Translations under genes and position numbers: made by a program
NCBI RefSeq assembly: GCF_004216565.1
Contig: NZ_SGWV01000008.1
Coordinates: 682,001 to 746,000, forward strand
Reading direction: 5' to 3'
DNA length: 64,000 nucleotides
From: Sphaerotilus mobilis
GTDB taxonomy: Bacteria > Pseudomonadota > Gammaproteobacteria > Burkholderiales > Burkholderiaceae_C
Part shown: one piece after another, positions 1 through 64,000 of the stretch
Layout of the letters: every line of letters starts with the position of its first letter
Numbering within the stretch: position 1 is the stretch's first letter
The notes under the pieces: generated by a model
What the model was told of the DNA's origin: nothing
What the model saw: only the letters and a program-made list of their open reading frames with translations
Database searches by the model: none

Positions 1-453
1 AACTACCAGGGCCTGGCACTGCGCCAACTGGTGCTCGACGGCAAGGGCACACAACACCAGCTGCGCCCGCTGTCCGCCGGCATGCCGGCCGGTGCGCGAT
101 TCAAGCTGCGGATCACCGCAACCTTTGATGCCGTGGCCGAGGTCGATCAGGTCGTGGGCGACGCCTGGTATGGCCAGCGCGTCGGTCAGGTCTACCCGAA
201 GAAGGGGATGTCGGTGTCGATGAAGGCCGGCGAGACGGTGGACCTGCCGCTGGGTGCTCAGGCGTACTTCGTGATGGGCCGTGCCGCCGACCAGCGCCTG
301 GTGCTCTCCGTGCGACATCCGAAGGCCATCGGCAGCGCGCGAAGTGCTCAGCCCGCCTATCGGCAAGACGGACGCAACGGCAGCACCTATCTGCAGCTGG
401 TGCCCTCCGGCAGCCATCCGGTGATCGAGCAGCAACTCATGCTGGCACGCTGA
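1..453 (+). CDS. C-terminal part of a secreted/envelope protein with a DUF4384-like domain (5' end outside window)
   Basis: The reading frame is open from base 1, so the gene starts upstream of the window; about 150 residues are visible and end in a TGA at 451-453. The visible part is a beta-rich domain with phrases such as LRPLSAGMPAGARFKLRI and WYGQRVGQVYPKKG. These resemble the DUF4384-type domains on other envelope proteins of this cluster, and the small exported protein at 10985 has a similar layout. No catalytic motif is visible. Its position before OmpA-type and lipoprotein genes suggests an envelope protein, but the function is unknown. Confidence 0.6.
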   Translation, partial: NYQGLALRQLVLDGKGTQHQLRPLSAGMPAGARFKLRITATFDAVAEVDQVVGDAWYGQRVGQVYPKKGMSVSMKAGETVDLPLGAQAYFVMGRAADQRLVLSVRHPKAIGSARSAQPAYRQDGRNGSTYLQLVPSGSHPVIEQQLMLAR

Positions 454-490
454 GGCGTCGCCCCCACCCACGATCGACAGGTCACGACCC

Positions 491-1114
491 ATGCGATACC
501 CCCCCTCACAAGGCCTGCGCCGCCGCTTCTGCGCCGCCCTGCTCGGCCTCGCCACGGTCTTCGCCGCACAGGCAGCCGACACCACCGAAACCGAGACACC
601 CATCCTCAAGTCCGGTCAGATCCTCGAAGCCCTGCGAGGCAAGGACATCGTGCTCGACACCGCGGGTGCGGGCGTTCGTCCAGGCGCCACGCCGCGCGCG
701 GCGGGCCGGCGCGATCCTGCGGTGCATCTGCAGGTGCGCTTCACCTTCGACTCGGCCGAACTGCTGCCCCAAGGCAAGCGCCAACTCGACGAACTGGCCA
801 TGGCATTGGGCGACCGTGCCCTCGCACGGTGGGGCTTCCTGCTGGCGGGCCACACGGACCGGGTCGGCGCCGCCGACTACAACGTGCAACTCAGCCTGGC
901 GCGGGCCGAATCCGTCAAGGCCTACCTGGTCGAAGCCCATCGCATCGATGCCCAGCGGCTGCAGACGCTGGGCTACGGCTATGCCCGCCCGATCGATGCG
1001 CAGCTACCCAATGCCGCCATCAACCGCCGGGTCGAGGTGCGCCGCATCGCCTTGCCGCCTGCCCAGCCAGCCGCGCCGGAGACCGGTGGGCGGCTGGTGC
1101 CCACGCCCCGATGA
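491..1114 (+). CDS. OmpA-family peptidoglycan-associated protein
   Basis: The 207-residue protein starts with a Sec signal peptide (hydrophobic stretch about residues 13-28, ending AAQA). An OmpA C-terminal domain covers about residues 78-188, with FTFDSAELLPQGKRQLDELA, then LAGHTDRVG and a final NRRVEVRRI. These are the characteristic peptidoglycan-binding segments of the OmpA/Pal/MotB family. There is no beta-barrel, so the protein probably sits in the periplasm and binds the cell wall non-covalently. It lies in a same-strand run with the lipoprotein at 1155 and a second OmpA-type protein at 1694, which suggests a shared transcript. Confidence 0.85.
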   Translation: MRYPPSQGLRRRFCAALLGLATVFAAQAADTTETETPILKSGQILEALRGKDIVLDTAGAGVRPGATPRAAGRRDPAVHLQVRFTFDSAELLPQGKRQLDELAMALGDRALARWGFLLAGHTDRVGAADYNVQLSLARAESVKAYLVEAHRIDAQRLQTLGYGYARPIDAQLPNAAINRRVEVRRIALPPAQPAAPETGGRLVPTPR

Positions 1115-1154
1115 GCCGTCCATGCACCGCGACCCCAACCGCCAAGGAACAACG

Positions 1155-1697
1155 ATGAACTTCCCCGCCTTGCGTCCCCTCTTCACCGTGGGCCTGCTCA
1201 CGCTGGCCGGCCTGTGCAGCTTGCTGACCGGTTGTGCGGCAACGTCAAGCGCCGCGCCTGCCGCCAACGTCGCCACTGCCTCCGTGCAACAGCTCGACAC
1301 CGTGCTGCGTGGTGCGGCCAGCAACCGCCCGGTGTCCCTCCAGTTGTCGACGAACCAGGTCCGCACGGGCGACACGCTGGGTGTGCAGCTGCGGGCGACG
1401 CGCGGTGGCCATGCCTACCTGTTCCAGCTGGGCACCGATGGCAAGACGCTGTCGATGGTCTTCCCGAACGCCGTGGACGGTGCCAATCACCTGGCCCCGG
1501 ACACGACGCTGGTCCTGCCGCGCGAAACCTGGCGCATGACCGCACGCGGACCGGCCGGGTTGGGCTACATGCTGGCTGTGGTGACCGACCAGCCGCTCGA
1601 CCTGCTGGCCCTGCAAGCCCAGGTCCAATCCGGCAAGCTCGAGATCGCCGGAGCCTATGGCGCCGGTCTGGCAGCCCTGCGCGAGGTGGCGCCGTGA
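1155..1697 (+). CDS. DUF4384-domain lipoprotein
   Basis: The 180-residue product has a lipoprotein signal with lipobox LTGC (Cys27). The mature part contains a DUF4384 pattern (GDTLGVQLRATRGGHAYLFQ, then a segment with TDGKTLSMVFPN). The same pattern, with almost the same wording, is in the C-terminal half of the caspase homologue at 7827. In family terms DUF4384 occurs on exported proteins near caspase- and FGE-type genes; its ligand is not known. I use the ATG at 1155 because it begins an ideal signal peptide. The stop overlaps the GTG of the next gene (GTGA), suggesting translational coupling. Confidence 0.8.
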   Translation: MNFPALRPLFTVGLLTLAGLCSLLTGCAATSSAAPAANVATASVQQLDTVLRGAASNRPVSLQLSTNQVRTGDTLGVQLRATRGGHAYLFQLGTDGKTLSMVFPNAVDGANHLAPDTTLVLPRETWRMTARGPAGLGYMLAVVTDQPLDLLALQAQVQSGKLEIAGAYGAGLAALREVAP

Positions 1698-2368
1698 GGC
1701 GAGCGAGAACCAGCGCGCAGCTGCGCCACGGGCTGGTCAAGCTGCTGAAGGCGCTGATGGGGCGGATGGCACTGACGGTGAGGATCACGCTGGCACTGTT
1801 GGCGGGTTGCCTTGGCACGGTGCACGCTGCCACCGGCGTGCTCACCGACCCGAGCGAGGACGAACTGCTGCACTTGCTCGACCCGCCGCCCGTCGCCCGC
1901 AGCTTCAGCCTCGCGCCGCGGCCCTCCAGCACCGATGGGTCCTGTCTGCCGACGACGGTGTCAGGGGCCGGCGCGGCAACCGGCAGTGCCTCACGCAATC
2001 TGGTGGTCGTACCCTACGCCGCCGACGAGGGCGCAAGCGTGAACCTCGCGATCGAGTTCGACACGGGCTCGGACAAGATCAAGCCTGCCAGCCGCCCGCT
2101 GCTGACCCGTCTGGCCAAGGTGCTGGCCAGCACCGCGACCGGCGGTGCGCGATTCGCGGTGGCGGGACACACCGATGCCACCGGCTCGACGGACCTCAAC
2201 CTGAGGCTGTCCTGCGCCCGCGCACTGGCGGTCCATCGGCAGCTGTTGCGCGAGGGCGTTCCAGAAGGCGCGATCTGGCCGTACGGCTTCGGTCGCGACA
2301 AGCCCCTGGACCCGGGTGGCGGCGCCTCGGCGCGCAACCGGCGGGTGGAAATCCGCCGCGCCGACTGA
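1694..2368 (+). CDS. OmpA-family lipoprotein
   Basis: A 224-residue protein starts at GTG 1694, which overlaps the previous stop. An ATG at 1757 would give a more compact lipoprotein signal (MGRMALT... LLAGC) and is a fair alternative. After a variable region, an OmpA C-terminal domain begins near EFDTGSDKIKPASRPLLTR and continues with VAGHTDATGS and NRRVEIRRAD at the very end. This places it at the peptidoglycan from the outer-membrane side. It is the second OmpA-type protein in three genes and probably works with the DUF4384 lipoprotein. About 270 bases without a recognisable gene follow before the sigma factor. Confidence 0.8.
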   Translation: MRRARTSAQLRHGLVKLLKALMGRMALTVRITLALLAGCLGTVHAATGVLTDPSEDELLHLLDPPPVARSFSLAPRPSSTDGSCLPTTVSGAGAATGSASRNLVVVPYAADEGASVNLAIEFDTGSDKIKPASRPLLTRLAKVLASTATGGARFAVAGHTDATGSTDLNLRLSCARALAVHRQLLREGVPEGAIWPYGFGRDKPLDPGGGASARNRRVEIRRAD

Positions 2369-2641
2369 TGCCCAAGCCACCGCCTGAACGCCGCCGATGC
2401 CGATGCAACGGCTCCGCCGCACGTGTCCCGGACACGCGCGGCGTTGGCGTTGCTGGCGAGCCCTGCCGGGCCGGTGCGGACGGCGGGAGCGCAAGTCATC
2501 TGACGCGCCGCTCTGGGTTTCGTCCCCTGGTGCATGTCATGCAACACCCTTTCCCACGACTGGCCCCTCGGGCCGGTCTTCGCCGCGCCGCTGCCTGCAG
2601 CGGCGCATCGATCGACGGTCCTTCGACGACGAGCGTTCGCC

Positions 2642-3271
2642 GTGGCTGAAAACCCCTCCAAATCACGCCCCGGGCAGGCCGATGCCCAGCAGGCCGCCGA
2701 ATGGGCCCAGCAGGGCGCTGCCGGTCGCAACCGTGCCGCCGCCCTGCTGCTCGATACCTGGTTGCGCCGGCTGATCGCCTACCTGGCCTACCACGGCCGG
2801 GTGGCCGAGGCCACCGCCGAAGACCTGGCCGCCGAGAGCATCACGGATTTCGTGCTCAAGCCGCAGCCGCGCGACTGCCCGGCCGACGTCTGGCTGATGA
2901 CCATCGCCCGCAACAAGCTGATCGACCATGCCCGCGAGAAGAACGCTGCCAAGCGGGGCGGCGGCAAGGCCGAGCAGGCGCTCGACGAGGACGATCTGCT
3001 GGAACTGCTCGACACGGGTCACGGCCACAGCGAGATGCCGGCCTGGGTGCGCCGATGCGTGCACCTGGCCGCCGCCGAGATGCAGCGCACCGAACCGCGC
3101 CATGCCGAGGTCCTGCGCATGGCCTGCGAAGGCTGGAGCGCCGAGGAGGTGGCCGTGCACTTCGGCGCGCCTGCGGATGCCGTGACCGACAAGCACAAGG
3201 CCGCCGCACGCGACCGCATCTACCGCGCGGTGCTGATCGCACGCGAGATGTTCGCCCCGTGCAAGGAGTGA
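2642..3271 (+). CDS. ECF-type RNA polymerase sigma factor
   Basis: About 209 residues from GTG 2642; the frame is open further upstream, so the start is uncertain. Region 2-like helices include LRRLIAYLAYHGRVAEATAE and DVWLMTIARNKLIDHAREKN, the second being the typical ECF region 2.4 pattern. A region 4 helix-turn-helix follows (RHAEVLRMACEGWSAEEVAV). The stop codon overlaps the Shine-Dalgarno sequence of the downstream gene, which encodes a single-span membrane protein with the layout of an anti-sigma factor. The pair probably controls the envelope genes around it; no promoter motif could be confirmed. Confidence 0.8.
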   Translation: MAENPSKSRPGQADAQQAAEWAQQGAAGRNRAAALLLDTWLRRLIAYLAYHGRVAEATAEDLAAESITDFVLKPQPRDCPADVWLMTIARNKLIDHAREKNAAKRGGGKAEQALDEDDLLELLDTGHGHSEMPAWVRRCVHLAAAEMQRTEPRHAEVLRMACEGWSAEEVAVHFGAPADAVTDKHKAAARDRIYRAVLIAREMFAPCKE

Positions 3272-3275
3272 CACG

Positions 3276-4052
3276 ATGAACTTCCCCCATCCCCCTTCCG
3301 ATCCGAAAGCTGGCCCGCCAGGACGAGACGATGACCGCTGGCTCGAGGTGCTGTCCGGTCAACGCGAGGCCGACGACAGCGACACCCGTCAGGCGGCGCA
3401 ACTGCGCGACTACTTCCACCTGCAGGCATCCCACCAGCCCCAGCCTGACGAGGCCGCGAAACGCCGCGTGGCCAACCTGGTTGCCGCTCGGCTGGCAAGT
3501 GCCGAAGCCAAGGTCGCGGCAACGGCCACCGGCCCAGCGAACGCACCGGTCAGCCTCTGGCAGCGTCTGCGTGACCTGCTGCTGCCGCCGGGCCAGGGAC
3601 ACGGCGGGCGCTGGGCTGCCGTGGCGGCCGTGGCCATGGCCGTGACGGTTGGACCATTCCTGCTGCAGCCCGATTCAGAACCTGCGGAGCCCGATGCACC
3701 GGTGGTCAAGCAAGCGCCGGTGATCAAGGACGCGCCGGTTCAGGTCTTGCCCACCGAGAAAGGAAAGGCGACCGAGAAAGACGCGATCACGCTGCGCCGA
3801 GAGCGGCTGCCGGCGCCATCGGCCGAGACGGTTCTGCGCGTCGCCGATCCGAAGGCTGAAGCCGTGCGACTGCTGCAGGCGCTGGCCGCCACCGGCGCCG
3901 CTGCGCAGGTCATGCAAGACGGCCCGGCGACGCTGATCGTGCTGCGCGTGCCCGCCGCATCGGTCCCGGCTGCCCGTGCTGTGCTGGGCCCGGAAGGGAT
4001 CTCCCTGCCTGACGATGGTCAGGCTGTGGTGCGCCTGTTGCCGCGACCCTGA
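3276..4052 (+). CDS. Probable anti-sigma factor (single transmembrane segment)
   Basis: A 258-residue protein with a soluble, charged N-terminal half of about 105 residues, one hydrophobic segment (about 109-130, AAVAAVAMAVTVGPFLL) and an extracytoplasmic C-terminal half rich in Pro, Val and Lys. This is the architecture of ECF anti-sigma factors. A Zn-binding HxxxCxxC motif is not visible, so it would be a non-ZAS type. It starts four bases after the sigma factor stop with AAGGAG placed over that stop, which implies coupled translation. The assignment rests on context and topology rather than a recognised domain. Confidence 0.65.
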   Translation: MNFPHPPSDPKAGPPGRDDDRWLEVLSGQREADDSDTRQAAQLRDYFHLQASHQPQPDEAAKRRVANLVAARLASAEAKVAATATGPANAPVSLWQRLRDLLLPPGQGHGGRWAAVAAVAMAVTVGPFLLQPDSEPAEPDAPVVKQAPVIKDAPVQVLPTEKGKATEKDAITLRRERLPAPSAETVLRVADPKAEAVRLLQALAATGAAAQVMQDGPATLIVLRVPAASVPAARAVLGPEGISLPDDGQAVVRLLPRP

Positions 4053-4107
4053 AGCCGTCCGATCGACCAGCCACAACCGTCTTTCCGTCAACCGACGAGC
4101 TCAGACC

Positions 4108-5889
4108 ATGACCTCGAGACCTGCCCACCGATCGGCCGTGCCGTTGACATCCTCACAGGCCGCACCACGGCGCAACAGGCTGGCGGGCCTGGGCCTGGCC
4201 AGCCTGCTGGTGCTGGGGACCTGCGGCCTGCTGCCGCAAACCGCCATGGCCAAGCGACTGGCGCTGCTGGTGGGCGTGTCGCACTACGACAAGCTGCCGC
4301 AGTCCCGCCTCGAAGGGCCGGTGCACGACGTCGCCGCGCTGCGCGACGTCCTGCAGCGACGCTGGGGCTACGCGCCGGCCGACGTGGTCACGCTGGTTGA
4401 CCGGCAAGCCAGCCGCGCCGCGATCCTGCGCGAACTCGCGGCGCTGCAGCAGCGCAGCCAGCCCGGCGACGAGGTGCTGATCTACTTCTCCGGCCACGGC
4501 ACCAGCGCACTCGACACCCAGAACCAACTGCCGGTGCCGCATGGCAGCGGTGCCTTCATGCCCGCCGACCTCGACCCCACACGGGGCGGCGACATGGGTC
4601 TGCTGATCGGGCGCACCCATCTGCGACCGGCGCTGCAGGCGCTTGACGACGGCGGGCGGAAGGTCTGGGTGATTTCCGACTCCTGCTACGCGGGTCAGCA
4701 GGTCCGTTCCGTCGCGACGGAATCAACGGCACTGCCTGCCCGGATGGTTCCCTTGCTGGCGGGCCAAGCCCTGCAGGAGCTCGATCAGGCACAGAAGCTC
4801 GGCGCGGATGCCCAAACGCCGGAGCCCTATCCCTACCAGTCGGTGGCCTACCTGGCCGCATCGGCCGAGGGCGAAACCGCCCGTGACATCCCGGCCAAGG
4901 CCCTGCATCAGATGCCCACACGCGACGGCAAGCCGCATGGCGCCCTCACCGATGCATTGCTGCGTGTGCTCGAAGGCGAGCTGCCGGCCGATGCCGACGG
5001 CGACGGCCTGCTCAGTCTGGCCGAGGTCCATCGCGGCGTCTCCGACTTCATGAGCCAGCGCGCCTACGGTCACAGCCCGCAACGCCTGCCGGCCGTGGTC
5101 GACGACCGCCGTGCCCTCGGCCAGCGCGCCGTGCTGACACAACGCGGCATGGCAGCCCCGGTACGGGCGAATGCGGCACGTCAGCCGCTGCGCGTGCATC
5201 TTTGGCCCTCACTCAAGCCGCGACAGTCCGAACTGGGCGGCGTGCCCGACCTGCAGATGGGCGTGCCGCCGACCGAGGCCGATCTGGTCCTGCGCCCCGC
5301 GCTTGGGGGCAAGGTGGTGCTCAGCGCCCGATCCGGTGACGTGCTGGCCGTGGCCGAGCCCGATGGTCTGGCAGACCTTCGCGGCACGCTGCTCCAGCTG
5401 AGTTACGCCAAGCGCCTGCATGCATGGGCTCAGGCCCATCGCCGTGCGGTGCTGCCCGCCGAGATCGAGCCGGCCACGTTCGGCGGCAACTTCGTCGACG
5501 GGCAGTCATTGCGCTTCGCGCTGCGACCCGACCGCGCGGCCACCTTGCTGCTGCTCAACATCGATGCCACGGGCCGCGTCAGCGTGCTCTACCCCGCCCA
5601 TGCCGGCGAGATGCAGCCGCTCGCCGCTGGCGATTTACGCCGGATTCCCGGCGAAGGTCCGACCCAGGCCCTGAAGGTGCAGGCGCCCTACGGCATGGAC
5701 GTGCAGCACCTGTTCGCCTTCGACAGCCCGCCAGCGGGCCTGGACCGGTTGGTGAACGCGCAAGGGCTCGCACCCGACGACGCCCGACTCGCGGCGCTCG
5801 AACGCACGCTGCAACAGATGCACGGCGCCTTCAGCCATGCCAGCACCGAGCTGCGCACCCACCCCCGTCCGGCGGAACGCAAGCCATGA
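4108..5889 (+). CDS. Exported caspase-family (C14/orthocaspase) protein with EF-hand loop and DUF4384 domain
   Basis: 593 residues. A long signal peptide (hydrophobic about 28-45, ending AMA) precedes a p20-like caspase fold that opens with KRLALLVGVSHYD. The catalytic dyad is intact: His130 in YFSGHGTS and Cys193 in ISDSCYAGQ. A canonical EF-hand loop lies at residues 295-306 (DADGDGLLSLAE), so calcium may regulate it, as in calcium-dependent metacaspases. The last third (about 460-560) looks like a DUF4384 domain (LRFALRPDRAATLLLL). The stop overlaps the ATG of the next caspase gene (ATGA). Family knowledge predicts cleavage after Arg or Lys; the substrate is unknown. Confidence 0.88.
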   Translation: MTSRPAHRSAVPLTSSQAAPRRNRLAGLGLASLLVLGTCGLLPQTAMAKRLALLVGVSHYDKLPQSRLEGPVHDVAALRDVLQRRWGYAPADVVTLVDRQASRAAILRELAALQQRSQPGDEVLIYFSGHGTSALDTQNQLPVPHGSGAFMPADLDPTRGGDMGLLIGRTHLRPALQALDDGGRKVWVISDSCYAGQQVRSVATESTALPARMVPLLAGQALQELDQAQKLGADAQTPEPYPYQSVAYLAASAEGETARDIPAKALHQMPTRDGKPHGALTDALLRVLEGELPADADGDGLLSLAEVHRGVSDFMSQRAYGHSPQRLPAVVDDRRALGQRAVLTQRGMAAPVRANAARQPLRVHLWPSLKPRQSELGGVPDLQMGVPPTEADLVLRPALGGKVVLSARSGDVLAVAEPDGLADLRGTLLQLSYAKRLHAWAQAHRRAVLPAEIEPATFGGNFVDGQSLRFALRPDRAATLLLLNIDATGRVSVLYPAHAGEMQPLAAGDLRRIPGEGPTQALKVQAPYGMDVQHLFAFDSPPAGLDRLVNAQGLAPDDARLAALERTLQQMHGAFSHASTELRTHPRPAERKP

Positions 5890-7625
5890 GCCATCTCGCC
5901 CACCTGATGCGCACATTCCTGCTCGCGCTGTGCACCCTGATCTGCGCCCTGCTGGGTGTCAGCGCCGCCCAGGCCCAGACAGCAGCGCCCAAACGTGTCG
6001 CCCTGCTGATCGGCAACGCCGACTACCAGACCGAGAACAAGCTGCGCAACCCCGTCCGCGATGCCGAACTGCTTGCCGGCGTGCTCAAGGACAAGCTCAG
6101 GTTCTCCGACGTGAGGATCGAACGCAACCTGGGCATCGCCGCCATGGACCGCGTGATCGACGACTTCATCCAGCTCGCCAGAGGCGCCGATTCGGTGGTC
6201 TTCTACTACTCCGGCCATGGCATGAAGCGTGCGGCCGACGATCGGCGCAACTTCCTGCTGCCGGTGGATGCCTCGGTGGGCCGACCGGGCTCTCTGGATG
6301 TGGAGCGTCAGGCCGTGGATGCGCAGCGCTTGCGCGACCGCCTGAAGTCCCTGGGCGCTCGTGTCACCCTGCTGATCCTTGACGCCTGCCGCAACGGGCC
6401 GGTGGGCAGCAAGAGCGGCGACAAGGGTCTCGCTCGCATGGGCGGCAGCAACCAGCTGCTGGTGGCCTACGCCACCGAGGAAGACCAGGTCGCCGCCGAC
6501 GGCTCCGGCACGAACAGCCCCTACGCCCGCGCGCTGGCACTCGCCCTGCAGCGGCCCGAGCCTTTGCTGCAGCAACTCGACTGGGTCGCCGACGAGGTCG
6601 AGAAGGAAGTCCCCGGCCAGAAGCCGACCCGCGACGGCAACCTGCGTGCCACCGCCTGGCTGGGCAGTCCGTTCGCGCCGGTCACACCGGACAACCGCGT
6701 GTCCATCGAGGACGAAGCCTGGGCCCTGTGCCGCAGCGCGAGCGGCAGTGCCGTGGCGTGTGAAGACTACCTCAGTGCCTATCCACAAGGCCGCTACCTG
6801 CCGCTGGCCCGCACGAGGCTGCGTGAACTTCGGGAAACGCAGCCAGCCCCCCAACGCCCTTCGCCACCCACGGTGTCGACGGTTGCGGCGGGCCAGGTGG
6901 TGAAGGACTGCGACGTGTGTCCAGAGCTTGTGGTGATACCGGGGGGCAGTTTTGTGATGGGCTTGTCGGCGAGTGAAACGGGCCGAGCCTCAGATGAACG
7001 TCCGCAGCGTGCGGTGGCGGTGAAGGGGTTCTTGCTGGGCAAGTACGAGGTAACGCAGGGGGAATGGAAGGCGGTGATGGGAAGCAACCCGAGCGGGTTC
7101 AAGGACTGCGGAGACCGTTGTCCGGTGGAGGAGGTGAGCTGGAACGAGGTTCAGGAATACCTCAAGAGGCTGAACGCGAAGAGCGGGAAGGCGTACCGGC
7201 TGGCGAGTGAGGCGGAATGGGAGTACGCGGCAAGGGCGGGCACGACAACACCGTTCAGCACGGGGCAGACGATCACGGCGGCGCAAGCGAACTTCGACGG
7301 TAATTACACGTACAACGGCGGTCCGAAGGGCGAATACCGGAGCAAGACCGTAACGGTGGGAAGTTTCGGAGCCAATATCTTCGGCTTGCACGACATGCAT
7401 GGCAATGTCTGGGAATGGGTGCAGGACGCTTGGCATGACAACTACAGCGGTGCGCCTAGCGATGGCAGCGCGTGGATGAATGGGGGTGATCAGTCCCGGC
7501 GTGTTCTGCGTGGCGGGTCCTGGAGCAGCACCCCGCATAGGTTGCGCTCCGCTAGCCGCTTCTTTGACGCCCCAGACGACCGCAGCGAGACGGTCGGTTT
7601 CCGTGTGGCCAGGACCGATTTTTAG
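5886..7625 (+). CDS. Exported caspase-FGE fusion (peptidase C14 plus sulfatase-modifying-factor domain)
   Basis: 579 residues: signal peptide ending AQAQ, caspase domain starting KRVALLIGNADYQ, catalytic His111 (YYSGHGMK) and Cys168 (LILDACRNG), then a linker and an FGE/SUMF1-type domain from about residue 345 (CPELVVIPGGSFVMG) to the end (LHDMHGNVWEW, RVLRGGSW, GFRVA). FGE domains have a C-type-lectin-like fold and often bind ligands rather than act as enzymes. From about base 6900 codon use shifts (many GGG, GCG, ACG, AGT, TTG and GTA codons) compared with the caspase half, which suggests the FGE module was acquired separately. The last 40 residues look like a diversity-generating-retroelement variable region (separate entry). 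Confidence 0.87.
   Translation: MSHLAHLMRTFLLALCTLICALLGVSAAQAQTAAPKRVALLIGNADYQTENKLRNPVRDAELLAGVLKDKLRFSDVRIERNLGIAAMDRVIDDFIQLARGADSVVFYYSGHGMKRAADDRRNFLLPVDASVGRPGSLDVERQAVDAQRLRDRLKSLGARVTLLILDACRNGPVGSKSGDKGLARMGGSNQLLVAYATEEDQVAADGSGTNSPYARALALALQRPEPLLQQLDWVADEVEKEVPGQKPTRDGNLRATAWLGSPFAPVTPDNRVSIEDEAWALCRSASGSAVACEDYLSAYPQGRYLPLARTRLRELRETQPAPQRPSPPTVSTVAAGQVVKDCDVCPELVVIPGGSFVMGLSASETGRASDERPQRAVAVKGFLLGKYEVTQGEWKAVMGSNPSGFKDCGDRCPVEEVSWNEVQEYLKRLNAKSGKAYRLASEAEWEYAARAGTTTPFSTGQTITAAQANFDGNYTYNGGPKGEYRSKTVTVGSFGANIFGLHDMHGNVWEWVQDAWHDNYSGAPSDGSAWMNGGDQSRRVLRGGSWSSTPHRLRSASRFFDAPDDRSETVGFRVARTDF
7501..7625 (+). other. Candidate DGR-type variable region at the 3' end of the caspase-FGE gene
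   Basis: The FGE C-terminus is the usual site of adenine-directed mutagenesis in diversity-generating retroelements (DGRs). Here the RVLRGGSW...GFRVA frame is kept. At the positions that are usually Asn (AAC) in template repeats, the codons are AGC, AGC, ACC, CAT, AGC, TTC, TTT, GAC, GAC and AGC, all of NNY type. That is the pattern expected when A residues of AAC codons are randomised. No reverse transcriptase, Avd gene or matching template repeat was seen in this window, so any active retroelement would be elsewhere or lost. Confidence 0.35.
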
Positions 7626-7699
7626 GTTCTACCCCCCTTTAACCCTTGGTCCCACTGCCCATGCCTTCCACGAACGACGCTGCGGGCATTGGCGCGGGT

Positions 7700-7718
7700 G
7701 CAGGGGCGCAGCCCCTGC
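7700..7718 (+). other. Perfect 8-bp hairpin downstream of the caspase-FGE gene
   Basis: GCAGGGGC and GCCCCTGC form an 8-bp stem with a 3-base loop (GCA), 75 bases after the stop codon. There is no T-run, so it is a weak terminator candidate. Short GC hairpins just after the variable region are also known cis elements of diversity-generating retroelements, which usually have 7-10 bp stems and 4-base loops. Either role is possible. Confidence 0.4.
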
Positions 7719-7826
7719 TCGCGAATTTATTTCGGTGTCCTCCTCCGACGTTTGACGCCGAACAGCGTCTTCACCTTCAACCCCTGTCCAGCCAGCCTTG
7801 ACCTTCAACCCGCCCCGGAGACCCGC

Positions 7827-9266
7827 ATGAGCACTCGCCCGCATTCCTCCCGCCGCGTCCGCACGGCGACCTCTCATGCCTTGCACCGTTTCGCGGTCAC
7901 GGCACTCGCCTTGGTTGGCCTGGGCCTCACGGTCAGCGCCCATGCGGAGAACCATGCCCTGATCCTGTGGATCGGCAACTACGCGCAGCCCAGCGCCAAC
8001 CTGCCCGGCATCGACAAGGACGCGGCGATGGCCCGCCAGCTCGCCCGTGCGATGGGTGTGCCCGACAAGAACATCCGTGAGCTCAGCAATGCCGCACTGG
8101 CCAAGACCAGCATGGGCAACGAGCTGCGCAACCTGACCACGCGCATCGCCAAGGACGACAAGGTCTTCATCTACTACTCCGGCCACGGCGCACAGGTCAA
8201 GGGCTTGGGGGGTGCCAAGTGCACCGAGGGCATGGTCACCCATGAGATCGACATCTACACGGACGTCCAGCTGCAGCAGGTCCTCACCGACCTTGGCAAC
8301 AAGGCCAGCCAGGTGGTGATGTTCAACGACTCCTGCTTCTCGGGCGGCGCGGCCACCAAGGCCTCGCGTGACCTCACTGGCCCGTCCGACGCCCCGGTGC
8401 CGAAGTTCTACAGCGGCCCGCTGCCGCAAGGCACGGGCGTCAACGACGACTACACCTGCGGCGAACAGGTCAACAAGATGTCGCGCAACCTCGAGGTGGT
8501 GGCCGCCGCGCCGCGTGCGCCCCAGGTGCTCTACGTGGCCGCCTCTGCAGCCAACGAGGTGTCCTTTGCCACGACCAAGGGCAGCGCCGGCACGCTGGCG
8601 TGGCTGTCATGCATCGGCAGTGCCGACAGCAACCGCAGCGGTGCGGTCGACGCCGAGGAGCTGCGCGCCTGCGCGCAGCAGTGGCTCGATCGCGGCAAGT
8701 TCGACCAGCACATCACCCTGGCGGGCAACACCAAGCTGCCGCTGACCTTCGTGAGCAACACGCCCGCAGGCAGCGGCAACGCCCCCGTCAATGCGGCCCG
8801 TGCGCTGGAAGACCTGCGCGCGACGGCCGACCCGGCGCATGCCGTCACGCTGAGTCCGGTGCGTGGCACGCTCAAGATCGGCCAGGACCCGCTGGACTTC
8901 AGCATCACCACGACCCAGCCCGGCTACCTCTATGTGCTGCACGTGGGCAGCGACGGCAAGACCTTTGACCTGCTGTTCCCGAACAAGCAGGACAGCAACA
9001 ACTACGTCGCCGCCGGCAACCACAGCTTCCCGCGCCCGAGCTGGCGCATCAAGGCCAGCGGCCCGGCTGGCACCAGCTATCTGATGGCGGTCGTCTCTCC
9101 GGTTCAACGCAACTTCAACAAGGACATGGACCTGGGCAGCGTCTTCCCCCAAAGCAATGCCACGACCGACAGCGCCAAGAACCTGGTCATCGAGACCACG
9201 GGCGCAGCCGGCGCCGGCGCACGCTTTGGCGCCAGCGCGGTGGTGGCGATCCGCGAATCGAATTGA
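7827..9266 (+). CDS. Exported caspase-family protein with EF-hand loop and DUF4384 domain
   Basis: 479 residues from ATG 7827, which opens a signal peptide ending SAHA. The caspase fold begins NHALILWIGNYAQP, with His120 in YYSGHGAQ and Cys170 in MFNDSCFSGG. An EF-hand-like loop (DSNRSGAVDAEE, residues 267-278) sits at the end of the protease part, at the same relative place as in the homologue at 4108. The C-terminal DUF4384 domain (about 345-440, GYLYVLHVGSDGKTFDLLFP) is close in wording to the lipoprotein at 1155. It is probably a periplasmic or surface cysteine protease, possibly calcium-activated. The gene stands alone between intergenic gaps of about 200 and 95 bases. Confidence 0.88.
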   Translation: MSTRPHSSRRVRTATSHALHRFAVTALALVGLGLTVSAHAENHALILWIGNYAQPSANLPGIDKDAAMARQLARAMGVPDKNIRELSNAALAKTSMGNELRNLTTRIAKDDKVFIYYSGHGAQVKGLGGAKCTEGMVTHEIDIYTDVQLQQVLTDLGNKASQVVMFNDSCFSGGAATKASRDLTGPSDAPVPKFYSGPLPQGTGVNDDYTCGEQVNKMSRNLEVVAAAPRAPQVLYVAASAANEVSFATTKGSAGTLAWLSCIGSADSNRSGAVDAEELRACAQQWLDRGKFDQHITLAGNTKLPLTFVSNTPAGSGNAPVNAARALEDLRATADPAHAVTLSPVRGTLKIGQDPLDFSITTTQPGYLYVLHVGSDGKTFDLLFPNKQDSNNYVAAGNHSFPRPSWRIKASGPAGTSYLMAVVSPVQRNFNKDMDLGSVFPQSNATTDSAKNLVIETTGAAGAGARFGASAVVAIRESN

Positions 9267-9360
9267 CGCCAGTCGGGCGGCGCCCGTGTGCATGCCGCAC
9301 GCGCACGTGGCCCGCATCGGTGCGACAGACCGGTCCTTCCGGTCGCCCCCAGGAGATTCC

Positions 9361-10863
9361 ATGTTTGCTGTCCCTTGTCGCCACGGCGTCGGCCCCCTGC
9401 CACGCCTGCGCCCTTTGAATGCCGCCGTCCTGGCCCTCGGCCTGAGCGCTGCCTTGTGCCTGCCGGCGGCTGCTGAGGGGCCTGCTCCGGCCCTCGATGC
9501 AGGCTCTGCCAGCACATCGCCCGCCGCTTCGGGCCACGCTGCTTCGGCTGTTGCTTCAACGGCTGCTTCAACTGCTGCTTCAACCGCTGCTTCGACTGCC
9601 GCTTCCGCCGTCAAGGACGTGACGGTCGACCGCGCACCTGCGGACCCCGCCGCCGCGAGCCGCCCCGCAGCCACATCGGCCAGCGCGACGCTGCTGAGCA
9701 CGCCCCTGCACGATGGCGCGCTGGCCGCCGCACTCGACGACCTGGGCCTTGCCCTGCTTCGTGACCTCAGTGCCAAGGGCGGCCAAGGCCAAGCCAATGC
9801 GGTGACGTCACCCTTGTCCCTGGCCGTGAGCCTGGGCCTCTTGCATGCCGGAACGGCCAGTGCCGGTGCCGATGAACTGGCGCGTGCCGTGGGGGGCACC
9901 GCGTCCGGCACGCGACTGCTCACGACCCGGCTGCCAGCCCAGTTGGCCCGGGCCCTGGACAGCAGCCGGGCCGGCAGTCCCTTGACGATGGCCAACCGCG
10001 TCTGGCTCGACAAGAGCGTCGTGCGCGCCGTGCCAGCCAGCTATGCCGCCGCCGTCTCGCAGCGCTACCAGGCCGATGGCATCGTGCTGCCGCTGGCCAG
10101 TGACCCGCGCGGCGCACGCCAGACGATCAACGCCTGGGTGTCGCAAGCAACGGCGCGACGCATCCCCGATCTCCTGCCCGAGGGCGCCATCAAGGGCAAC
10201 TCGCGTGTCGTGCTGACCAGCGCGATGCACTTCAAGGGCCGATGGAGCCAGGCCTTCGACCCCGCAGCGACGTCGACCCAAACCTTCGAGGCCGCGCCCG
10301 GACGCAGCGTTCGTGTGCCGACGATGAGCGGCGAACGCATGGTGCGGGCCGGCACGGTCGACAACCTCAACGTGATCGAACTGCCCTTTGACGGGGACTA
10401 CGCCTTGATCGTGGCCATGCCGCCGGCTGGACACACGCTGCAGGCGCTGGAAACCGAGCTGGAAGGTCTGGACATGGCCTCCTGGAGCAGCCAGCTGCGC
10501 CCGTTGCGCTGCACCGTGACGCTGCCCCGCTTCAGCATCGCGCCGACGGCCCGATCGCTCAAGGCAGCGCTGGTCGGCCTGGGAGTGCGCCAGGTCTTCA
10601 GCTCGGCGGCCGATCTCGGGCCGCTGCTGGGCAAGGCGGGCAAGGGCGTCCAGGTCGACGACGTGTTCCAGAGCGCCGGCATCACCATCGATGAGCAGGG
10701 GGGTGAAGCGGCGGCGGCCACCGGCGCCACCGTGTCGGCCAAGTCCATCACCCTGGGCGCGCCGAGCTGCGCGGTCAACCGGGCCTTTGTCTTCAGCCTC
10801 GTGCACAAGCCCACGGGGCTGCCGCTGTTCGTGGGCAAGGTGAGCGACCCCAGCAAGCGCTGA
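9361..10863 (+). CDS. Secreted inhibitory-type serpin
   Basis: 500 residues. The N-terminus is a signal peptide (ending PAAA), followed by a low-complexity linker with repeated AAST units (about residues 60-80). The serpin fold follows, with NAVTSPLSLAVSLGLLHAGT, TINAWVSQAT, LTSAMHFKGRW and a C-terminal AFVFSLVHKPTGLPLFVGKV. The reactive-centre hinge is the inhibitory type: Glu445 (P17), then QGGEAAAATGA. Counting from P17 puts P1 at Lys461 and P1' at Ser462. A Lys P1 fits trypsin-like or metacaspase/orthocaspase targets. Serpins are uncommon in Proteobacteria, and this one lies among six caspase homologues, so inhibition of those proteases is a reasonable inference. Confidence 0.9.
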   Translation: MFAVPCRHGVGPLPRLRPLNAAVLALGLSAALCLPAAAEGPAPALDAGSASTSPAASGHAASAVASTAASTAASTAASTAASAVKDVTVDRAPADPAAASRPAATSASATLLSTPLHDGALAAALDDLGLALLRDLSAKGGQGQANAVTSPLSLAVSLGLLHAGTASAGADELARAVGGTASGTRLLTTRLPAQLARALDSSRAGSPLTMANRVWLDKSVVRAVPASYAAAVSQRYQADGIVLPLASDPRGARQTINAWVSQATARRIPDLLPEGAIKGNSRVVLTSAMHFKGRWSQAFDPAATSTQTFEAAPGRSVRVPTMSGERMVRAGTVDNLNVIELPFDGDYALIVAMPPAGHTLQALETELEGLDMASWSSQLRPLRCTVTLPRFSIAPTARSLKAALVGLGVRQVFSSAADLGPLLGKAGKGVQVDDVFQSAGITIDEQGGEAAAATGATVSAKSITLGAPSCAVNRAFVFSLVHKPTGLPLFVGKVSDPSKR

Positions 10864-10984
10864 GCACATCGCCGCGCGGGTTCATCCGAGACGCGGGCCT
10901 GACGTCTGGCGCTGTCGGGCGTCCTAACGGGCAGACCCCGCAGGCGCCAGCCAGCGGGCGACCCCACCCCCAAGGAGCACGCTC

Positions 10985-11485
10985 ATGAACCTGTTGCGCA
11001 TCACCTTCTTCTACGGCATCGCCTTGCTTGTCGGCCTGTCCGCCGGGGCATTGGCCCGCACGGCATGGACCTGGACAAGCAGCACTGATCACGGCGCGTT
11101 GCTGACACCCACGTCGGTCGACCCGACCGATGCGGTGTCGACGGGTCATGCACCGACCCGACAGATCCTGGCTCCGGGCCAGGTCTGGATCGCCCTGGGC
11201 CATGCCCTTGTGCCAGCGCAGACCGGACCGCTCGCCTTGCCGCATGGCAGCCGGCTGCGACTGAAGGTGACACCCAGTGCAGACGGTCTGCTGCGTCTGC
11301 GGGCCATCTCGCCCGACGGTCGCCACACGGATCTGTGGTCGCTGTCGGTCAGCGCAGGCCAGACGCAGTTCTCGCCCATGCTGCGGCTCGAGGGACACCG
11401 TGGCCTGGAACAGTTGGAGCTGCACTTGACACCATCCGACGGCAGCGCGGCGCGCCAGCAGCAATTGCAGATCTGGCACGGCTGA
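10985..11485 (+). CDS. Small exported protein of unknown function, DUF4384-like
   Basis: 166 residues with an N-terminal hydrophobic segment (about 5-25, FFYGIALLVGLSAGALA) that may be a signal peptide or anchor. The mature part resembles the visible C-terminal domain of the truncated gene at the window start: a bounded beta-domain with QVWIALGHALVPAQTGPLAL and HGSRLRLKVTPS. The ATG follows AAGGAGCACGCTC, a good ribosome-binding site. No enzyme motif is seen. Confidence 0.6.
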   Translation: MNLLRITFFYGIALLVGLSAGALARTAWTWTSSTDHGALLTPTSVDPTDAVSTGHAPTRQILAPGQVWIALGHALVPAQTGPLALPHGSRLRLKVTPSADGLLRLRAISPDGRHTDLWSLSVSAGQTQFSPMLRLEGHRGLEQLELHLTPSDGSAARQQQLQIWHG

Positions 11486-11701
11486 ACAGCGTCGCCGAGC
11501 GGCCAGTTCCGTCCTTGTCGGGTGCTCCGCGACGACGCGACGTCGCGGCATCGAGCGTGCCCCTGACCCGAGCCTTCAAGAGGTTCATCCCTGACGTTTT
11601 GACGCGGTCTGCGTCCCCTGGAGCACACGCTGCACAACAGCGTTCAACCCAGGCCCCGGCAGCGGGGCAAACATCACCGTCGATCCGATCAGGAGTTCAC
11701 C

Positions 11702-12055
11702 ATGCACAGCATCTTTCGCCTCACCGTGACCACGCTGGCCCTGGCTACCGGCATCATGGCCTCGATGTCCGCCCAGGCCGCAAACGCCGAGGTCCGCATC
11801 CGCAACGATTCCAGCGCCACGATCTATTTCCTCTACACCAGCAAGGCGGGCACGTCGCACTACGGTCGCACGGACCTGCTCGACGAACAGGACATCGTCG
11901 CGATCCTGCCGGGCCGCTCGGCCCTGGTCGACTTCGACGTGACCGACGCCCGCAACAGCTGCCGGCAGGACATCAAGGCGGTGGGTGAGAAGAACCGCAC
12001 CTGGACCTGGACGATGAACGTCTGTGAAGAATCGTCCTGGCGCCTGGTCAATTGA
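11702..12055 (+). CDS. Small secreted protein of unknown function
   Basis: 117 residues with a clear signal peptide ending SAQA (about residue 24). The mature part of about 90 residues looks beta-rich (AEVRIRNDSSATIYFLYTSK) and has two Cys (in RNSCRQD and NVCEESSW) that may form a disulfide. A segment of about 215 bases before it holds no convincing gene. It ends before a strong hairpin at 12104, so it may be a one-gene unit. Confidence 0.6.
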   Translation: MHSIFRLTVTTLALATGIMASMSAQAANAEVRIRNDSSATIYFLYTSKAGTSHYGRTDLLDEQDIVAILPGRSALVDFDVTDARNSCRQDIKAVGEKNRTWTWTMNVCEESSWRLVN

Positions 12056-12103
12056 GGTCAGTGTCGAAGGTCGGCCACCACCGAGCGCCGCTTCATGAAT
12101 AGG

Positions 12104-12144
12104 ACCGCCCCCGCCGTGTCGGTCGACACCAAGGCGGGGGCGGT
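12104..12144 (+). terminator. Long GC-rich hairpin, probable terminator
   Basis: ACCGCCCCCGCC and GGCGGGGGCGGT form a perfect 12-bp stem. Inside it GTGTCG/CGACAC forms a further 6-bp stem around a GT turn, with two unpaired bases. There is no clear T-run on either side, so it may be a factor-dependent or bidirectional terminator, or an RNA stability element. The surrounding gap (12056-12367) otherwise holds only the ribosome-binding site AGGAGA of the next gene. Confidence 0.6.
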
Positions 12145-12367
12145 GGACCTTCTCCAACACGGACGGTATCCATCGTTGCATCGCCCGACGATCTCGGGCG
12201 ACATCCGTCTCGCATTGCAAGACCGCTTCACCGCCGAAAACGGCACGGCAAGCCGCGCGTCAGACCACACGAACGGGGGGTGCGCCAGGCCCTTACGCAT
12301 GCCATTGCCCCCCTACCATCAAATCGACATCGGGCTCAGAGATCGCCCGGTCAAGCAGGAGAACCCC

Positions 12368-14095
12368 ATGCATCCATCCGGCCGAGGCACCTCTGCAGGT
12401 GAAGGGGCTGCCCTGAGGCATTGGCGATCACATCGGGCTCTGGCATGGCTGACGCTGGCGTGCCTGCTGCTGGCCATGCTGCCGGTTCATGCCGCACCTG
12501 AGGGCAAGCGCGTGGCGCTGCTCATCGGCAACAGCAACTACGCCGTGGGTCCCTTGCGCAACCCGGCAAACGATGTGCGTGAGATGGAAGCCTCGCTGCT
12601 GTCGCTGGGCTTTCAGGTTCGCAAGGTGATGGACACCGACCAGAACCAGCTCAAGCGTGCGATCCGCGACTTCGGGAACGACGCCAAGGGCGCGGCCGTC
12701 GCCTTGTTCTACTACAGCGGGCACGGCATCCAGTCCGGCGGTGAGAACTACCTGATTCCCTTGCGCGCCAGCATCGACAAGGAATCGGACTACGACGTCG
12801 AAGCCGTCTCGGTCAGCAGCGCCCTGCGCCAGATCGCCGGCGCCCGTCCGGATGTGACCCTGCTCGTGCTGGATGCCTGCCGGGACAATCCACTGGCCTC
12901 AGTGACGCGCAGCGGTACCAAAGGCCTGGGGCGCATGGATGCGCCCACCGGCACCGCAATTGCCTTCGCCACGGCACCCAACACGACGGCGGCCGACAGC
13001 GGCCTGTTTGCCCGCGTGCTGGCGGCGGAACTGCGCAAGCCGGGCCAGGAGCTGTTCGATGCCCTTCGGAACACCACCGCGGTCGTCAAGCGAGAGACCG
13101 GTGGCCGCCAGGAACCTCGTGTGAGCGAGTGGTCGATCACCGACCGCGTTTTTCTGGCAGGCACGACACAGGCCATTGGGACATCACCGGACGTTGGACC
13201 AGGAAGCCGCCATGCAGCGGCGCCCGCGCCCGCAACAGCGATGGCTGTCCCGGCAACATCGATCCCGGTCGTTCGAGCTGACGCGACCTGTCAAGGCTGT
13301 CCAGCCATGGTGGTGATTCCCGCCGGCAGCTTCCAGATGGGCTCGACATCCGACGAGGAAGGTCGATCAGGTGACGAAGGCCCGTTGCGCACCGTGACGT
13401 TTGCGCAACCCCTGGCGGTCAGCAAAAACCTGGTGACCCGAGGCGAATTTGCCGAATTCGTGAATGCGACCGGCCACAGAACAGACGCCGAGCTTGGCGG
13501 CGGATGCCGCTACTTCCTGGAAGGTCGCTGGCAGACCAACACGGGACAGTCCTGGCGGTCACTGATGTTCGCCCAGACGAACGACCATCCGGTGACGTGC
13601 GTGAGCTGGCATGACGCGGTGCAGTACACCTTGTGGCTGAACGCCCGCAGCGCCTTGAAGGGCTGGCGCCTGCCGAGCGAGGCGGAGTGGGAATACGCCG
13701 CCCGTGCCGGGACTCGCACAACCTATCCCTGGGGCCAGCTGGCCGATCGAGCCATGGCCAATTACGGCAGGGACACCTGTTGCGGCCCGCTGGCTGCGGG
13801 CGCGGACGAATGGGAGTTCACGTCGCCGGTGGGACACTTTCCTGCCAACGCCTGGGGTCTGCACGACATGAGCGGCAACCTTTGGCAGTGGGTCCAAGAT
13901 GTCTGGCACGACAACTACCACGGAGCGCCTGTCGATGGCAGCGCATGGCTCAAAGACGGAAGTCCCACCGAACGGGTCGTGCGAGGAGGCTCATGGGGAA
14001 GCAACATGCGTTCACTGCGCACAGCCGATCGCAACAAGTATGTCTCGACCGAGGCTTTTCCCATCGTGGGCTTCCGTGTGGTCAGGCAGCCGTGA
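12368..14095 (+). CDS. Exported caspase-FGE fusion protein
   Basis: 575 residues; AGGAGA sits 6 bases before the ATG. The signal peptide (about 24-43, ending VHAA) precedes a caspase domain (GKRVALLIGNSNYAVGPLRN) with His119 in YYSGHGIQ and Cys171 in LVLDACRDNP. A Pro/Ala-rich linker leads to a C-terminal FGE domain (CPAMVVIPAGSFQMGS, LPSEAEWEYAARAGTRTTYP, LHDMSGNLWQW, GFRVVRQP). Its layout matches the fusion at 5886, but codon use is uniform across the whole gene. Its C-terminus (MRSLRTADRNKYVSTEAF) does not show the NNY hypervariable pattern. It converges on the minus-strand caspase gene at 14148. Confidence 0.88.
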   Translation: MHPSGRGTSAGEGAALRHWRSHRALAWLTLACLLLAMLPVHAAPEGKRVALLIGNSNYAVGPLRNPANDVREMEASLLSLGFQVRKVMDTDQNQLKRAIRDFGNDAKGAAVALFYYSGHGIQSGGENYLIPLRASIDKESDYDVEAVSVSSALRQIAGARPDVTLLVLDACRDNPLASVTRSGTKGLGRMDAPTGTAIAFATAPNTTAADSGLFARVLAAELRKPGQELFDALRNTTAVVKRETGGRQEPRVSEWSITDRVFLAGTTQAIGTSPDVGPGSRHAAAPAPATAMAVPATSIPVVRADATCQGCPAMVVIPAGSFQMGSTSDEEGRSGDEGPLRTVTFAQPLAVSKNLVTRGEFAEFVNATGHRTDAELGGGCRYFLEGRWQTNTGQSWRSLMFAQTNDHPVTCVSWHDAVQYTLWLNARSALKGWRLPSEAEWEYAARAGTRTTYPWGQLADRAMANYGRDTCCGPLAAGADEWEFTSPVGHFPANAWGLHDMSGNLWQWVQDVWHDNYHGAPVDGSAWLKDGSPTERVVRGGSWGSNMRSLRTADRNKYVSTEAFPIVGFRVVRQP

Positions 14096-14147
14096 GGCGT
14101 GCGGCAAATCCGACAAGCTCTGCACGTTCAGAGTCAGATCACGCGAC

Positions 14148-15836
14148 TCATCGACCTGCGCCGTTGACTGGCATGTTCATCGAGTCCCCGTCAAACACGG
14201 ACTGAATCGCATGTCGACATGCCGTTGAACTCATGCGAGACCACTGGTCATTGAGCATTTCATCCTCGCCAAGCTGACCACGTTCGATCTCACTGGCGCA
14301 TGCCGAGGTGACGGGCGCAGACCGGCTGCTGATGCGTCGTTGTCCGGTCGAGAGACTTTGCACGTAGACCAAGGGGCTGCCCGTCTCGAACGACACGTAG
14401 GCCAGCATGGCGTTGCGCTCATCGGTGGCATCAGGTCGTGACCAGGTGGGCAACATCAGCGGCTTGGCACTGACAACCGCGAGTCGGCTTCCACCGCCGT
14501 CGATGTCACTGACCGACAAGGCATGGCGCATGTCAAAGACAGACACCCGAGCGACCCGGCGCTGGAAGTCACTGCGGCGCTGGGTCACGGCTTCAAAGAC
14601 GAGATCCGAAACCTGAAAAGCGACTCTGCGCAGGTCCACCACGGCAGCGCTCGACGCCTTGGCGAGGACCTCCCGCGCGGAAGCCACTTGCCAGACGCGC
14701 ATGCGCACCTCAAGACGGCCATCGTCCAGAACTGCCACGTCGCCCAACACGAGATGACTGTAGCCCTGGGCCCTGGCTCGGATCCAATCGGGCCTCGCAG
14801 CACTGCCGCCCGGCTGGTCATCCACGCGAGTGACATCGAGCCGACCTCTTTGTTCTAGCGTCTGGAGAACCACCTGCGCCAGGCGCAGCGCGTGACCACC
14901 GATACGATCCTCGAACGACACGCCCACCCGCAGTGCCACATCGGGGGCCAGGTTCAAGTTGGCCGTCGGCACCGCTGTCGCGACAGACGGTGCTGACGTC
15001 TGCACCGCGACCTGCGAAGGTGGCCCTGCCAGGTAGTGAGCCCCACGCAGGCCAATATCCTCACGCGGACGCTGCTTGCCGCCGGACTCCTTCTCCACCG
15101 CCAGGGCCGTTTCCTCAAAGACCTGCCGGATGTCCAGCCGTCTTTGAACCAGGAATCGGGCAAGGTGCTTGGTGTAAAGCCCGTTGTTGCCTTCGCCATC
15201 GTCAGCCACAGCGCCAGGCTGAGCTGAATAGGCCACGATGCTGCCAGTGGGCACATCCATGCGAGCCAGGCCCCGAGAAAGACTGCGCAAGCGGCTGAAG
15301 AAAGGGTTGTTGCGGCAGGCATCCAGCACGACAAGTGCAATCCTCGGACTTGCAGCCTCGATCTGTTGGAGCAGCGTGCTGGCAGCGATCGCTTCGCCGG
15401 CGACATCGGCCTGTTTACCGATGTCCGCGTCCACGGGCACCAGCCAGTTTTCATTGCCCAGTTGCATGCCATGGCCAGCGTAGTAGACCAGGGCCACATC
15501 GGCGCCCTGGGCACGATCACCGAACTCGCGCACAGCACGGTGCAGACGCCGAAAGTCGGCGTTCTCCACACGTTCAACATCAAAGCCCAAGGTCTTGAGT
15601 GTTGCTTCCATCAAGCGGGCATCGTTGACCGGATTGGCCAGCCTCCCCTCGCGATAGGCAGCATTGCCGATCACCAGTGCGACTCGCTTTCCAGTGGCCA
15701 TGGCCTGAGCCCCCGCCTGTGGAACCATCAGACCCAGCAAAAGGACCCAGGTGAAGATCCAAAGACCGTGGGTCGCCCGCCATCGCACAGGCTCTCGCGC
15801 GACGGGCCATGCGGCGGAATGGTTGTCGAGCGACAT
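14148..15836 (-). CDS. Exported caspase-family protein with C-terminal TolB-N-like region
   Basis: 562 residues from the ATG at 15836, chosen because GGAG lies 7 bases upstream; an in-frame ATG at 15872 adds 12 residues. A signal/anchor helix (FTWVLLLGLMVPQAGAQA) precedes the caspase domain (GKRVALVIGNAAYREGRLAN), with His122 in VYYAGHGMQ and Cys174 in VVLDACRNNP. The C-terminal part (about 280-470) has features of the N-terminal domain of TolB-like proteins (VGVSFEDRIGGHALRLAQV, a stretch on DVAVLDDGRLEVRMRVW). It follows the gene at 15895 by 58 bases on the same strand, so the two may form an operon. Confidence 0.85.
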   Translation of the reverse strand: MSLDNHSAAWPVAREPVRWRATHGLWIFTWVLLLGLMVPQAGAQAMATGKRVALVIGNAAYREGRLANPVNDARLMEATLKTLGFDVERVENADFRRLHRAVREFGDRAQGADVALVYYAGHGMQLGNENWLVPVDADIGKQADVAGEAIAASTLLQQIEAASPRIALVVLDACRNNPFFSRLRSLSRGLARMDVPTGSIVAYSAQPGAVADDGEGNNGLYTKHLARFLVQRRLDIRQVFEETALAVEKESGGKQRPREDIGLRGAHYLAGPPSQVAVQTSAPSVATAVPTANLNLAPDVALRVGVSFEDRIGGHALRLAQVVLQTLEQRGRLDVTRVDDQPGGSAARPDWIRARAQGYSHLVLGDVAVLDDGRLEVRMRVWQVASAREVLAKASSAAVVDLRRVAFQVSDLVFEAVTQRRSDFQRRVARVSVFDMRHALSVSDIDGGGSRLAVVSAKPLMLPTWSRPDATDERNAMLAYVSFETGSPLVYVQSLSTGQRRISSRSAPVTSACASEIERGQLGEDEMLNDQWSRMSSTACRHAIQSVFDGDSMNMPVNGAGR

Positions 15837-15894
15837 GGAATGACTCCGAGATCGGTAGATCGCCACCGGCATGAGCGCCGAGGAACACAGGTCC

Positions 15895-16767
15895 TCAGCG
15901 TTCGTGCGCCAGAACGAACTGGCTGAAGAGCATGTCGTCGGGCTGAAAGCTGTCGAGCGCAGTGAGCGTGATGTTCGAGTCGCTGCCCGAGGAGGTCAGT
16001 CCGATGGCCAACTTGCTGCGCCCTCCCGCACCTCGGGCAGCCAACAATGCAGCCTGCGATGCTGGCGTGCAGAGGGGCAACCCGTTCTTGAAGGCCGCCC
16101 AGGCCGGCTGCTCCGCGTTGACTGGCGGCAGACAAGGCATGAAATACAGCCTGAATGTTTCTTCACCAGGCGTACCGTGCAGTTGGATCCCCTTGGTCCT
16201 CGGCACTCGGTTGTCCTCGCCTGGCATGACCGTGTAGACACCCAGTTCACTGACCAAGCCCGCACCATCCACGCTCTCGACGCGGATCTGACCAGGCAGA
16301 TTGGTGGCAAAGCGCAGGGCAATGACCTCGTCCGTGCGAAGGCGCTGAGGCATCTTGTCCATCGGCAGCGATCTCTTCATCGCAAACGTCGTCGGATCCA
16401 GATGCTGTACCTCGTAGGCCAGCGCCGGCACGATCCGCGCATCGGCGGGGCGGTTGCCCGCTGCGGCGACACCGTTCGGCCCGGAAGACGGGTTGCGGCG
16501 ACCCTGCCATTGCTGGAACAGCGTGCCGACGGCATCAAGGGCCCGTTCTGCGGCCATTTCAGCCAGCGGCTGAAGAATCAGGGCCAGCAACGGTGACAGC
16601 TTCTCTGCAGCTGGCTCCGCTGCTTGCATATCGGCCGAGCCACTTCTCGAGGCCTGGGCAGATTCGACTGGCTGATCCGGTGATTCGTGGACCGGCTTGG
16701 CCACCGCACTCGCTTGCAGCAAGAGCAGTGCCAGCAACAAGCTGGCGGGCATCTTCGTTCGTGTCAT
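15895..16767 (-). CDS. Exported protein with DUF4384-like domain, upstream of a caspase gene
   Basis: 290 residues from ATG 16767, which has GAGGTG upstream and opens a signal peptide (MPASLLLALLLLQASAVA). A helical stretch (LLALILQPLAEMAAERALDA) is followed by a beta-domain from about residue 130. That domain contains EVIALRFATNLPGQIRVESV and GLVSELGVYTVMPGEDNRVP, which resemble the DUF4384 segments elsewhere in this cluster. The gene probably shares a transcript with the caspase gene at 14148. Function is unknown. Confidence 0.7.
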   Translation of the reverse strand: MTRTKMPASLLLALLLLQASAVAKPVHESPDQPVESAQASRSGSADMQAAEPAAEKLSPLLALILQPLAEMAAERALDAVGTLFQQWQGRRNPSSGPNGVAAAGNRPADARIVPALAYEVQHLDPTTFAMKRSLPMDKMPQRLRTDEVIALRFATNLPGQIRVESVDGAGLVSELGVYTVMPGEDNRVPRTKGIQLHGTPGEETFRLYFMPCLPPVNAEQPAWAAFKNGLPLCTPASQAALLAARGAGGRSKLAIGLTSSGSDSNITLTALDSFQPDDMLFSQFVLAHER

Positions 16768-16971
16768 CGCTTGGTCACCTCGCTCCGTCGTTGAAGTGTT
16801 CGTCGTGATGGCTGCCTGGCAAAGGCCAAAAGCGCAGGCCATGGCTCACGCGCATGTGAACGCAAGGACCTGACTGCACCAGCCTTCCTTGCAGACGCAT
16901 GACGGCGGAGAACGTCAGGGAAGCCAGTTCCACAGATCGACCGACGACCCTTCAAGAATGTCGTTCGAACC

Positions 16972-16989
16972 TGTCATGAATTTGTCATG
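16972..16989. promoter_or_regulatory. Direct repeat TGTCATG at one-helical-turn spacing
   Basis: TGTCATG occurs at 16972-16978 and again at 16983-16989, with start points 11 bases apart. Tandem half-sites one helical turn apart are typical of OmpR/PhoB-type response regulator binding. No regulator can be named. Confidence 0.3.
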
Positions 16990-17044
16990 CGACGCGCCAG
17001 CTGACCGCAGAACCGCGAACTGGACCGGTAAGGATGCATCGTCA

Positions 17045-17060
17045 GCGACATCGATGTCGC
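17045..17060. promoter_or_regulatory. 16-bp perfect palindrome, operator candidate
   Basis: GCGACATCGATGTCGC is fully self-complementary and lies in the long divergent intergenic region. It fits the binding site of a dimeric repressor, but no cognate regulator is identified. Confidence 0.35.
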
Positions 17061-17620
17061 AAACAGCCAACGTCCATCGTTGTCACAAAGAAGATCTCGA
17101 TCTGATAACAACATTCTGGCATTCTGCGCTTGGGTTAAGCAAAGCTTAGTTGACACGGATCTTCAGAACCGGTCTTCCTTCGCAGGTGACGCAGGCCGCC
17201 AACAAGCCTGCGAAAGGGTGAGGCTCGTGGACCAGCTTGGACTCTCGTTGCGCATTGCCAGGAGATCTGGCAATGGCTCGTGTCATCTTGGGTATGGGTC
17301 AGCGTTGACGCGGGCTTCCAAGACGCGACGTTCCCGTCGCAGCAGACCACGTGTCCTGATCGCTCCTGCGTGTGGGTCTTCAACGACAGCAGTCTGCGCA
17401 GTACCCGGACATTAGGTGGGTCACGACAAACGTCGTCGACCGCCAGCGCCATTTCCCTGATTTCGCCTCATGTCTCCCGCCGTACCGAGGAGCGCGTCAG
17501 CGTGCCTCCGACGGAATGTATTGGCCTGCGTCTACATCAACTCATTTCCGACGAAGCACGTCGGTTCGCGTCTACCAGTGTCGTATTCAACGTGTCGTTC
17601 ATTGACCAAGGAAGAGACCC

Positions 17621-19495
17621 ATGCATCGCTTTGCCCCTCGTCCACGCTTCGCCTGCTATCTGCTGCCGCCCATGCTGATGATAGGTGGGTGTACTGCCAC
17701 GATGTCAAACCAGATTCAACAAGCCGCGAACCAAGTCATGAACACGTCGCCCGGCTCGTCGAATCAGGCATCCGCACCACTGCGTGCGACACCGCAAGCC
17801 CAATCGCGAGGCACGCCGCGCCAGAAACCTGTGCCCTTGCTCACACGAGAAGACGCCAGCATCAAGGCACTTTTTGCCAAAGGTACGGTCACCGGAGCCG
17901 ACCTGTTGCCAGAGTTGCGCGCCTTCAAGCGTTTATCTGGCGATGGCAAGGCCATACCCATCGCTGACCTCTTGGGAAACTCAGAAAGCGCCCCGGAATC
18001 GGGTGGCTTTCTGGGGCAGTTGATGTCCTCGGACCTAAAGTCAGGTCTTGCAGGGGCATCAATGCAGTTGGCGGTGGGAAAGCTCGAGTCGACCCTGAAA
18101 GCCACGGTCATGAGCACAGCGGTGTCGGAACTGCAGGGGCACCTTGATTTTCTCATCGGGGATTCCAAGGCGCTTCAGTCAGAAACCATCACCCTGCCGT
18201 CCGGCGATAACCTGACAGCAGAACAGAAGCAGCGCTCCGTGACGATGGCAGCCATCGTCGTCGCTACCCGCCTGAGCGCCAGGATGCTGAATCAGGCAAC
18301 CAAGGATCTCAAGGGCCTGGAGCAAGAATATCAAACCCTGATCGACAGGCGCGAGCGCGCGGCAGCATTGCTGCAGCAGACGCTGGCGACGGGCATCCCA
18401 GCAAATGCGGCCCATGCCTTCGTCGAGGCAGATCTCAATCATCTTCGCCGCCTGTCTGCAAGTGAAGGCGTCGCCGGTTTTGTGAAGGACATGGGCGCAC
18501 AGACCATGGCTCTGCGGCTTGTCGCGGCGACAGACCCAAAAACATATGAGGACTACAAGGCTCAATCCGATGGCTTGACCAAACGCCAAGCAGCAGCCAT
18601 GCGCACGGTGGCAGGCGTTGTCGCCTTCGGAGGTCTGCTGACGAACTTCTCGAGCGAGTTCGTGAAGATTGGCAAGCAGAAGTCGGTGGCCGAAATTCTG
18701 GCGCTTGGCCCGCTGGCAGCTGCATTCATTTCGGAGGTGCCGCCGGTCTTTCAGTCGGCCTATCAGGTGGCCACAGAGGGAGCAGGTGTCCTTCTGAAAT
18801 CTCACAAGCATTTCAAGGTCACAACGCTCGACAAGACGGTCGAAGTCGCAGGTGCGTCCGAAGTCTTTGAATTGATCAAGCTGAACGGCGCAACGCCCGA
18901 GTTTCAGTCCGCACTCTTTCGCGACGACGGCTTTGGTGTGTTGCAGCGCGTCCATTTCTGCGACGCCAAGGCAGCGATCCAAATGGTGGACGCGGCTGTC
19001 CCGTCTCAAGGGCAGGCTGAATTCGCGAAGGAAATGGCGCTGGAGAATCCTTCCCAGTTCTCCTTCGTCAATGTTGAGACCATCAAGGCAGACATCGTGC
19101 CTGAACTGCTCGGCAAGGACCATCGTCCGCGCCTGAACGACCGAAATCCTGCGATGGCTCGCGTCCAGCAGGTCGTTGCAGGCCCGTCTGGCCTACCCGC
19201 GACGACCGCTGCGGCCGCTACGGCCGAACCCGGGCCAGGTTATCTCAAGTGGAACAACGAGCAGGTTCTCAGACTTGTCTTCGCGAACCGCGATGCCAAT
19301 GCGGCCAAGTACGCAGCGATGGAATTCAATGGCGTGACCGTCCGCCCTGTCCCGTCGATGCAATCCCTGTTCGCCTATGAGTCGCTGGCCGACGCCTGCC
19401 GTCAGCAGTCTGTACCTGTCATCGCGCCAAGTGAGCCGAACCAGCCACCAAAGCCTCAACGTCGACAACCGGCGCAGAATTCACGCAAGTCTTGA
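17621..19495 (+). CDS. Large lipoprotein of unknown function
   Basis: 624 residues from an ATG preceded by GGAAGAG. The lipobox is IGGC (about residue 24). The mature protein has a helical middle (QATKDLKGLEQEYQTLIDRR, about 220-260) that may be coiled, then a hydrophobic stretch around AGVVAFGGLLTNF and ALGPLAAAFISEVPP, and a Pro/Gln-rich tail. No domain is recognised. It is the first of a less GC-rich run of genes (lipoprotein, FlgT/CsgG-like lipoprotein, caspase homologue), and its stop is 29 bases from the next start, which suggests an operon. Confidence 0.6.
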   Translation: MHRFAPRPRFACYLLPPMLMIGGCTATMSNQIQQAANQVMNTSPGSSNQASAPLRATPQAQSRGTPRQKPVPLLTREDASIKALFAKGTVTGADLLPELRAFKRLSGDGKAIPIADLLGNSESAPESGGFLGQLMSSDLKSGLAGASMQLAVGKLESTLKATVMSTAVSELQGHLDFLIGDSKALQSETITLPSGDNLTAEQKQRSVTMAAIVVATRLSARMLNQATKDLKGLEQEYQTLIDRRERAAALLQQTLATGIPANAAHAFVEADLNHLRRLSASEGVAGFVKDMGAQTMALRLVAATDPKTYEDYKAQSDGLTKRQAAAMRTVAGVVAFGGLLTNFSSEFVKIGKQKSVAEILALGPLAAAFISEVPPVFQSAYQVATEGAGVLLKSHKHFKVTTLDKTVEVAGASEVFELIKLNGATPEFQSALFRDDGFGVLQRVHFCDAKAAIQMVDAAVPSQGQAEFAKEMALENPSQFSFVNVETIKADIVPELLGKDHRPRLNDRNPAMARVQQVVAGPSGLPATTAAAATAEPGPGYLKWNNEQVLRLVFANRDANAAKYAAMEFNGVTVRPVPSMQSLFAYESLADACRQQSVPVIAPSEPNQPPKPQRRQPAQNSRKS

Positions 19496-19524
19496 ATCCA
19501 TCGAATGCCATAGAGGAGATCGAC

Positions 19525-20499
19525 ATGGTACGTGTGACAAACATTCTGATGGTGCCCGCTGTTCTGCTGGCACTTGCCGGGTGCCAGAACAAGCCGATCG
19601 TGGATCCGAACGCCAAGCCCGAAATACGGGAAACACGCGGCGCCATCCTCATGCCAGCTGGCGCAAGCTATCGCCTGGTGCAACTCGCGGAGAAGGGAAT
19701 CAAGCCCCGCATCTATACGCAGGTGCGGGGCATGGGTGATCCGTCCAACGAGAAACTGCTCTTTCGCGCCGATGTGGCCGCAGCCATCGGCGTGACGGCC
19801 ACCCAGATTCAACGCCGTTTCATGGACACGGTCGGCAAGACCAAACGTTATGAGGTCTACGACACCAGCACGTCAGTCACCGCTGAAGCATCTGACTTTG
19901 TTGTCGACGCGCAGTTTGTGGGGTCGTCTCAGGAACTGCGGACGCTCGAAGGCGGCTTGCGGGTTGCTGTCACACGGGTGCAGCTCAACGCCAACCTGAT
20001 CGACCGCTACTCCGGTCGTCCAGTATGGGCAGCACCCGTCGAGGCCGTCGGCGTGACTGGATTGAGCAGCAGCGATCGCATGGTCGTTCAACCTGGCGAG
20101 AGCCTAGAGCAAGCAGATGTGCAACGTCGCCTGGGCATCGACTATGAAAGGGCCATGCAGAGGGCCTTCGATCGTCTCGCGGCCCGCATCGATTCCGACT
20201 TGCGCCCGATGGGCAAGGTCGTCGGCGTCGAAGGAGATGGCATCTCGATCATCGGTGGCCAGCGCAATGGTCTGCAGAGCGGCGACGAAATGGTCATCTT
20301 CAGTGCAGGCCTGACCACCATTGGAGAGGCGCAATCTTTCATCAACATGCGACCGCTCGCAGCCGTGCGCTGCAGCGCTGTCGGGCAGGAAACCAGTCAG
20401 TGCGATGTCGTCCGACGCAACACACAGTTCAACTTCAAGGAGGGCGACTTCGTCATCCTGACAGACCATTCCGCATCGACCTTGCGCCAGGGGATGTGA
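19525..20499 (+). CDS. Lipoprotein with CsgG/FlgT-like layout
   Basis: 324 residues; ATG 19525 is chosen because GAGGAGATC precedes it and a lipoprotein signal follows (lipobox LAGC, Cys about 16). An upstream TTG at 19492 is possible but unlikely. The body has alternating strands and helices similar to CsgG/LpoB-type domains (SVTAEASDFVVDAQFVG, then a segment on RVQLNANLIDRYSG). A small C-terminal beta-domain (GQRNGLQSGDEMVIFS) resembles the end of FlgT-like proteins. It is probably an outer-membrane-anchored assembly factor. The stop is one base before the caspase gene at 20501, so the two are tightly coupled. Confidence 0.6.
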   Translation: MVRVTNILMVPAVLLALAGCQNKPIVDPNAKPEIRETRGAILMPAGASYRLVQLAEKGIKPRIYTQVRGMGDPSNEKLLFRADVAAAIGVTATQIQRRFMDTVGKTKRYEVYDTSTSVTAEASDFVVDAQFVGSSQELRTLEGGLRVAVTRVQLNANLIDRYSGRPVWAAPVEAVGVTGLSSSDRMVVQPGESLEQADVQRRLGIDYERAMQRAFDRLAARIDSDLRPMGKVVGVEGDGISIIGGQRNGLQSGDEMVIFSAGLTTIGEAQSFINMRPLAAVRCSAVGQETSQCDVVRRNTQFNFKEGDFVILTDHSASTLRQGM

Positions 20500-20500
20500 C

Positions 20501-22063
20501 ATGAAACTCGCGAAAAGGGTTTCAAGGCCACAGTTTCAACGCCGCGCGTTTCTGACGTTCCTGAGCACGCCTGTTTGGACGCCCTTGCTGACCGCCCTGC
20601 CGACATCAGCGGCGTCATCGGTTGAAGGGCGCACGCTGAGAACTGACCAAGTGACGATCCTGTACCGGCCGCTTGGCAAGGATGCGCCGTCACCACACGA
20701 TCCAATCGTGCAGTCATCCGTCCGGCAATTGGAACGGGAGTTCATCGCGAGAGGTTTGAAAGTACAGCAGCCGTCTGCGCAACTCTATCGGTTGATGGCT
20801 CAGGGCGACGGCGTCGTGGTGACCTTCGCATCCGATGCTGGCTATTCGCTGGTTTTCTCGATCTACCGGAATCTTCGTCCGGTTCCTCAGCAAGAAGGCG
20901 CCATTGCCGAAGTGCGACTCGAGTCCCGCACCATCGTTGGTCGGCATGTCCTGTCAGCTGAATCTTCTCGCGGACAAATGTTCACACGCACGGATGCTGG
21001 CCTACAGGAGTTCGGTGCCAGACGCGCCTTTGAACTGGCAACGGAGAAAGCGGCAAGCGAACTCGCAGACAAGACTTTCCAGATCCTAAAAGCCATGACC
21101 ACCGAGCGCTTGGCTGACCTGCTGGGACCTGACGAGGGACTGCGCACAGATGCCGAACTGGTCGGACTGCCCGACACTTCTCCAGCGTCGACGTCCATGC
21201 TGTCCGAGACAACAACCGTCCAACCGACTGAAGGTTCCGGCAACGCCAGATTGCCCACACCAAAGAGAAAGTGGGCCATCTTGGTCGGAATGTCGAACTA
21301 CTCGTCTGTTCGAACCGCTGGAGTTCCTGGCATCAAGGATCTGCCAGGTGTCTCCAAAGACATCCAGCAAATCAGAGCCACGCTTCCAGAACTCGGCTTC
21401 GACATGCGGGACGTGACCACCCTAAAGGACGCAGATGCCACCAGCGGGGCTCTCCGCAGTGCACTCAAGCGCTTGGCTGGCCTTGTAGCGGCAGACGATC
21501 TGGTGATGGTCTATATCTCAGCCCATGGTGCAGACAAGGATTTCAGTGCATCCGGCTTCGGTATGCCGATCTTGGCGGATTTCCGCCCCAACGACCCGAA
21601 TTCGCTGGACTTTTGGGAATTGCAGAGCCTGACACGAAACCTACAGGGTCAAGTGGTTTGGATCAGCGACACCTGTCACTCAGGTGGTGCGGCAACCAAC
21701 ATCTCAAGCGTGGTCATCGGAGGTCAGGAGATTTCAACCGTCAAGGAGGTTCGAGGCCCTGACGCCTTATCAGTCGCCAGAGCAACGGCACAGGGACAGT
21801 CATTTGCGATCCTGACAGCCGCTGGCGCCAGGGAGATTTCCTGGGAAACCGGAGAAGGCGGACTGTTCACGACCCGTTTGTTGAACGCCCTAAAGGACAA
21901 CAAGGGTATGAAGCCCTTGTCCGAATTATTCTCGATACATGTTCGACCCACGGTCATCAAGGAATCAAAGACGATCTGCGAAAAATCTCGATCTTGCTCG
22001 ATGCACCCCCAGCAGACGCCCGTCATGGCATATGGCGGCTCGGGCAACCTCATCATTATCTAA
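20501..22063 (+). CDS. Caspase-family protein with N-terminal extension and possible Tat signal
   Basis: 520 residues. The N-terminus contains a twin-arginine-like motif (QRRAFLTFL) and a hydrophobic stretch, which suggests export by Tat. The first 250 residues are a separate domain (VTILYRPLGKDAP, then SSVRQLEREFIARGLKVQQ) with a TolB/FlgT-like alpha-beta pattern. The caspase domain starts near residue 262 (KRKWAILVGMSNYS), with His342 in YISAHGADKD and Cys392 in WISDTCHSGGA. Unlike its relatives, the protease part is C-terminal and there is no FGE or DUF4384 domain. It overlaps no neighbour but directly follows the lipoprotein at 19525. Confidence 0.85.
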   Translation: MKLAKRVSRPQFQRRAFLTFLSTPVWTPLLTALPTSAASSVEGRTLRTDQVTILYRPLGKDAPSPHDPIVQSSVRQLEREFIARGLKVQQPSAQLYRLMAQGDGVVVTFASDAGYSLVFSIYRNLRPVPQQEGAIAEVRLESRTIVGRHVLSAESSRGQMFTRTDAGLQEFGARRAFELATEKAASELADKTFQILKAMTTERLADLLGPDEGLRTDAELVGLPDTSPASTSMLSETTTVQPTEGSGNARLPTPKRKWAILVGMSNYSSVRTAGVPGIKDLPGVSKDIQQIRATLPELGFDMRDVTTLKDADATSGALRSALKRLAGLVAADDLVMVYISAHGADKDFSASGFGMPILADFRPNDPNSLDFWELQSLTRNLQGQVVWISDTCHSGGAATNISSVVIGGQEISTVKEVRGPDALSVARATAQGQSFAILTAAGAREISWETGEGGLFTTRLLNALKDNKGMKPLSELFSIHVRPTVIKESKTICEKSRSCSMHPQQTPVMAYGGSGNLIII

Positions 22064-22097
22064 ACAGCAGAGAAAGAGTATGAAACAAGGACACTCC

Positions 22098-22679
22098 ATG
22101 AAAAAGCCCTTCTTCTTTCATTTCGCTGCGTTGATCAGCATCGCAACGATCTGCTCCACGGCCCATACACAAACCATTCTTCGCCCCATCGCTGCAGTCG
22201 GCCTCAACGGCGGCGGCGACCAATTCAGCCCTTCAGTCCCCGGCGGAAACAGATATCAACCTGCCCGAGTGAGTGGCTTGGTCCACGCCTACATTGGCGC
22301 CGAATATCTCCCCAGCTCGAGTTATGGCATCAGTGCAACCATCGGGTTTCAAGGCGGCGTCCTGCAGAACAAGGGGCAGCGCCGCTATGAATTCGCTCGA
22401 ATCCCCGTCGAACTTCAGATTTCAACTGAACTGCTTGATGGCATCGGAATCATTGGCGGAGTGCGCAAATCACTGAGCCCTTCCGTCAAAATGCCAGCAA
22501 GCGAGCAACAATACGAGCCGAAGCTCAGCTCCGATATAGGATATTTTGGCGGCATTCGATTCGGCTTCGGCCAAGCGAGTTCGATCATGGCTCGATACAC
22601 GATCGAGAAGTTTAACGCTCCCGGAATCCCACCCATCAACGGTCGCCATTTCGGCATCTACTATGAGTTCGCAAGGTAA
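22098..22679 (+). CDS. Small outer-membrane beta-barrel-like protein
   Basis: 193 residues from ATG 22098 (AAGGA upstream); an ATG at 22080 would add six residues. A signal peptide (MKKPFFFHFAALISIATIC) is followed by short alternating strands (GLVHAYIGAEYLPSSSYGIS, GIIGGVRKSLSP) and a C-terminus ending in an aromatic strand (GRHFGIYYEFAR). This is typical of porin-like barrels of the outer membrane. Base composition is clearly poorer in GC than the flanking regions. The stop is 10 bases before the next lipoprotein. Confidence 0.6.
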   Translation: MKKPFFFHFAALISIATICSTAHTQTILRPIAAVGLNGGGDQFSPSVPGGNRYQPARVSGLVHAYIGAEYLPSSSYGISATIGFQGGVLQNKGQRRYEFARIPVELQISTELLDGIGIIGGVRKSLSPSVKMPASEQQYEPKLSSDIGYFGGIRFGFGQASSIMARYTIEKFNAPGIPPINGRHFGIYYEFAR

Positions 22680-22689
22680 GAAGAGCAAA

Positions 22690-23394
22690 ATGCACCACGT
22701 AATCATCATGATTGCCATGATACTGGTGAGTGGCTGCTCGTCGGTACCTTACCGAGCCGAGGGTATTGTGACAAACCATACAAACAGCAAGCCAAAGGAC
22801 CGTGAAAGCTTCAAGATCGCCAATGTCGCGGTCAATTCAACCAGAGTGGACTACAAAGATGCAGGCGCATTACTGTCGTCACTAACTGTCCCAGCCGCTG
22901 ACCCGAAAGACGATCGACGCCGTCTTGATGTTGATGCCGGCTTGAATCGCAGCCTGGATTGGCTGGGCTATTCAAACATCGGGCCAAATCAGAGAGCCGA
23001 ACCTTACTATCTGATTCATGCCACATTCGATTCAACCACAAACTTCTTTACAGCCCAAGAGCCAATCTACGAAGAACGGGATACTGGAAGCTGGCAGAGT
23101 CATTGCTTTGAGACGTTTCTAGGCACATCTTGCACCAACACGCCCATCATGAACCGGGTTCGAGTTGGCACTCGAGACGTGCCGCGTCAATACCAATCCA
23201 CAACGCTCCGCGTGGACTTCACGCACAAGGGCGAGGTCGTCAGGACAGTTTCAATCACGACCACCGACACATCCTGCAATGTCGACAAACGACTTCAGAT
23301 TCTCGCGGGAGAGGGCTTTAGACAAGTCATGAAAAACTCTCCAAAGAAGACATCATCGATCAGCATCGAAAGTGGATTTTGCTATCAACGCTAA
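22690..23394 (+). CDS. Lipoprotein of unknown function
   Basis: 234 residues with a very short lipoprotein signal (MHHVIIMIAMILVSGC, lipobox VSGC). A start nine codons earlier at 22663, overlapping the previous gene, is possible. The mature domain contains a long acidic/basic central part (RRRLDVDAGLNRSLDWLGY) and four or five Cys. No family is recognised. Composition is low-GC like the gene before it, and it may belong to the same transferred segment. Confidence 0.55.
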   Translation: MHHVIIMIAMILVSGCSSVPYRAEGIVTNHTNSKPKDRESFKIANVAVNSTRVDYKDAGALLSSLTVPAADPKDDRRRLDVDAGLNRSLDWLGYSNIGPNQRAEPYYLIHATFDSTTNFFTAQEPIYEERDTGSWQSHCFETFLGTSCTNTPIMNRVRVGTRDVPRQYQSTTLRVDFTHKGEVVRTVSITTTDTSCNVDKRLQILAGEGFRQVMKNSPKKTSSISIESGFCYQR

Positions 23395-23603
23395 ATCTCA
23401 GATATATCAGACAACACAGCGCCCAGAACAAGGATTACTTTGTTGAGCTGTTCCACCCCGAAGCGCATTAAACAGTTCTGGAACTTGAATGAACCGCCAG
23501 TTCGATGCAAAAGAACAGCCATCATTCAGTACCCAGGGGCTCTGTTTCCCCTCACAACTGGCCGACCTGCGTCCTTGGGCGCATTAATGTAGAAACTAAC
23601 ATC

Positions 23604-25253
23604 ATGAGTGCCAAGATCCCATCCATCCTGAAAAGTGCTGGAACTCTGCTCATCAGCGTGCTATTGACGGCTTGCGGCGGCGGAGAAGAAACCGGTACCT
23701 CGTCCAGCACAACACCAATCAGCAACCCCATCACCACGCCCGGCACGACGCCGACCACCGGACCTGGCGTGTCGTCCACACAGCAACCCCGCTGGACCAC
23801 GCCGCTGCTGCTTGAAACAAGCAACAGCCAAGTTGAGCTATTTTCAAATGTGCCACGTTATTGGCTAGGCATCTCGGACAGTGGCGATGCAACGGTCGCA
23901 TTCATACAGGCAGACGCTACCGGACGTCGTGCACTACAAGTCACCCGGGGTAATTCAGATACCAACTGGAGTGAACCGACAGTGATCGACGCTGCTGCCC
24001 CGATTGACGTTGGAGATTATCCTTTCAGCGGCAGTGTATCCAGACCTGACGTTGCAGTATCCCCCAACGGAAATGCTGTTGTTGCATGGGCCCACTTGAC
24101 CGACTGCGGCACAGGCAGTTACCTCAAGAATCCAGCAGACCCATGTTCCTTCGTTTATGCCTCACGACGCCTGGCAGGCGAATCAAATTGGGAAGCGCCA
24201 ATTAGGGTATCGGACTCACCCTATGGGGTATGGGGACCACACCGCGTCAAGATCAATGACCGCGGAGACGTTGCAATCTTGTTTGCTCATGCGGAGCCCA
24301 CAGAGACGACCGCCCGGATCGACCGACCCGGCGTCGCGCTGCGTACCGCAACAGAGTCGGCCTTTCGCGTCGAGGTCCTGAACGACTGGCCCATCGCCTA
24401 CGGTTTTGCAACGGGGCCGGAACTGCACCGCCTGGTCATCTTGGGGCTGGACGAAACAGGCCACGTGAATGTGACCGGCCAGCGCGGCACAGACATCGTC
24501 TCCTACCGTGGCAGCGTGGCTTCCGGATTCGGCTCAGTTCAGGTCGCCGCGGAACTGGAGAGTCGTGCTGCAACAGCGTCTCTTTTTGCCGTGCATACTG
24601 GGAGCAGCGGGTATATCGCAACCTTGTGGCTCCAAGATACCGCAACCACTGCCGGATCCGTGTTGTTGTCGGTCTTCTCACCGACGACTCAATCATGGAC
24701 CCCTTCCGCAGTTCCCATCGACTTGACGCAGTACCTCTCGTCAGGCGCGTTGACCACTGCCAATAGCTTGTCGTTGTTCAGTACCAGCAAATGGGCATTG
24801 CGTGTCACAGACGATTCAGCCGGGCATGTCTTGATATATGACAGATGCACACTGACTCAGTGGAAAGCAGGAGCCGTCATTCCCAAGAAGAACCTGCCCA
24901 GCCTATGCGGCTTGCACTTGTCGGATAACGCACTCTTCGTTTTTAATCAAAAGGGAGACTACGTGGGCGTGAATGCAAGTGGATACGATGGCGGCTGGGT
25001 CTCCTACAACCAATCCACCAACAGCATGACGCACACGATGCCAGCCAACCTGGCCGGTGTTCAGCCGCAAGATTACGTTCTTGGCACGAGAACCCGAATT
25101 GCTGGATCCTTTCCGACAGTGATGGATGTGTCGAACACAGGGAAAGCCATTTTGGTCACAAGCAATCGGTACGCAACCTTGCCAAGCGCGAGCGGTCCGA
25201 TTGGCGACCTCCACCCCAGCTTGTATAACTTGTGGGGGCTCTTCTTGCACTGA
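23604..25253 (+). CDS. Secreted lipoprotein, possible beta-propeller
   Basis: 549 residues. Lipobox LTAC is followed by a Gly/Thr/Pro-rich linker (about residues 25-60). The rest shows repeated strand motifs such as GDATVAFIQADATGRRALQV, NGNAVVAWAHL and RGDVAILFAHAE, typical of beta-propeller repeats with the pattern 'G-x-A-x-V-x-W'. Such proteins usually bind ligands at the cell surface. No enzyme motif is visible. About 210 bases without a gene precede it. Confidence 0.6.
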   Translation: MSAKIPSILKSAGTLLISVLLTACGGGEETGTSSSTTPISNPITTPGTTPTTGPGVSSTQQPRWTTPLLLETSNSQVELFSNVPRYWLGISDSGDATVAFIQADATGRRALQVTRGNSDTNWSEPTVIDAAAPIDVGDYPFSGSVSRPDVAVSPNGNAVVAWAHLTDCGTGSYLKNPADPCSFVYASRRLAGESNWEAPIRVSDSPYGVWGPHRVKINDRGDVAILFAHAEPTETTARIDRPGVALRTATESAFRVEVLNDWPIAYGFATGPELHRLVILGLDETGHVNVTGQRGTDIVSYRGSVASGFGSVQVAAELESRAATASLFAVHTGSSGYIATLWLQDTATTAGSVLLSVFSPTTQSWTPSAVPIDLTQYLSSGALTTANSLSLFSTSKWALRVTDDSAGHVLIYDRCTLTQWKAGAVIPKKNLPSLCGLHLSDNALFVFNQKGDYVGVNASGYDGGWVSYNQSTNSMTHTMPANLAGVQPQDYVLGTRTRIAGSFPTVMDVSNTGKAILVTSNRYATLPSASGPIGDLHPSLYNLWGLFLH

Positions 25254-25503
25254 ACTGGCATGCAGCTACGACATATCCCATCCGATCGGGAGGTAGCTGC
25301 GGTGCACATGAGCTGCTCGTCGGCGAAGTTCTCCGGATGCTGTCGGACGTCCGGTGGGTATTGCGACGGGTCAAGGCGCGCAGTCAGCTCGAATGCACGA
25401 TGCAAGTCGCAGCAGCGGCGCCGTAGCCTTGCTACGGCTTCAGCTCGCAGCGGAGCCTTGCGGCAAGCATCCGGCGGACGCATCTTGACGATGTCGGGGT
25501 TGA

Positions 25504-25818
25504 TCAGGTCGTGAGGATCACCGGCCGCCAGTGTTGGGGACACAACCGGTCGCTTTGGCTTGTAGGCTGGACAGGCGAGCGCTCCAGGAAGTCGCGCAGC
25601 TTGGCGCAACGTTCGTGGTCTTTGAGCTTCGCTGGGTGGATCAGGCTCATCAACGCCGCAGCCCGCTCGCCTTCGCGCCAGCTTCCGGCGTACGGGAATT
25701 GCTTCCGCCCGACAGTGAACGGCCGGCTGCGGTTCTCTGCCGGGTTGTTGTCGGCGGGCAGGTCACCAGCGTCGATGAACCGAGTCAGGGCGTGCCAGCG
25801 ATTGAGGCTGGAACTCAA
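25504..25818 (-). pseudogene. C-terminal remnant of an IS66-family transposase
   Basis: About 104 residues match the end of IS66 transposases: SSLNRWHALTRFIDAGDLPA, DNNPAENRSRPFTVGRKQF and GSWREGERAAALMSLIHPAK. This is the terminal region after the DDE core, so most of the transposase is missing. It runs directly into the broken gene at 25815 on its upstream side. The 250 bases to its left (25254-25503) contain no gene I can support and may be the IS end. Confidence 0.8.
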
Positions 25819-26312
25819 TCACATCCACAACCTGCACCCACCACGCCTGCACCACCACCCTCGGCGCCTTCCTGCTCCCCACCTCTTCCAGCCCGACCAG
25901 CACCAGCTGCCGCCCGCGCCAGCGCAGCACGCGCGCTTGGTCGAGCGGTGGCAGTTGGTAGGTCATGAGGTCCTCGCCCAGCAGGGCCGCGATTGGCAGG
26001 GCTTCTCGGTCGCCTGGGCGGCGGAAGATCATCAGGTCGCCGCGCTGCGGATTGCTGGCCATGATCTCGTCGCGCGGCAGGGGCCGGCCGTCGCGACGCA
26101 TGCGGCGGACGTCAGCCAGCATGTGCCTGCCGGCCTCGATCGGGCAGGCCGGGGCGCAGCCACTCGACCACGGCGGTCTCGGGTTCAAGTTGCCGCCATC
26201 GCGGTTCTTCCCACAGCTCGCCCGCCACCTCGTCGCGCAGCTCGCGGGTCAGGCTAGGCCACTGGGCGTGCAGCCTGGCTGAGCAGCGCAGCCGCCATAC
26301 GTTCGGATCCAT
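25815..26312 (-). pseudogene. Frameshifted and truncated gene of unknown function
   Basis: The minus strand reads MDPNVWRLRCSARLHAQWPS... to about WLRPGLP, then shifts frame near 26145 and continues as IEAGRHMLADVRRMRRDGRP through DEIMASNPQRGDLMIFRRPG to VDVIEFQPQ. There it is cut by the IS66 fragment. The family is not recognised. A perfect LexA box lies 29 bases upstream of the first codon, so the intact ancestor was probably SOS-inducible. Confidence 0.55.
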
Positions 26313-26340
26313 CGGTCACCTCTCCAAGTTCGGGATGAGA

Positions 26341-26356
26341 CTGTGTATTCATACAG
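26341..26356. promoter_or_regulatory. Perfect LexA (SOS) box
   Basis: CTGTGTATTCATACAG matches the CTGT-N8-ACAG operator of LexA exactly, with an AT-rich centre. It is 29 bases upstream of the minus-strand broken gene (start 26312) and 242 bases upstream of the plus-strand gene at 26598. Confidence 0.65.
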
Positions 26357-26597
26357 TCCAGGCAACCATGCTGGCTGAAGGCGGGCTCAGGAGATGAGCC
26401 TGGGTCCGGGACGTTCGCAGGGCGCCAGCCCTCCAGACGCGTGCATGGCGACCGACGCGCCGAACCTAGCGAGCGTCTTCGCCAAGAACGTCACCACAAC
26501 GCCGGTTGCGTCAGGGTGGCGACACCCAGATCCGCTCGAACGAGGGATCGGATCCCTACGATGCCTGCTCGACCCATCCGGACCAGGACCACGAACC

Positions 26598-27029
26598 GTG
26601 TTGCGCAAGCTGTTGATGCTGACCCTGCTCTCGCCCCTGGCCGCCCAGGCCGGCACGATTTACCTCTGCAAGGCCTACAGCGGCGGCATGTTCTGGTCGC
26701 AGGAACACTGCAACCAGCACCAGGCCCTGATCGAGCGCATCGCCAGCGTGCCGGACGGGCTGCCCTTCGACCAGCAGGTGCAACTCGGCGAACAGTCCCG
26801 AGCTGAGGCGGCCCGCCTGAGCGCGCCGCCACCGACATCGAGTCATTCGACGTCCACGAGCAGCTACACCGTCAACGGCAAACGCTACGCCCATGAATGC
26901 CAGGCGCTGGCCGCGACCATCACGCAGATTGAGTCCCAGCAACGGCAGCCGCTGCAACCGGGCATGCAGGACCGGTTGACCGCCCACAAGCGGCAGGTGC
27001 GGGATCGACAGTTTCAGTTGCGGTGTTGA
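26598..27029 (+). CDS. Small exported protein of unknown function
   Basis: 143 residues from GTG 26598, chosen because a signal peptide follows at once (MLRKLLMLTLLSPLAAQAG). The mature part has GTIYLCKAYSGGMFWSQEHC near its start, with two Cys, and a Ser/Thr-rich linker. A helical C-terminus ends in Cys. The pattern resembles small DUF4124-like periplasmic proteins but lacks a clear match. The 284 bases upstream contain the LexA box and no gene. Confidence 0.55.
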   Translation: MLRKLLMLTLLSPLAAQAGTIYLCKAYSGGMFWSQEHCNQHQALIERIASVPDGLPFDQQVQLGEQSRAEAARLSAPPPTSSHSTSTSSYTVNGKRYAHECQALAATITQIESQQRQPLQPGMQDRLTAHKRQVRDRQFQLRC

Positions 27030-27047
27030 GCCGCCGATCGGCAGCCT

Positions 27048-28250
27048 TCAGCCCTTCTTGCCCGCCACCGCAAACCCCGGAAACCGCACCGCCGGCGACG
27101 CCGACACATCAACGATGCCCAGTGCGACCAGCCGCTGGACGGCCTGATCGATCCCGGCGGGATGGCCGGCATCCGCCAGCAGCGACTTCAGGGCGCCGCG
27201 CAGGCCAGACATCCTGACGGGACGCTTGTCGCCCATCTTCTTCAGGCTCTCGATCGCGTGCATGACCTGCGGCGTCGACGGCTCCACACCCGGCGATGCG
27301 GCCGGTTTGGGCAACACTGCCGGCGTGGCGGCCAACTTCTTGGCGGGCGACTTCTTCGTGGCGACCTTCTTGGTTGTCGCGTTTTTGGCTGCCGCCTTCT
27401 TGGCGGGCGACGTCTGCACCGCGGCCTTCTTCACCGCAGCCTGCTTCGCTGCCACCTTCTTCGCGACCACTTTCTTCGTGACCACTTTTTTGGCCGCAGC
27501 CTTCTTGGTCGGCACCTTCTTCGCCGCAGCTTTCTTGGCGACCGGCGCAGGCACCGTCGACGAGGCTGGTGCCGCCGCTGCTGGCGTCGAGGTCGCCATC
27601 GGTGCCACCGCCACCTTCTTGGCCGGCCGAACGACCGGCTGCCGACGCACGTCGACCCCCATCTCGCGGGCATGTCGCAGCATGGGGTCGTAGCCGGTGT
27701 CGTTGGCGATCACGACGATCTCGGCGCGTTCGTTCCGGCTGGCGATGTAGCCGAGGTAGTAGCTCAAATGGAAATCGAGCGCGTTCTTGCCGGGCTGGCT
27801 GATCGGGACGGCCGTCGCCCGATCTCCGAAGGCCGGATAGGCCTGCACCGCCTGTTTCTGGTGTGGTCCATGGAAGACCCAGACGTGGTCGGCGCCTGGC
27901 GCGGTCGCCTGGATCTCGCCGAGGGTGGGCTGGACGTTCTCGTAGTCGATCAGGACATGCGTCGCTCGCCGCTTCGCCTCCGGCAAGCGCGTCTGCAGCG
28001 CCTGCACCAGCCGCGCAGCTGCATCTTGTTCGTCCGTCGTGAGGGACGCCGGCAAGGGCACGCCGATGGCGATCTGGCCGGTTGCCGCCAGCTTCAGGGC
28101 CTGGTGGATCAATCGGCCCCAGGCACGGTCGCCGCCGGCCGGCCAGGTGGATGCCTCACCGGTCAGAGCGTGCGATTGCTCCAGCAGCGTCGCGGCATCG
28201 ACCACGAGGGATGCGGCGATGCCTTGCAAGGTGGGCGCGGGGAGTTTCAT
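27048..28250 (-). CDS. NYN/PIN-like domain protein with Lys/Ala-rich H1-like tail
   Basis: 400 residues. About residues 95-210 form a PIN-like NYN domain: THVLIDYENVQPTLGEI carries the first acidic pair, SQPGKNALDFHLSYYLGYIA the second, and VVIANDTGYDPMLRHAREMG the third. Proteins of this fold are metal-dependent RNases. A segment of about 110 residues of AAKK/TKK/AKK repeats, similar to histone H1 or bacterial H1-like proteins, should bind nucleic acid. The C-terminal 60 residues look like a small helical domain (GLRGALKSLLADAGHPAGID). It lies 24 bases after hsdS on the same strand, so it may be part of the restriction operon. Confidence 0.7.
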   Translation of the reverse strand: MKLPAPTLQGIAASLVVDAATLLEQSHALTGEASTWPAGGDRAWGRLIHQALKLAATGQIAIGVPLPASLTTDEQDAAARLVQALQTRLPEAKRRATHVLIDYENVQPTLGEIQATAPGADHVWVFHGPHQKQAVQAYPAFGDRATAVPISQPGKNALDFHLSYYLGYIASRNERAEIVVIANDTGYDPMLRHAREMGVDVRRQPVVRPAKKVAVAPMATSTPAAAAPASSTVPAPVAKKAAAKKVPTKKAAAKKVVTKKVVAKKVAAKQAAVKKAAVQTSPAKKAAAKNATTKKVATKKSPAKKLAATPAVLPKPAASPGVEPSTPQVMHAIESLKKMGDKRPVRMSGLRGALKSLLADAGHPAGIDQAVQRLVALGIVDVSASPAVRFPGFAVAGKKG

Positions 28251-28274
28251 GTCGAGGTCGGTGTCTTGAGGACC

Positions 28275-29645
28275 TCACGCTGCGGAAGTGGACCGCTTCT
28301 TCGGCTTTCCTTGCCCCTCACGCCCCGCCGCCAACCTCTTCAACAACTCCCCCGCCGGCTCATCCGCCGGGTCCTGCGGCACCAGTTCCCCCCGGAACGC
28401 CTTCGCCAACAAGGCCGGCGTCAAACGCTCGGCGGCGGCCTGGGCGGACTTCAAGCGGGCTTCGAGGCGGTCGGCGTAGGCGAACAGGGATTCGACGCGG
28501 CGGACGATTTCGGTTTGTTCTTTCAAGGAGGGCAGCAAGAATTTAGTTGACTTGAGGTCAGTCCCGGAGATGCCTTTTTGCCCAGCGCTTGACTTGACGA
28601 AGTTTTCTACCTGATGTCGTGTTTGCGGTGCGCCAAAAACAATCTCAACATACCCAGGCAACACAACTATCGAGTCAACCCGCGCCCGAATAAGCTTGTC
28701 CGGATACACAATGCCCGGCTGATCGCAACGAACAACTGCGCAAACACCCACAAACTCAAGGCTTCCGTTGTAACGCGTGAAAAGTAAATCATCCTTTCGC
28801 AGTGAGTACTGATCTCTCGTTGGCAAATCAACTTCGAGATACCGATAATCCTCGAAGTTGACGGCACCCGATCTGACCGCACTTATTCGAAGAATCTTCG
28901 TGCCGAGAACATTTTCATCCGGCTTGGCTGAAAGCCCATTTCGCATCTCAAGCAGCACGGAACCCAAGGTTGATTCACGCCATGCGGTCAGAGCATCGAT
29001 GTCATCCCGCCACCCCTCCGTCAACCTCCCCGAAGTCGCCGCCGCCAACACCGCCTGCCGAAAGCGCTTGATCAAGGGCGCCACGCGATCCAGCCGTTCG
29101 CGGCAAGTGTCGACGCGGGCGAGAGTGGAGTCGATTTTGTCGGCAACGCGGGTTTGTTCGTTTGCTGGCGCAAGAGGAATGACAAGACGGCGAAGCTTGT
29201 CTTGCGAGATGTTGCGCATCGACAGTTGATTGCCAGATGAAGCCTCTTGTATTGCCTTTCGCACGCTTGCAGATTTAAGCGCATAGTTCACCCATCGTTT
29301 TGATGCATCAAGCACGAGCAATCTCAAGACCTTGTCACTCAGGTAGAGATCGCGCTTGACGTCATCCACGATCACAGCCGCACCGACCAATTCGATGGTG
29401 TTCGCCCTAGAAAATAGAAGGTCGCCGGGCTTGATTCGGTTTCGTTCATCAACCTTTTCATCCGAATGCAAAGTCTTGCTTTGCATTTCGTCGAACTTGC
29501 CCCACGTGACCGAACTGATCTTCACCAAACCTCGCTCACCGATACGAGGAGTCCGTTCTTCGCATTTGACGTTGAGCCCGGCCTCGATTCCGCGAATTAA
29601 CTGCCCAAGCTCGGCAAAGCACCAACCGTTTGGCAATTGATTCAT
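28275..29645 (-). CDS. hsdS: Type I restriction-modification specificity subunit HsdS
   Basis: 456 residues with two target-recognition domains of about 150 residues, each followed by a conserved helix: LAPANEQTRVADKIDSTLAR for the first, then LPSLKEQTEIVRRVESLFAY for the second. This is the classical two-half HsdS layout that sets the bipartite DNA target. The start overlaps the hsdM stop (ATGA), so translation is coupled. The long basic C-terminus (GKPKKRS) is common in this group. GC content within the recognition domains is lower than in the conserved parts, which is expected from recombination of specificity modules. Confidence 0.9.
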   Translation of the reverse strand: MNQLPNGWCFAELGQLIRGIEAGLNVKCEERTPRIGERGLVKISSVTWGKFDEMQSKTLHSDEKVDERNRIKPGDLLFSRANTIELVGAAVIVDDVKRDLYLSDKVLRLLVLDASKRWVNYALKSASVRKAIQEASSGNQLSMRNISQDKLRRLVIPLAPANEQTRVADKIDSTLARVDTCRERLDRVAPLIKRFRQAVLAAATSGRLTEGWRDDIDALTAWRESTLGSVLLEMRNGLSAKPDENVLGTKILRISAVRSGAVNFEDYRYLEVDLPTRDQYSLRKDDLLFTRYNGSLEFVGVCAVVRCDQPGIVYPDKLIRARVDSIVVLPGYVEIVFGAPQTRHQVENFVKSSAGQKGISGTDLKSTKFLLPSLKEQTEIVRRVESLFAYADRLEARLKSAQAAAERLTPALLAKAFRGELVPQDPADEPAGELLKRLAAGREGQGKPKKRSTSAA

Positions 29646-31087
29646 TCAGCCAGCTCCCCCAACAACCCCTCCAACTCCTCCAACGCCCCATTCAACTCCT
29701 CCGCAATCTCCCTCGCCAACACCGCCGGCTCTGGCAGGTCCGCTGCGTCTTCGGCGCTGTCGTCCTTCAGCCAGCTGATGTCCAGGCTGTCGGCTCGGGC
29801 GCGGATGTCGTCGCGGGTGAAGCAACGCCAGCGGCCGGTTTCGCCCTGGTCGGTGCGCTGGCTCATGCCGTTGCAGTCCTCGCCGAAGGCGGTTTCGAAG
29901 TCGGCGAAGTGGGCGCGTGTCAGCGGGGTGCGCTTGCCGAACTTGGGGGCGTTGGCGCGCAGGTCGTAGATCCAGACCTCGTCGGTGCTGCCGGTCGCCG
30001 CCTGGCTGATCTTCTGGAAGAACAGCACATTGGTCTTGACGCCCTGGGCGTAGAAGATGCCCGTGGGCAGGCGCAGGATGGTGTGCAGGCGGCACTTGTC
30101 CATCAGGTCGCGGCGCACATCGGCGCCCACGCCGGCCTCGAACAGGACGTTGTCGGGCAGGACCACCGCCGCTCGGCCCTCGTCCTTCAGGTGGCGGACG
30201 ATGTGCTGCAGGAAGGCCAGCTGCTTGTTGCTGGTGGCGTAGGTCAGGTCGTCACGGGTCGGCCCGCCACCCCCCTTGGCGGTGCCGAAGGGCGGGTTGC
30301 TCAGGATGATGTCGCTGCGCGGCAGGGTGCTGCCGGCGCTGCCCAGCGTGTTGCCGAGGTGGACGACGCCCTCGTCGTCGCCTTCCATGCCGTGCAGCAG
30401 GCAGTTCATCAGCGCCAGGCGGCGGGTGCCGCTGACCAGTTCCATGCCCATGAAGGCGCGGTTGCGCTGGAAGCGGCGCTGCGCCTCGCTCAGGTCGTAG
30501 AGGTCGTCGGTGTGCTGGCGGATGAAGGCGTCGGCCGCGATCAGGAAGCCGGCCGTGCCGGCGGCCGGGTCCTGGATGGTCTCGCCGGGCTGCGGCTGGA
30601 TCAGGGCGACGATGCTGTCGATCAGCGGGCGCGGGGTGAAGTACTGGCCGGCGCCGCTCTTGGTCTCGCTGGCGTTCTTCTCCAGCAGGCCTTCGTAGAG
30701 GTCGCCCAGGCCGTCCTTGGCCGCGCTGAACCAGTCGATGGCGTCGAGGCTGCGGATCACTTGCTCCAGGTGGCGCGCCTCGGTCAGGCGGGTCTGCGCG
30801 TCGGCGTAGATGGCAGCGATCAACGGGTCGTCGCTGCGGCTGAGCTTGAGCAGGGTCTCGCGGTAGTGGTTCAGCAGGTTGACGCCGCTGAGCGCCGACA
30901 GCGTCGTCCAGCGGGCGTGGTCCGGCAGCCTGTGGCCGCTGAGCAGGCCGCTGGCGGTGTTCTCGTGCTCCATCTTGATGAAGAGCAGCAGCACCAGCTC
31001 GGTGACGTAGTCGCTGTAGTTGATGCCGTCGTCGCGCAGCACGTCGCAGAGGTTCCAGAGCTTCTGGACGATGTCGTTCTGAGTCAT
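29642..31087 (-). CDS. hsdM: Type I restriction-modification DNA methyltransferase HsdM
   Basis: 481 residues. An N-terminal helical HsdM_N domain (about 1-130) is followed by an N6-adenine methyltransferase domain, with a SAM-binding segment DPAAGTAGFLIAADAFIR and catalytic motif NPPFGTAKGGGG (NPPF). It methylates the adenines of the target chosen by HsdS and is part of the HsdR2M2S complex. The toxin gene vapC ends 38 bases upstream of it. Length and motifs are normal for an active enzyme. Confidence 0.93.
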   Translation of the reverse strand: MTQNDIVQKLWNLCDVLRDDGINYSDYVTELVLLLFIKMEHENTASGLLSGHRLPDHARWTTLSALSGVNLLNHYRETLLKLSRSDDPLIAAIYADAQTRLTEARHLEQVIRSLDAIDWFSAAKDGLGDLYEGLLEKNASETKSGAGQYFTPRPLIDSIVALIQPQPGETIQDPAAGTAGFLIAADAFIRQHTDDLYDLSEAQRRFQRNRAFMGMELVSGTRRLALMNCLLHGMEGDDEGVVHLGNTLGSAGSTLPRSDIILSNPPFGTAKGGGGPTRDDLTYATSNKQLAFLQHIVRHLKDEGRAAVVLPDNVLFEAGVGADVRRDLMDKCRLHTILRLPTGIFYAQGVKTNVLFFQKISQAATGSTDEVWIYDLRANAPKFGKRTPLTRAHFADFETAFGEDCNGMSQRTDQGETGRWRCFTRDDIRARADSLDISWLKDDSAEDAADLPEPAVLAREIAEELNGALEELEGLLGELAE

Positions 31088-31125
31088 GGGGATCCGAGTG
31101 GAAAGGGCGTCGGTTTCCAGCGCAT

Positions 31126-31566
31126 TCAGTCGCTGAACCAGTTGGCCAGTTGAAGACCAGGGCGATCGGCGAAGTCACGGGTGTTGCGGGTCACCAAGGT
31201 CAGTCCGTGGGCCATCGCGATCGCCGCGATCTCGCTGTCGGGATAGGACATCGGGCGACCGGCCCGGTGAGCCTTCGAGCGCAGGTCCGCCTGCAGCCGG
31301 GCGCCGATCGCGTCGAGCGGCACGATCGGGATGAACGCCACGATGTTGTGCAGGTAGTCGCCGACATGCTGCTTCTGCCGCCCCTCGGGCATCAGCTGCC
31401 AGCCGTGGTGCAGCTCCTGCAGGACAGTGACGGGCAATGCAACCTCGTCGCGATGAGCCAGCAACAGCTGCTGGACCCGAGCATCGGGACGCGGGCGGAC
31501 GGGCTCGGAAATGATGTTGGTGTCCAGCAGCCAGCGCAGCGGCCAGTTCGTGGTGGCCATGGTCAC
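31126..31566 (-). CDS. vapC: VapC-type PIN-domain toxin
   Basis: 146 residues, PIN fold: WLLDTNIISEPVRP carries the first acidic residues, TVLQELHHGW the second, PMSYPDSEIAAIAMAHGLTL the third, and LVTRNTRDFADRPGLQLANW the last. These are the four acidic residues that bind metal in VapC ribonucleases. A GTG start at 31566 overlaps the stop of the antitoxin (GTGA); ATG 31560 is the alternative. The pair is embedded between hsdR and hsdM, so it may stabilise the restriction locus. Confidence 0.88.
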   Translation of the reverse strand: MTMATTNWPLRWLLDTNIISEPVRPRPDARVQQLLLAHRDEVALPVTVLQELHHGWQLMPEGRQKQHVGDYLHNIVAFIPIVPLDAIGARLQADLRSKAHRAGRPMSYPDSEIAAIAMAHGLTLVTRNTRDFADRPGLQLANWFSD

Positions 31567-31952
31567 GGACGCTTGCGACGACCAGGCTGAGCCGGCCCAC
31601 CGGACGGCTCGGAAGACGCGGCGCCCTCAGGCTCGTCACCGAGCAGCTCGGTGAAGTCGATCGGCGGCCGTCCGCCGTCGATGCGGCGGTCACGGACGTC
31701 CGCAAACGGGTCTTCCCAGCTGCCGTCGTCCGCCTCGGTCGCCAGTTCTTCCGCATGTCGCGCGCGCCAAGCCAGAAGGGCCTCGCCAAAGCCGCTCGGA
31801 CCACCTTGCAGCCGCTGGTACTGCGCCACCGACATCAACACGCCCGCCGGCTGGCCGCGCCGACTGATGAAGATCGGCTCGTCGCGGACCTCCAACTGCT
31901 TGAGCGTCTCGGCCAGGCGGGCGCGGACCTCGCTGTAGGGGATGCTGTCCAT
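31563..31952 (-). CDS. Phd/YefM-family antitoxin
   Basis: 129 residues from ATG 31952. The N-terminus is a Phd/YefM DNA-binding domain (IPYSEVRARLAETLKQLEVR and EPIFISRRGQPAGVLMSVAQ), followed by a longer acidic C-terminal part (ELATEADDGSWEDPFAD) that would wrap the VapC toxin. It precedes the toxin with overlapping stop and start, the usual antitoxin-first order. It probably represses its own operon. Confidence 0.85.
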   Translation of the reverse strand: MDSIPYSEVRARLAETLKQLEVRDEPIFISRRGQPAGVLMSVAQYQRLQGGPSGFGEALLAWRARHAEELATEADDGSWEDPFADVRDRRIDGGRPPIDFTELLGDEPEGAASSEPSGGPAQPGRRKRP

Positions 31953-31977
31953 CGACGGGCTCCTGGAGTTGTACGTT

Positions 31978-32640
31978 TCAATTGTACAAGTTGGCCGTCG
32001 GGTGCACGGAGGGCCGGAAACCGCTGCGCAAGAGCGTGACGATGGACGGCGGGGTGAGCACCGCCACCTCGTCACCGGCCGGCGGTGCGTCGGCCCGCTG
32101 GTAGCCGTCGAAGGTCCAGCGCAGCGACTGGCCACGCCACACCAGCCAGGCCTCGCCCTCAGCGGCGTAGAAGGTGCCATCGGGCAGGCCGGCCAGCGCC
32201 GATGGATGGGTCCGCTTGCGGCGGTCAGGACCGATCCGTTCCGCATGCAGCACGGCATCGATCGCCGCGATGGGCAGCCAGGTCGGCGCATCGGCCGATG
32301 GGTTGGATGCGGCATGGGCCGCCGCCCAGCCAGCCTTGAAGGCGTCATAGCGCCCACGCTGGCAACTGCGGCAGGGCCGGTGGCCCGCTGCGAAGGCTGT
32401 CGCCTCGTCGAGGAAGAAGAGCTCCGAGTAGGTGCCCTGAGAAAACGGCGAGCGCTTCTGCTCGAAGGGCGGATTCAACACGCAGCTCAGCCAGGCCTTG
32501 CCAGCCCAATGGCGAACGATGCGGTTCTGGTCGTCGTGCAGGATGCCGCGGTTGCCCATGAGGGTGCCGCGCGCCTGAACGGCATGGAGGACGCCCCAGG
32601 GGTCGACGCGGTTCTGAAGGGGTGGTTTCTGCTGGGACAT
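31978..32640 (-). CDS. Conserved protein with Ada-like Cys motif
   Basis: 220 residues with a HRPCRSCQRGRYDAFKAG motif. It resembles the metal-binding N-terminal domain of Ada, although the four-Cys set is incomplete. The rest (LPIAAIDAVLHAERIGPDRR and DEVAVLTPPSIVTLLRSGF) is not recognised. It lies between hsdR and the toxin-antitoxin pair, 31 bases downstream of hsdR. The role in restriction, if any, is unknown. Such genes are found in similar places, which I take as context only. Confidence 0.6.
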   Translation of the reverse strand: MSQQKPPLQNRVDPWGVLHAVQARGTLMGNRGILHDDQNRIVRHWAGKAWLSCVLNPPFEQKRSPFSQGTYSELFFLDEATAFAAGHRPCRSCQRGRYDAFKAGWAAAHAASNPSADAPTWLPIAAIDAVLHAERIGPDRRKRTHPSALAGLPDGTFYAAEGEAWLVWRGQSLRWTFDGYQRADAPPAGDEVAVLTPPSIVTLLRSGFRPSVHPTANLYN

Positions 32641-32671
32641 GGGGTTCGTTCTTGCGAGTTCGTGCAGCGGA

Positions 32672-35600
32672 TCAAGCCGCTTGCGGCCAGAGGTTCACGG
32701 CCAGCGCGCCCATCACCGGCTCCAGCTGCCCGCCGAGCAGCTTGTCGAGCTGGCGAACGCCGCCATCGCTCGCGAAGGCCTGGTTGACGAAGCCGGCGTC
32801 GATGACGACCTCGTGCGTGAGCTGCTTGGCCAGCCGGTCCAGCCACTTGCGCTGCAGCGGCGTCCAGGCACGTTGGGCGTAGACCGCCTGCATGGCCTGC
32901 GCGACGCGCTGCTCGAAGGACATCAAGGCCTCGCCCAGGGCGGCCTGGCGGATGTAGCCGACGATGCTGGCGGCGATCTCGAGGTTGCTGCGGTGGCGCC
33001 AGGCGGCTTTCAGGTTGGCCTCGCTGTAGCCGTGGGCGTCGAGCAGCAGGCGGACCTCGCGCAGCTGCTCGCGGGTCAGGTCGCGGGGCCGGTTGACGAC
33101 CACGCCGAGCGCGGCCGACTGGTTGAGCTGCTCGCGCACGAAGTGGCCGAAGCTGTCGAGGTAGTCCTCCGGCCGGGCATAGCGGCCCCAGCTCTGTTCG
33201 CGGGTCAGCAGCACGTCGGCGTGCCCGGACAGGATGGGCATGTAAGCGGTGCCCATCAGCTCCCGGACCTCGGCCAGCTGCAGCACCAGGCGGGTGTTCC
33301 GGTTGAGGAAGTCGGCCGCGCCCTGCGGCCCGAGTGCATGCAGATGCTGGTGCAACTGGCTGGGCTGAACGCCCCACTGCTGCGCCAGCTCGTCCAGCCG
33401 GGCCTTGACCTTGGGGCCGGTGCCGCCGGGCTTCTCGGCTTGGTGGGCGGCACTGCGCAGCACCCGCATGAGCTTCTGGTTGAGCTGGTCCAGCACGTCG
33501 TGCGCGTGGCTGCGGCCCTCGCCGCTGCCGGGTGCCTGGGCGCTGGCGGGGTTGTTCAGTTCGTCGATCAGCTGTTCCAGCGTGACCTGGGGGTCCTTGA
33601 CCAGCGGCTGCATGGTGTTGACCGCCTGCAGCGAGGCGTACAGGTCCACCGGATCATGGATGCGGAAGACGGTCTTGCCGATCTCGTCGCAGCGCCGCGT
33701 GGCCCGGCCGATCATCTGCTCGTAGAGGATGCGGCTCTTGACCCGCCGCAGGAACACCAGGTGGCAGATGGCCGGCACGTCGATGCCGGTGGTCAGCAGG
33801 TCGACGGTGATGGCGATGTTGGGCAGTCGCTCGTTCTTGTACTGCCGGATCAGGGCGTCGACCTTGTCGCTCGCGCCGGTGATCTTGCGCACCGCCGCCT
33901 CGTTGTAGCGCTCTTCGTATTGCGCCGCGAAGGCCTCGTCGAGCAAGCGCTTGACCGTGTCGGCATGGGCGTCCGTGGCGCAGAAGATCAGCGTCTTCTC
34001 TTCGCCGAAGGGGTCGAGCTCTTGCGCCAGCTGCTCGCAGATCACGCGGTTGAAGTTCTCGTTGATGACCTGGCGGTTGAAGCCCTCTATCTCGAAGTGC
34101 AGCTCGTCGTCGAGCTCGCTGGTCTCGATCTCGCCGGTGGCCAGGTTCAGGGCTTCGACCCGCTCGCCCTTGTCGAAGTGGATGCCCTTCTTGCTGAGCA
34201 AGGTCTCGTAGCGGATGGGCGGCTCGTGGTCGATCAGGCGGTCTTCGGCGACGGCCTCGCGGTAGGTGTAGGTGAAGACCGGTTTGCCGAAGATGTCGGT
34301 GGTGTGCCGCGCCGGCGTGGCGGTCAGGCCGATGCACACGGCATCGAAGTGTTCGATCGCGCGGCGGTAGCTGGAGAGGTATTGCGCCGGGTCGCGTACG
34401 GCCAGCTCGCCCTCGGTCATCTCCTGGTCGAGCGTGTAGCCACGATGGGCCTCGTCGACCACGATGCAGTCGTAGGCGTCGACCGGCGGCGGATCGTCGC
34501 TGGCGTACAGGCGCTTGACCATCGCCTGCACGGTCGCCACCTGCACGCGGGTCTCGGCCTGCGCGGTCATGTCGCCCAGTTCGGCGATGACGTAGTGCTG
34601 AGCCAGGGTCTGGTTCTGCTCGATGCGCACCTCCTTGAAGGCGCCGAGCGCCTGGTCGCCCAGCGCGGTGCGGTCGACCAGAAAGAGGATGCGGCGGAAG
34701 CGTTCGGCCTTGAGGAAGCGGTAGATCAGCCCGAGCGCGGTGCGCGTCTTGCCGGTGCCGGTGGCCATGGCCAACAGGCAGGTCGACCGGCCCTCGGCCA
34801 GCGCGGATTCCACCGCCGCGATGGCGCGCTGCTGGTAGTCGTGCAGGCGCAGGTAGCCATAGGGCTCGGTCGCCAGGCTGGCCTCGGCCGCCGCGCGGCT
34901 TCGACCCAGCAGATCGAGCAGGCCTTGCGGCGAGTGGAAGCCGGCCAGTGACCGGGCGATGTGGGACGGGTCACGCACGTCGCGGAACCAGGTGCCGCTG
35001 GCCTCGGGCAATTGCTTGACCTGGGCCCGACCGTTGCTGGAATAGACGAAGGGCACCGTGAAATGGCCGCCCTGCCCGTCCGGCCATGGCGCATCGCGTC
35101 CGGCCAGTGGCCACGCGGGCTGCTGGTCGTCGCTGAGCGCATAGCCCCTTGCATAGCGTTCGGCCTGGCCGATCTTGCCGGGCACGTTGACATTGCGGCG
35201 CTTGGCCTCAACGGTGGCGATGGGCACCAGGCCGGCGAAGAGCACGTAGTCGGCGGCCTGCTTGCCGGGGACCGGCCACTCCGCGATCGCAAGGTTCTGA
35301 CCGCGCACAGGCCGCGCCTGGCGGGCATGGGTGAGCTTGACGGTGTCCGCCATCCAGCCAGCTTCGACGAGTTGCTGGTCGATGATCTGGCGCGTGGCAG
35401 CCTCATCGAGCAGCACCTGGCCGGCGGCCGCACTGGCGCGCTGCGCAAAGCGCTGCAGTTCGACGGCGGGCGCAGCGGCGGCGGCCTGGCGCGCGGCTTC
35501 GAGCTGGGCCTCGAACTGACGCTGCAACTCGGCGCTGCGCTGGCCGGCCTCGTCGGCCAGTTGTTCGTAGACGGCCTTCTCTTCGGCGGCGATGCGGGCA

Positions 35601-36163
35601 AGCTCACGTTCCTGATCGGCCTGCGCGGCATGCAACCGCGCCATCTCAGCCTGCTGCACCTGGCTGGCCTGGGCGTCCTGCAATTGGCTGCTGAGGCTGG
35701 CCAACTGCTGCTGCAGGTCCGCGAGCCGCTGACTGGGGTCGTCCGGCAAGACGAAGGGACCGGGCTTGAAATCCGGCTCATGACCGAAGGTGCGGTGGAA
35801 CCACACCGCCAGTTCACGCGCCACCTTGAGCGCCTGCAGGCCCTCGCGGTAGCCGATGCCGTGCTCGATCTCGTGCGCAGCCTGGTTGCCGCTGCGGCGC
35901 AGCAGGTGGAAGAGTTGCCGCACCTGCGGGTCGAGGTTGAGCCGGCTGTCGACCGCCCGCAGCAACTCTGCCTGCGTCGGCCGCAGCAGCGCAACGCCAG
36001 TGCGCGCCGCGATCTCCTGCGTCAGCGCTTCGGCCAGCAGGCGCAGCTTGAGCACGCAGCTCGAAGGATCGAAGGGATAGAGCCGCTCAGCGGTCGCGCC
36101 GAGGTCGGCCAGCATGGCGCCATGCTCGGCCAGAAACCCGAAGTTGCTGCGCGTGGTGTTCAT
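32672..36163 (-). CDS. hsdR: Type I restriction endonuclease/translocase HsdR (EcoEI-type)
   Basis: 1163 residues. The N-terminal part has a DUF4145-like helical domain and a long coiled segment (about 140-230, LQDAQASQVQQAEMARLHAA). A nuclease domain follows, with a segment on TVKLTHARQARP and VAKRRNV-like (VEAKRRNVN) chemistry. The helicase part has Walker A (MATGTGKTRTALG), DEAH (VVDEAHRGY) and a C-terminal EcoEI_R domain (LAEVRELMGTAYMPILSG). HsdR cuts unmethylated DNA after ATP-driven translocation. It starts 18 bases after the ArdC fragment and is first in the operon; AGGGAG abuts the ATG. Confidence 0.92.
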   Translation of the reverse strand: MNTTRSNFGFLAEHGAMLADLGATAERLYPFDPSSCVLKLRLLAEALTQEIAARTGVALLRPTQAELLRAVDSRLNLDPQVRQLFHLLRRSGNQAAHEIEHGIGYREGLQALKVARELAVWFHRTFGHEPDFKPGPFVLPDDPSQRLADLQQQLASLSSQLQDAQASQVQQAEMARLHAAQADQERELARIAAEEKAVYEQLADEAGQRSAELQRQFEAQLEAARQAAAAAPAVELQRFAQRASAAAGQVLLDEAATRQIIDQQLVEAGWMADTVKLTHARQARPVRGQNLAIAEWPVPGKQAADYVLFAGLVPIATVEAKRRNVNVPGKIGQAERYARGYALSDDQQPAWPLAGRDAPWPDGQGGHFTVPFVYSSNGRAQVKQLPEASGTWFRDVRDPSHIARSLAGFHSPQGLLDLLGRSRAAAEASLATEPYGYLRLHDYQQRAIAAVESALAEGRSTCLLAMATGTGKTRTALGLIYRFLKAERFRRILFLVDRTALGDQALGAFKEVRIEQNQTLAQHYVIAELGDMTAQAETRVQVATVQAMVKRLYASDDPPPVDAYDCIVVDEAHRGYTLDQEMTEGELAVRDPAQYLSSYRRAIEHFDAVCIGLTATPARHTTDIFGKPVFTYTYREAVAEDRLIDHEPPIRYETLLSKKGIHFDKGERVEALNLATGEIETSELDDELHFEIEGFNRQVINENFNRVICEQLAQELDPFGEEKTLIFCATDAHADTVKRLLDEAFAAQYEERYNEAAVRKITGASDKVDALIRQYKNERLPNIAITVDLLTTGIDVPAICHLVFLRRVKSRILYEQMIGRATRRCDEIGKTVFRIHDPVDLYASLQAVNTMQPLVKDPQVTLEQLIDELNNPASAQAPGSGEGRSHAHDVLDQLNQKLMRVLRSAAHQAEKPGGTGPKVKARLDELAQQWGVQPSQLHQHLHALGPQGAADFLNRNTRLVLQLAEVRELMGTAYMPILSGHADVLLTREQSWGRYARPEDYLDSFGHFVREQLNQSAALGVVVNRPRDLTREQLREVRLLLDAHGYSEANLKAAWRHRSNLEIAASIVGYIRQAALGEALMSFEQRVAQAMQAVYAQRAWTPLQRKWLDRLAKQLTHEVVIDAGFVNQAFASDGGVRQLDKLLGGQLEPVMGALAVNLWPQAA

Positions 36164-36181
36164 CTCCCTGCACCGTTCTGG

Positions 36182-37040
36182 TCAGCCGATCGAGCGGCTG
36201 AACGCGGTTTGATCTGTGGCCATTATGGTGCGGCAGCCTCGAAGAACGTCCCCCGGCCATGTGTGCAAGGCGTCGAGCGAGGCTCGCTGTTCCAGAGACT
36301 TGGACCCGTATTCCTCGCTCTGGTCGACCGATCGCCACCACTCCCCGATCAGTCCACGGCTGCCTCGCGCGCCGATCAGCGCGTCGAGGACGGCCCGCTT
36401 TTGCTCTGGGGTGAAAGTAGGAAGTCCGGAATGTCCATTTCCTTCGTGGGCGAGAGATCGATTGAAATCCTCTTCGTCACGATGGTGCCCGGCGTGAAGG
36501 ACAAGTAGCCCCCGGGAAGGGTGGACGCAAGCTTTTCGAGCGGGGTCTGCGAAGGCTTGGATGACGGCGTCTGCGTGGGGTCCGTAGAGCTCATGGAAGT
36601 CCCTTTCCGTGTGGAGAACTGCGATCTTGAGCGGGAAGCGCCCGTCGGCGCCGAAGCCCTTGTACTCAGCCAGGAACTGCGCCACCAGCTGCTCGGCGCG
36701 CTCGCTGCTGATGCCGCCGGATACGGCGGGCGCAGCAGCGGCGTCGGCCGTGACCACGGGTGCCGAGATCATCGCCGATGCGTCCTGTGGCGGTTCGACC
36801 TGGGGCGCGGCCGCGTCCTTGGTGGGCGACTGCGCCAGGCCGATCACGTAGCTCGCCATCGCCTCCGCATCGCGAGCGGCGCGGAAGATCTCGTGCTTGT
36901 CGTCCTGCAGGGCCTTGACCCAGGACGCCTGGTAGGCCGCGTGGCGATCCGGGTTGAACGGCACACCCAGCTCGGCCGACATGAACAGGCTGGCCATCTG
37001 GGCACGGAGTTCCTCGCGGGCATAGGACTCGCTGCCAAAG
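36182..37040 (-). pseudogene. Truncated ArdC/polyvalent-protein metallopeptidase (antirestriction-type) remnant
   Basis: The minus strand reads SYAREELRAQMASLFMSAEL, then GVPFNPDRHAAYQASWVKAL and DDKHEIFRAARDAEAMASYV. These are the typical C-terminal segments of ArdC-like proteins carried by conjugative elements. A second half contains LAHEGNGHSGLPTFTPEQKR, a zincin-type HExxGH pattern of large polyvalent proteins. Upstream the frame only continues antisense to a hicA fragment, so the N-terminus is lost. ArdC-type proteins counter type I restriction, and this remnant abuts hsdR. Confidence 0.65.
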
Positions 37041-37187
37041 CGCCCGGTCAGGTTCCTGGTGCACACGGTGGGCTCGCACCACCCGTTCAAGTACCCGACC
37101 AAGCCCGGCAAGGTGACGGTTCCGCACCCCAAGAAGGATCTGCTGCTGGCCACGGTGCGCAGCATCCTCATGCAAGCCGGCCTGTGA
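37041..37187 (+). pseudogene. hicA: Truncated HicA toxin (C-terminal half)
   Basis: The plus frame gives a HicA-type C-terminus: VHTVGSHHPFKYPTKPGKVT, then VPHPKKDLLLATVRSILMQA and GL*. The catalytic His is in the GSHH box of the double-stranded-RNA-binding-like fold. The N-terminal 15-20 residues and start codon are missing, replaced by the ArdC-like fragment on the other strand. A HicB gene follows. HicA is an mRNA interferase; this copy is probably inactive. Confidence 0.75.
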
Positions 37188-37233
37188 GGGCCGATCACCA
37201 CCCCAGGAGTGACGACGCTGCTCTACCCCGTAT

Positions 37234-37608
37234 GTGCACACCGGTGACGACCAGCACGCCCACGGCGTCACCTTCCCCGATTTCCCCGGCTGCTTCGCGG
37301 CGGCCGACGACTGGGCCGGCCTTCCGGCCGCGATTCAAGAGGTGGTTCAGGCGCACTTCCACGGCGAAGGCGCGCAGGCCGTGCCGCCGCCGTCGGCACT
37401 GGAGACGCTCCCCACCGATGCGCAGTACCAGGGCGGCGCGTGGCTGCTGGCCGATGTGGACCTGGGCCGCATCGACACCAGCCCGGTGCGCCTGAACATC
37501 AGCCTGCCGGCCAACCTGGTCGAGCAGTTCGACGCCTACGCCCGCGCCCACGGCGCCACCCGCAGCGGCTTCCTGGCGCAGGCGGCGAGGCAGGCGATGG
37601 GGGGGTGA
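37234..37608 (+). CDS. hicB: HicB-family antitoxin, 5' end damaged
   Basis: 124 residues from GTG 37234. It has the HicB partial RNase-H-like domain (VTFPDFPGCFAAADDWAGLP) and a C-terminal ribbon-helix-helix/HTH-like part (ISLPANLVEQFDAYARAHGA, then TRSGFLAQAARQAMGG). Normal HicB proteins begin with about six residues like LLYPV before this point. Those codons are present at 37219-37230 but in another frame, which suggests a one-base deletion. Its toxin partner at 37041 is truncated, so the pair is decaying. A second copy of its C-terminus is at 39700. Confidence 0.7.
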   Translation: MHTGDDQHAHGVTFPDFPGCFAAADDWAGLPAAIQEVVQAHFHGEGAQAVPPPSALETLPTDAQYQGGAWLLADVDLGRIDTSPVRLNISLPANLVEQFDAYARAHGATRSGFLAQAARQAMGG

Positions 37609-37640
37609 GCCATCACTGCTCAGTCCAACGATGAAGCCGA

Positions 37641-37776
37641 TGCGACCCTGGGTGTCGACCTGTACCGGCAGGCTCTGGACCTCGCAGACCCGGCGATGGA
37701 CAAGTCCGAGCTCTTTCGAGAAGCCCTTCGCACCTTCGTGCGCGTGCAGGCGGCTCGCCGGCCGACCGCACACTGA
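37641..37776 (+). pseudogene. VapB/DUF2191-type antitoxin remnant
   Basis: The plus strand carries VDLYRQALDLADPAMDKSEL and FREALRTFVRVQAARR, the typical sequence of a small VapB-like antitoxin (ribbon-helix-helix type). An ATG at 37641 is in another frame, so a single-base deletion near 37647 breaks the reading frame. It ends TGA at 37774-37776. No toxin partner is next to it. Confidence 0.6.
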
Positions 37777-37818
37777 CCCCAACACCTCGCAGGTCACAAC
37801 CGTCGATCTGCGCATCGC

Positions 37819-38352
37819 TCAGTACCTCCCTACCAGCGCCTGCACGCCCTGATGGTTGCGCACCACGTGCCACAGGTACTGCTTGGCCGCATCCGGCCGA
37901 CCCAACAGCACCAGGAGGTTCTCGGCCTTGCGTGACTGCGCGGCCGCCGAGTCGTGGAAGCTGCCGGTCTGCACGTGGCGGCGATCGGCCACGATCGCCT
38001 GGTCGTGGCCGATCGCGTAGGCATCGCTCGTCCGCACATCCACGCCCGCATGGGCCACGGCCTGCAGGGCCGCACGGGCCTTGCCGGACCCGTCGTCGAC
38101 CAGGTTGTTGCGCCGGTCCGCGACCAGACGCACGCGGACGTCGCGCTTGTGGGCCTTCAACAGCGCATCGGCCTGGCCATTCGGGCTGAAGGCGACGGCC
38201 ACGTCCGATGCCGTGGTGCCTGCAGGCCGCGACGTTCCGGGCAGGTCGCGTGCGACTGCCACCGCCGGCATCACCAGGGCAAGCACCCAGCACAAGGCGA
38301 CCGCCTGCCACGCGGGCCTGCCTGGACCCATGTTCAGACTGAGGTCGTTCAC
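37819..38352 (-). CDS. PLD-family nuclease-like exported protein, catalytic Lys replaced
   Basis: 177 residues from GTG 38352, overlapping the previous stop (GTGA). A signal peptide (VALCWVLALVMPAVAVA) is followed by a phospholipase D-like nuclease domain with RVRLVADRRNNLVDDGSGKA and an HKD-like box. That box reads HDQAIVAD instead of HxKxxxxD: the catalytic Lys is Gln. QTGSFHDSAAAQSRKAENLL is the usual end of plasmid Nuc-type enzymes. A segment of about 20 residues before the domain seems missing compared with Nuc. It may be inactive or a binding protein. Confidence 0.6.
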   Translation of the reverse strand: MNDLSLNMGPGRPAWQAVALCWVLALVMPAVAVARDLPGTSRPAGTTASDVAVAFSPNGQADALLKAHKRDVRVRLVADRRNNLVDDGSGKARAALQAVAHAGVDVRTSDAYAIGHDQAIVADRRHVQTGSFHDSAAAQSRKAENLLVLLGRPDAAKQYLWHVVRNHQGVQALVGRY

Positions 38353-38395
38353 ACGCCCTCCCGCCGCATCAACTCGGCCAGCTCGGCCGGCGACA
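38346..38395. repeat. 50-bp direct repeat, first copy (second copy 39882-39931)
   Basis: An identical 50-base segment is found here and at 39882-39931, about 1.5 kb apart in the same orientation. It encodes the last 14 or so residues (SPAELAELMRREGV) of both minus-strand genes at 38349 and 39885. It bounds the PLD/antirepressor/BrnTA stretch on one side and the 39885 gene on the other, so recombination between the copies could delete brnTA. Confidence 0.75.
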
Positions 38396-39035
38396 CGCAC
38401 ACCACGTCGTTCTTGAGGCGACGCACGGTGTAGCCGTTCGTGTCGTCCATGCTGACGTACCACTTCCAAGCGCTGCGCCCATCCTTCGGTGAGATGCCGT
38501 CGGCGAGGTATTCCTCCATCAGCTCCTTGGCGATCATGGATGTGCACATGAACACGTCGTGCATCGCCCGCGCCGTGTCTTCGCGTCGGTGGTGGGCCGC
38601 ATTGGCCTCGATCTCCGCCCGTTTGGCCGTGGCCAGTGCGCGTTGCTGCAAGCTGGCGCCAAGTTGGCTTGATACATGGCTCGGACCGGACGCGTTGAAG
38701 TGGGCCGCCAGCGCGGCAAAAAACTCGCGCTGGTACGCGATCAAGTGCTCGCGCAGTTCAGGCCGCACGCGGGCGGCGCTGATGCCGAACAGCCAGCCGT
38801 TGAGGTAGTCGAGGGGGAGACAGAGGGTCTGCTGGTCGCCGCCGGCGGAAGGGGTAGCCGGAATGGCTACGGTCGAAGCCAAGACCGGATGACGCATCAG
38901 GCGCCGGGTCTGCGCCTGGGCGTCCAAGCCGAGAGCCTCACAAAGCGATCGGACCGAAACGTGGGGAATGCCATTGACCAGAACGGCCAGCAGCGTCGCG
39001 CCGTGGAAGGCGACGGAAACGAGAGAGTCGGCCAT
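38349..39035 (-). CDS. Phage antirepressor N-terminal (P22_AR_N/BRO-type) domain protein
   Basis: 228 residues from ATG 39035, chosen as the domain starts here. The N-terminal half fits the phage antirepressor domain: VAFHGATLLAVLVNGIPHVS, LGLDAQAQTRRLMRHPVLAS, LCLPLDYLNGWLFGIS, ELREHLIAYQREFFAALAAH. Such proteins regulate prophage or element genes. The C-terminal part has a helical stretch (RREDTARAMHDVFMCTS) and the shared tail SPAELAELMRREGV. Its stop overlaps the start of the PLD-like gene. Confidence 0.75.
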   Translation of the reverse strand: MADSLVSVAFHGATLLAVLVNGIPHVSVRSLCEALGLDAQAQTRRLMRHPVLASTVAIPATPSAGGDQQTLCLPLDYLNGWLFGISAARVRPELREHLIAYQREFFAALAAHFNASGPSHVSSQLGASLQQRALATAKRAEIEANAAHHRREDTARAMHDVFMCTSMIAKELMEEYLADGISPKDGRSAWKWYVSMDDTNGYTVRRLKNDVVCVSPAELAELMRREGV

Positions 39036-39159
39036 GACGGGCCTCAAAGGAGTGCGGTTTGCTACAACCGACGCCCTCGCTGCAAATCCCGATCCCTGAT
39101 GAGCAAGAACGGGTGACGTTTGCCACGTGATGCCCGATGCGTACACCCTTATTTAATCG

Positions 39160-39444
39160 ATGTACAATAAATTCATACTCATCGAGTTCGACAGCAGCAA
39201 GCGCGAGAAGACCCTGGCCGAACGCGGCCTTGACTTCGCTCGCGCTGGCGAGGTGTTCGCCGAGGTGCATGTGACGTTCAGCGACGAGCGCATCGACTAT
39301 GGCGAGCCGCGCTTGAACACCGTGGGGCTGCTTGACGGCCGGATGGTGGTCGTTGCCTGGACCCCTCGCGGCGAGGTGCGCCGCATCATCAGCATGAGGA
39401 AAGCCAATGACCGAGAGCAAGCGCGTTTCAGCCCCCTGGATTGA
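39160..39444 (+). CDS. brnT: BrnT-family ribonuclease toxin
   Basis: 94 residues: FDSSKREKTLAERGLDFARA, then DERIDYGEPRLNTVGLLDG, VVAWTPRGEVRRIISMRKAN. These match the BrnT RelE-like fold, an mRNA-cleaving toxin. It overlaps the brnA antitoxin by 38 bases, the normal arrangement for this system. An AT-rich stretch before the ATG (39150-39175) probably holds its promoter. Confidence 0.88.
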   Translation: MYNKFILIEFDSSKREKTLAERGLDFARAGEVFAEVHVTFSDERIDYGEPRLNTVGLLDGRMVVVAWTPRGEVRRIISMRKANDREQARFSPLD

Positions 39445-39703
39445 CCCTGATGACGCACCAGACCTGAGCGAGGCCGACTTGTCCAAAGGCCAATGGCGCG
39501 TCGGCGAGCGTGTGCTGACGCAGCCGGAAGGGATGGCCGCCTTGAAGAAGGCCCGCCGGGGGCGGCCCCCAGCCGCGAATCCCCGTGAACCCGTGACGCT
39601 GCGCCTGGACGCGCAGACGCTGGCGCGCTGGCGAGCCAGTGGCAAAGGCTGGCAGACACGGGCCGCCGCTGCGCTGGCGGCGATGGCGCCGCCAGCTACT
39701 TGA
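39407..39703 (+). CDS. brnA: BrnA-family antitoxin
   Basis: 98 residues with the BrnA pattern: APWIDPDDAPDLSEADLS, RRGRPPAANPREPVTLRLDA, LARWRASGKGWQTRAAAALA. The C-terminal half is a ribbon-helix-helix DNA-binding and dimerisation domain. It neutralises BrnT and represses the operon. The stop is followed by a HicB fragment. Confidence 0.88.
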   Translation: MTESKRVSAPWIDPDDAPDLSEADLSKGQWRVGERVLTQPEGMAALKKARRGRPPAANPREPVTLRLDAQTLARWRASGKGWQTRAAAALAAMAPPAT

Positions 39704-39813
39704 TCCACCTGCCGGCCAACCTGGTCGAGCAGATCGACGCCGATGCCCACGGCGCCACCCGCAGCGGCTTCCTGGCACAGCCGGCGGGGCAGGTGATGGC
39801 GAAGGGCGGCTGA
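39700..39813 (+). pseudogene. HicB C-terminal remnant (duplicate)
   Basis: The plus frame reads IHLPANLVEQIDADAHGATR and SGFLAQPAGQVMAKGG*, closely matching the C-terminus of the HicB at 37234 (ISLPANLVEQFDAYARAHGA, TRSGFLAQAARQAMGG). It lacks a start and runs on from the brnA stop. It is a duplicated fragment, probably from a recombination event between toxin-antitoxin loci. Confidence 0.65.
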
Positions 39814-39881
39814 AGGCGACGCGCCGCCATGACGCGTGCCCTCCCCCACACGCAGACCCTGATCGGCTGACGGGCTGTTGA

Positions 39882-39931
39882 CGTTCACACGCCCTCCCGC
39901 CGCATCAACTCGGCCAGCTCGGCCGGCGACA
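39882..39931. repeat. 50-bp direct repeat, second copy (first copy 38346-38395)
   Basis: Identical over 50 bases to 38346-38395 and in the same orientation. It spans the end of the minus-strand gene at 39885. Confidence 0.75.
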
Positions 39932-40115
39932 TTTCCGGGAGGTCGACCACGACGGCGAGACGCTCGTCGGAAGCGTTGCCTGGTGTTGACTCACGAGACG
40001 CAAGTTGGCCTGCCGCCTCGTCAACTGGCTGAAGAAGTCGGACAGTTCGTGCCGAGGTCATCACTGCCCCAATCTCGACCTTGACTCGATCGCCCGCGAC
40101 ATAATTTCCATTCAT
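39885..40115 (-). CDS. Small protein sharing the antirepressor C-terminus
   Basis: 76 residues from ATG 40115 (a GTG at 40139 would add eight). The body (VAGDRVKVEIGAVMTSARTV) is not recognised. The tail SPAELAELMRREGV is identical to the antirepressor-like protein at 38349, due to the 50-bp direct repeat. It may be an antitoxin-like or regulatory remnant. Confidence 0.45.
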   Translation of the reverse strand: MNGNYVAGDRVKVEIGAVMTSARTVRLLQPVDEAAGQLASRESTPGNASDERLAVVVDLPEMSPAELAELMRREGV

Positions 40116-40252
40116 GTTTGCCCCCCGCTTCTGCGACACGCAGCCAACGACTGAAACAAGCCACTCGTCAACCCGAGGCGACGAGCGACACCCCCACCGA
40201 TAGGCTCACCGATGGTCGACGCGTCGACAACGTCGCGCGTGACGTGAGGCAT

Positions 40253-40263
40253 CAAGGAGGTGA
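40253..40263 (+). promoter_or_regulatory. Near-perfect Shine-Dalgarno sequence
   Basis: AAGGAGGTGAT is a full complement of the 16S rRNA 3' end, 5 bases before ATG 40269, and decides this start over the in-frame GTG 40260 that lies inside it. Confidence 0.75.
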
Positions 40264-40268
40264 TCAAT

Positions 40269-41405
40269 ATGGCGGTGGAATCAATGGACCGTTGCGCAAA
40301 GCGCGCACAGCGCGAGCGACTCGCGAACCTGGCACTCGGCTTTGCCTTGGTGGGCAGCCTCGCAGCATGTGGTGGCGGAGAAGACACCAGCGCCGATCCA
40401 CCGGCGGCTCCCGCACCCGCACCGGCGACCAGTCAGGCCACCAGCAAGTCGGCCCTTCAGACCTTGACCGATGTCGGCCCGGCCAACTACCCAGCAGGCA
40501 CCGTTCAACGCGGCGCGTGGGATGTCATGCAGGGCGAGCGCGTGGCGTGCGGCTTCGGGGCCATCAAGCAGGATGTGCGGCTGGATGCGGCGAACACGAA
40601 CCATCAGGAGTACCTGACGCACAAGAGTCTTGCGACAGGGCAGAGTTGGACTGGTTACTACGAGACTGCAGGCGACGTAGCTTCTGCCTACTTCACAGGT
40701 GTCAACGTTGGAGATCGCATCCATCACGTCGGCTTGCCAGCACTGGCGTGGGGCATGGAGATCCTGACTGGGAGCTACGCCTCTCCCTCCAAGGGCGCTC
40801 CAGATCAAATAGTCTTGGACTCGAACCGGGGTGCATCGAACATTCGCGAGCTCATGACAACCGTCTATCACCTCAAAGGTGCAATGGTTGAAGGCAAGCT
40901 GGCCGGCATCGGCTACAGCCACTTGCGAGACACCGACATCACGTCGCCAGCTTCTGATTTCGAGGTCTACCGCTACGGCACTCAAGTTATGTCGCTCAAT
41001 GGTGCCGACCTGCAAAGGCTTGGAACCAACGTGGTCGCGACCTACCCTTGCGCCGCTGCGCAACAGGTTCAAGGCAACTTCCAACCAGCGTGGGAGCGCC
41101 CGAATCCTTTTCCTGAGATCACAAGCAACACCATCAACTACGGAACACCGATCTACTTCAAGGTCGACTACACCTCGACATTGACCGTCACCAGCCTCGC
41201 GCTCATCCAGGTCAGCGACGGGACCACGATTGCCACGCGCAATCTGACGGCAGCCACTGACCCGGCGAGGATGCTTGGCAAGCACGAGTTCTTCGCAGTT
41301 CCGACCAGTGCGCTGACCGTCGGTCAGAGTTACCGAGTTGTCGCGGCAGGCACCGTGGACGGACATGCCTGGCTGAAGGACTACATCTTCACAGTGAGCT
41401 TCTGA
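40269..41405 (+). CDS. CAP-domain (SCP/PR-1-like) lipoprotein
   Basis: 378 residues from ATG 40269. A lipoprotein signal ends with lipobox LAAC, followed by a Pro/Ala linker. Residues about 70-270 have the CAP/SCP layout: FGAIKQDVRLDAANTNHQEY, then TGYYETAGDVASAYFTGVNV and GDRIHHVGLP. CAP proteins are secreted or surface proteins of varied function. The last 90 residues form a beta-sandwich-like domain (TSTLTVTSLALIQVSDGTTI). It seems to be a stand-alone gene; composition is somewhat lower in GC than the flanks. Confidence 0.65.
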   Translation: MAVESMDRCAKRAQRERLANLALGFALVGSLAACGGGEDTSADPPAAPAPAPATSQATSKSALQTLTDVGPANYPAGTVQRGAWDVMQGERVACGFGAIKQDVRLDAANTNHQEYLTHKSLATGQSWTGYYETAGDVASAYFTGVNVGDRIHHVGLPALAWGMEILTGSYASPSKGAPDQIVLDSNRGASNIRELMTTVYHLKGAMVEGKLAGIGYSHLRDTDITSPASDFEVYRYGTQVMSLNGADLQRLGTNVVATYPCAAAQQVQGNFQPAWERPNPFPEITSNTINYGTPIYFKVDYTSTLTVTSLALIQVSDGTTIATRNLTAATDPARMLGKHEFFAVPTSALTVGQSYRVVAAGTVDGHAWLKDYIFTVSF

Positions 41406-41452
41406 GGACGTGACGAACCAGCAATAGGCACGCACGCCGCCACGATGAGGCC

Positions 41453-42153
41453 TCACCGGGGCCTCATCCCGTTTCTGGATGGCGTGCGTGCCGTGCATGC
41501 GCTGGCGGTGTGGACGCCCGAGGCTCCGTACTCCTTGCACAGCTGGGTGGCACTCGCCTGGTCCGCCGACACGGCATCAGTAGCGGTCCTCGCCGCATAG
41601 GCGCTCACTTCCTCGGCAGACAACTCCCTGTTTGTCGTCGATGCCGCAGTGCTGTCCCTCAAGAGGAAGGCGAACTCGGAGTTCTCAGGTGCGCAGGTCC
41701 AATGGCCAGCAGAAGTGACCACAGGCTGAGCGGTGTCACTGCCCGGTGGCGTCACCATGTCAACAATGCTCCAGGTGTAGACCTTGTTCTGGAACGCGCC
41801 ATTGCACTTCTGGGTCACAACAACATCGAAAGTGCGGCTGTCGGTGCACATGCCCGGTGAGCCGCCGCCAAGCCGGCGGGTAGGCCCGAAGGCTGCCCAT
41901 CGGGACCCACCTTCGCAATCGGCCCCGTCTGCTGCTTCGGCAACACCATCGTCGCCTTCGCATTCGGCCCGACGCAGCTGGAATCGGACGTGATCACGCA
42001 GTCGGTGCGCTGCAGCCGGTAGGGGCGCTTCTCCGCCTGGGCGTGGGGTGTGAGCAGGCCCAGGCCTGCCGTGGCCAGCAGGGCTGCCGCCGCGATGGCG
42101 CGGTGGCCGTGGGCCGGGTGGATGGGGTCGGCGTCAACACCAGTCGCGGCCAT
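41453..42153 (-). pseudogene. Frameshifted secreted protein of unknown function
   Basis: A signal peptide (IAAAALLATAGLGLLTPHA) and mature start (KRPYRLQRTDCVITSDSSCV) run to about SGLPAGL. A one-base deletion near 41875 shifts the frame to GMCTDSRTFDVVVTQKCNG and on to the stop. Adding one G in the run of GGC codons would restore a single protein with a natural Gly-rich join. It has several Cys and lies antisense to the start of the integrase remnant. Confidence 0.6.
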
Positions 42154-42169
42154 CCGAACGATGACGGTC

Positions 42170-42400
42170 AGGGGTTCCCGCCTCACCACCAGCGCCGCCG
42201 CGTCGATGTGGAAGCGCGCCTGCAAGCGCGCTGGCCTGGTCGACGCCCACTTCCACGACCTGCGGGCCAAGGCCTTGACCGACACCGAGGCCACCAGCGG
42301 CATGCAGGCCGCCCGGACGATGGGCGCACACAGCACCGAAGCGCAGACGGCCGACTATGTGCGGCAGCGCAAGGGGCGGACGATCAGGGCGACGAAGTAG
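42170..42400 (+). pseudogene. C-terminal remnant of a tyrosine-recombinase integrase
   Basis: The plus frame encodes MWKRACKRAGLVDAHFHDLR, AKALTDTEATSGMQAARTMG and AHSTEAQTADYVRQRKGRT. These contain the HxxR box (HDLR), the second His (GAHS) and the active-site Tyr (DYVR) of phage-type integrases. The N-terminal two thirds is missing. It ends 95 bases before the 3' end of tRNA-Pro, the usual position of an element integrated in a tRNA gene. Confidence 0.75.
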
Positions 42401-42452
42401 CGACGCCGTTAGGTGCGTCGCGTTCCGTTAGGGGAACGCTTCCCCAAACGAC

Positions 42453-42488
42453 AAGGCCCCAGCCCGGAGAACTCCAGTGCTGAGGCCT
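42453..42488 (-). terminator. Rho-independent-like terminator of tRNA-Pro
   Basis: On the minus strand AGGCCT...CAGC pairs with GCTG...GGCCTT (plus coordinates 42453-42463 with 42479-42488), followed by a short T-containing run (TTGTCG). It lies 8 bases downstream of the tRNA 3' end. A second hairpin, GGGGAA/TTCCCC at 42431-42445, is adjacent. Confidence 0.6.
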
Positions 42489-42495
42489 ACTTAGA

Positions 42496-42572
42496 TGGTC
42501 GGGGCGACACGATTCGAACGTGCGACCTACTGGTCCCAAACCAGCCGCGCTACCAAGCTGCGCCACGCCCCG
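42496..42572 (-). tRNA. tRNA-Pro (anticodon UGG)
   Basis: A 77-base cloverleaf on the minus strand. The acceptor arms are CGGGGCG at 42572-42566 and CGCCCCG at 42506-42500, with discriminator A and encoded CCA. The anticodon loop is TTTGGGA with anticodon TGG, and the T-arm carries GTTCGAATC. The gene abuts an integrase remnant at its 3' side. Confidence 0.95.
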
Positions 42573-42617
42573 AAGCCGGCTAGTGTAGCCCGGCGGCGAG
42601 GGGCTTTCGGGTATGCG

Positions 42618-43568
42618 TCAGACGGCGGCGCGAAGTTCGTTGCGGCGGGGCAGGTCGGGGCCGCGGCGGGTGCAGGTGATGGCGGCGGCCTGGGCGGCGA
42701 AATCGGCGACGCGGCGGACCTCGTCGAGGGTGATGGCGGCCAGGCCGGCGGGCGTCAGGCGGCCGATCTCAGACAGGGCCACGAGCGTGGCGGCCTGGAA
42801 GGTGTCGCCAGCGCCGACGGTGTCCTGCACCTTGACCTTGGGCGCGGCCACCGAGACCTCGCCGTCGCGGGTCCAGGCCAGGGCGCCTTCGCCGCCACGG
42901 GTCATCATGACCAGGCTGACGCCGCCGGCCAGCCAGCCACGGACCAGCGCGGCCGGGTCCTGGTGCGGGTAGAGGCGCTCGAAGTCCTCGTCGCTGAGCT
43001 TGAGCAGGTGGACGCGACGCGACATCCACTCGACCAGTTCCTGCCAGGCGGCGACATCGGGCTGCACGTTCAGGCGCACGTTGGGGTCATAGGACATGAC
43101 GCTGGCGTGGCGGCGCTGCTCGTAGAGAGCGCGGATGGTGCTGCCGATGGGCTCGACGGCGCAACCGTAGGAGCCGGTGTGGTAGGCCGCCGCCTGCGCC
43201 GGCAGGCGGTCGAAGTGTTCGGGCAAAAGTTGCCGGTCGGCGCCGCCATGGCCGTAGAAGCGGTAGCTCGGCACGCCCTCGCTGTCGACGCCAACCAGGC
43301 TCAGCGTGGTCGGGGCATCGCAGCGCATCAGGGTGTCCATGCCGATCTGTTCCTCGCGGATCGTGCGCTCGATGCGCGCGCCGAGGAAGTCGCTGGAGAT
43401 CGCGCCGAAGAAGGACACCGGCTGCGCCATGCGCGCCACGCCCATGGCCACGTTCAGCGGCGAGCCCCCGACGACGGCGTCCAGATGCAGGCCGGTGGGC
43501 GTGGCACCGTCGTCGAAGACATCCAGCAGCGACTCGCCGACGACGACGATGGGCAGACGGTCAGACAT
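42618..43568 (-). CDS. PfkB-family carbohydrate kinase (probable fructokinase)
   Basis: 316 residues from ATG 43568. It shows PfkB motifs: VVGESLLDVF near the start, the GGSPLNVAMGVARM substrate region, and DTVGAGDTFQAATLVAL, the C-terminal GAGD signature with catalytic Asp. It phosphorylates a sugar, probably fructose by comparison with neighbours, on entry through the importer encoded divergently. The start has AGAGG 10 bases upstream. The shared promoter region contains palindromic operator candidates. Confidence 0.85.
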   Translation of the reverse strand: MSDRLPIVVVGESLLDVFDDGATPTGLHLDAVVGGSPLNVAMGVARMAQPVSFFGAISSDFLGARIERTIREEQIGMDTLMRCDAPTTLSLVGVDSEGVPSYRFYGHGGADRQLLPEHFDRLPAQAAAYHTGSYGCAVEPIGSTIRALYEQRRHASVMSYDPNVRLNVQPDVAAWQELVEWMSRRVHLLKLSDEDFERLYPHQDPAALVRGWLAGGVSLVMMTRGGEGALAWTRDGEVSVAAPKVKVQDTVGAGDTFQAATLVALSEIGRLTPAGLAAITLDEVRRVADFAAQAAAITCTRRGPDLPRRNELRAAV

Positions 43569-43602
43569 GGTGGGCAACCTCTTTGCTAATGATCAACAAG
43601 AA

Positions 43603-43622
43603 TGATTTAGGGCGGCGCTAAA
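43603..43622. promoter_or_regulatory. Operator candidate with TTTAG/CTAAA arms
   Basis: TGATTTAG and CTAAAC flank GGCGGCG, making an inverted repeat between the kinase gene and the importer. It shares TGATTTA with the stronger palindrome at 43711, so both may bind the same ROK regulator. Confidence 0.4.
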
Positions 43623-43710
43623 CAAGAAACACGCCAGCCGAACCCGGGGAGAACCCGAGTGGCCGCCGATCGTCGCACTGTGCGGGCCTTGTCGTACTCA
43701 GGGAAACCAC

Positions 43711-43731
43711 TAAATCAAACGCCTTGATTTA
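43711..43731. promoter_or_regulatory. 21-bp palindromic operator candidate
   Basis: TAAATCAA and TTGATTTA form 8-bp perfect arms around ACGCC in the divergent promoter region of the kinase and the ABC importer. The ROK regulator encoded at 47366 is the likely binder. The spacing from the kinase (about 140 bases) and the importer (about 100 bases) fits a control role for both. Confidence 0.6.
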
Positions 43732-43829
43732 AGAAACGAGCCGACTAAGATTCGTTCTGCGTTCTGGAGCACGGTCGCTCCAGATGCCCACCCGGTCCCT
43801 ACCCCTTCGAACCCGTCTCAGGAGACAAC

Positions 43830-44810
43830 ATGAAGCGTCTTTCCATCCTTGCCGCCGCCGTCCTCGTCGCCGGCACCGCTTCGGCCCAGAACCAGCCGGT
43901 CATCGGCCTGATCACCAAGACCGAGACCAACCCCTTCTTCGTCAAGATGAAGGAAGGCGCTGAAGCCGAAGCCAAGAAGCTGGGCGCCAAGCTGCTGTCG
44001 GCTGCCGGCAAGCAAGACGGCGACACCGCCGGCCAGATCACCGCGATGGAGAACATGGTTGCCGCTGGCGCCAAGACCATCCTGATCACGTCGTCGGGCG
44101 ACGCCATCGTCCCGACCATCAAGAAGATCAAGGCCCAAGGCGTGCAAGTCATCGCCCTGGACAGCCCCGTGCCGGAAGCGGACGCCCTGTTCGCCACCAA
44201 CAACTACAAGGCCGGCGAGCTGATCGGCGCCTACGCCAAGGCCACGCTGGGCGGCAAGAAGCCCGTCATCGCCACGCTGGACCTGTTCCCCGGCCACCCG
44301 GTCGGCGCGCAGCGCCACAACGGCTTCCTGGCCGGCATGGGCCTGAAGACCCTGCCCGCCGAGAGCAACGAGCTGGCCCAGCCGGCTGATGTGGCTTGCA
44401 TGGCCGACTCCTTCGGCGACGCCGCCAAGGGCCAGACCGGCATGGAAAACTGCCTGCAGAAGAACAGCAACATCAACGTCGTCTACGCGATCAACGAACC
44501 CGCCGCCGCCGGTGCCTACAAGGCGCTGAAGGCCGCTGGCAAGGAAAAGGACGTCGTGATCCTGGGCGTGGACGGCATGTGCTCGAACGGTGTGGGCAAC
44601 GTCGAGAAGGGCGTGATCGCCGCGACGTCGATGCAGTACCCGCTGAAGATGGCAACGATGGGCGTGGCCGCTGGCGTCAAGTACGCCAAGGACGGCAAGC
44701 GCCAGACCGGCTACACCGACACCGGTGTGGACCTGGTCGCTGCCAAGGCTGTCGCCGGCGTCAAGAGCATCGACACCAAGACCGCTCGCGGCCAGTGCTG
44801 GGGCGACTGA
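43830..44810 (+). CDS. frcB: Sugar ABC transporter substrate-binding protein (FrcB-like)
   Basis: 326 residues; AGGAGACAAC precedes the ATG. A signal peptide ends TASA. The mature protein belongs to the periplasmic-binding-protein type 1 group: QPVIGLITKTETNPFFVKM, MVAAGAKTILITSSGDAIVP, VIALDSPVPEADALFATNN, and the hinge region LGVDGMCSNGVGNVEKG. The wording is close to fructose/ribose-type binders of the Frc system. It is first of the operon with the permease and ATPase; a terminator-like hairpin follows it, which would raise its level relative to them. Confidence 0.85.
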   Translation: MKRLSILAAAVLVAGTASAQNQPVIGLITKTETNPFFVKMKEGAEAEAKKLGAKLLSAAGKQDGDTAGQITAMENMVAAGAKTILITSSGDAIVPTIKKIKAQGVQVIALDSPVPEADALFATNNYKAGELIGAYAKATLGGKKPVIATLDLFPGHPVGAQRHNGFLAGMGLKTLPAESNELAQPADVACMADSFGDAAKGQTGMENCLQKNSNINVVYAINEPAAAGAYKALKAAGKEKDVVILGVDGMCSNGVGNVEKGVIAATSMQYPLKMATMGVAAGVKYAKDGKRQTGYTDTGVDLVAAKAVAGVKSIDTKTARGQCWGD

Positions 44811-44890
44811 TGAGCCTGCGGTCCTGACCCGTCAGGATCCGGCCCATGCAGCGCGCGTCGCCGGCTTGCCGGTGACGCGCGACTGACCTG

Positions 44891-44915
44891 AAAGCCCCGT
44901 GAACACGGGGCTTTT
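44891..44915 (+). terminator. Hairpin with T-run after the binding-protein gene
   Basis: GCCCCGT and ACGGGGC form a stem with a GAAC loop, flanked by AAA and TTTT. It is a good intrinsic terminator by shape, 80 bases after the frcB stop. As the permease follows, partial read-through would give the binding protein in excess, as in many ABC operons. Confidence 0.7.
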
Positions 44916-44981
44916 CTTTCTCACTGTGCATGACGACGGCGCGTCCGCTTGTTCGAGGCACACCACCAGCGAGCCCATTCC

Positions 44982-45941
44982 ATGAATTCGCTCAAAGCCA
45001 AGCTCCCTCCGATCGGGACACTGGGCCCGGCCATCGCGCTGATCCTGGCCTGTGCCTTCTTCTCGTTCCAGCACGAGCGTTTCCTCACGCTGCAGAACTT
45101 CTCGCTGATCCTGCAGCAGGTGATGGTGGTGGGCACCATCGCCATCGGCCAGACGCTGATCATCCTGACCGCCGGCATCGACCTGTCCTGCGGCATGGTC
45201 ATGGCGCTGGGCTCCATCGTGATGACCAAGGTCGCCGCCGACTACGGCCTGAGCGCACCGGTCGCCATCCTCTGCGGCATTGCCGTGACCACGCTGTTCG
45301 GCCTGATCAACGGCCTGCTGGTCACCCGCATCAAGCTGCCACCCTTCATCGTCACGCTGGGCACGCTGAACATCGCCTTCGCGGTGACGCAGCTCTACTC
45401 GCGTGCCCAGACCGTCACCAACATCCCCGACGGCATGAACCTGCTGGGCGAGACCTTCGGCCTGGGCGGCGCCCGCGTCGCCTACGGCACGGTGCTGATG
45501 CTCGGGCTCTACCTGGTGATGTGGCTGTGGCTGCGCGAGACCGCGCCCGGCCGCCACGTCTATGCCGTGGGCAACAACCCCGAGGCCACGCGCCTGACCG
45601 GCATCCCGACCGAACGTGTGTTGCTGACCGTCTATGCCCTGGCGGGCGTGTTCTACGGCATCGCCTCGATGCTGGCGGTGGCCCGCACCGGCGCCGGTGA
45701 CCCGAACGCCGGCCAGACCGAAAACCTCGACGCCATCACCGCCGTGGTGCTGGGCGGCACCAGCCTGTTCGGTGGTCGCGGCATCCTGCTGGGCACCCTG
45801 GTCGGCGCGCTGATCGTCGGCGTGTTCCGCAACGGCCTGACCCTGATGGGCGTGTCGTCGGTCTACCAGATCCTGGTGACCGGCATCCTGGTGATCCTGG
45901 CCGTGGCCACGGATCAGATGTCTCGCAAGGGAGGTCGCTGA
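44982..45941 (+). CDS. frcC: Sugar ABC transporter permease (FrcC-like)
   Basis: 319 residues from ATG 44982. About 9-10 membrane segments include AIALILACAFFSF, MVVGTIAIGQTLIILTAGID and VAILCGIAVTTLFGLINGLL. EAA-like cytoplasmic loop residues (AVGNNPEATRLTGIPTERVL) are typical of the BPD-transp-2/RbsC family. It forms the membrane pore with the ATPase FrcA-like protein encoded one base downstream. Confidence 0.85.
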   Translation: MNSLKAKLPPIGTLGPAIALILACAFFSFQHERFLTLQNFSLILQQVMVVGTIAIGQTLIILTAGIDLSCGMVMALGSIVMTKVAADYGLSAPVAILCGIAVTTLFGLINGLLVTRIKLPPFIVTLGTLNIAFAVTQLYSRAQTVTNIPDGMNLLGETFGLGGARVAYGTVLMLGLYLVMWLWLRETAPGRHVYAVGNNPEATRLTGIPTERVLLTVYALAGVFYGIASMLAVARTGAGDPNAGQTENLDAITAVVLGGTSLFGGRGILLGTLVGALIVGVFRNGLTLMGVSSVYQILVTGILVILAVATDQMSRKGGR

Positions 45942-45942
45942 G

Positions 45943-46752
45943 ATGAGCGCACAACTGCAAACGACGACGCCGCAGATCGTCATGAAGGCCACCGGCCTGA
46001 TCAAGCGCTACGGCCAGGTCACGGCCCTGGACGGCGCCGACTTCGAGCTGCGGGCCGGCGAGATCCTCGCGGTCATCGGCGACAACGGCGCGGGCAAGTC
46101 CTCGCTGATCAAGTGCCTGTCGGGCGCGACGATTCCCGATGAAGGCTCGATCGAGCTGGACGGCAAGACCATCCACTTCAAGAGCCCCATCGACGCCCGC
46201 CGCGTCGGCATCGAGACGGTCTACCAGGACCTCGCGGTGGCCCCGGCCATGACGATCGCCGAGAACCTCTTCCTCGGTCGCGAGATCCGCCGCGCCGGCT
46301 TTGCCGGCAGCGTGCTGCGCATGATCGACAAGAAGAAGATGCTGGAGCAGAGCATCGCCCGCATGAACGACCTGAAGGTCGGCATCCGCTCGATGACGCA
46401 GGCGGTCGAGACCTTGTCCGGCGGCCAGCGGCAGTGTGTCGCGGTGGCGCGTGCGGCGGCCTTCGCCGAGCACGTGGTCATCCTCGACGAGCCGACCGCG
46501 GCGCTGGGCGTCAAGGAAGGCAACATGGTGCTGGAGCTGATCCGCCGGGTCCGCGACAAGGGCCTGCCGGTGATCCTGATCTCGCACAACATGCCGCACG
46601 TCTTCGAGATCGCCGACCGCATCCACGTCGCCCGCCTGGGTCGCCGTGCCGCCGTCCTGAACCCGAAGAAAATCAGCATGAGCGACACGGTCGCGGTGAT
46701 GACGGGTGCGATGCCGCCCGATCAGATCCCGGCCGAGTGCCTGGCGCACTGA
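45943..46752 (+). CDS. frcA: Sugar ABC transporter ATP-binding protein (FrcA-like)
   Basis: 269 residues, a single nucleotide-binding domain: Walker A GDNGAGKSSLIK, signature LSGGQRQCVAVARA, Walker B VVILDEPTAALG and the switch His in LISHNMPHVF. A single domain of this length is characteristic of the Frc type; ribose or xylose homologues usually have two. It starts one base after the permease gene. Confidence 0.87.
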   Translation: MSAQLQTTTPQIVMKATGLIKRYGQVTALDGADFELRAGEILAVIGDNGAGKSSLIKCLSGATIPDEGSIELDGKTIHFKSPIDARRVGIETVYQDLAVAPAMTIAENLFLGREIRRAGFAGSVLRMIDKKKMLEQSIARMNDLKVGIRSMTQAVETLSGGQRQCVAVARAAAFAEHVVILDEPTAALGVKEGNMVLELIRRVRDKGLPVILISHNMPHVFEIADRIHVARLGRRAAVLNPKKISMSDTVAVMTGAMPPDQIPAECLAH

Positions 46753-46789
46753 TCGCCCATCTGTCGAGCCGTCCCGCTCGCCACCACCC

Positions 46790-46824
46790 GGCAAGCCCCT
46801 GACCCGCAACGGCAGGGGCTTGCC
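46790..46824 (+). terminator. 12-bp perfect hairpin between importer ATPase and mutarotase genes
   Basis: GGCAAGCCCCTG and CAGGGGCTTGCC are exact inverted arms around an 11-base loop. There is no T-run, so it may be an RNA stability or attenuation element rather than a full stop. It lies 38 bases after the ATPase stop. Confidence 0.5.
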
Positions 46825-46842
46825 CGTCCACAGGAGTCCCAC

Positions 46843-47313
46843 ATGCTCAAGGGCATCGATCCGCTGATCAGCCCCGACCTGCTCAAGGTCCTGGCCGACA
46901 TGGGCCATGGCGACGAGATCGTCATCGCCGACGCCAACTTCACCGCCGCCAGCCTGGCGATCGGCCCGGACGGCGTGCGCAAGCCGCTGGTGCACCTGCC
47001 GGGCGCGGGCATCCTGCGCACCGTGCAGGCCGTCATGGGCCTGCTGCCGCTGGATGTGGCGGTCGAGCAGCCGGTCGCCTACATGCACGTCAGCGGCCAG
47101 CCCGAGGGCTACCGCAGCCGGCTGCAACGTGATGTCGTGCAGTGGCTGGAGCAGAACGGTCACACCCGGCCGGGACAATGTCAGGCGATCGAACGTTTCG
47201 CTTTCTATGATCGCGTGCGCACCGCCTATGCGATCGTGCTGACCAGCGACCTGCAGCCCTATGGCAACGTGATCCTGAAGAAGGGCGTGATCGGCGAGGC
47301 GCTCGAGGCATGA
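46843..47313 (+). CDS. RbsD/FucU-family sugar mutarotase
   Basis: 156 residues: MLKGIDPLISPDLLKVLADM, GDEIVIADANFTAAS and AFYDRVRTAYAIVLTSDLQP are typical of RbsD/FucU proteins. These proteins interconvert anomers of the sugar brought in by the importer. The wording is closer to FucU than RbsD, so L-fucose or a related sugar is possible. CACAGGAG precedes the ATG. It lies in the operon with the ABC transporter. Confidence 0.85.
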   Translation: MLKGIDPLISPDLLKVLADMGHGDEIVIADANFTAASLAIGPDGVRKPLVHLPGAGILRTVQAVMGLLPLDVAVEQPVAYMHVSGQPEGYRSRLQRDVVQWLEQNGHTRPGQCQAIERFAFYDRVRTAYAIVLTSDLQPYGNVILKKGVIGEALEA

Positions 47314-47365
47314 CGCCCTGATCCTCCAACCGTCCTCACGGACCACGCTCCCCTGCCCTGCCGCC

Positions 47366-48664
47366 GTGGCCTACGAACCCATCGCCCCCAGCCCCGGCCC
47401 GACCGGATCGGTCCCCCCGTCACGCGGCAGCGATGCCCGCGGGGCTGAGCCGACCTCGCAACTGCGCCCGCGTGGCTCGAACCACGCCGGCATGCGGCAG
47501 TACAACGAACGGGTGGTGCTGCAGGCCATCCGCCTGCACGGCGACCTGCCCAAGGCCGACCTGGCGCGGCTGACGCACCTGAGCACGCAGACGGTCTCGC
47601 TGATCGTCAATGCGCTGCTGGCGGACGGTCTGCTGGTCAAGCGCGAGCCGCTGCGCGGACGCATCGGCCAGCCCTCGGTGCCGATCGCGCTGAACCCGGA
47701 CGGGGCCTATGCCATCGGCGTGAAGATCGGCCGGCGCAGCATGGATGTGCTGGTCATCGACTTCACCGGCGCGGTGCGCGAACGCTCCAGCGTCAGCTAC
47801 GACTTCCCCAACCCGCTGACCTTGTTCGACGACCTGCAGCGCCTGCTGGATCGCTCGGTGACCAGCCTGGGCGCGGGCGCCGAACGGCTGGCCGGCATCG
47901 GCATCGCGACGCCGCTGTCGCTGGGCAGCTGGCAGGCCCTGCTGGGCGTGGCCGATGCCCAGGCCAGCCGCTGGGACGAGATCGACCTGGCCCAGCGCGT
48001 CGGCGAGATGACGACGCTGCCGGTGCAAGTCATCAAGGACACCTCGGCGGCCTGTGTGGCCGAGCTGGTCTCGGGCCGCGGGCGCTCGATGCACAGCTTT
48101 CTCTACCTCTTCGTCGACACCTTCGTCGGCGGCGGGCTGGTGATCGACAGCCACCTCTACAACGGCGCGCGTGGCAATGCCGGTGCGGTGGGCTCGATGC
48201 CGCTGCACGCAGCCGGCGGACCTGCCGGCGTGCCGCCGCAGGTGCTGAGCGCCGCCTCGCTGTTCAACCTGCAGCAGCTCTACGAGGCTGCCGGGCTGGA
48301 CCCGCAAGCCGCCATCGACGGCCGCGCGCTGGAGCCGCCCTGGGCCAGCCACACCCGCGTCTGGCTGCGCAACGCGGCCCAGGCGATGGCGCTGGCGACG
48401 GTCAACGCGACCTGCCTGCTCGACCTCGACGACGTGGTGGTCGACGGCGTGTTCGGCCGCGAGCTGCTGTCGCGCCTGATCGCCCACCTCGAAGAGGCGC
48501 TGGACATGCACAACTGGGAAGGCATCAGCCGACCCAGCGTGCGCGCCGGCACGATCGGCTCGGACGCCCGCGCGATGGGCGGCGCCCTGCTGCCGCTGTA
48601 CGCGGCCTTCGCGCCCGATCCGGAAGTCTTCCTGAAGACCCGCGCCAGCGGCGCCAGCACCTGA
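47366..48664 (+). CDS. ROK-family transcriptional regulator
   Basis: 432 residues from GTG 47366; an internal ATG at 47492 is an alternative start that keeps the DNA-binding domain. A winged helix-turn-helix (RLHGDLPKADLARLTHLSTQ, then TVSLIVNALLADGLLVKREP) precedes a ROK domain (AIGVKIGRRSMDVLVIDFTG, FLYLFVDTFVGGGLVIDSHL). The typical Zn-binding Cys set of ROK sugar kinases is absent, as usual for regulators of this type. It probably controls the importer and kinase through the palindromic sites near 43600-43731. Confidence 0.87.
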   Translation: MAYEPIAPSPGPTGSVPPSRGSDARGAEPTSQLRPRGSNHAGMRQYNERVVLQAIRLHGDLPKADLARLTHLSTQTVSLIVNALLADGLLVKREPLRGRIGQPSVPIALNPDGAYAIGVKIGRRSMDVLVIDFTGAVRERSSVSYDFPNPLTLFDDLQRLLDRSVTSLGAGAERLAGIGIATPLSLGSWQALLGVADAQASRWDEIDLAQRVGEMTTLPVQVIKDTSAACVAELVSGRGRSMHSFLYLFVDTFVGGGLVIDSHLYNGARGNAGAVGSMPLHAAGGPAGVPPQVLSAASLFNLQQLYEAAGLDPQAAIDGRALEPPWASHTRVWLRNAAQAMALATVNATCLLDLDDVVVDGVFGRELLSRLIAHLEEALDMHNWEGISRPSVRAGTIGSDARAMGGALLPLYAAFAPDPEVFLKTRASGAST

Positions 48665-48671
48665 GCCTGCC

Positions 48672-48700
48672 GCGCGGGCTGATGCACATCAAGCCCGCGC
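48672..48700 (+). terminator. Hairpin after the ROK regulator gene
   Basis: GCGCGGGCT and AGCCCGCGC form a 9-bp perfect stem with an 11-base loop, 8 bases after the stop. The next about 290 bases (48701-48990) contain no gene and lead to the chemosensory operon. No promoter there is convincing. Confidence 0.5.
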
Positions 48701-48990
48701 GCATCGCACCCGAACCGGGACGGACGTCGCCCGACGACGTTCGACGGGCGATGAATTGGGCAGTTCGGCACGGCTTATTCCAGATATCCCTGCGGGGTAT
48801 GGGGGTGTGGAATCCATCCACTCTCTGAGACGAACCGCAACGCCTGACAGCAGGCCAGCGGCCGTGTGTGCATGGACGGGCGATGGGTCACCGGGCTGGT
48901 GACCGGGCCTGGTTCGGTCACGGAGGTGGACCGGTTGCCACGGTGGTGGCCGGCCGTCGACACCCCACACCGCCCTTCTGGAGCCCGCCC

Positions 48991-50922
48991 ATGTCCCTCG
49001 TCCGCAAGTCCAGCTTCGCGTCCAAGGCACCCGATTCCGCCCTGCACGCGATCGCGGCTGGCATTCCCAAGTCCGTGGCCCGTGACGCGGACGCCCAGCG
49101 CAAGCGCGCCCGCACGCTGGCCAAGCAGCAGCAGGCCTCCGAGCGCGTCGCCTCGGCATCGAGCCAGCTGGCCGCGGGCATCAACGAGGCGGCTTCGGCG
49201 GCCGAGGAACTCAAGCGCGCCGCCACCCAGATCGCCACCGGCGCCGAAGAGGCCTCCGGCGCGGCCCAGGAGTCGCTGGCCGCCATCACCCAGGTGTCGG
49301 CCTCGATCACGCGCCAGATGGCCGCCGTGACCCAGGCGCAGCGCACCGCCCAAGGCATGCAGACGCTGGCCGCCGAGATCAACGGCCAGGTCGAGTCGAC
49401 CGTCAACAACGTCGCCACCGCCGCCCAGCGCCAGGCCGAGTCGGTCAAGATGGTTGCCGAGCTGGAGCGTCAGGCGGCCAACATTGGCGAGATCGTCAAG
49501 GCGGTCGCACGCATCGCCGACCAGACCAACCTCCTGGCCCTGAATGCCGCCATCGAGGCGGCCCGCGCGGGCAAGCATGGCAAGGGCTTTGCCGTGGTCG
49601 CCGACGAGGTGCGCACGCTGGCCGAGACCAGCGAGAAGAGCGCCAAGCAGATCCAGGACCTGGTCGGCCAGATCCAGGGCGAGGTCAAGACCATCGCCGA
49701 AGGCATCAACCTGGGCGCCGAGGCGGTCCGCAGCGAGGTCGAGAAAAGCTCGGTCATCCTCAAGCAGCTCGAACAGATCCGCCAGGACGCCGCCGAGATC
49801 GCCGCCGGTGCGGGCGAGATCGCCACCGCCGCCAGCCAGAGCAACGTCGCCGCGCAGCAGGCGCTCAAGGGCGCCGAGCAGATCGCCTCGGCTGCCAACG
49901 AGCAGTCCTCGGCCTGCGAGGAAGCCAACAAGACCGTGACCGAGCAGACCACCGCGCTGTCGCAGTGCGAGCAGACGGCCGCCGGCCTGTCGGAGATCGC
50001 CGACGAGCTGAAGAACTCGACCGACATCGCCAAGAGCGCCGAAGAGGTCGCCAGCGCCGCCGAGGAACTCTCCAGCGCGGTGCAGGAGATCAACCGCTCG
50101 GCCGCGCAGATCATGGTGGCGCTCGACCAGATCCGCAAAGGTGCGCAGACCCAGGCCGCCGCCAGCGCCGAGTCGGCCGCTGCGGTGACCCAGATCGAGA
50201 AGGGCGCGCAGATCGCCGAGACGCGCGCCAGCACGGCCAACGAGCGGGCCGGCGCGATCCGCACGCTGCTGGGCGACAACAAGCGGAACATCGACAGCCT
50301 GATCAGCGGCATCTCGAACAACGTCGGCACGACCGAGAGCAGCATCGCCCAGGTCAAGGACCTGGAGCTGGTCTCGCGCAAGATCGACAAGATCGTTGAC
50401 GCGATCACCCAGGTCTCGATCCAGACCAACATGCTGGCCGTCAACGGCAGCATCGAGGCGGCCCGTGCGGGCGAGTACGGCAAGGGCTTCGTCGTGGTCG
50501 CCACCGACATCCGCAACCTCGCGCACGACTCGGCCGAGAACGCTGACCGCATCAAGGACATGGTCAAGTCGATCCAGGACCAGATCGGCCTGGTCGGGCG
50601 TGACCTCAACGGCATCGTCAACGCCGCGCTGTCCGAGGTTGAGAAGGCCAAGGTCATCACCATCAGCCTGAACAAGATCGAGGGCGACGTGGCCGAGATC
50701 CAGAAGGGCAACCAGGAGGCCGTGAGCGCCGCCCAGGAAATCGCCACGGCGGTGACCCAGGTGAAGGTCGGCGTCGAGCAGGTCTCGGCCGCCGCTGCCC
50801 AGGCCGAGAAGGCGGCCGAACAGGCCGCTGCTGCCGCCAAGCAGCAGTCGCAGGGTGCCGAGGAACTGTCGGCCGCGATCGAGGAAATCGCCTCGCTCGC
50901 CGACGAGCTGCAGAGCGCCTGA
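48991..50922 (+). CDS. Soluble methyl-accepting chemotaxis protein with two signalling tips
   Basis: 643 residues without membrane segments. Almost the whole protein is coiled coil of the MCP type, with two hairpin tips: around residues 176-210 ([20 protein letters not shown]) and around 477-512 ([20 protein letters not shown]). Two tips in one chain would let one receptor bind two CheA/CheW sets, or form a tandem structure with both ends active. It starts at ATG 48991, as the only one that begins a plausible N-terminus. It is the first gene of the chemosensory operon, 47 bases before the CheW gene. Confidence 0.87.
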
Positions 50923-50969
50923 GCGCCGCCCGTCTCCGCCCCCTTGTCTGCCTACCCAGGAGGTGTGCG

Positions 50970-52808
50970 ATGAGCACAGCCCTTGCCCTGCGTGACGATC
51001 ACGCCGATGCCGCCCTGCGCGGCAACCTCGCCCCCGGTGACCTCGAGGCGCAGGCCCGCGCGATCGCCGAGAACCGCGACGAACACGACGACCTTGACGA
51101 CAGCAACGATGGCGCCAGCCAGAACCGCCAGTTCGTGACCTTCTCGGTGGCCGGCGAGATGTTCGCGGTGCCGATGGCACCGGTGCAGGAAATCATCCGC
51201 GTGCCCGCCGTCGCCCACCTGCCGCTGGCGCCGCGCACGCTTGACGGCCTGGCCAATCTGCGTGGCCGGGTGCTGCCCATCATCAACCTGCGGCGCCTGT
51301 TCGGCTGCGACGAGCGCGCGAACGACGATGCCACCCGCGCCCTGGTCATCAACCTGGGCCAGCCGCTGGGCTTCGTGGTCGACCGGGTCGCCAGCGTCGT
51401 CACGATCGAGGCCGGCGAGATCGAGTCGGCCGACGCGATCCAGAGCATCGTCAGCGCCGACTACCTGACCGGCGTGATCAAGCGCGCCCGGTCCGATGGC
51501 GGCCACGACATGCTGCTGTCGATCGACTTCGAACGCCTGATCGATGGCCAGTTCAGCGGCATCGGCGCGCTGCGCGGGGCTGAGCGCGGTGGCACGGGCA
51601 ACAGCAACAGCCACAGCAACGGGAACGGCAACAGCCATGGCAACAGCCATGGCAACAGCGCCCTGGCAGGCCAGTCCGAGGCGGACCTGCAGGACGACGA
51701 TGTCGCCAGCGACGAGCTGCGCCTGGTCTCGTTCTCGGTCGCCAACCAGGAGTACGCGCTCGACATCGCCGAGGTGCAGGAGATCGTGCAACTGCCCGAG
51801 CGCATCAACGCCCTGCCCAACACGCCGCACCACGTGCTGGGCGTGATCTCGCTGCGTGAGCGGCTGCTGCCGCTGGTCAGCTTGCGCACGCTGTTCGGCC
51901 TGCCGCCACTGGACCATGCCGAACAGCACCGCATCGTGGTGACCTCGCTGCCCGGCGGCCTCAGCGTCGGTCTGGTGACCGATTCGGTCAAGGAGGTGCT
52001 GAGCGTGCCGCGCGCCCAGGCCGAGCCGATGCCGGGCATGTTGTCGGCCCAGCAGGACCTCGACGAGTTCTCGTCGATCTGCCGTCTCGACGGCGGCAAG
52101 CGCCTGGTGTCGATCATCGCCACCGACCGCCTGTTGCGCATGCCCGCGATCGAGCGGGCACTCGATGCCAGCCACCAACTTCTGAGCGAAGAAAGCAGCG
52201 CCATGCGCCAAGACCGCAACCGTCAAGACGATGCCGACGACCGGGCCGACAGCACCGATGACGACACCCAGGTGGTGATCTTCCGCCTCGGTGCCGAGGA
52301 GTTCGGCGTGCCGATCATGAGCGTGCAGGAGATCGTGCGCGTGCCCGAAGCCCTGACCCGCGTGCCCCGCACACCGGCCTTCGTCGAAGGCGTGATCAAC
52401 CTGCGCGGCACCGTGCTGCCGGTGATCGACCAGCGCAGCCGCCTCGGTCTGCCGACCATCGATCGCAACGACCAGCAACGCATCATGGTCTACCTGATCG
52501 GCGGCATGCGCACCGGCTTCATCGTCGACTCGGTGGCCGAGGTGCTGCGCATCCCGCGCGGCCAGATCGTGCCGGCGCCGACCCTGTCGACCGAACAGAG
52601 CCAGCTGATCGGCCGCGTGGCCAACCTCGAAGGCAGCAAGCGCCTGGTCATGCTGATCGAGCCCGCGCACCTGCTGCACGGCAACGAGATGCAGGCGATG
52701 GCGCAGCAGCTGGCCGCGCCGTCCGCAGCACTGTCCTCGTCAGCGTCGGCATCAGCGTCGTCCGCCGCCCGCAGCGACGACACCCGCGCCTACGCCCGAG
52801 CCGCCTGA
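50970..52808 (+). CDS. Triple-CheW scaffold protein
   Basis: 612 residues with three CheW domains at about 50-190, 250-400 and 430-575, starting QFVTFSVAGEMFAVPMAPV, RLVSFSVANQEYALDIAEV and QVVIFRLGAEEFGVPIMSV. Each has the ending LPIINLR/LPLVSLR/LPVIDQR-type strand. The linker between the first two is a low-complexity Gly/Asn/Ser/His run. CheW connects CheA to receptors, so three copies in one chain can cross-link a lattice, matching the double-tipped receptor encoded upstream. Confidence 0.9.
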   Translation: MSTALALRDDHADAALRGNLAPGDLEAQARAIAENRDEHDDLDDSNDGASQNRQFVTFSVAGEMFAVPMAPVQEIIRVPAVAHLPLAPRTLDGLANLRGRVLPIINLRRLFGCDERANDDATRALVINLGQPLGFVVDRVASVVTIEAGEIESADAIQSIVSADYLTGVIKRARSDGGHDMLLSIDFERLIDGQFSGIGALRGAERGGTGNSNSHSNGNGNSHGNSHGNSALAGQSEADLQDDDVASDELRLVSFSVANQEYALDIAEVQEIVQLPERINALPNTPHHVLGVISLRERLLPLVSLRTLFGLPPLDHAEQHRIVVTSLPGGLSVGLVTDSVKEVLSVPRAQAEPMPGMLSAQQDLDEFSSICRLDGGKRLVSIIATDRLLRMPAIERALDASHQLLSEESSAMRQDRNRQDDADDRADSTDDDTQVVIFRLGAEEFGVPIMSVQEIVRVPEALTRVPRTPAFVEGVINLRGTVLPVIDQRSRLGLPTIDRNDQQRIMVYLIGGMRTGFIVDSVAEVLRIPRGQIVPAPTLSTEQSQLIGRVANLEGSKRLVMLIEPAHLLHGNEMQAMAQQLAAPSAALSSSASASASSAARSDDTRAYARAA

Positions 52809-52823
52809 TCCGCGCGAACCGAC

Positions 52824-53981
52824 ATGAAGAAAGTCCTGGTCGTCGACGACTCGGCGCTGATGCGCAAGCTGCTGAGCGGCGTGCTCGTCGAAGGTGGCTA
52901 CGAGGTGCGCAGCGCCCGCAACGGCACCGAGGCGGTCGAGGAGGTGGTGCGCTGGACGCCCGATGTCATCACGCTGGACATCAACATGCCCGAGATGGAC
53001 GGCCTGACCGCGCTGTCGCTGATCATGGCCGCCCGGCCCACGCCGGTGGTGATGGTGTCCTCGCTGACCGAGCGCGGCGCGCTCGCGACCTTCGAGGCGC
53101 TGGCCCTCGGCGCAGTCGACTTCATCCCCAAGCCCGGCGGCACGATCTCGCTGCACGTCGACGACATCCGCGCGATGCTGCTCGACAAGGTGGCCTCGGC
53201 CGCCCGCGCGCGGCTCGGTCCGCGTGCCGCTGCTCGTCCGATGGCGAGTTCGATCGCACGCCCGGTCGCACGTCCGGTTGGAAACCCGGCGGCCGCATCG
53301 ACCACAGCCGGCCGGCCAGCCGCTGCGCCAGCGATGGGCAAGGCCGTCGAGGCCAGCCCGCGCTCCCGTGGCAGCGCCGCGTCGCCGCCGTCGCCCCGGG
53401 CGGGTCAGGTCCCCGGCCTGGTGCTGGTGGGTGTGTCCACCGGCGGGCCGCGCACGCTGGAGGACATCCTGCCCCGTCTGCCGGCGAACTTTCCGTGGCC
53501 GGTGCTGGTGGCCCAGCACATGCCGGCCAACTTCACCGACACCTTCGCCCGGCGCATGGACAGCCTCTGCGCGCTGAACGTGGTCGAGGTCAACACGCCG
53601 ATGGCGCTGTCGCCCGGCCATGTCTACATCGGCCGAGGCGGCACCGACCTGACGGTCACCGACCGCGTCGGCGTGCTGCACGCCGCGCCGCGCCCCGAGA
53701 CACCGGGCGTGCTCTGGCACCCCTCGGTCGAGATCCTGGTGGACAGCGCCATGCAGCACCTGCCGGCACACAAGCTCATCGGCGTGATGCTGACCGGCAT
53801 GGGCAACGACGGCGCCAGCGCGATGGCCCGGCTGCATGCCAGCGGCGGTCGCACGATCGCCGAATCGGCCGACACCGCCGTGGTCTTCGGCATGCCGCAG
53901 GAGCTGATCGAACGCCGTGCCGCCACCCTCGTGCTGCCCTGCACCAGCATCGCCTCGCAGCTGCGCCTGTGGCTGCCATGA
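52824..53981 (+). CDS. cheB: Chemotaxis protein-glutamate methylesterase CheB
   Basis: 385 residues: receiver domain (KKVLVVDDSALMRKLLSGVL, phospho-acceptor Asp in TLDINMPEMDG), an Ala/Pro/Arg-rich linker (about 130-190) and the methylesterase domain with VGVSTGGPRTLEDI (active Ser), VAQHMPANF (His) and GMGNDGA (Asp). It removes receptor methyl groups when phosphorylated by CheA. It follows the CheW gene by 15 bases. Confidence 0.93.
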   Translation: MKKVLVVDDSALMRKLLSGVLVEGGYEVRSARNGTEAVEEVVRWTPDVITLDINMPEMDGLTALSLIMAARPTPVVMVSSLTERGALATFEALALGAVDFIPKPGGTISLHVDDIRAMLLDKVASAARARLGPRAAARPMASSIARPVARPVGNPAAASTTAGRPAAAPAMGKAVEASPRSRGSAASPPSPRAGQVPGLVLVGVSTGGPRTLEDILPRLPANFPWPVLVAQHMPANFTDTFARRMDSLCALNVVEVNTPMALSPGHVYIGRGGTDLTVTDRVGVLHAAPRPETPGVLWHPSVEILVDSAMQHLPAHKLIGVMLTGMGNDGASAMARLHASGGRTIAESADTAVVFGMPQELIERRAATLVLPCTSIASQLRLWLP

Positions 53982-54024
53982 ATCGCTTGCCTTCCCTCCA
54001 ACCGCGCACCCCGAGGATCCCCCG

Positions 54025-54651
54025 ATGGCCTTGAAGAAATCTGGCGCCGCGACCGAACTGCACCAGGTCGAGACCCGCGACTACGGGCGCGATGTCGACG
54101 GCCTGCTCGCCCAGCTGCGTGACCCCGAGCCCAGCGTGCGCCGCTGGGCCGCGCGCGACCTGGCCAGCCAGCCGCGTGCCGCCGCCGCCATGTGCGCCCG
54201 GCTGGCCGAAGAGAGCGACGCCAGCGTGCGGGTGGCCCTGTTCAACAGCGCCACCCAGATCGGCGGCGCGGCCATCGTGCAGGGCATGGTCAGGCTGCTG
54301 CGCAGCGAGGACGCCGGCCTGCGCAACGGCGCGATCGAGGTGCTGGCCGGCTTGCCGGACGCGGTCGCGCCGCAGGTCGACGCGCTGCTGCATGACCCCG
54401 ACAGCGATGTGCGCATCTTCAGCGTCAACCTGCTGGGCGACCTGCGCCACCCGAACGTGCCGGAATGGCTGGCGCAGGTGCTGCTCAACGATGAGGCGGT
54501 CAACGTCGTCGGCGCCGCGCTCGAGGTCGCCGCCGAGGTCGGCACGGCCCGGACCCTGCCGGCGCTGCGCGCGGCGCGCACGCGCTTTGCCGCCGACGCC
54601 TACATCACCTTTTCGGTCGACCTCGCGATCGAACGGATCGAGTCGACATGA
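54025..54651 (+). CDS. HEAT-repeat protein of the chemosensory cluster
   Basis: 208 residues of HEAT-like helix pairs: LLAQLRDPEPSVRRWAARDL, AEESDASVRVALFNSATQ, LLHDPDSDVRIFSVNLLGDL, LLNDEAVNVVGAALEVAAEV. HEAT repeats bind proteins. The gene is placed between cheB and cheR and its stop overlaps the cheR start (ATGA), so it may bridge or inhibit components of the complex. No enzymatic motif is seen. Confidence 0.85.
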   Translation: MALKKSGAATELHQVETRDYGRDVDGLLAQLRDPEPSVRRWAARDLASQPRAAAAMCARLAEESDASVRVALFNSATQIGGAAIVQGMVRLLRSEDAGLRNGAIEVLAGLPDAVAPQVDALLHDPDSDVRIFSVNLLGDLRHPNVPEWLAQVLLNDEAVNVVGAALEVAAEVGTARTLPALRAARTRFAADAYITFSVDLAIERIEST

Positions 54652-55508
54652 GAGCCTCAGGCCTGGCCGCACGGCACACCATCACCGACGCCGACTTCCA
54701 GAAGTTCGCCGAGTTCTTCTACCGCAAGACCGGCATCCACTTCGACGACGGCAAGCGCTACTTCGTGGACAAGCGCCTGGTCGAGCGCATCGAGGCCACC
54801 GGCGCCGAGAACTTCCGCGCCTACTTCGTCGGCCTGCGCTTCGAGGCCGACGGGGCCGAGATGCAGCACCTGATCAACGCGATGACGGTCAACGAGACCT
54901 ACTTCTTCCGCGAGGCCTACCAGTTCGACTGCCTGGTCAACGACATCCTCAACGAAGTGGCCCGGCGCAAGCGGCCGGGCTCGCGCATCCGCATCTGGTC
55001 CATCCCCTCGTCGACCGGCGAGGAGCCCTACTCGATCGCGATCTACCTGCTCGAACGCTGGGCCCTGATCGACGACTACGAGGTCGAGATCCTGTCCTCG
55101 GACATCGACACCGAGGTGCTCGCCTCGGCGCAGCGCGGCTGCTATTCGGCCCGCTCGGTCGGACAGCTGCCGCAGGCCTATCTGCGCAAGTACTTCACCC
55201 CGCACGGCCCGCACGAGTGGCGCATCACGCGCGACCTGGTCGACTCGGTCGAGTTCAGCCGCGTCAACCTGTCCGAGCCCGCCGACACGCGGCGCTTCCG
55301 CGACATCGACGTCGTCTTCTGCCGCAACCTGCTGATCTATTTCGACGACCTGTCGCGGCGCGTCGCCGCCGAGGCGCTCTACGACGCGCTGAGTCCGGGT
55401 GGCTTCATCTGCCTGGGTCATTCCGAGTCGATGAGCCGCATGTCATCCCTCTACACCGTGCGCCGCTTCGCCGACGCGATGGTCTACCAAAAACCGCTGG
55501 AGGCCTGA
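54648..55508 (+). CDS. cheR: Chemotaxis methyltransferase CheR
   Basis: 286 residues with the CheR N-terminal helical domain (ITDADFQKFAEFFYRKTGIH) and the SAM-dependent methyltransferase domain (RIRIWSIPSSTGEEPYSIAI, FCRNLLIYFDD, GGFICLGHSESM). The first motif reads WSIPSSTGEEPYS; the classic motif is WSAAxSTGEEPYS. It methylates glutamates on the receptor. Confidence 0.92.
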   Translation: MRASGLAARHTITDADFQKFAEFFYRKTGIHFDDGKRYFVDKRLVERIEATGAENFRAYFVGLRFEADGAEMQHLINAMTVNETYFFREAYQFDCLVNDILNEVARRKRPGSRIRIWSIPSSTGEEPYSIAIYLLERWALIDDYEVEILSSDIDTEVLASAQRGCYSARSVGQLPQAYLRKYFTPHGPHEWRITRDLVDSVEFSRVNLSEPADTRRFRDIDVVFCRNLLIYFDDLSRRVAAEALYDALSPGGFICLGHSESMSRMSSLYTVRRFADAMVYQKPLEA

Positions 55509-55510
55509 CC

Positions 55511-55945
55511 ATGAGCCTGACCCCGAAACCGCGTCGCATCCTGGTGGTCGACGACGCCGCGACGGTGCGCATGTACCACCGCAAGATCCTCGGCGACGCC
55601 GGCTGGCACACCGACGAGGCCATCAACGGCGTCGAGGCGCTGGAGCGCGTGCACCTGCAGGACGTCACCCAGGCCTTCGACCTCTACGTCGTCGACATCA
55701 ACATGCCGCGCATGGACGGCTACAGCTTCGTGCGCGAACTGCGCAAGCTCGAACCGCGCCACCAGGCGCCGGTGATGATGGTCTCCACCGAGGCACGCAG
55801 CCAGGACGCCAGCAGCGCCTTCGACGCCGGTGCCAACTGCTACCTGATCAAGCCCGCCCGCCCGGCCGAACTGGTGCTGTCGGCCGCGCTGTTGCTGGGC
55901 GACCGCCCGGCCGCGCTGATCGCCGCCGAAGGAGCCAGCGCATGA
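55511..55945 (+). CDS. Single-domain response regulator (CheY-like)
   Basis: 144 residues: RRILVVDDAATVRMYHRKIL opens a receiver domain; the phospho-Asp is in VVDINMPRMDGY; Thr/Ser in MMVSTEAR and Lys in YLIKPARP complete the active site. It starts 2 bases after the cheR stop and overlaps the cheA start by the ATGA. It is probably the direct target of CheA. Confidence 0.88.
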   Translation: MSLTPKPRRILVVDDAATVRMYHRKILGDAGWHTDEAINGVEALERVHLQDVTQAFDLYVVDINMPRMDGYSFVRELRKLEPRHQAPVMMVSTEARSQDASSAFDAGANCYLIKPARPAELVLSAALLLGDRPAALIAAEGASA

Positions 55946-58437
55946 ACCAGACCGACCTGCTCGAACAGTTCGTGCTTGAGGCGCGCGACTGCCTCGAAGC
56001 CATCGGCAACCGCCTGCTGGAGGTCGAGCGCGACCCGGGCAACACCGACCTGCTCAACGACCTGTTCCGCTCCGTCCACACGCTCAAGGGCAACTGTGGG
56101 CTGTTCGAGTTCAAGCCGCTCGAACGTGTGGTCCATGCCGGCGAAGACCTGCTCGACCGCATCCGCAACCGCAGCCTGGCGCACAGCAGCGCGATCGCCG
56201 ATGCGCTGCTCGATGCGATGGACTTCAGCGCCGAGCTGATCGACGAGATCGAACGCACCGGCCACATCGCCGATGGCGCCGAAGCCCGCTCGCAACGCCA
56301 TGCCGCCGCGCTGCGTGCGCTGCTCGAATCCGCAGCCGTGACCGATGCAGCGGCGGCCCCAGCGCCGGCCGTCAAGGCCGATGACCGGGCGGCCGTCACG
56401 TCCCCCACCGGGCCAACCACCGGCGCCACCACTGGCGCCACCACCGGTGCCACCTCGCCCACCCACGCCGAGCCCGACTGGCTGGCGCGCCTGGACCCTG
56501 CCATGCGACAGGCCCACCCCGGCGCCACCGCGCTGCGCTACCGGCCCGAGCCCGAGTGCTTCTTCAAGGGCGAGGACCCGTGGCGCCTGGCCGCCACCGC
56601 CCCCGGCCTGCTGGCGGTGGACGTGGCCGGCCAGCAGCCCTGGCCGAGCGGCGACGAGCAGGTGCGCTGGGACTGCTACCAGTGCAACCTCGACATCGTG
56701 CTGCTCAGCAGCGCGCCGCCGGCCTACCTGGAAGAACACTTCCGCTGCGTGCCCGAACAGGTCGCGATGGTCACGATCGCAGCGCCGGCCGCTGCCGCCG
56801 AGGCCGCGGCCGAACCGGTCGATGCGGCCCCAAGCCCGCGCGCCGAACAGACCCTGCGCCGCCGCGCCCGGGCGATCTGGGACGACCAGATCGCGCTGCT
56901 CGGCCGCAACGGCCTGAGCGCGGGCAGCGTGGCGTCGGCGCGGCAGGTGCTGAGCCACCTGCTCGACAGCCTCGATGAGCCCGAAGCCCGGCGCGCCCGT
57001 GACGACCTGGCCGCCCTGCCCGGCGCGGTCTCGGCCGCCGGTCTGCAGGCCTGGGCCCGCCAGCAGCCGCTCGGCCTGGCGGCAGACCATGCCCCGGCCG
57101 CCCAGAACACCACCACTGCCGCCACCGCCGCAACCAACGCCGCCGCCTCCGCCTCCGCCGCATGGCGCGACCACGACGACGGCCTGGCCGAGGCCGGCCT
57201 GGTCGATGCCCCAGCGGTCGATCCGCTGCGTCGCGGCGAGGACCCGAACGGTGCCCCGGCGCCACGCGTGCTCAAGGTCACGCAGGAGAAGGTCGACCGG
57301 CTGATGGACCTGATCGGCGAGATGGTGGTGGCCAAGAACAGCCTGCCCTACCTGGCCCAGCGCGCCGAACAGGCCTTTGGCCAGCGCGAGCTGGCACGCG
57401 AGATCAAGGCCCAGTACGCGGTCATCAACCGCATCGCCGAGGACATGCAGCACGCCATCATGCAGGTGCGCATGCTGCCGGTGGGCGTGGTGTTCCAGCG
57501 CTTCGGCCGGCTGATCCGCGACATCTCCAAGAAGCTCGGCAAGGACGTCAACCTGGTGATCGAGGGCGAGGACACCGAGGCCGACAAGAACGTCATCGAG
57601 CCGCTGGCCGACCCGCTGATCCACATCCTGCGCAACAGCCTGGACCACGGCATCGAGCGTCCCGAGGTGCGCCGCGCCGCCGGCAAGCCGGTGGTGGGCA
57701 CGATCCGCATCCGCGCCCACCAGGAAGGCGACCGCGTGATGATCGAGATCAGCGACGACGGCGCCGGTGTCGACCCGGCCCGCGTGCGCGCCAAGGCGGT
57801 CGAACGCGGCCTGATCCCGGCCGACCGGGCTGGCTCCTTGTCCGATGCCGACTCGGTGCAGCTGATCTTCCTGCCCGGCTTTTCGACCGCCGATGCGATC
57901 TCCGACCTGTCGGGCCGCGGCGTGGGCATGGATGTGGTGCGCAACGCGGTCGAGCGCATCAACGGCTCGGTCGAGCTGCACAGCGTGTTCGGCCAGGGCA
58001 CGACGATCCGGCTGGCGCTGCCGCTGTCGATGGCCGTCACCAACGTGATGGTGATCGAGAGCGCCGGACGCCGCTTTGGCGTGCCGATGGACCTGATCGT
58101 CGAGACCGTGCGGGTACACGGCGACGACATCCACACGTTCAAACAGGCCCGCACCACGGTGCTGCGCGGGCGCATCGTGCCGCTGCGCGCGCTCAACGAG
58201 TTGCTTGCGCTGGACGTCCCGGCCCGCCTCAACGACGACGGCGAGTACACGGTGCTGGTGCTGCGCCTGGGCACCGAGACGGTCGGCTTGCTGGTCGACC
58301 AGTTCCATGGCGCCAGCGACATCATCCTCAAGCCGCTTGAGGGCGTGCTGGCCGGGCTGACCGGCTTTGCCGGCACCGCGCTGATGGGCGATGGGGGCGT
58401 GCTGATGGTGCTGAACCCGAAGGAGCTGCTGCCATGA
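55942..58437 (+). CDS. cheA: Chemotaxis histidine kinase CheA
   Basis: 831 residues. Hpt domain at 1-105 with His46 (FRSVHTLKGNCGLFEF), then a linker with repeated GATT units (about 153-175). A P2-like domain (YRPEPECFFKGEDPWRLAAT, YQCNLDIVLLSSAPPAYLEE) follows, then the P3 dimerisation helices (KVDRLMDLIGEMVVAKNSLP, about 447), the ATPase domain with N-box (LIHILRNSLDHGIE) and the CheW-like P5 (from about 690). It autophosphorylates and passes phosphate to the receiver proteins of the locus. All motifs look intact. Confidence 0.93.
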   Translation: MNQTDLLEQFVLEARDCLEAIGNRLLEVERDPGNTDLLNDLFRSVHTLKGNCGLFEFKPLERVVHAGEDLLDRIRNRSLAHSSAIADALLDAMDFSAELIDEIERTGHIADGAEARSQRHAAALRALLESAAVTDAAAAPAPAVKADDRAAVTSPTGPTTGATTGATTGATSPTHAEPDWLARLDPAMRQAHPGATALRYRPEPECFFKGEDPWRLAATAPGLLAVDVAGQQPWPSGDEQVRWDCYQCNLDIVLLSSAPPAYLEEHFRCVPEQVAMVTIAAPAAAAEAAAEPVDAAPSPRAEQTLRRRARAIWDDQIALLGRNGLSAGSVASARQVLSHLLDSLDEPEARRARDDLAALPGAVSAAGLQAWARQQPLGLAADHAPAAQNTTTAATAATNAAASASAAWRDHDDGLAEAGLVDAPAVDPLRRGEDPNGAPAPRVLKVTQEKVDRLMDLIGEMVVAKNSLPYLAQRAEQAFGQRELAREIKAQYAVINRIAEDMQHAIMQVRMLPVGVVFQRFGRLIRDISKKLGKDVNLVIEGEDTEADKNVIEPLADPLIHILRNSLDHGIERPEVRRAAGKPVVGTIRIRAHQEGDRVMIEISDDGAGVDPARVRAKAVERGLIPADRAGSLSDADSVQLIFLPGFSTADAISDLSGRGVGMDVVRNAVERINGSVELHSVFGQGTTIRLALPLSMAVTNVMVIESAGRRFGVPMDLIVETVRVHGDDIHTFKQARTTVLRGRIVPLRALNELLALDVPARLNDDGEYTVLVLRLGTETVGLLVDQFHGASDIILKPLEGVLAGLTGFAGTALMGDGGVLMVLNPKELLP

Positions 58438-58781
58438 CGATCCGCTACCTGAAGAAACACGCCGCGCTGGAGGGCCACATCGCGGTCGACGATGCCGAGG
58501 CGCTGGCGCAGTGGCTGCTCAAGCAGCCCAGCCCCGCGGTGCACCTGGGCCGCTGCGAGCATGTGCATGGCGCCGTGCTGCAGGTGCTGCTGGCCCTGCG
58601 TCCGCGCCTGGTGAAGCCGCCAGCGGACGCAATGCTGGCCGGCGTGCTGACTGGCGTGCTGACTGGCGTGCCGACTGGTGCGTTGGGCGGTGCATCGGAA
58701 TTGGCGCCCGCCCGGCCGGCGACGACCCGGCGCAAACCCGCCAGCAAGACGTCCTCAGGTTTGTCGGCATCCGACCGATGA
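58434..58781 (+). CDS. Small degenerate STAS-like protein
   Basis: 115 residues, overlapping the cheA stop (ATGA). The first 65 residues resemble a short STAS domain: AVHLGRCEHVHGAVLQVLLA keeps the layout of the 'DLS-x-V-x-x-x-D' strand-helix unit of STAS proteins but with His and Cys at the usual Asp/Ser positions. The tail has tandem Gly-Val-Leu-Thr units and a basic end. A STAS unit here links the chemosensory genes to the RsbR/S genes 2 kb downstream. Confidence 0.55.
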   Translation: MTIRYLKKHAALEGHIAVDDAEALAQWLLKQPSPAVHLGRCEHVHGAVLQVLLALRPRLVKPPADAMLAGVLTGVLTGVPTGALGGASELAPARPATTRRKPASKTSSGLSASDR

Positions 58782-58868
58782 CACGAACAGAGGACCGGTG
58801 CCAGCGCGCAGCCGTGCCGGTACCGACCCTGTCTCAACCCGGCCCACCGCTGGCCGACTGGAACCCGC

Positions 58869-59234
58869 ATGAAGACCATCTTTCTGATTGACGATTCGGC
58901 CACGATGGTGATGAGCGTCAAGACCACCCTCGAGATCTCGGGGTTCAAGGTCGAGACCGCCGCCGACGGCGAGCAGGCGATGGGCAAGATCAACAAGGGC
59001 CTCAAGCCCGACCTGATCATCACCGACATCAACATGCCGAAGATGGACGGCATCGAGTTCATCCGCCATGCCCGCAAGATCCTGCGTTTCACGCCGATCC
59101 TGACGCTGACCACCGAGAGCCAGCAGGCCAAGCGCGACGAGGCCAAGAAGCTCGGCGCCTCGGGCTGGTTGGTCAAGCCGATCGGCGGGACCGATCTGCT
59201 CAAGGTGATCAAGCAAGTGCTGCCGGGAGCCTGA
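58869..59234 (+). CDS. CheY-like response regulator
   Basis: 121 residues: [20 protein letters not shown], phospho-Asp in [14 protein letters not shown], Thr in LTLTTESQ, Lys in [11 protein letters not shown]. It is closer to the typical single-domain CheY than the regulator at 55511. It starts 87 bases after the STAS-like gene and is one base before the small receptor gene. Confidence 0.88.
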
Positions 59235-59235
59235 G

Positions 59236-60285
59236 ATGGCCACGCGCCCGACCGCGAAGGCATCCCTGCGGGGTTGGCTCTGGGATGCCCGCAAGCGGCT
59301 GGCCGACTGGATCTCGCCCCAGCCGCGTGTATCGGCCGCGTGCGAGGCGGTGGCCGGCATGCGCGAGCTCGATCGCCAGGTGATGACCCAGCTTGGCCGT
59401 GCCGTCGGGCTGTCGGAAACCGCCACGGTCGACTTCGTGGGCCGTCTGGCCGAGCTGCACAACCTCTCGCACAAGCTGGTGCAGTACCTCGAGACCGCCC
59501 ACCTGCAGAGCCAGGCGATGCAGGCCAGCATGGAAGGCAACAGCCACATCATCCAGGAGCTGGCGTCCTTCGTGCAGACCCTGCCGGCGCAGATCGCGCA
59601 GGAGCGCAAGCACTTCCACCAGCTGGTCATCGAGGTCAAGGGCCTGTCGGACATGACCGACGCGATCCGCGCCATCGCACGCCAGACCGAGATCCTGGCG
59701 ATCAATGCCGCGATCGAGGCGGCCCGCGCTGGCGAGGCCGGGCGCGGCTTCGCGGTGCTGGCCGGCGAGGTGCGCCGCCTCGCCACCCAGTCCAACGAGT
59801 CGGCCGCCCGCATCAACACCGACATCACGCGGCTGGTGAAGACGGTCGAGATCGGCTTCAGCGGCGACTTCAACGCCCGCACCCGCCACAACGAGGCCGA
59901 GGCTGAACGCCTGGGCAACCTGACGCGCCAGCTCGATGAGAGCTACGTCGACATGCGCCAGTTCTACGAGATGCTGGTGACCGCCGTGACGCAGCACAAC
60001 ACCGAGCTGGACGAGGGCATCGGCCTGATGCTCAACGCCGGCCAGTACCAGGACGTGTTCAAGCAGATCATCGACCGCGTCGAGCCTGCGCTGGAGAGCC
60101 GCCACGAGGTGCTGACCGACCTGATCACCCGGCTGCGCAGCGGTGCCCGCGACACCGCCGAGGTCGACGCCCGTGCCCGCGAGCTGGCAAGCAACTATCT
60201 GGCCGGTGAGGCCGACCACCGCGACCCCGACGACCCCGCTCACGCCGGAGCCGCCGAAACCGGTCCGCGCATCGAGCTCTTCTGA
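59236..60285 (+). CDS. Small cytoplasmic chemoreceptor-like protein
   Basis: 349 residues. A single MCP tip ([20 protein letters not shown], about residues 150-175) is flanked by short helices, followed by a helical C-terminal part ([20 protein letters not shown]). There is no membrane segment. The short coiled coil is too short for a normal receptor, so it could modulate the CheA/CheW lattice rather than sense directly. It starts one base after the CheY gene stop. Confidence 0.8.
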
Positions 60286-60308
60286 CCGCGCCGAAAGACA
60301 AGCTGGCC

Positions 60309-60698
60309 ATGGCCCACATCCTGCTCATCGATGACGACGAACTGCTGCGCGACACCGTGCTGCAGATGCTGCAACTCGACCGCCACGAGGTCACCGAGGC
60401 GCCCGACGGCCAGACCGCGCTGCGACTGGTCGCCGGCCGCAGCGGGCGTGGCTTTGACCTGGTGATCACCGATGTGTTGATGCCCGGCATGGACGGCACG
60501 CGCGTCATCGTCGAACTGCGCCGCAGCCACCCGAGGCTGCCTATCATCGCCATCTCGGGCGGACGCCGCGTGCTGTCGCCGCAGTTCAACCTCGAGACCG
60601 CCGCGCTGGCGGGCGCTGTCTGCCAGCTCGCCAAACCCTTCACCCGCCAGGCGCTGCAAGCGGCTGTGGCGGTGGCCCTGGAGTGCGCGCCCACATGA
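60309..60698 (+). CDS. Single-domain response regulator
   Basis: 129 residues: HILLIDDDELLRDTVLQMLQ, phospho-Asp in LVITDVLMPGMDGT, Lys in CQLAKPFTRQ. The stop overlaps the ATG of the RsbR-like gene (ATGA), which is the physical link between the chemosensory and stressosome halves of the locus. It may carry phosphate from CheA to stressosome control. Confidence 0.87.
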   Translation: MAHILLIDDDELLRDTVLQMLQLDRHEVTEAPDGQTALRLVAGRSGRGFDLVITDVLMPGMDGTRVIVELRRSHPRLPIIAISGGRRVLSPQFNLETAALAGAVCQLAKPFTRQALQAAVAVALECAPT

Positions 60699-61561
60699 AC
60701 ATGCCCACGATCGACGCCCAGCTCGCAGCGATGCTGCGCGGCGCCGCCGCCGACATCAGCCGCAACTGGCACGATCGCCTGCGCAAGGCCACAGGCAAGC
60801 ATCTGCACAGCCTGACCCCCGAGACCGAGCTGAACGCCGAGATGGCGGCCTTGCTCAGCGGCCTGGACGCCGCGCTCGACAACCCCGACGACCGCTTCGG
60901 CAGCGACACCGGCCACCCGCTGGCCGCCGCCCTGCGCACCGCCAGCCAGGTGCGCGCCGCACGCGGCTCCACGCCCGAGGAATCGCTGCTGTTCGTGCAG
61001 ACCTGCAAGGAAGCGCTGATCGACACCCTGCACGGCCACGCGCCGTTGCGCGAGTCGCTGCTGGCCGCGACGCTGCGCCTCGAAGGCCTGATGGACCGCT
61101 GCGTGCTGGTGCTGGCCAACGCCTTCATGGCCGCACGCGAGGACGTCATCCAGCGCCAGACCGAGTCGCTGCGCGAGGTCTCGACGCCGGTCATCACGCT
61201 GTGGGACTCGATCCTGCTGCTGCCGCTGGTCGGCGTGGTCGATTCGGTGCGGGCGCAGCAGATCTCCGAGCGCCTGCTGGAGGCCATCGGCGCCAGCGAG
61301 GCCGAGGTCACGCTGATCGACGTGACCGGCGTGCCGGTGATGGACACCAGCGTGGCGCGGCACATCCTCAAGACCGTCGCGGCGGCCGAAATGCTCGGCA
61401 CCCGCGTGATCCTCACCGGCATCAGCCCCAGCACGGCGCAGACCATGGTCAAGCTCGCGATCGACCTGTCGAACGTGCCGACCCGTGGCTCGCTGAAAGC
61501 CGGCATGGCGCTGGCGCTGACGATGACGGGCCGGCGCATCACCGCCGTCGCATCGAGCTGA
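60695..61561 (+). CDS. RsbR-like stressosome STAS protein
   Basis: 288 residues from ATG 60695, which overlaps the previous stop. An N-terminal helical sensor-type domain (about 1-160) precedes a STAS domain with LIDVTGVPVMDTSVARHILK and VILTGISPSTAQTMVKLAID. These segments align with the phosphorylatable Thr sites of RsbR. RsbR and RsbS form the stressosome core, which holds back RsbT until stress. Confidence 0.85.
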   Translation: MNMPTIDAQLAAMLRGAAADISRNWHDRLRKATGKHLHSLTPETELNAEMAALLSGLDAALDNPDDRFGSDTGHPLAAALRTASQVRAARGSTPEESLLFVQTCKEALIDTLHGHAPLRESLLAATLRLEGLMDRCVLVLANAFMAAREDVIQRQTESLREVSTPVITLWDSILLLPLVGVVDSVRAQQISERLLEAIGASEAEVTLIDVTGVPVMDTSVARHILKTVAAAEMLGTRVILTGISPSTAQTMVKLAIDLSNVPTRGSLKAGMALALTMTGRRITAVASS

Positions 61562-61562
61562 C

Positions 61563-61937
61563 ATGCGCGTGCCCATCCTTCGACTCAATGCCGAGGTCCT
61601 GATCGTGGCGCTGGCCGCCGACATCAGCGACGAGGACGTGATGGACTTCCAGACCGAGCTCGGCGAACGCGCTGCCGCGATGCAGGCGCGTGGCCTGGTG
61701 ATCGACGTCTCGGCCCTCGATGTGATCGATTCCTTCATGGCGCGCGTGCTCAACGACATCGCGCGCATGCTGCGCCTGCTCGGTGCCGAGGTGGTGGTCT
61801 GCGGCGTCCAGCCAGCGGTCGCCATGACCCTGGTCGAGATGGGCAGCAAGCTGGTCGACGTGAGCACCTCGTTCACGCTGGAAGGCGCGCTGCGGCGCCT
61901 GTCTCAGCGCATGGACCAGGCGGCGCGCGATGCTTGA
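61563..61937 (+). CDS. RsbS-like stressosome STAS protein
   Basis: 124 residues, a single STAS domain: VEVLIVALAADIS-type start, then GLVIDVSALDVIDSFMARVL with the Ser of the DSF site that RsbT phosphorylates in RsbS. It overlaps the next gene by 8 bases, and 1 base separates it from RsbR. Confidence 0.85.
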   Translation: MRVPILRLNAEVLIVALAADISDEDVMDFQTELGERAAAMQARGLVIDVSALDVIDSFMARVLNDIARMLRLLGAEVVVCGVQPAVAMTLVEMGSKLVDVSTSFTLEGALRRLSQRMDQAARDA

Positions 61938-62337
61938 ACTCCAGGCCAGCGACGACATCGTGCGAGCGCGCCTGGCGGCGCGTGACATGGCGCGCGCCGC
62001 CGGCCTGGGCGTGATGGACCAGACCCGCTTCGCCACGGCGGTGTCCGAACTGGGCCGCAACGCGGTCCGCTATGCGGTGCAGGGGCGCTGCGAGCTGAGC
62101 GACCAGTCCGACGCCCGCGCGGTGCGGCTGCAGGCCTGCGTGCGCGACAGCGGCCCGGGCATCTCCGACCTCGCGCTGGCCCTGCAGGACGGCTACTCCA
62201 CCGGCGGCAGCATGGGCGCCGGTCTGCCGGGCACGCAACGCCTGGTCGACATCTTCGAGATCGAGTCCAGCCCGGCCGGCACGGTGGTCACCGTGCAGAT
62301 CGTCCGACCGAGGCGCAACCCGGGCCGGGTCGCATGA
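61930..62337 (+). CDS. RsbT-like serine/threonine kinase
   Basis: 135 residues of the HATPase GHKL fold: RFATAVSELGRNAVRYAVQG (N-box) and DSGPGISDLALALQDGYSTG with GSMGAGLPGTQRLVDIFEIE (G1/G2). RsbT phosphorylates RsbS and RsbR and, once free, activates a downstream phosphatase or regulator. Overlaps with both neighbours indicate coupled translation. Confidence 0.85.
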   Translation: MLELQASDDIVRARLAARDMARAAGLGVMDQTRFATAVSELGRNAVRYAVQGRCELSDQSDARAVRLQACVRDSGPGISDLALALQDGYSTGGSMGAGLPGTQRLVDIFEIESSPAGTVVTVQIVRPRRNPGRVA

Positions 62338-62762
62338 CGGCCACGCACACGATGCTCGATGCGCTGACGCTGCGGGTCGGCCATGAAGGCGACGTGGCGC
62401 ATGTGATCGCCAGCGTCATGCGCTTTTGCAACGAGCACGCCCACGACGGCGTGTTCGCCGCCCACGTCGCCACAGCCGCTTCCGAGCTGGCCAACAACCT
62501 GTGGATGCACACGCCCGACGGCGGCGAGATCCGGCTGCACTGGCTCGACTCGGGCAAGCGCCGTGGCGTCGAGCTGCGCGCCGATGACCGCGGCCCCGGC
62601 ATCCCGGACCTGGCGCTGGCGATGACCGAGGGCTACAGCACCGGCGGCGGCATGGGCTGCGGCCTGCCCGGCGTCGAACGGCTGATGGACGACTTCGACA
62701 TCCGCTCCGAGCCCGGCAGCGGCACCCACGTGCTCGCGCACAAATGGCTGCGCCGACGCTGA
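62334..62762 (+). CDS. Second RsbT/RsbW-like ATPase
   Basis: 142 residues, again a GHKL fold: HVATAASELANNLWMHTPDG (N-box), DRGPGIPDLALAMTEGYSTG, GGMGCGLPGVERLMDDFDIR. It is a diverged paralogue of the preceding gene and overlaps it by the ATGA. A second kinase in tandem may phosphorylate another target or act as an antagonist. Confidence 0.82.
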   Translation: MTATHTMLDALTLRVGHEGDVAHVIASVMRFCNEHAHDGVFAAHVATAASELANNLWMHTPDGGEIRLHWLDSGKRRGVELRADDRGPGIPDLALAMTEGYSTGGGMGCGLPGVERLMDDFDIRSEPGSGTHVLAHKWLRRR

Positions 62763-63379
62763 GCACCGGCTCGCCGGGTCTGAGCATCCGGCGCGCCCAC
62801 CTGCTGCAGGCCATCGAGGCGGATCAACCGTGCGGCGACGCCGTGGGCTGCTGGCTGGCTGACGAGTCGCACGGCGCCGACGGCCTGCTCGCCGTGATCG
62901 ACGGCCTGGGCCACGGCCCCGAGGCCGCGCAAGCAGCACAGGTCGCGCTGCAGACCCTCGGGGCCGCGCCGGAACGGCCGCTGTCCGAGCTGTTCGCCCG
63001 GCTTGACCGGGCCTTGTTCGCCACCCGTGGTGCGGCCATCGGCCTGTTGCGCATCGACGGCCAGCGCCTGCTGCACGCGGGCGTGGGCAACACCCGGCTG
63101 CTGCACTGGCGCGCCCAGGGCCTGGTGCGGCTGGTCTCGCAGAACGGCATCGTCGGTGGCGGCCTGCCGAGCCCGGTGGTCGAGACCGAGCACCCGCTGC
63201 AGGCGGGCGACTGGCTGCTGCTGTTCACCGATGGCCTGGACGAGCGCGTGCGCCTGCCGCTGCGCCTGCCCGAGTGGCAGCGCGACCCGGCCACGCTGTG
63301 CCAGCACCTGATGCAGCACGCCCGCGCTGGCCGCGACGACGCCGGCGTGATGGTGGTGCAGATCGGAGCGCTTGCCTGA
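62744..63379 (+). CDS. RsbX-like SpoIIE/PP2C phosphatase
   Basis: 211 residues: RRAHLLQAIEADQPCGDAVG, LLAVIDGLGHGPEAAQAAQV and LLLFTDGLDERVRL, then RDDAGVMVVQIG. These are PP2C-type motifs with the Asp residues that bind metal. RsbX dephosphorylates RsbR and RsbS to reset the stressosome. It overlaps the preceding ATPase gene by 19 bases. Confidence 0.87.
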   Translation: MAAPTLSTGSPGLSIRRAHLLQAIEADQPCGDAVGCWLADESHGADGLLAVIDGLGHGPEAAQAAQVALQTLGAAPERPLSELFARLDRALFATRGAAIGLLRIDGQRLLHAGVGNTRLLHWRAQGLVRLVSQNGIVGGGLPSPVVETEHPLQAGDWLLLFTDGLDERVRLPLRLPEWQRDPATLCQHLMQHARAGRDDAGVMVVQIGALA

Positions 63380-64000
63380 TGGACCGGGTCGAACGCCTGC
63401 TGCCGGCCTACACGGCGCTGCTGAGCCGCTATGCGATGTCGCCCGATGCGTTCGAGCGCGAGGGCGCGCTGATCGAGGCCACCGAACTGGGCAAGAGCGG
63501 GCTCGAGGATGGCCCGGCCATAGACCAGATGCACGAGGTCCACGGGCGCGCCCAGGCCGAGCTGGCGCAGCGCTGGCGTGACGCGCCCGAGGGCAGCGCG
63601 CCCCATCGGGGCCGCGAGCTGCTGGCGCGCGGCGAGGCGCTGCCCCTGATGCTGGCGCTGCAGCTGCCGCACGAGCTGGCCACGTTGGCCCACCACGAAC
63701 GGCGCTGGCGCCGCGAACATGAGACGCTGGTGACGATGTTCGAGCAGACCGCCGACCTGATCGCGGTGCTCGATGTCGACGGCCAGTGCGACGACGTCAA
63801 CCCGGCCTTCTGCCGCTCGACCGGTTGGACGCGGCGCGAGGCGGTCGAAGGTGCCGGCGCCTGGGCCGAGCCGCCGCAGGGCACGCAGGCCCAGCGTCGA
63901 CGCACCGAGCAGCGGCGGCGCGACGGCAGCAGCCTCCTGGTGGACTGGTCGATCTCGCCGATCCTGGGCCGGCGCGGCGAGCTGCTGAGCCACGTCTGCA
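63379..64000 (+). CDS. PAS-domain sensor protein with RsbU-like N-terminus (3' end outside window)
   Basis: The frame starts at ATG 63379, overlapping the RsbX stop (TGATG), and is open to the window end (207 codons seen). The first about 60 residues (LLPAYTALLSRYAMSPDAFE, REGALIEATELGKSGLEDGP) match the N-terminal helical domain of RsbU-type phosphatases. That domain is the partner of RsbT. Then comes a coiled linker and a PAS domain (LVTMFEQTADLIAVLDVDGQ). The output domain is not visible: PP2C, histidine kinase or GGDEF are all possible. Confidence 0.7.
   Translation, partial: MDRVERLLPAYTALLSRYAMSPDAFEREGALIEATELGKSGLEDGPAIDQMHEVHGRAQAELAQRWRDAPEGSAPHRGRELLARGEALPLMLALQLPHELATLAHHERRWRREHETLVTMFEQTADLIAVLDVDGQCDDVNPAFCRSTGWTRREAVEGAGAWAEPPQGTQAQRRRTEQRRRDGSSLLVDWSISPILGRRGELLSHVC

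Follow-up and report, generated by a model that had tools for sequence, protein, structure and literature searches.

Serpins are suicide inhibitors of proteases and are best known from animals and plants. Inhibitory serpins of the AtSerpin1 and CrSERPIN type carry a basic P1 residue (Arg), and the bacterial serpin miropin has Lys at a main P1. Inhibition of metacaspases by serpins is listed for AtMC9 and AtMC1 of Arabidopsis and for Chlamydomonas (Table 2 of PMC10609998), the pairs being AtSerpin1 with metacaspase 9 or metacaspase 1 and CrSERPIN with CrMCA-I, and the one paper found on a serpin and an orthocaspase, PMC10896300, concerns a green alga. The roles of prokaryotic serpins have been called enigmatic (PMC8233489). 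Miropin of Tannerella forsythia, a secreted bacterial serpin as the one described here would be, is held to protect against harm by serine proteases that are secreted; unlike the serpin described here it is broad-range, and no caspase-type partner gene is mentioned for it in the accessible text of the paper (PMC4404884). On the protease side, proteins composed of a trypsin domain, a pseudo-orthocaspase domain (QC dyad), and DUF4384 have been described from Alphaproteobacteria (PMC6426788), and a survey of metacaspase operons counted 14 operons with OmpA and 23 with proteolysis domains (PMC3501461). The word "serpin" is absent from the main text of both of these papers, and the supplementary operon table of PMC3501461 could list the Rhizobium operon considered below. 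No report of the protease-serpin gene pair described here was found in the literature searched, subscription papers and preprints lying outside its scope. The same holds for a serpin plus a caspase in Mesorhizobium, and judging by titles and the opening of abstracts, none of the Rhizobium leguminosarum serpin papers concerns the operon.

Here we describe a serpin gene that directly follows a gene for a metacaspase-like protease in a 64,000-nucleotide stretch of Sphaerotilus mobilis DNA (the window, meaning the whole stretch analyzed). As in the Arabidopsis and Chlamydomonas pairs, a serpin stands opposite a metacaspase-like protease predicted to cut after Lys or Arg, and metacaspase-9 is the best solved-structure sequence match of the window's protease. 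Unlike in the plant pairs, the two genes are adjacent and bacterial, both products look exported, and their complex is a prediction; to our knowledge, plant serpin and metacaspase genes do not form an operon. The window's protease differs from the published alphaproteobacterial fusions in having an active-type dyad and no trypsin domain.

The serpin gene and its genomic surroundings

The gene at 9361-10863 encodes a genuine full-length serpin (MEROPS I4). PF00079 matched residues 124 to 497 over profile positions 2 to 370 of 370 (249.8 bits; E = 6.6e-74), and a second match was absent from the 4.65-Mb genome, of which this serpin is the sole one. An AlphaFold2 model built from 13 sequences (the alignment took in 12 of the 16 further contig-derived serpin loci) reached a pLDDT of 82.9 and a pTM of 0.85; the pLDDT fell below 50 only in the five N-terminal residues and at residues 453 to 466, the reactive loop holding Lys461. 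The 50 PDB matches listed by Foldseek for this model were serpins, antithrombins foremost, as judged by description or known identity. The serpin domain is preceded by a putative Sec signal peptide (residues 1 to about 38, a hydrophobic stretch in front of the cleavage-like site) and an Ala/Ser/Thr-rich linker with a short repeat; this repeat is absent from the relative in genome G215. NCBIfam gave no family above its cut-off for the serpin or for the upstream caspase, PADLOC left the serpin without any match, and the single pattern match in viral contigs was not confirmed as a serpin.

The stop codon of the protease gene lies 94 bp upstream of the serpin, on the same strand, and an AGGAG ribosome-binding site stands ahead of the ATG at 9361 (Table 1). 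Between 7600 and 11100 no sigma-70-like site and no plus-strand terminator-like site were found, and the two genes are predicted to be co-transcribed. The protease scored 52.5 bits with PF00656, and its four PDB sequence matches (E up to 1) are all metacaspases: two metacaspase-9 entries (E = 1e-5 and 3.5e-5), metacaspase-4 (0.0065), and metacaspase-1 (0.61), to which its YYSGHG and NDSCFSGG motifs align. The His-Cys dyad is intact, as is the Asp two residues before the Cys, a position at which an acidic residue serves the S1 pocket for a basic P1; Asp occupies it in all seven aligned sequences of the caspase comparison. The enzyme would be expected to cut after Lys or Arg. The AlphaFold2 model of the protease (pLDDT 40) was discarded, and no fold or S1-pocket geometry is drawn from it. 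The original prediction had given signal peptides to the serpin and to the caspase homologues alike; by eye only, we recognized cleavage-like sites in the serpin (PAAA-E) and in the upstream caspase (AHA-E), and the latter is probably exported.

Table 1. Features of the serpin locus in the window and annotated records of the Rhizobium run
Feature	Sequence	Position	Strand	Basis
OmpA-family gene	window	491..1114	+	sequence analysis
ECF sigma factor upstream of caspase cluster	window	2534..3271	+	sequence analysis
C14 caspase + DUF4384 (listed ORF; actual start probably lies further inside)	window	3976..5889	+	Pfam
C14 caspase + FGE-sulfatase domain (listed ORF; actual start probably lies further inside)	window	5424..7625	+	Pfam
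C14 caspase (metacaspase-like) + DUF4384, probably exported, proposed partner	window	7827..9266	+	PF00656, PF14326
Intergenic stretch with AGGAG ribosome-binding site	window	9267..9360	+	sequence reading
Serpin, 500 aa	window	9361..10863	+	PF00079, PDB serpin matches, AF2 model, Foldseek
Reactive center loop, P17 (Glu445) to P1 (Lys461)	window	10693..10743	+	ungapped nexin alignment; Lys-Ser in 3/3
Predicted scissile bond Lys461-Ser462	window	10741..10746	+	hinge counting, nexin alignment, clade conservation
C14 caspase + FGE-sulfatase domain (ORF as listed)	window	12095..14095	+	Pfam
C14 caspase + TolB_N/TolB-like domain	window	14148..15872	-	Pfam, PDB matches
C14 caspase (DTCHSGG motif)	window	20501..22063	+	Pfam, motif
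Five-gene run, last gene Ser-Thr kinase	L079, Rhizobium acidisoli FH23 plasmid pRapFH23c	5431-15185		annotated record
Five-gene run, last gene Ser-Thr kinase	L084, R. johnstonii 3841 pRL11, RL_RS32735-RL_RS32715	2311-12056		annotated record

That the serpin sits amid six caspase homologues, as the original prediction held, was borne out by Pfam, which placed six C14 genes in the window (within 18 kb) and nine in the genome; seven of the nine lie within about 31 kb (G000:C2:672576-703979; G000 is the window's genome), with the ECF sigma factor and OmpA genes among them. All six window caspases keep the His-Cys dyad and an Asp at the second position before the Cys, and all match one generic caspase model of PADLOC. 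The PDB sequence search covered two of the five caspases other than the partner: the 14148-15872 protein matched the paracaspase MALT1 as its caspase-fold hit, and TolB as well, and the protein at 20501 matched nothing. An endogenous trypsin as target of the serpin found no support in this genome, where PF00089 gave four matches of 65 to 72 bits, one spanning profile positions 4 to 216; since the same search also matches in the Escherichia coli and Bacillus subtilis controls, these were presumed, as a group, to be HtrA-type proteases. Elsewhere in the window, a reading of the translation places HsdS-like specificity and HsdM-like methylase subunits of a type I restriction-modification system at 28275-31087 (minus strand).

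Distribution of the pair and its recurrence in Rhizobium

Serpins are rare around the window's genome: none was present in its 12 congeners, and they occurred in 2 of 349 family genomes (its own and G215), 2 of 399 order genomes (its own and G608), 7 of 398 phylum genomes (its own included), and 2 of 16 genomes in the genus of G215 (G215 and G1113). In all three serpin genomes found in the family (G000, G215, and G1113), the gene immediately before the serpin, in the same orientation, is a C14-DUF4384 orthologue. The intervening gap is 16 bp in G215 and is replaced by a stop/start overlap (TGATG) in G1113; the caspase orthologues of the three genomes are 50 to 65% identical, and the other C14 genes of G215 and G1113 are more than 600 kb away or on other contigs. 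Protease and serpin are also distributed together in the genus of G215, as close caspase orthologues (at least 63% identity) were found at E 1e-40 only in G215 and G1113; G1114 has a 35% homologue, and the other 13 genomes have none at this threshold. In the family, 5 of 299 genomes have a caspase orthologue (E up to 1e-60), and no serpin was found in three of the five (G030, G302, and G147, the last being 76% complete with a caspase contig of 3.6 kb). Serpin-less orthologues as dead enzymes were rejected, their dyads being intact, so the putative brake would be dispensable. In G030, six C14 matches, including the partner orthologue, follow one another on one strand without a serpin (L037 8757-19001).

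The protease-then-serpin order recurs in G785, which we infer to be a Rhizobium member. Serpins occur in 11 of the 40 genomes of its genus, and all eleven have the order DUF4384-OmpA protein, C14 protein, trypsin-C14-DUF4384 fusion, serpin, and protein kinase, with domains assigned by Pfam in G785 and by similarity to the G785 proteins in the other ten. Among PLSDB plasmids, the fusion was found in 88 records and the serpin in 89 (coverage of at least 80%); in all 54 records common to the best 60 matches of each, the serpin follows the fusion on the same strand after 82 to 97 bases, and the 12 records that appeared for one protein only were left unmatched. The fusion has an intact trypsin triad and DACQGDSGGP motif in all eleven genomes, the motif being that of basic-P1-type trypsins, and scores 185 to 188 bits with PF00089, compared with 61 to 72 bits for the four weak matches in each of G000, G215, and G1113. 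Its caspase His is replaced by Gln (GQG) in 11 of 11 (L039 6997-9750 and ten congeners); the stand-alone C14 protein of the run keeps its dyad in as many. Since the adjoining caspase domain has lost its His, the target of the Rhizobium serpin is probably the trypsin domain, and the catalytic domain seems to have been swapped, a dead caspase domain now having a trypsin domain in front.

In its His-to-Gln change and intact trypsin triad the Rhizobium fusion is like the proteins of PMC6426788; the serpin, kinase, and DUF4384-OmpA neighbors are an addition here, and the serpin partner seems to be unreported. OmpA domains are fused to DUF4384 in Rhizobium, encoded directly downstream of the serpin in G1113, and encoded about 8 kb upstream of it in the window, which suggests action at the cell envelope; none was seen at the G215 locus with a phmmer query that also missed the OmpA domain of G1113. 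In PADLOC, the fusion matched the caspase model and, weakly, LmuA, the kinase matched kinases of several systems, and the OmpA protein weakly matched ZorB. No complete known defense system was found among the matches of these three proteins, the window caspases, and the serpin.

We then considered how often a C14 gene adjoins a serpin elsewhere. A PF00656 search of 11 serpin genomes found such a neighbor in four (G000, G215, G1113, and G785) and not in seven; two of the seven genomes lack C14 genes altogether. In the remaining loci, C14 was sought with a profile of the window's six caspase domains. It was absent from the sequence covered at 16 further contig-derived serpin loci; several of these contigs are only a few kilobases long and L025 begins at the serpin, so at some of them a C14 neighbor could be out of view. 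It was also absent from four plasmid loci (Novosphingobium, Sphingomonas, Porphyrobacter, and Haladaptatus) drawn from 19 non-Rhizobium records. The survey for serpin-orthocaspase neighbors that had been proposed with the original prediction thus returned adjacency in 3 of 3 family genomes and 11 of 11 Rhizobium genomes, and 27 other serpin loci without a neighboring C14 gene in the sequence covered. Two of the loci are worth recording in their own right. The genome G1170 (Rhizobium family) has 14 C14 genes and, on contig C34 (L069), a serpin with Arg-Ser at the P1 column, the nearest C14 gene being about 13 kb off on that contig, and in the Porphyrobacter sp. YT40 plasmid (L082 4270-17074) the serpin lies in a long same-strand run of mostly hypothetical genes without a caspase match, possibly a serpin operon.

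At an assumed density of 0.95 genes per kb and with the window's lineage included, chance adjacency in at least 4 of 11 genomes has a probability of about 9e-9, and in at least 2 of 8 lineages of about 2e-4. With the window's lineage, which was chosen for the feature, removed, one of seven lineages (Rhizobium) is left and the figure becomes about 0.02; the independent support is thus one lineage besides the window's. In a tree of 28 serpins (L009, L012, L025, L027, L029, and eight of the eleven Rhizobium serpins were left out), the Rhizobium serpins are widely separated from the clade of the window's serpin. Two changes of the label "caspase-linked" are required on this tree, and 0% of 200 bootstrap trees need only one; if only branches with strong support are counted, two origins are not compelled. 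A stronger argument than these figures is persistence, the pair having been kept between genera at 46% serpin identity and throughout the Rhizobium serpin genomes.

The same distribution bears on a different role, in which the serpin guards the cell from foreign trypsin-like proteases of predators, competitors, or hosts and came to lie beside a caspase gene by joint transfer within an envelope-stress or secreted-protease locus. The sporadic occurrence of serpins in the family would fit such a role, Lys at P1 suits many trypsin-like targets, and several characterized bacterial serpins (siropins and the Bifidobacterium serpins) act on host proteases, as stated in PMC8233489. We nevertheless regard it as unlikely because two separate clades of serpins adjoin a gene of C14-DUF4384 type, and in view of the maintenance of that adjacency across genera with divergent serpins, and the overlap of the two genes in G1113.

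The reactive center loop

The hinge of the window's serpin reads E445-Q-G-G-E-A-A-A-A453 (P17 to P9), with Gly at P15 and small residues from P12 to P9, and the prediction that it is of the inhibitory type holds. The small residues at P12 to P9 are present in all three clade members. At P14 the window's serpin has Gly, which is less usual in serpin hinges than Thr or Ser, and the G1113 serpin has Ala; the G215 serpin has Val at P13. The P1 call rests on more than counting, since in an HMMER alignment without gaps from the hinge onward A-K-S of the window's serpin lies over A-R-S of glia-derived nexin (4dy0), the Arg of which we take to be P1, and the same columns hold V-K-S and L-K-S in the G215 and G1113 relatives. 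Lys-Ser is thus kept at P1-P1' in three of three, despite an identity of no more than 46% between the window's serpin and either of the other two. Lys461-Ser462, put forward in the original prediction by counting from P17, remains the best call for the scissile bond.

The Rhizobium serpin has E-R-S in this part of the loop in all eleven genomes, and its loop is one residue shorter than the window's. Such shorter loops, with Arg at P1, are found in alpha-2-antiplasmin and C1 inhibitor. Exceptional conservation of the Rhizobium loop was not apparent, the identity over P8 to P5' being 87% compared with 83% for the whole protein. The loop comparison drew on 47 rows, including repeats and fragments, among which are 23 distinct loci without caspase linkage (the N-terminal piece of L029 left out and the G779 fragment kept), and in 5 of these 23 the P1 or P2 column likewise holds a basic residue. 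With two linked lineages set against these five loci, a basic P1 is no more than suggestive of caspase linkage.

In a rival reading the serpin would be mainly a substrate, the caspase cutting Lys461-Ser462 and the cleaved, relaxed form acting as a signal or scaffold with no lasting inhibition. A matching site beside a matching protease is equally expected in that case, serpins often behave as substrates of cysteine proteases, and the residues at P14 in the window and G1113 and at P13 in G215 depart from the canonical hinge. The small P12 to P9 residues throughout the clade and the overall inhibitory type of the hinge speak against it, and we consider it quite improbable.

A candidate protease-inhibitor module

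On balance, and only just, we consider it probable that the serpin acts as a cognate brake on its upstream neighbor, the metacaspase-like protease, which would be exported and cut after Lys or Arg. From the gene order, the conservation of the pair, the intact catalytic residues, the inhibitory-type hinge, and the conserved basic P1, we infer that the serpin inhibits this partner. The protease (7827-9266) and the serpin would share one transcript and reach the cell envelope through Sec export, and there the protease, cutting after Lys or Arg, would attack the serpin loop at Lys461-Ser462. The cut loop would then insert into sheet A and the protease would be trapped as an acyl-enzyme, as in AtSerpin1 with plant metacaspase 9. 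Common to both lineages is a probably exported DUF4384 protease that is predicted to be specific for Lys/Arg, with a serpin gene behind it whose product has a basic residue in front of Ser, and the simplest reading of this arrangement would be a protease with its own suicide inhibitor. The recurrence of the layout, Rhizobium included, suggests that the bacteria concerned possess a built-in brake on such proteases.

The original prediction of a metacaspase-serpin pair is partly supported, and may need to be narrowed in one respect and widened in another. Its core is supported by adjacency and Lys-Ser in three of three, by the co-distribution in one genus, and by the recurrence in Rhizobium; among the six caspases the evidence singles out one as the partner, namely the C14-DUF4384 protease whose gene immediately precedes the serpin. 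That the serpin instead controls a different endogenous protease of the envelope (one of the other caspases or an HtrA- or subtilisin-type enzyme) would fit the six C14 genes with intact dyad and Asp within 18 kb and the inhibition of endogenous subtilisins by Pnserpin and Tkserpin mentioned in PMC8233489, but we give it little credence, as only the C14-DUF4384 orthologue adjoins the serpin in G215 and G1113. The target class may be "Lys/Arg-cutting exported protease" and not strictly caspase, because the protease domain that is intact next to the Rhizobium serpin is of the trypsin type and is joined to a His-less caspase domain.

A broader reading, which we offer tentatively and hold to be possible rather than probable, is that of a self-contained envelope proteolysis module in which an exported Lys/Arg-specific DUF4384 protease is combined with a cell-wall anchor of OmpA type and with a serpin, encoded alongside, that acts as its suicide brake. 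Such a module, with a caspase-type protease here and a trypsin-type protease with a dead caspase domain in Rhizobium, would have been assembled at least twice and would correspond in bacteria to the circuits that proteases and serpins form in animals and plants. It may serve controlled lysis, envelope remodeling, or defense against predators.

With this conserved gene pair, a prokaryotic serpin has a candidate cognate target, and one that is directly testable; Rhizobium johnstonii 3841, a genetically tractable symbiont, holds the five-gene run (RL_RS32735 to RL_RS32715), in which RL_RS32725 is the trypsin fusion and RL_RS32720 the serpin. If the proposed pairing is true, the control of metacaspase-type proteases by serpins, which is known in plants and in a green alga, would extend to bacteria, and the finding would bear on how bacteria restrain their caspase homologues.
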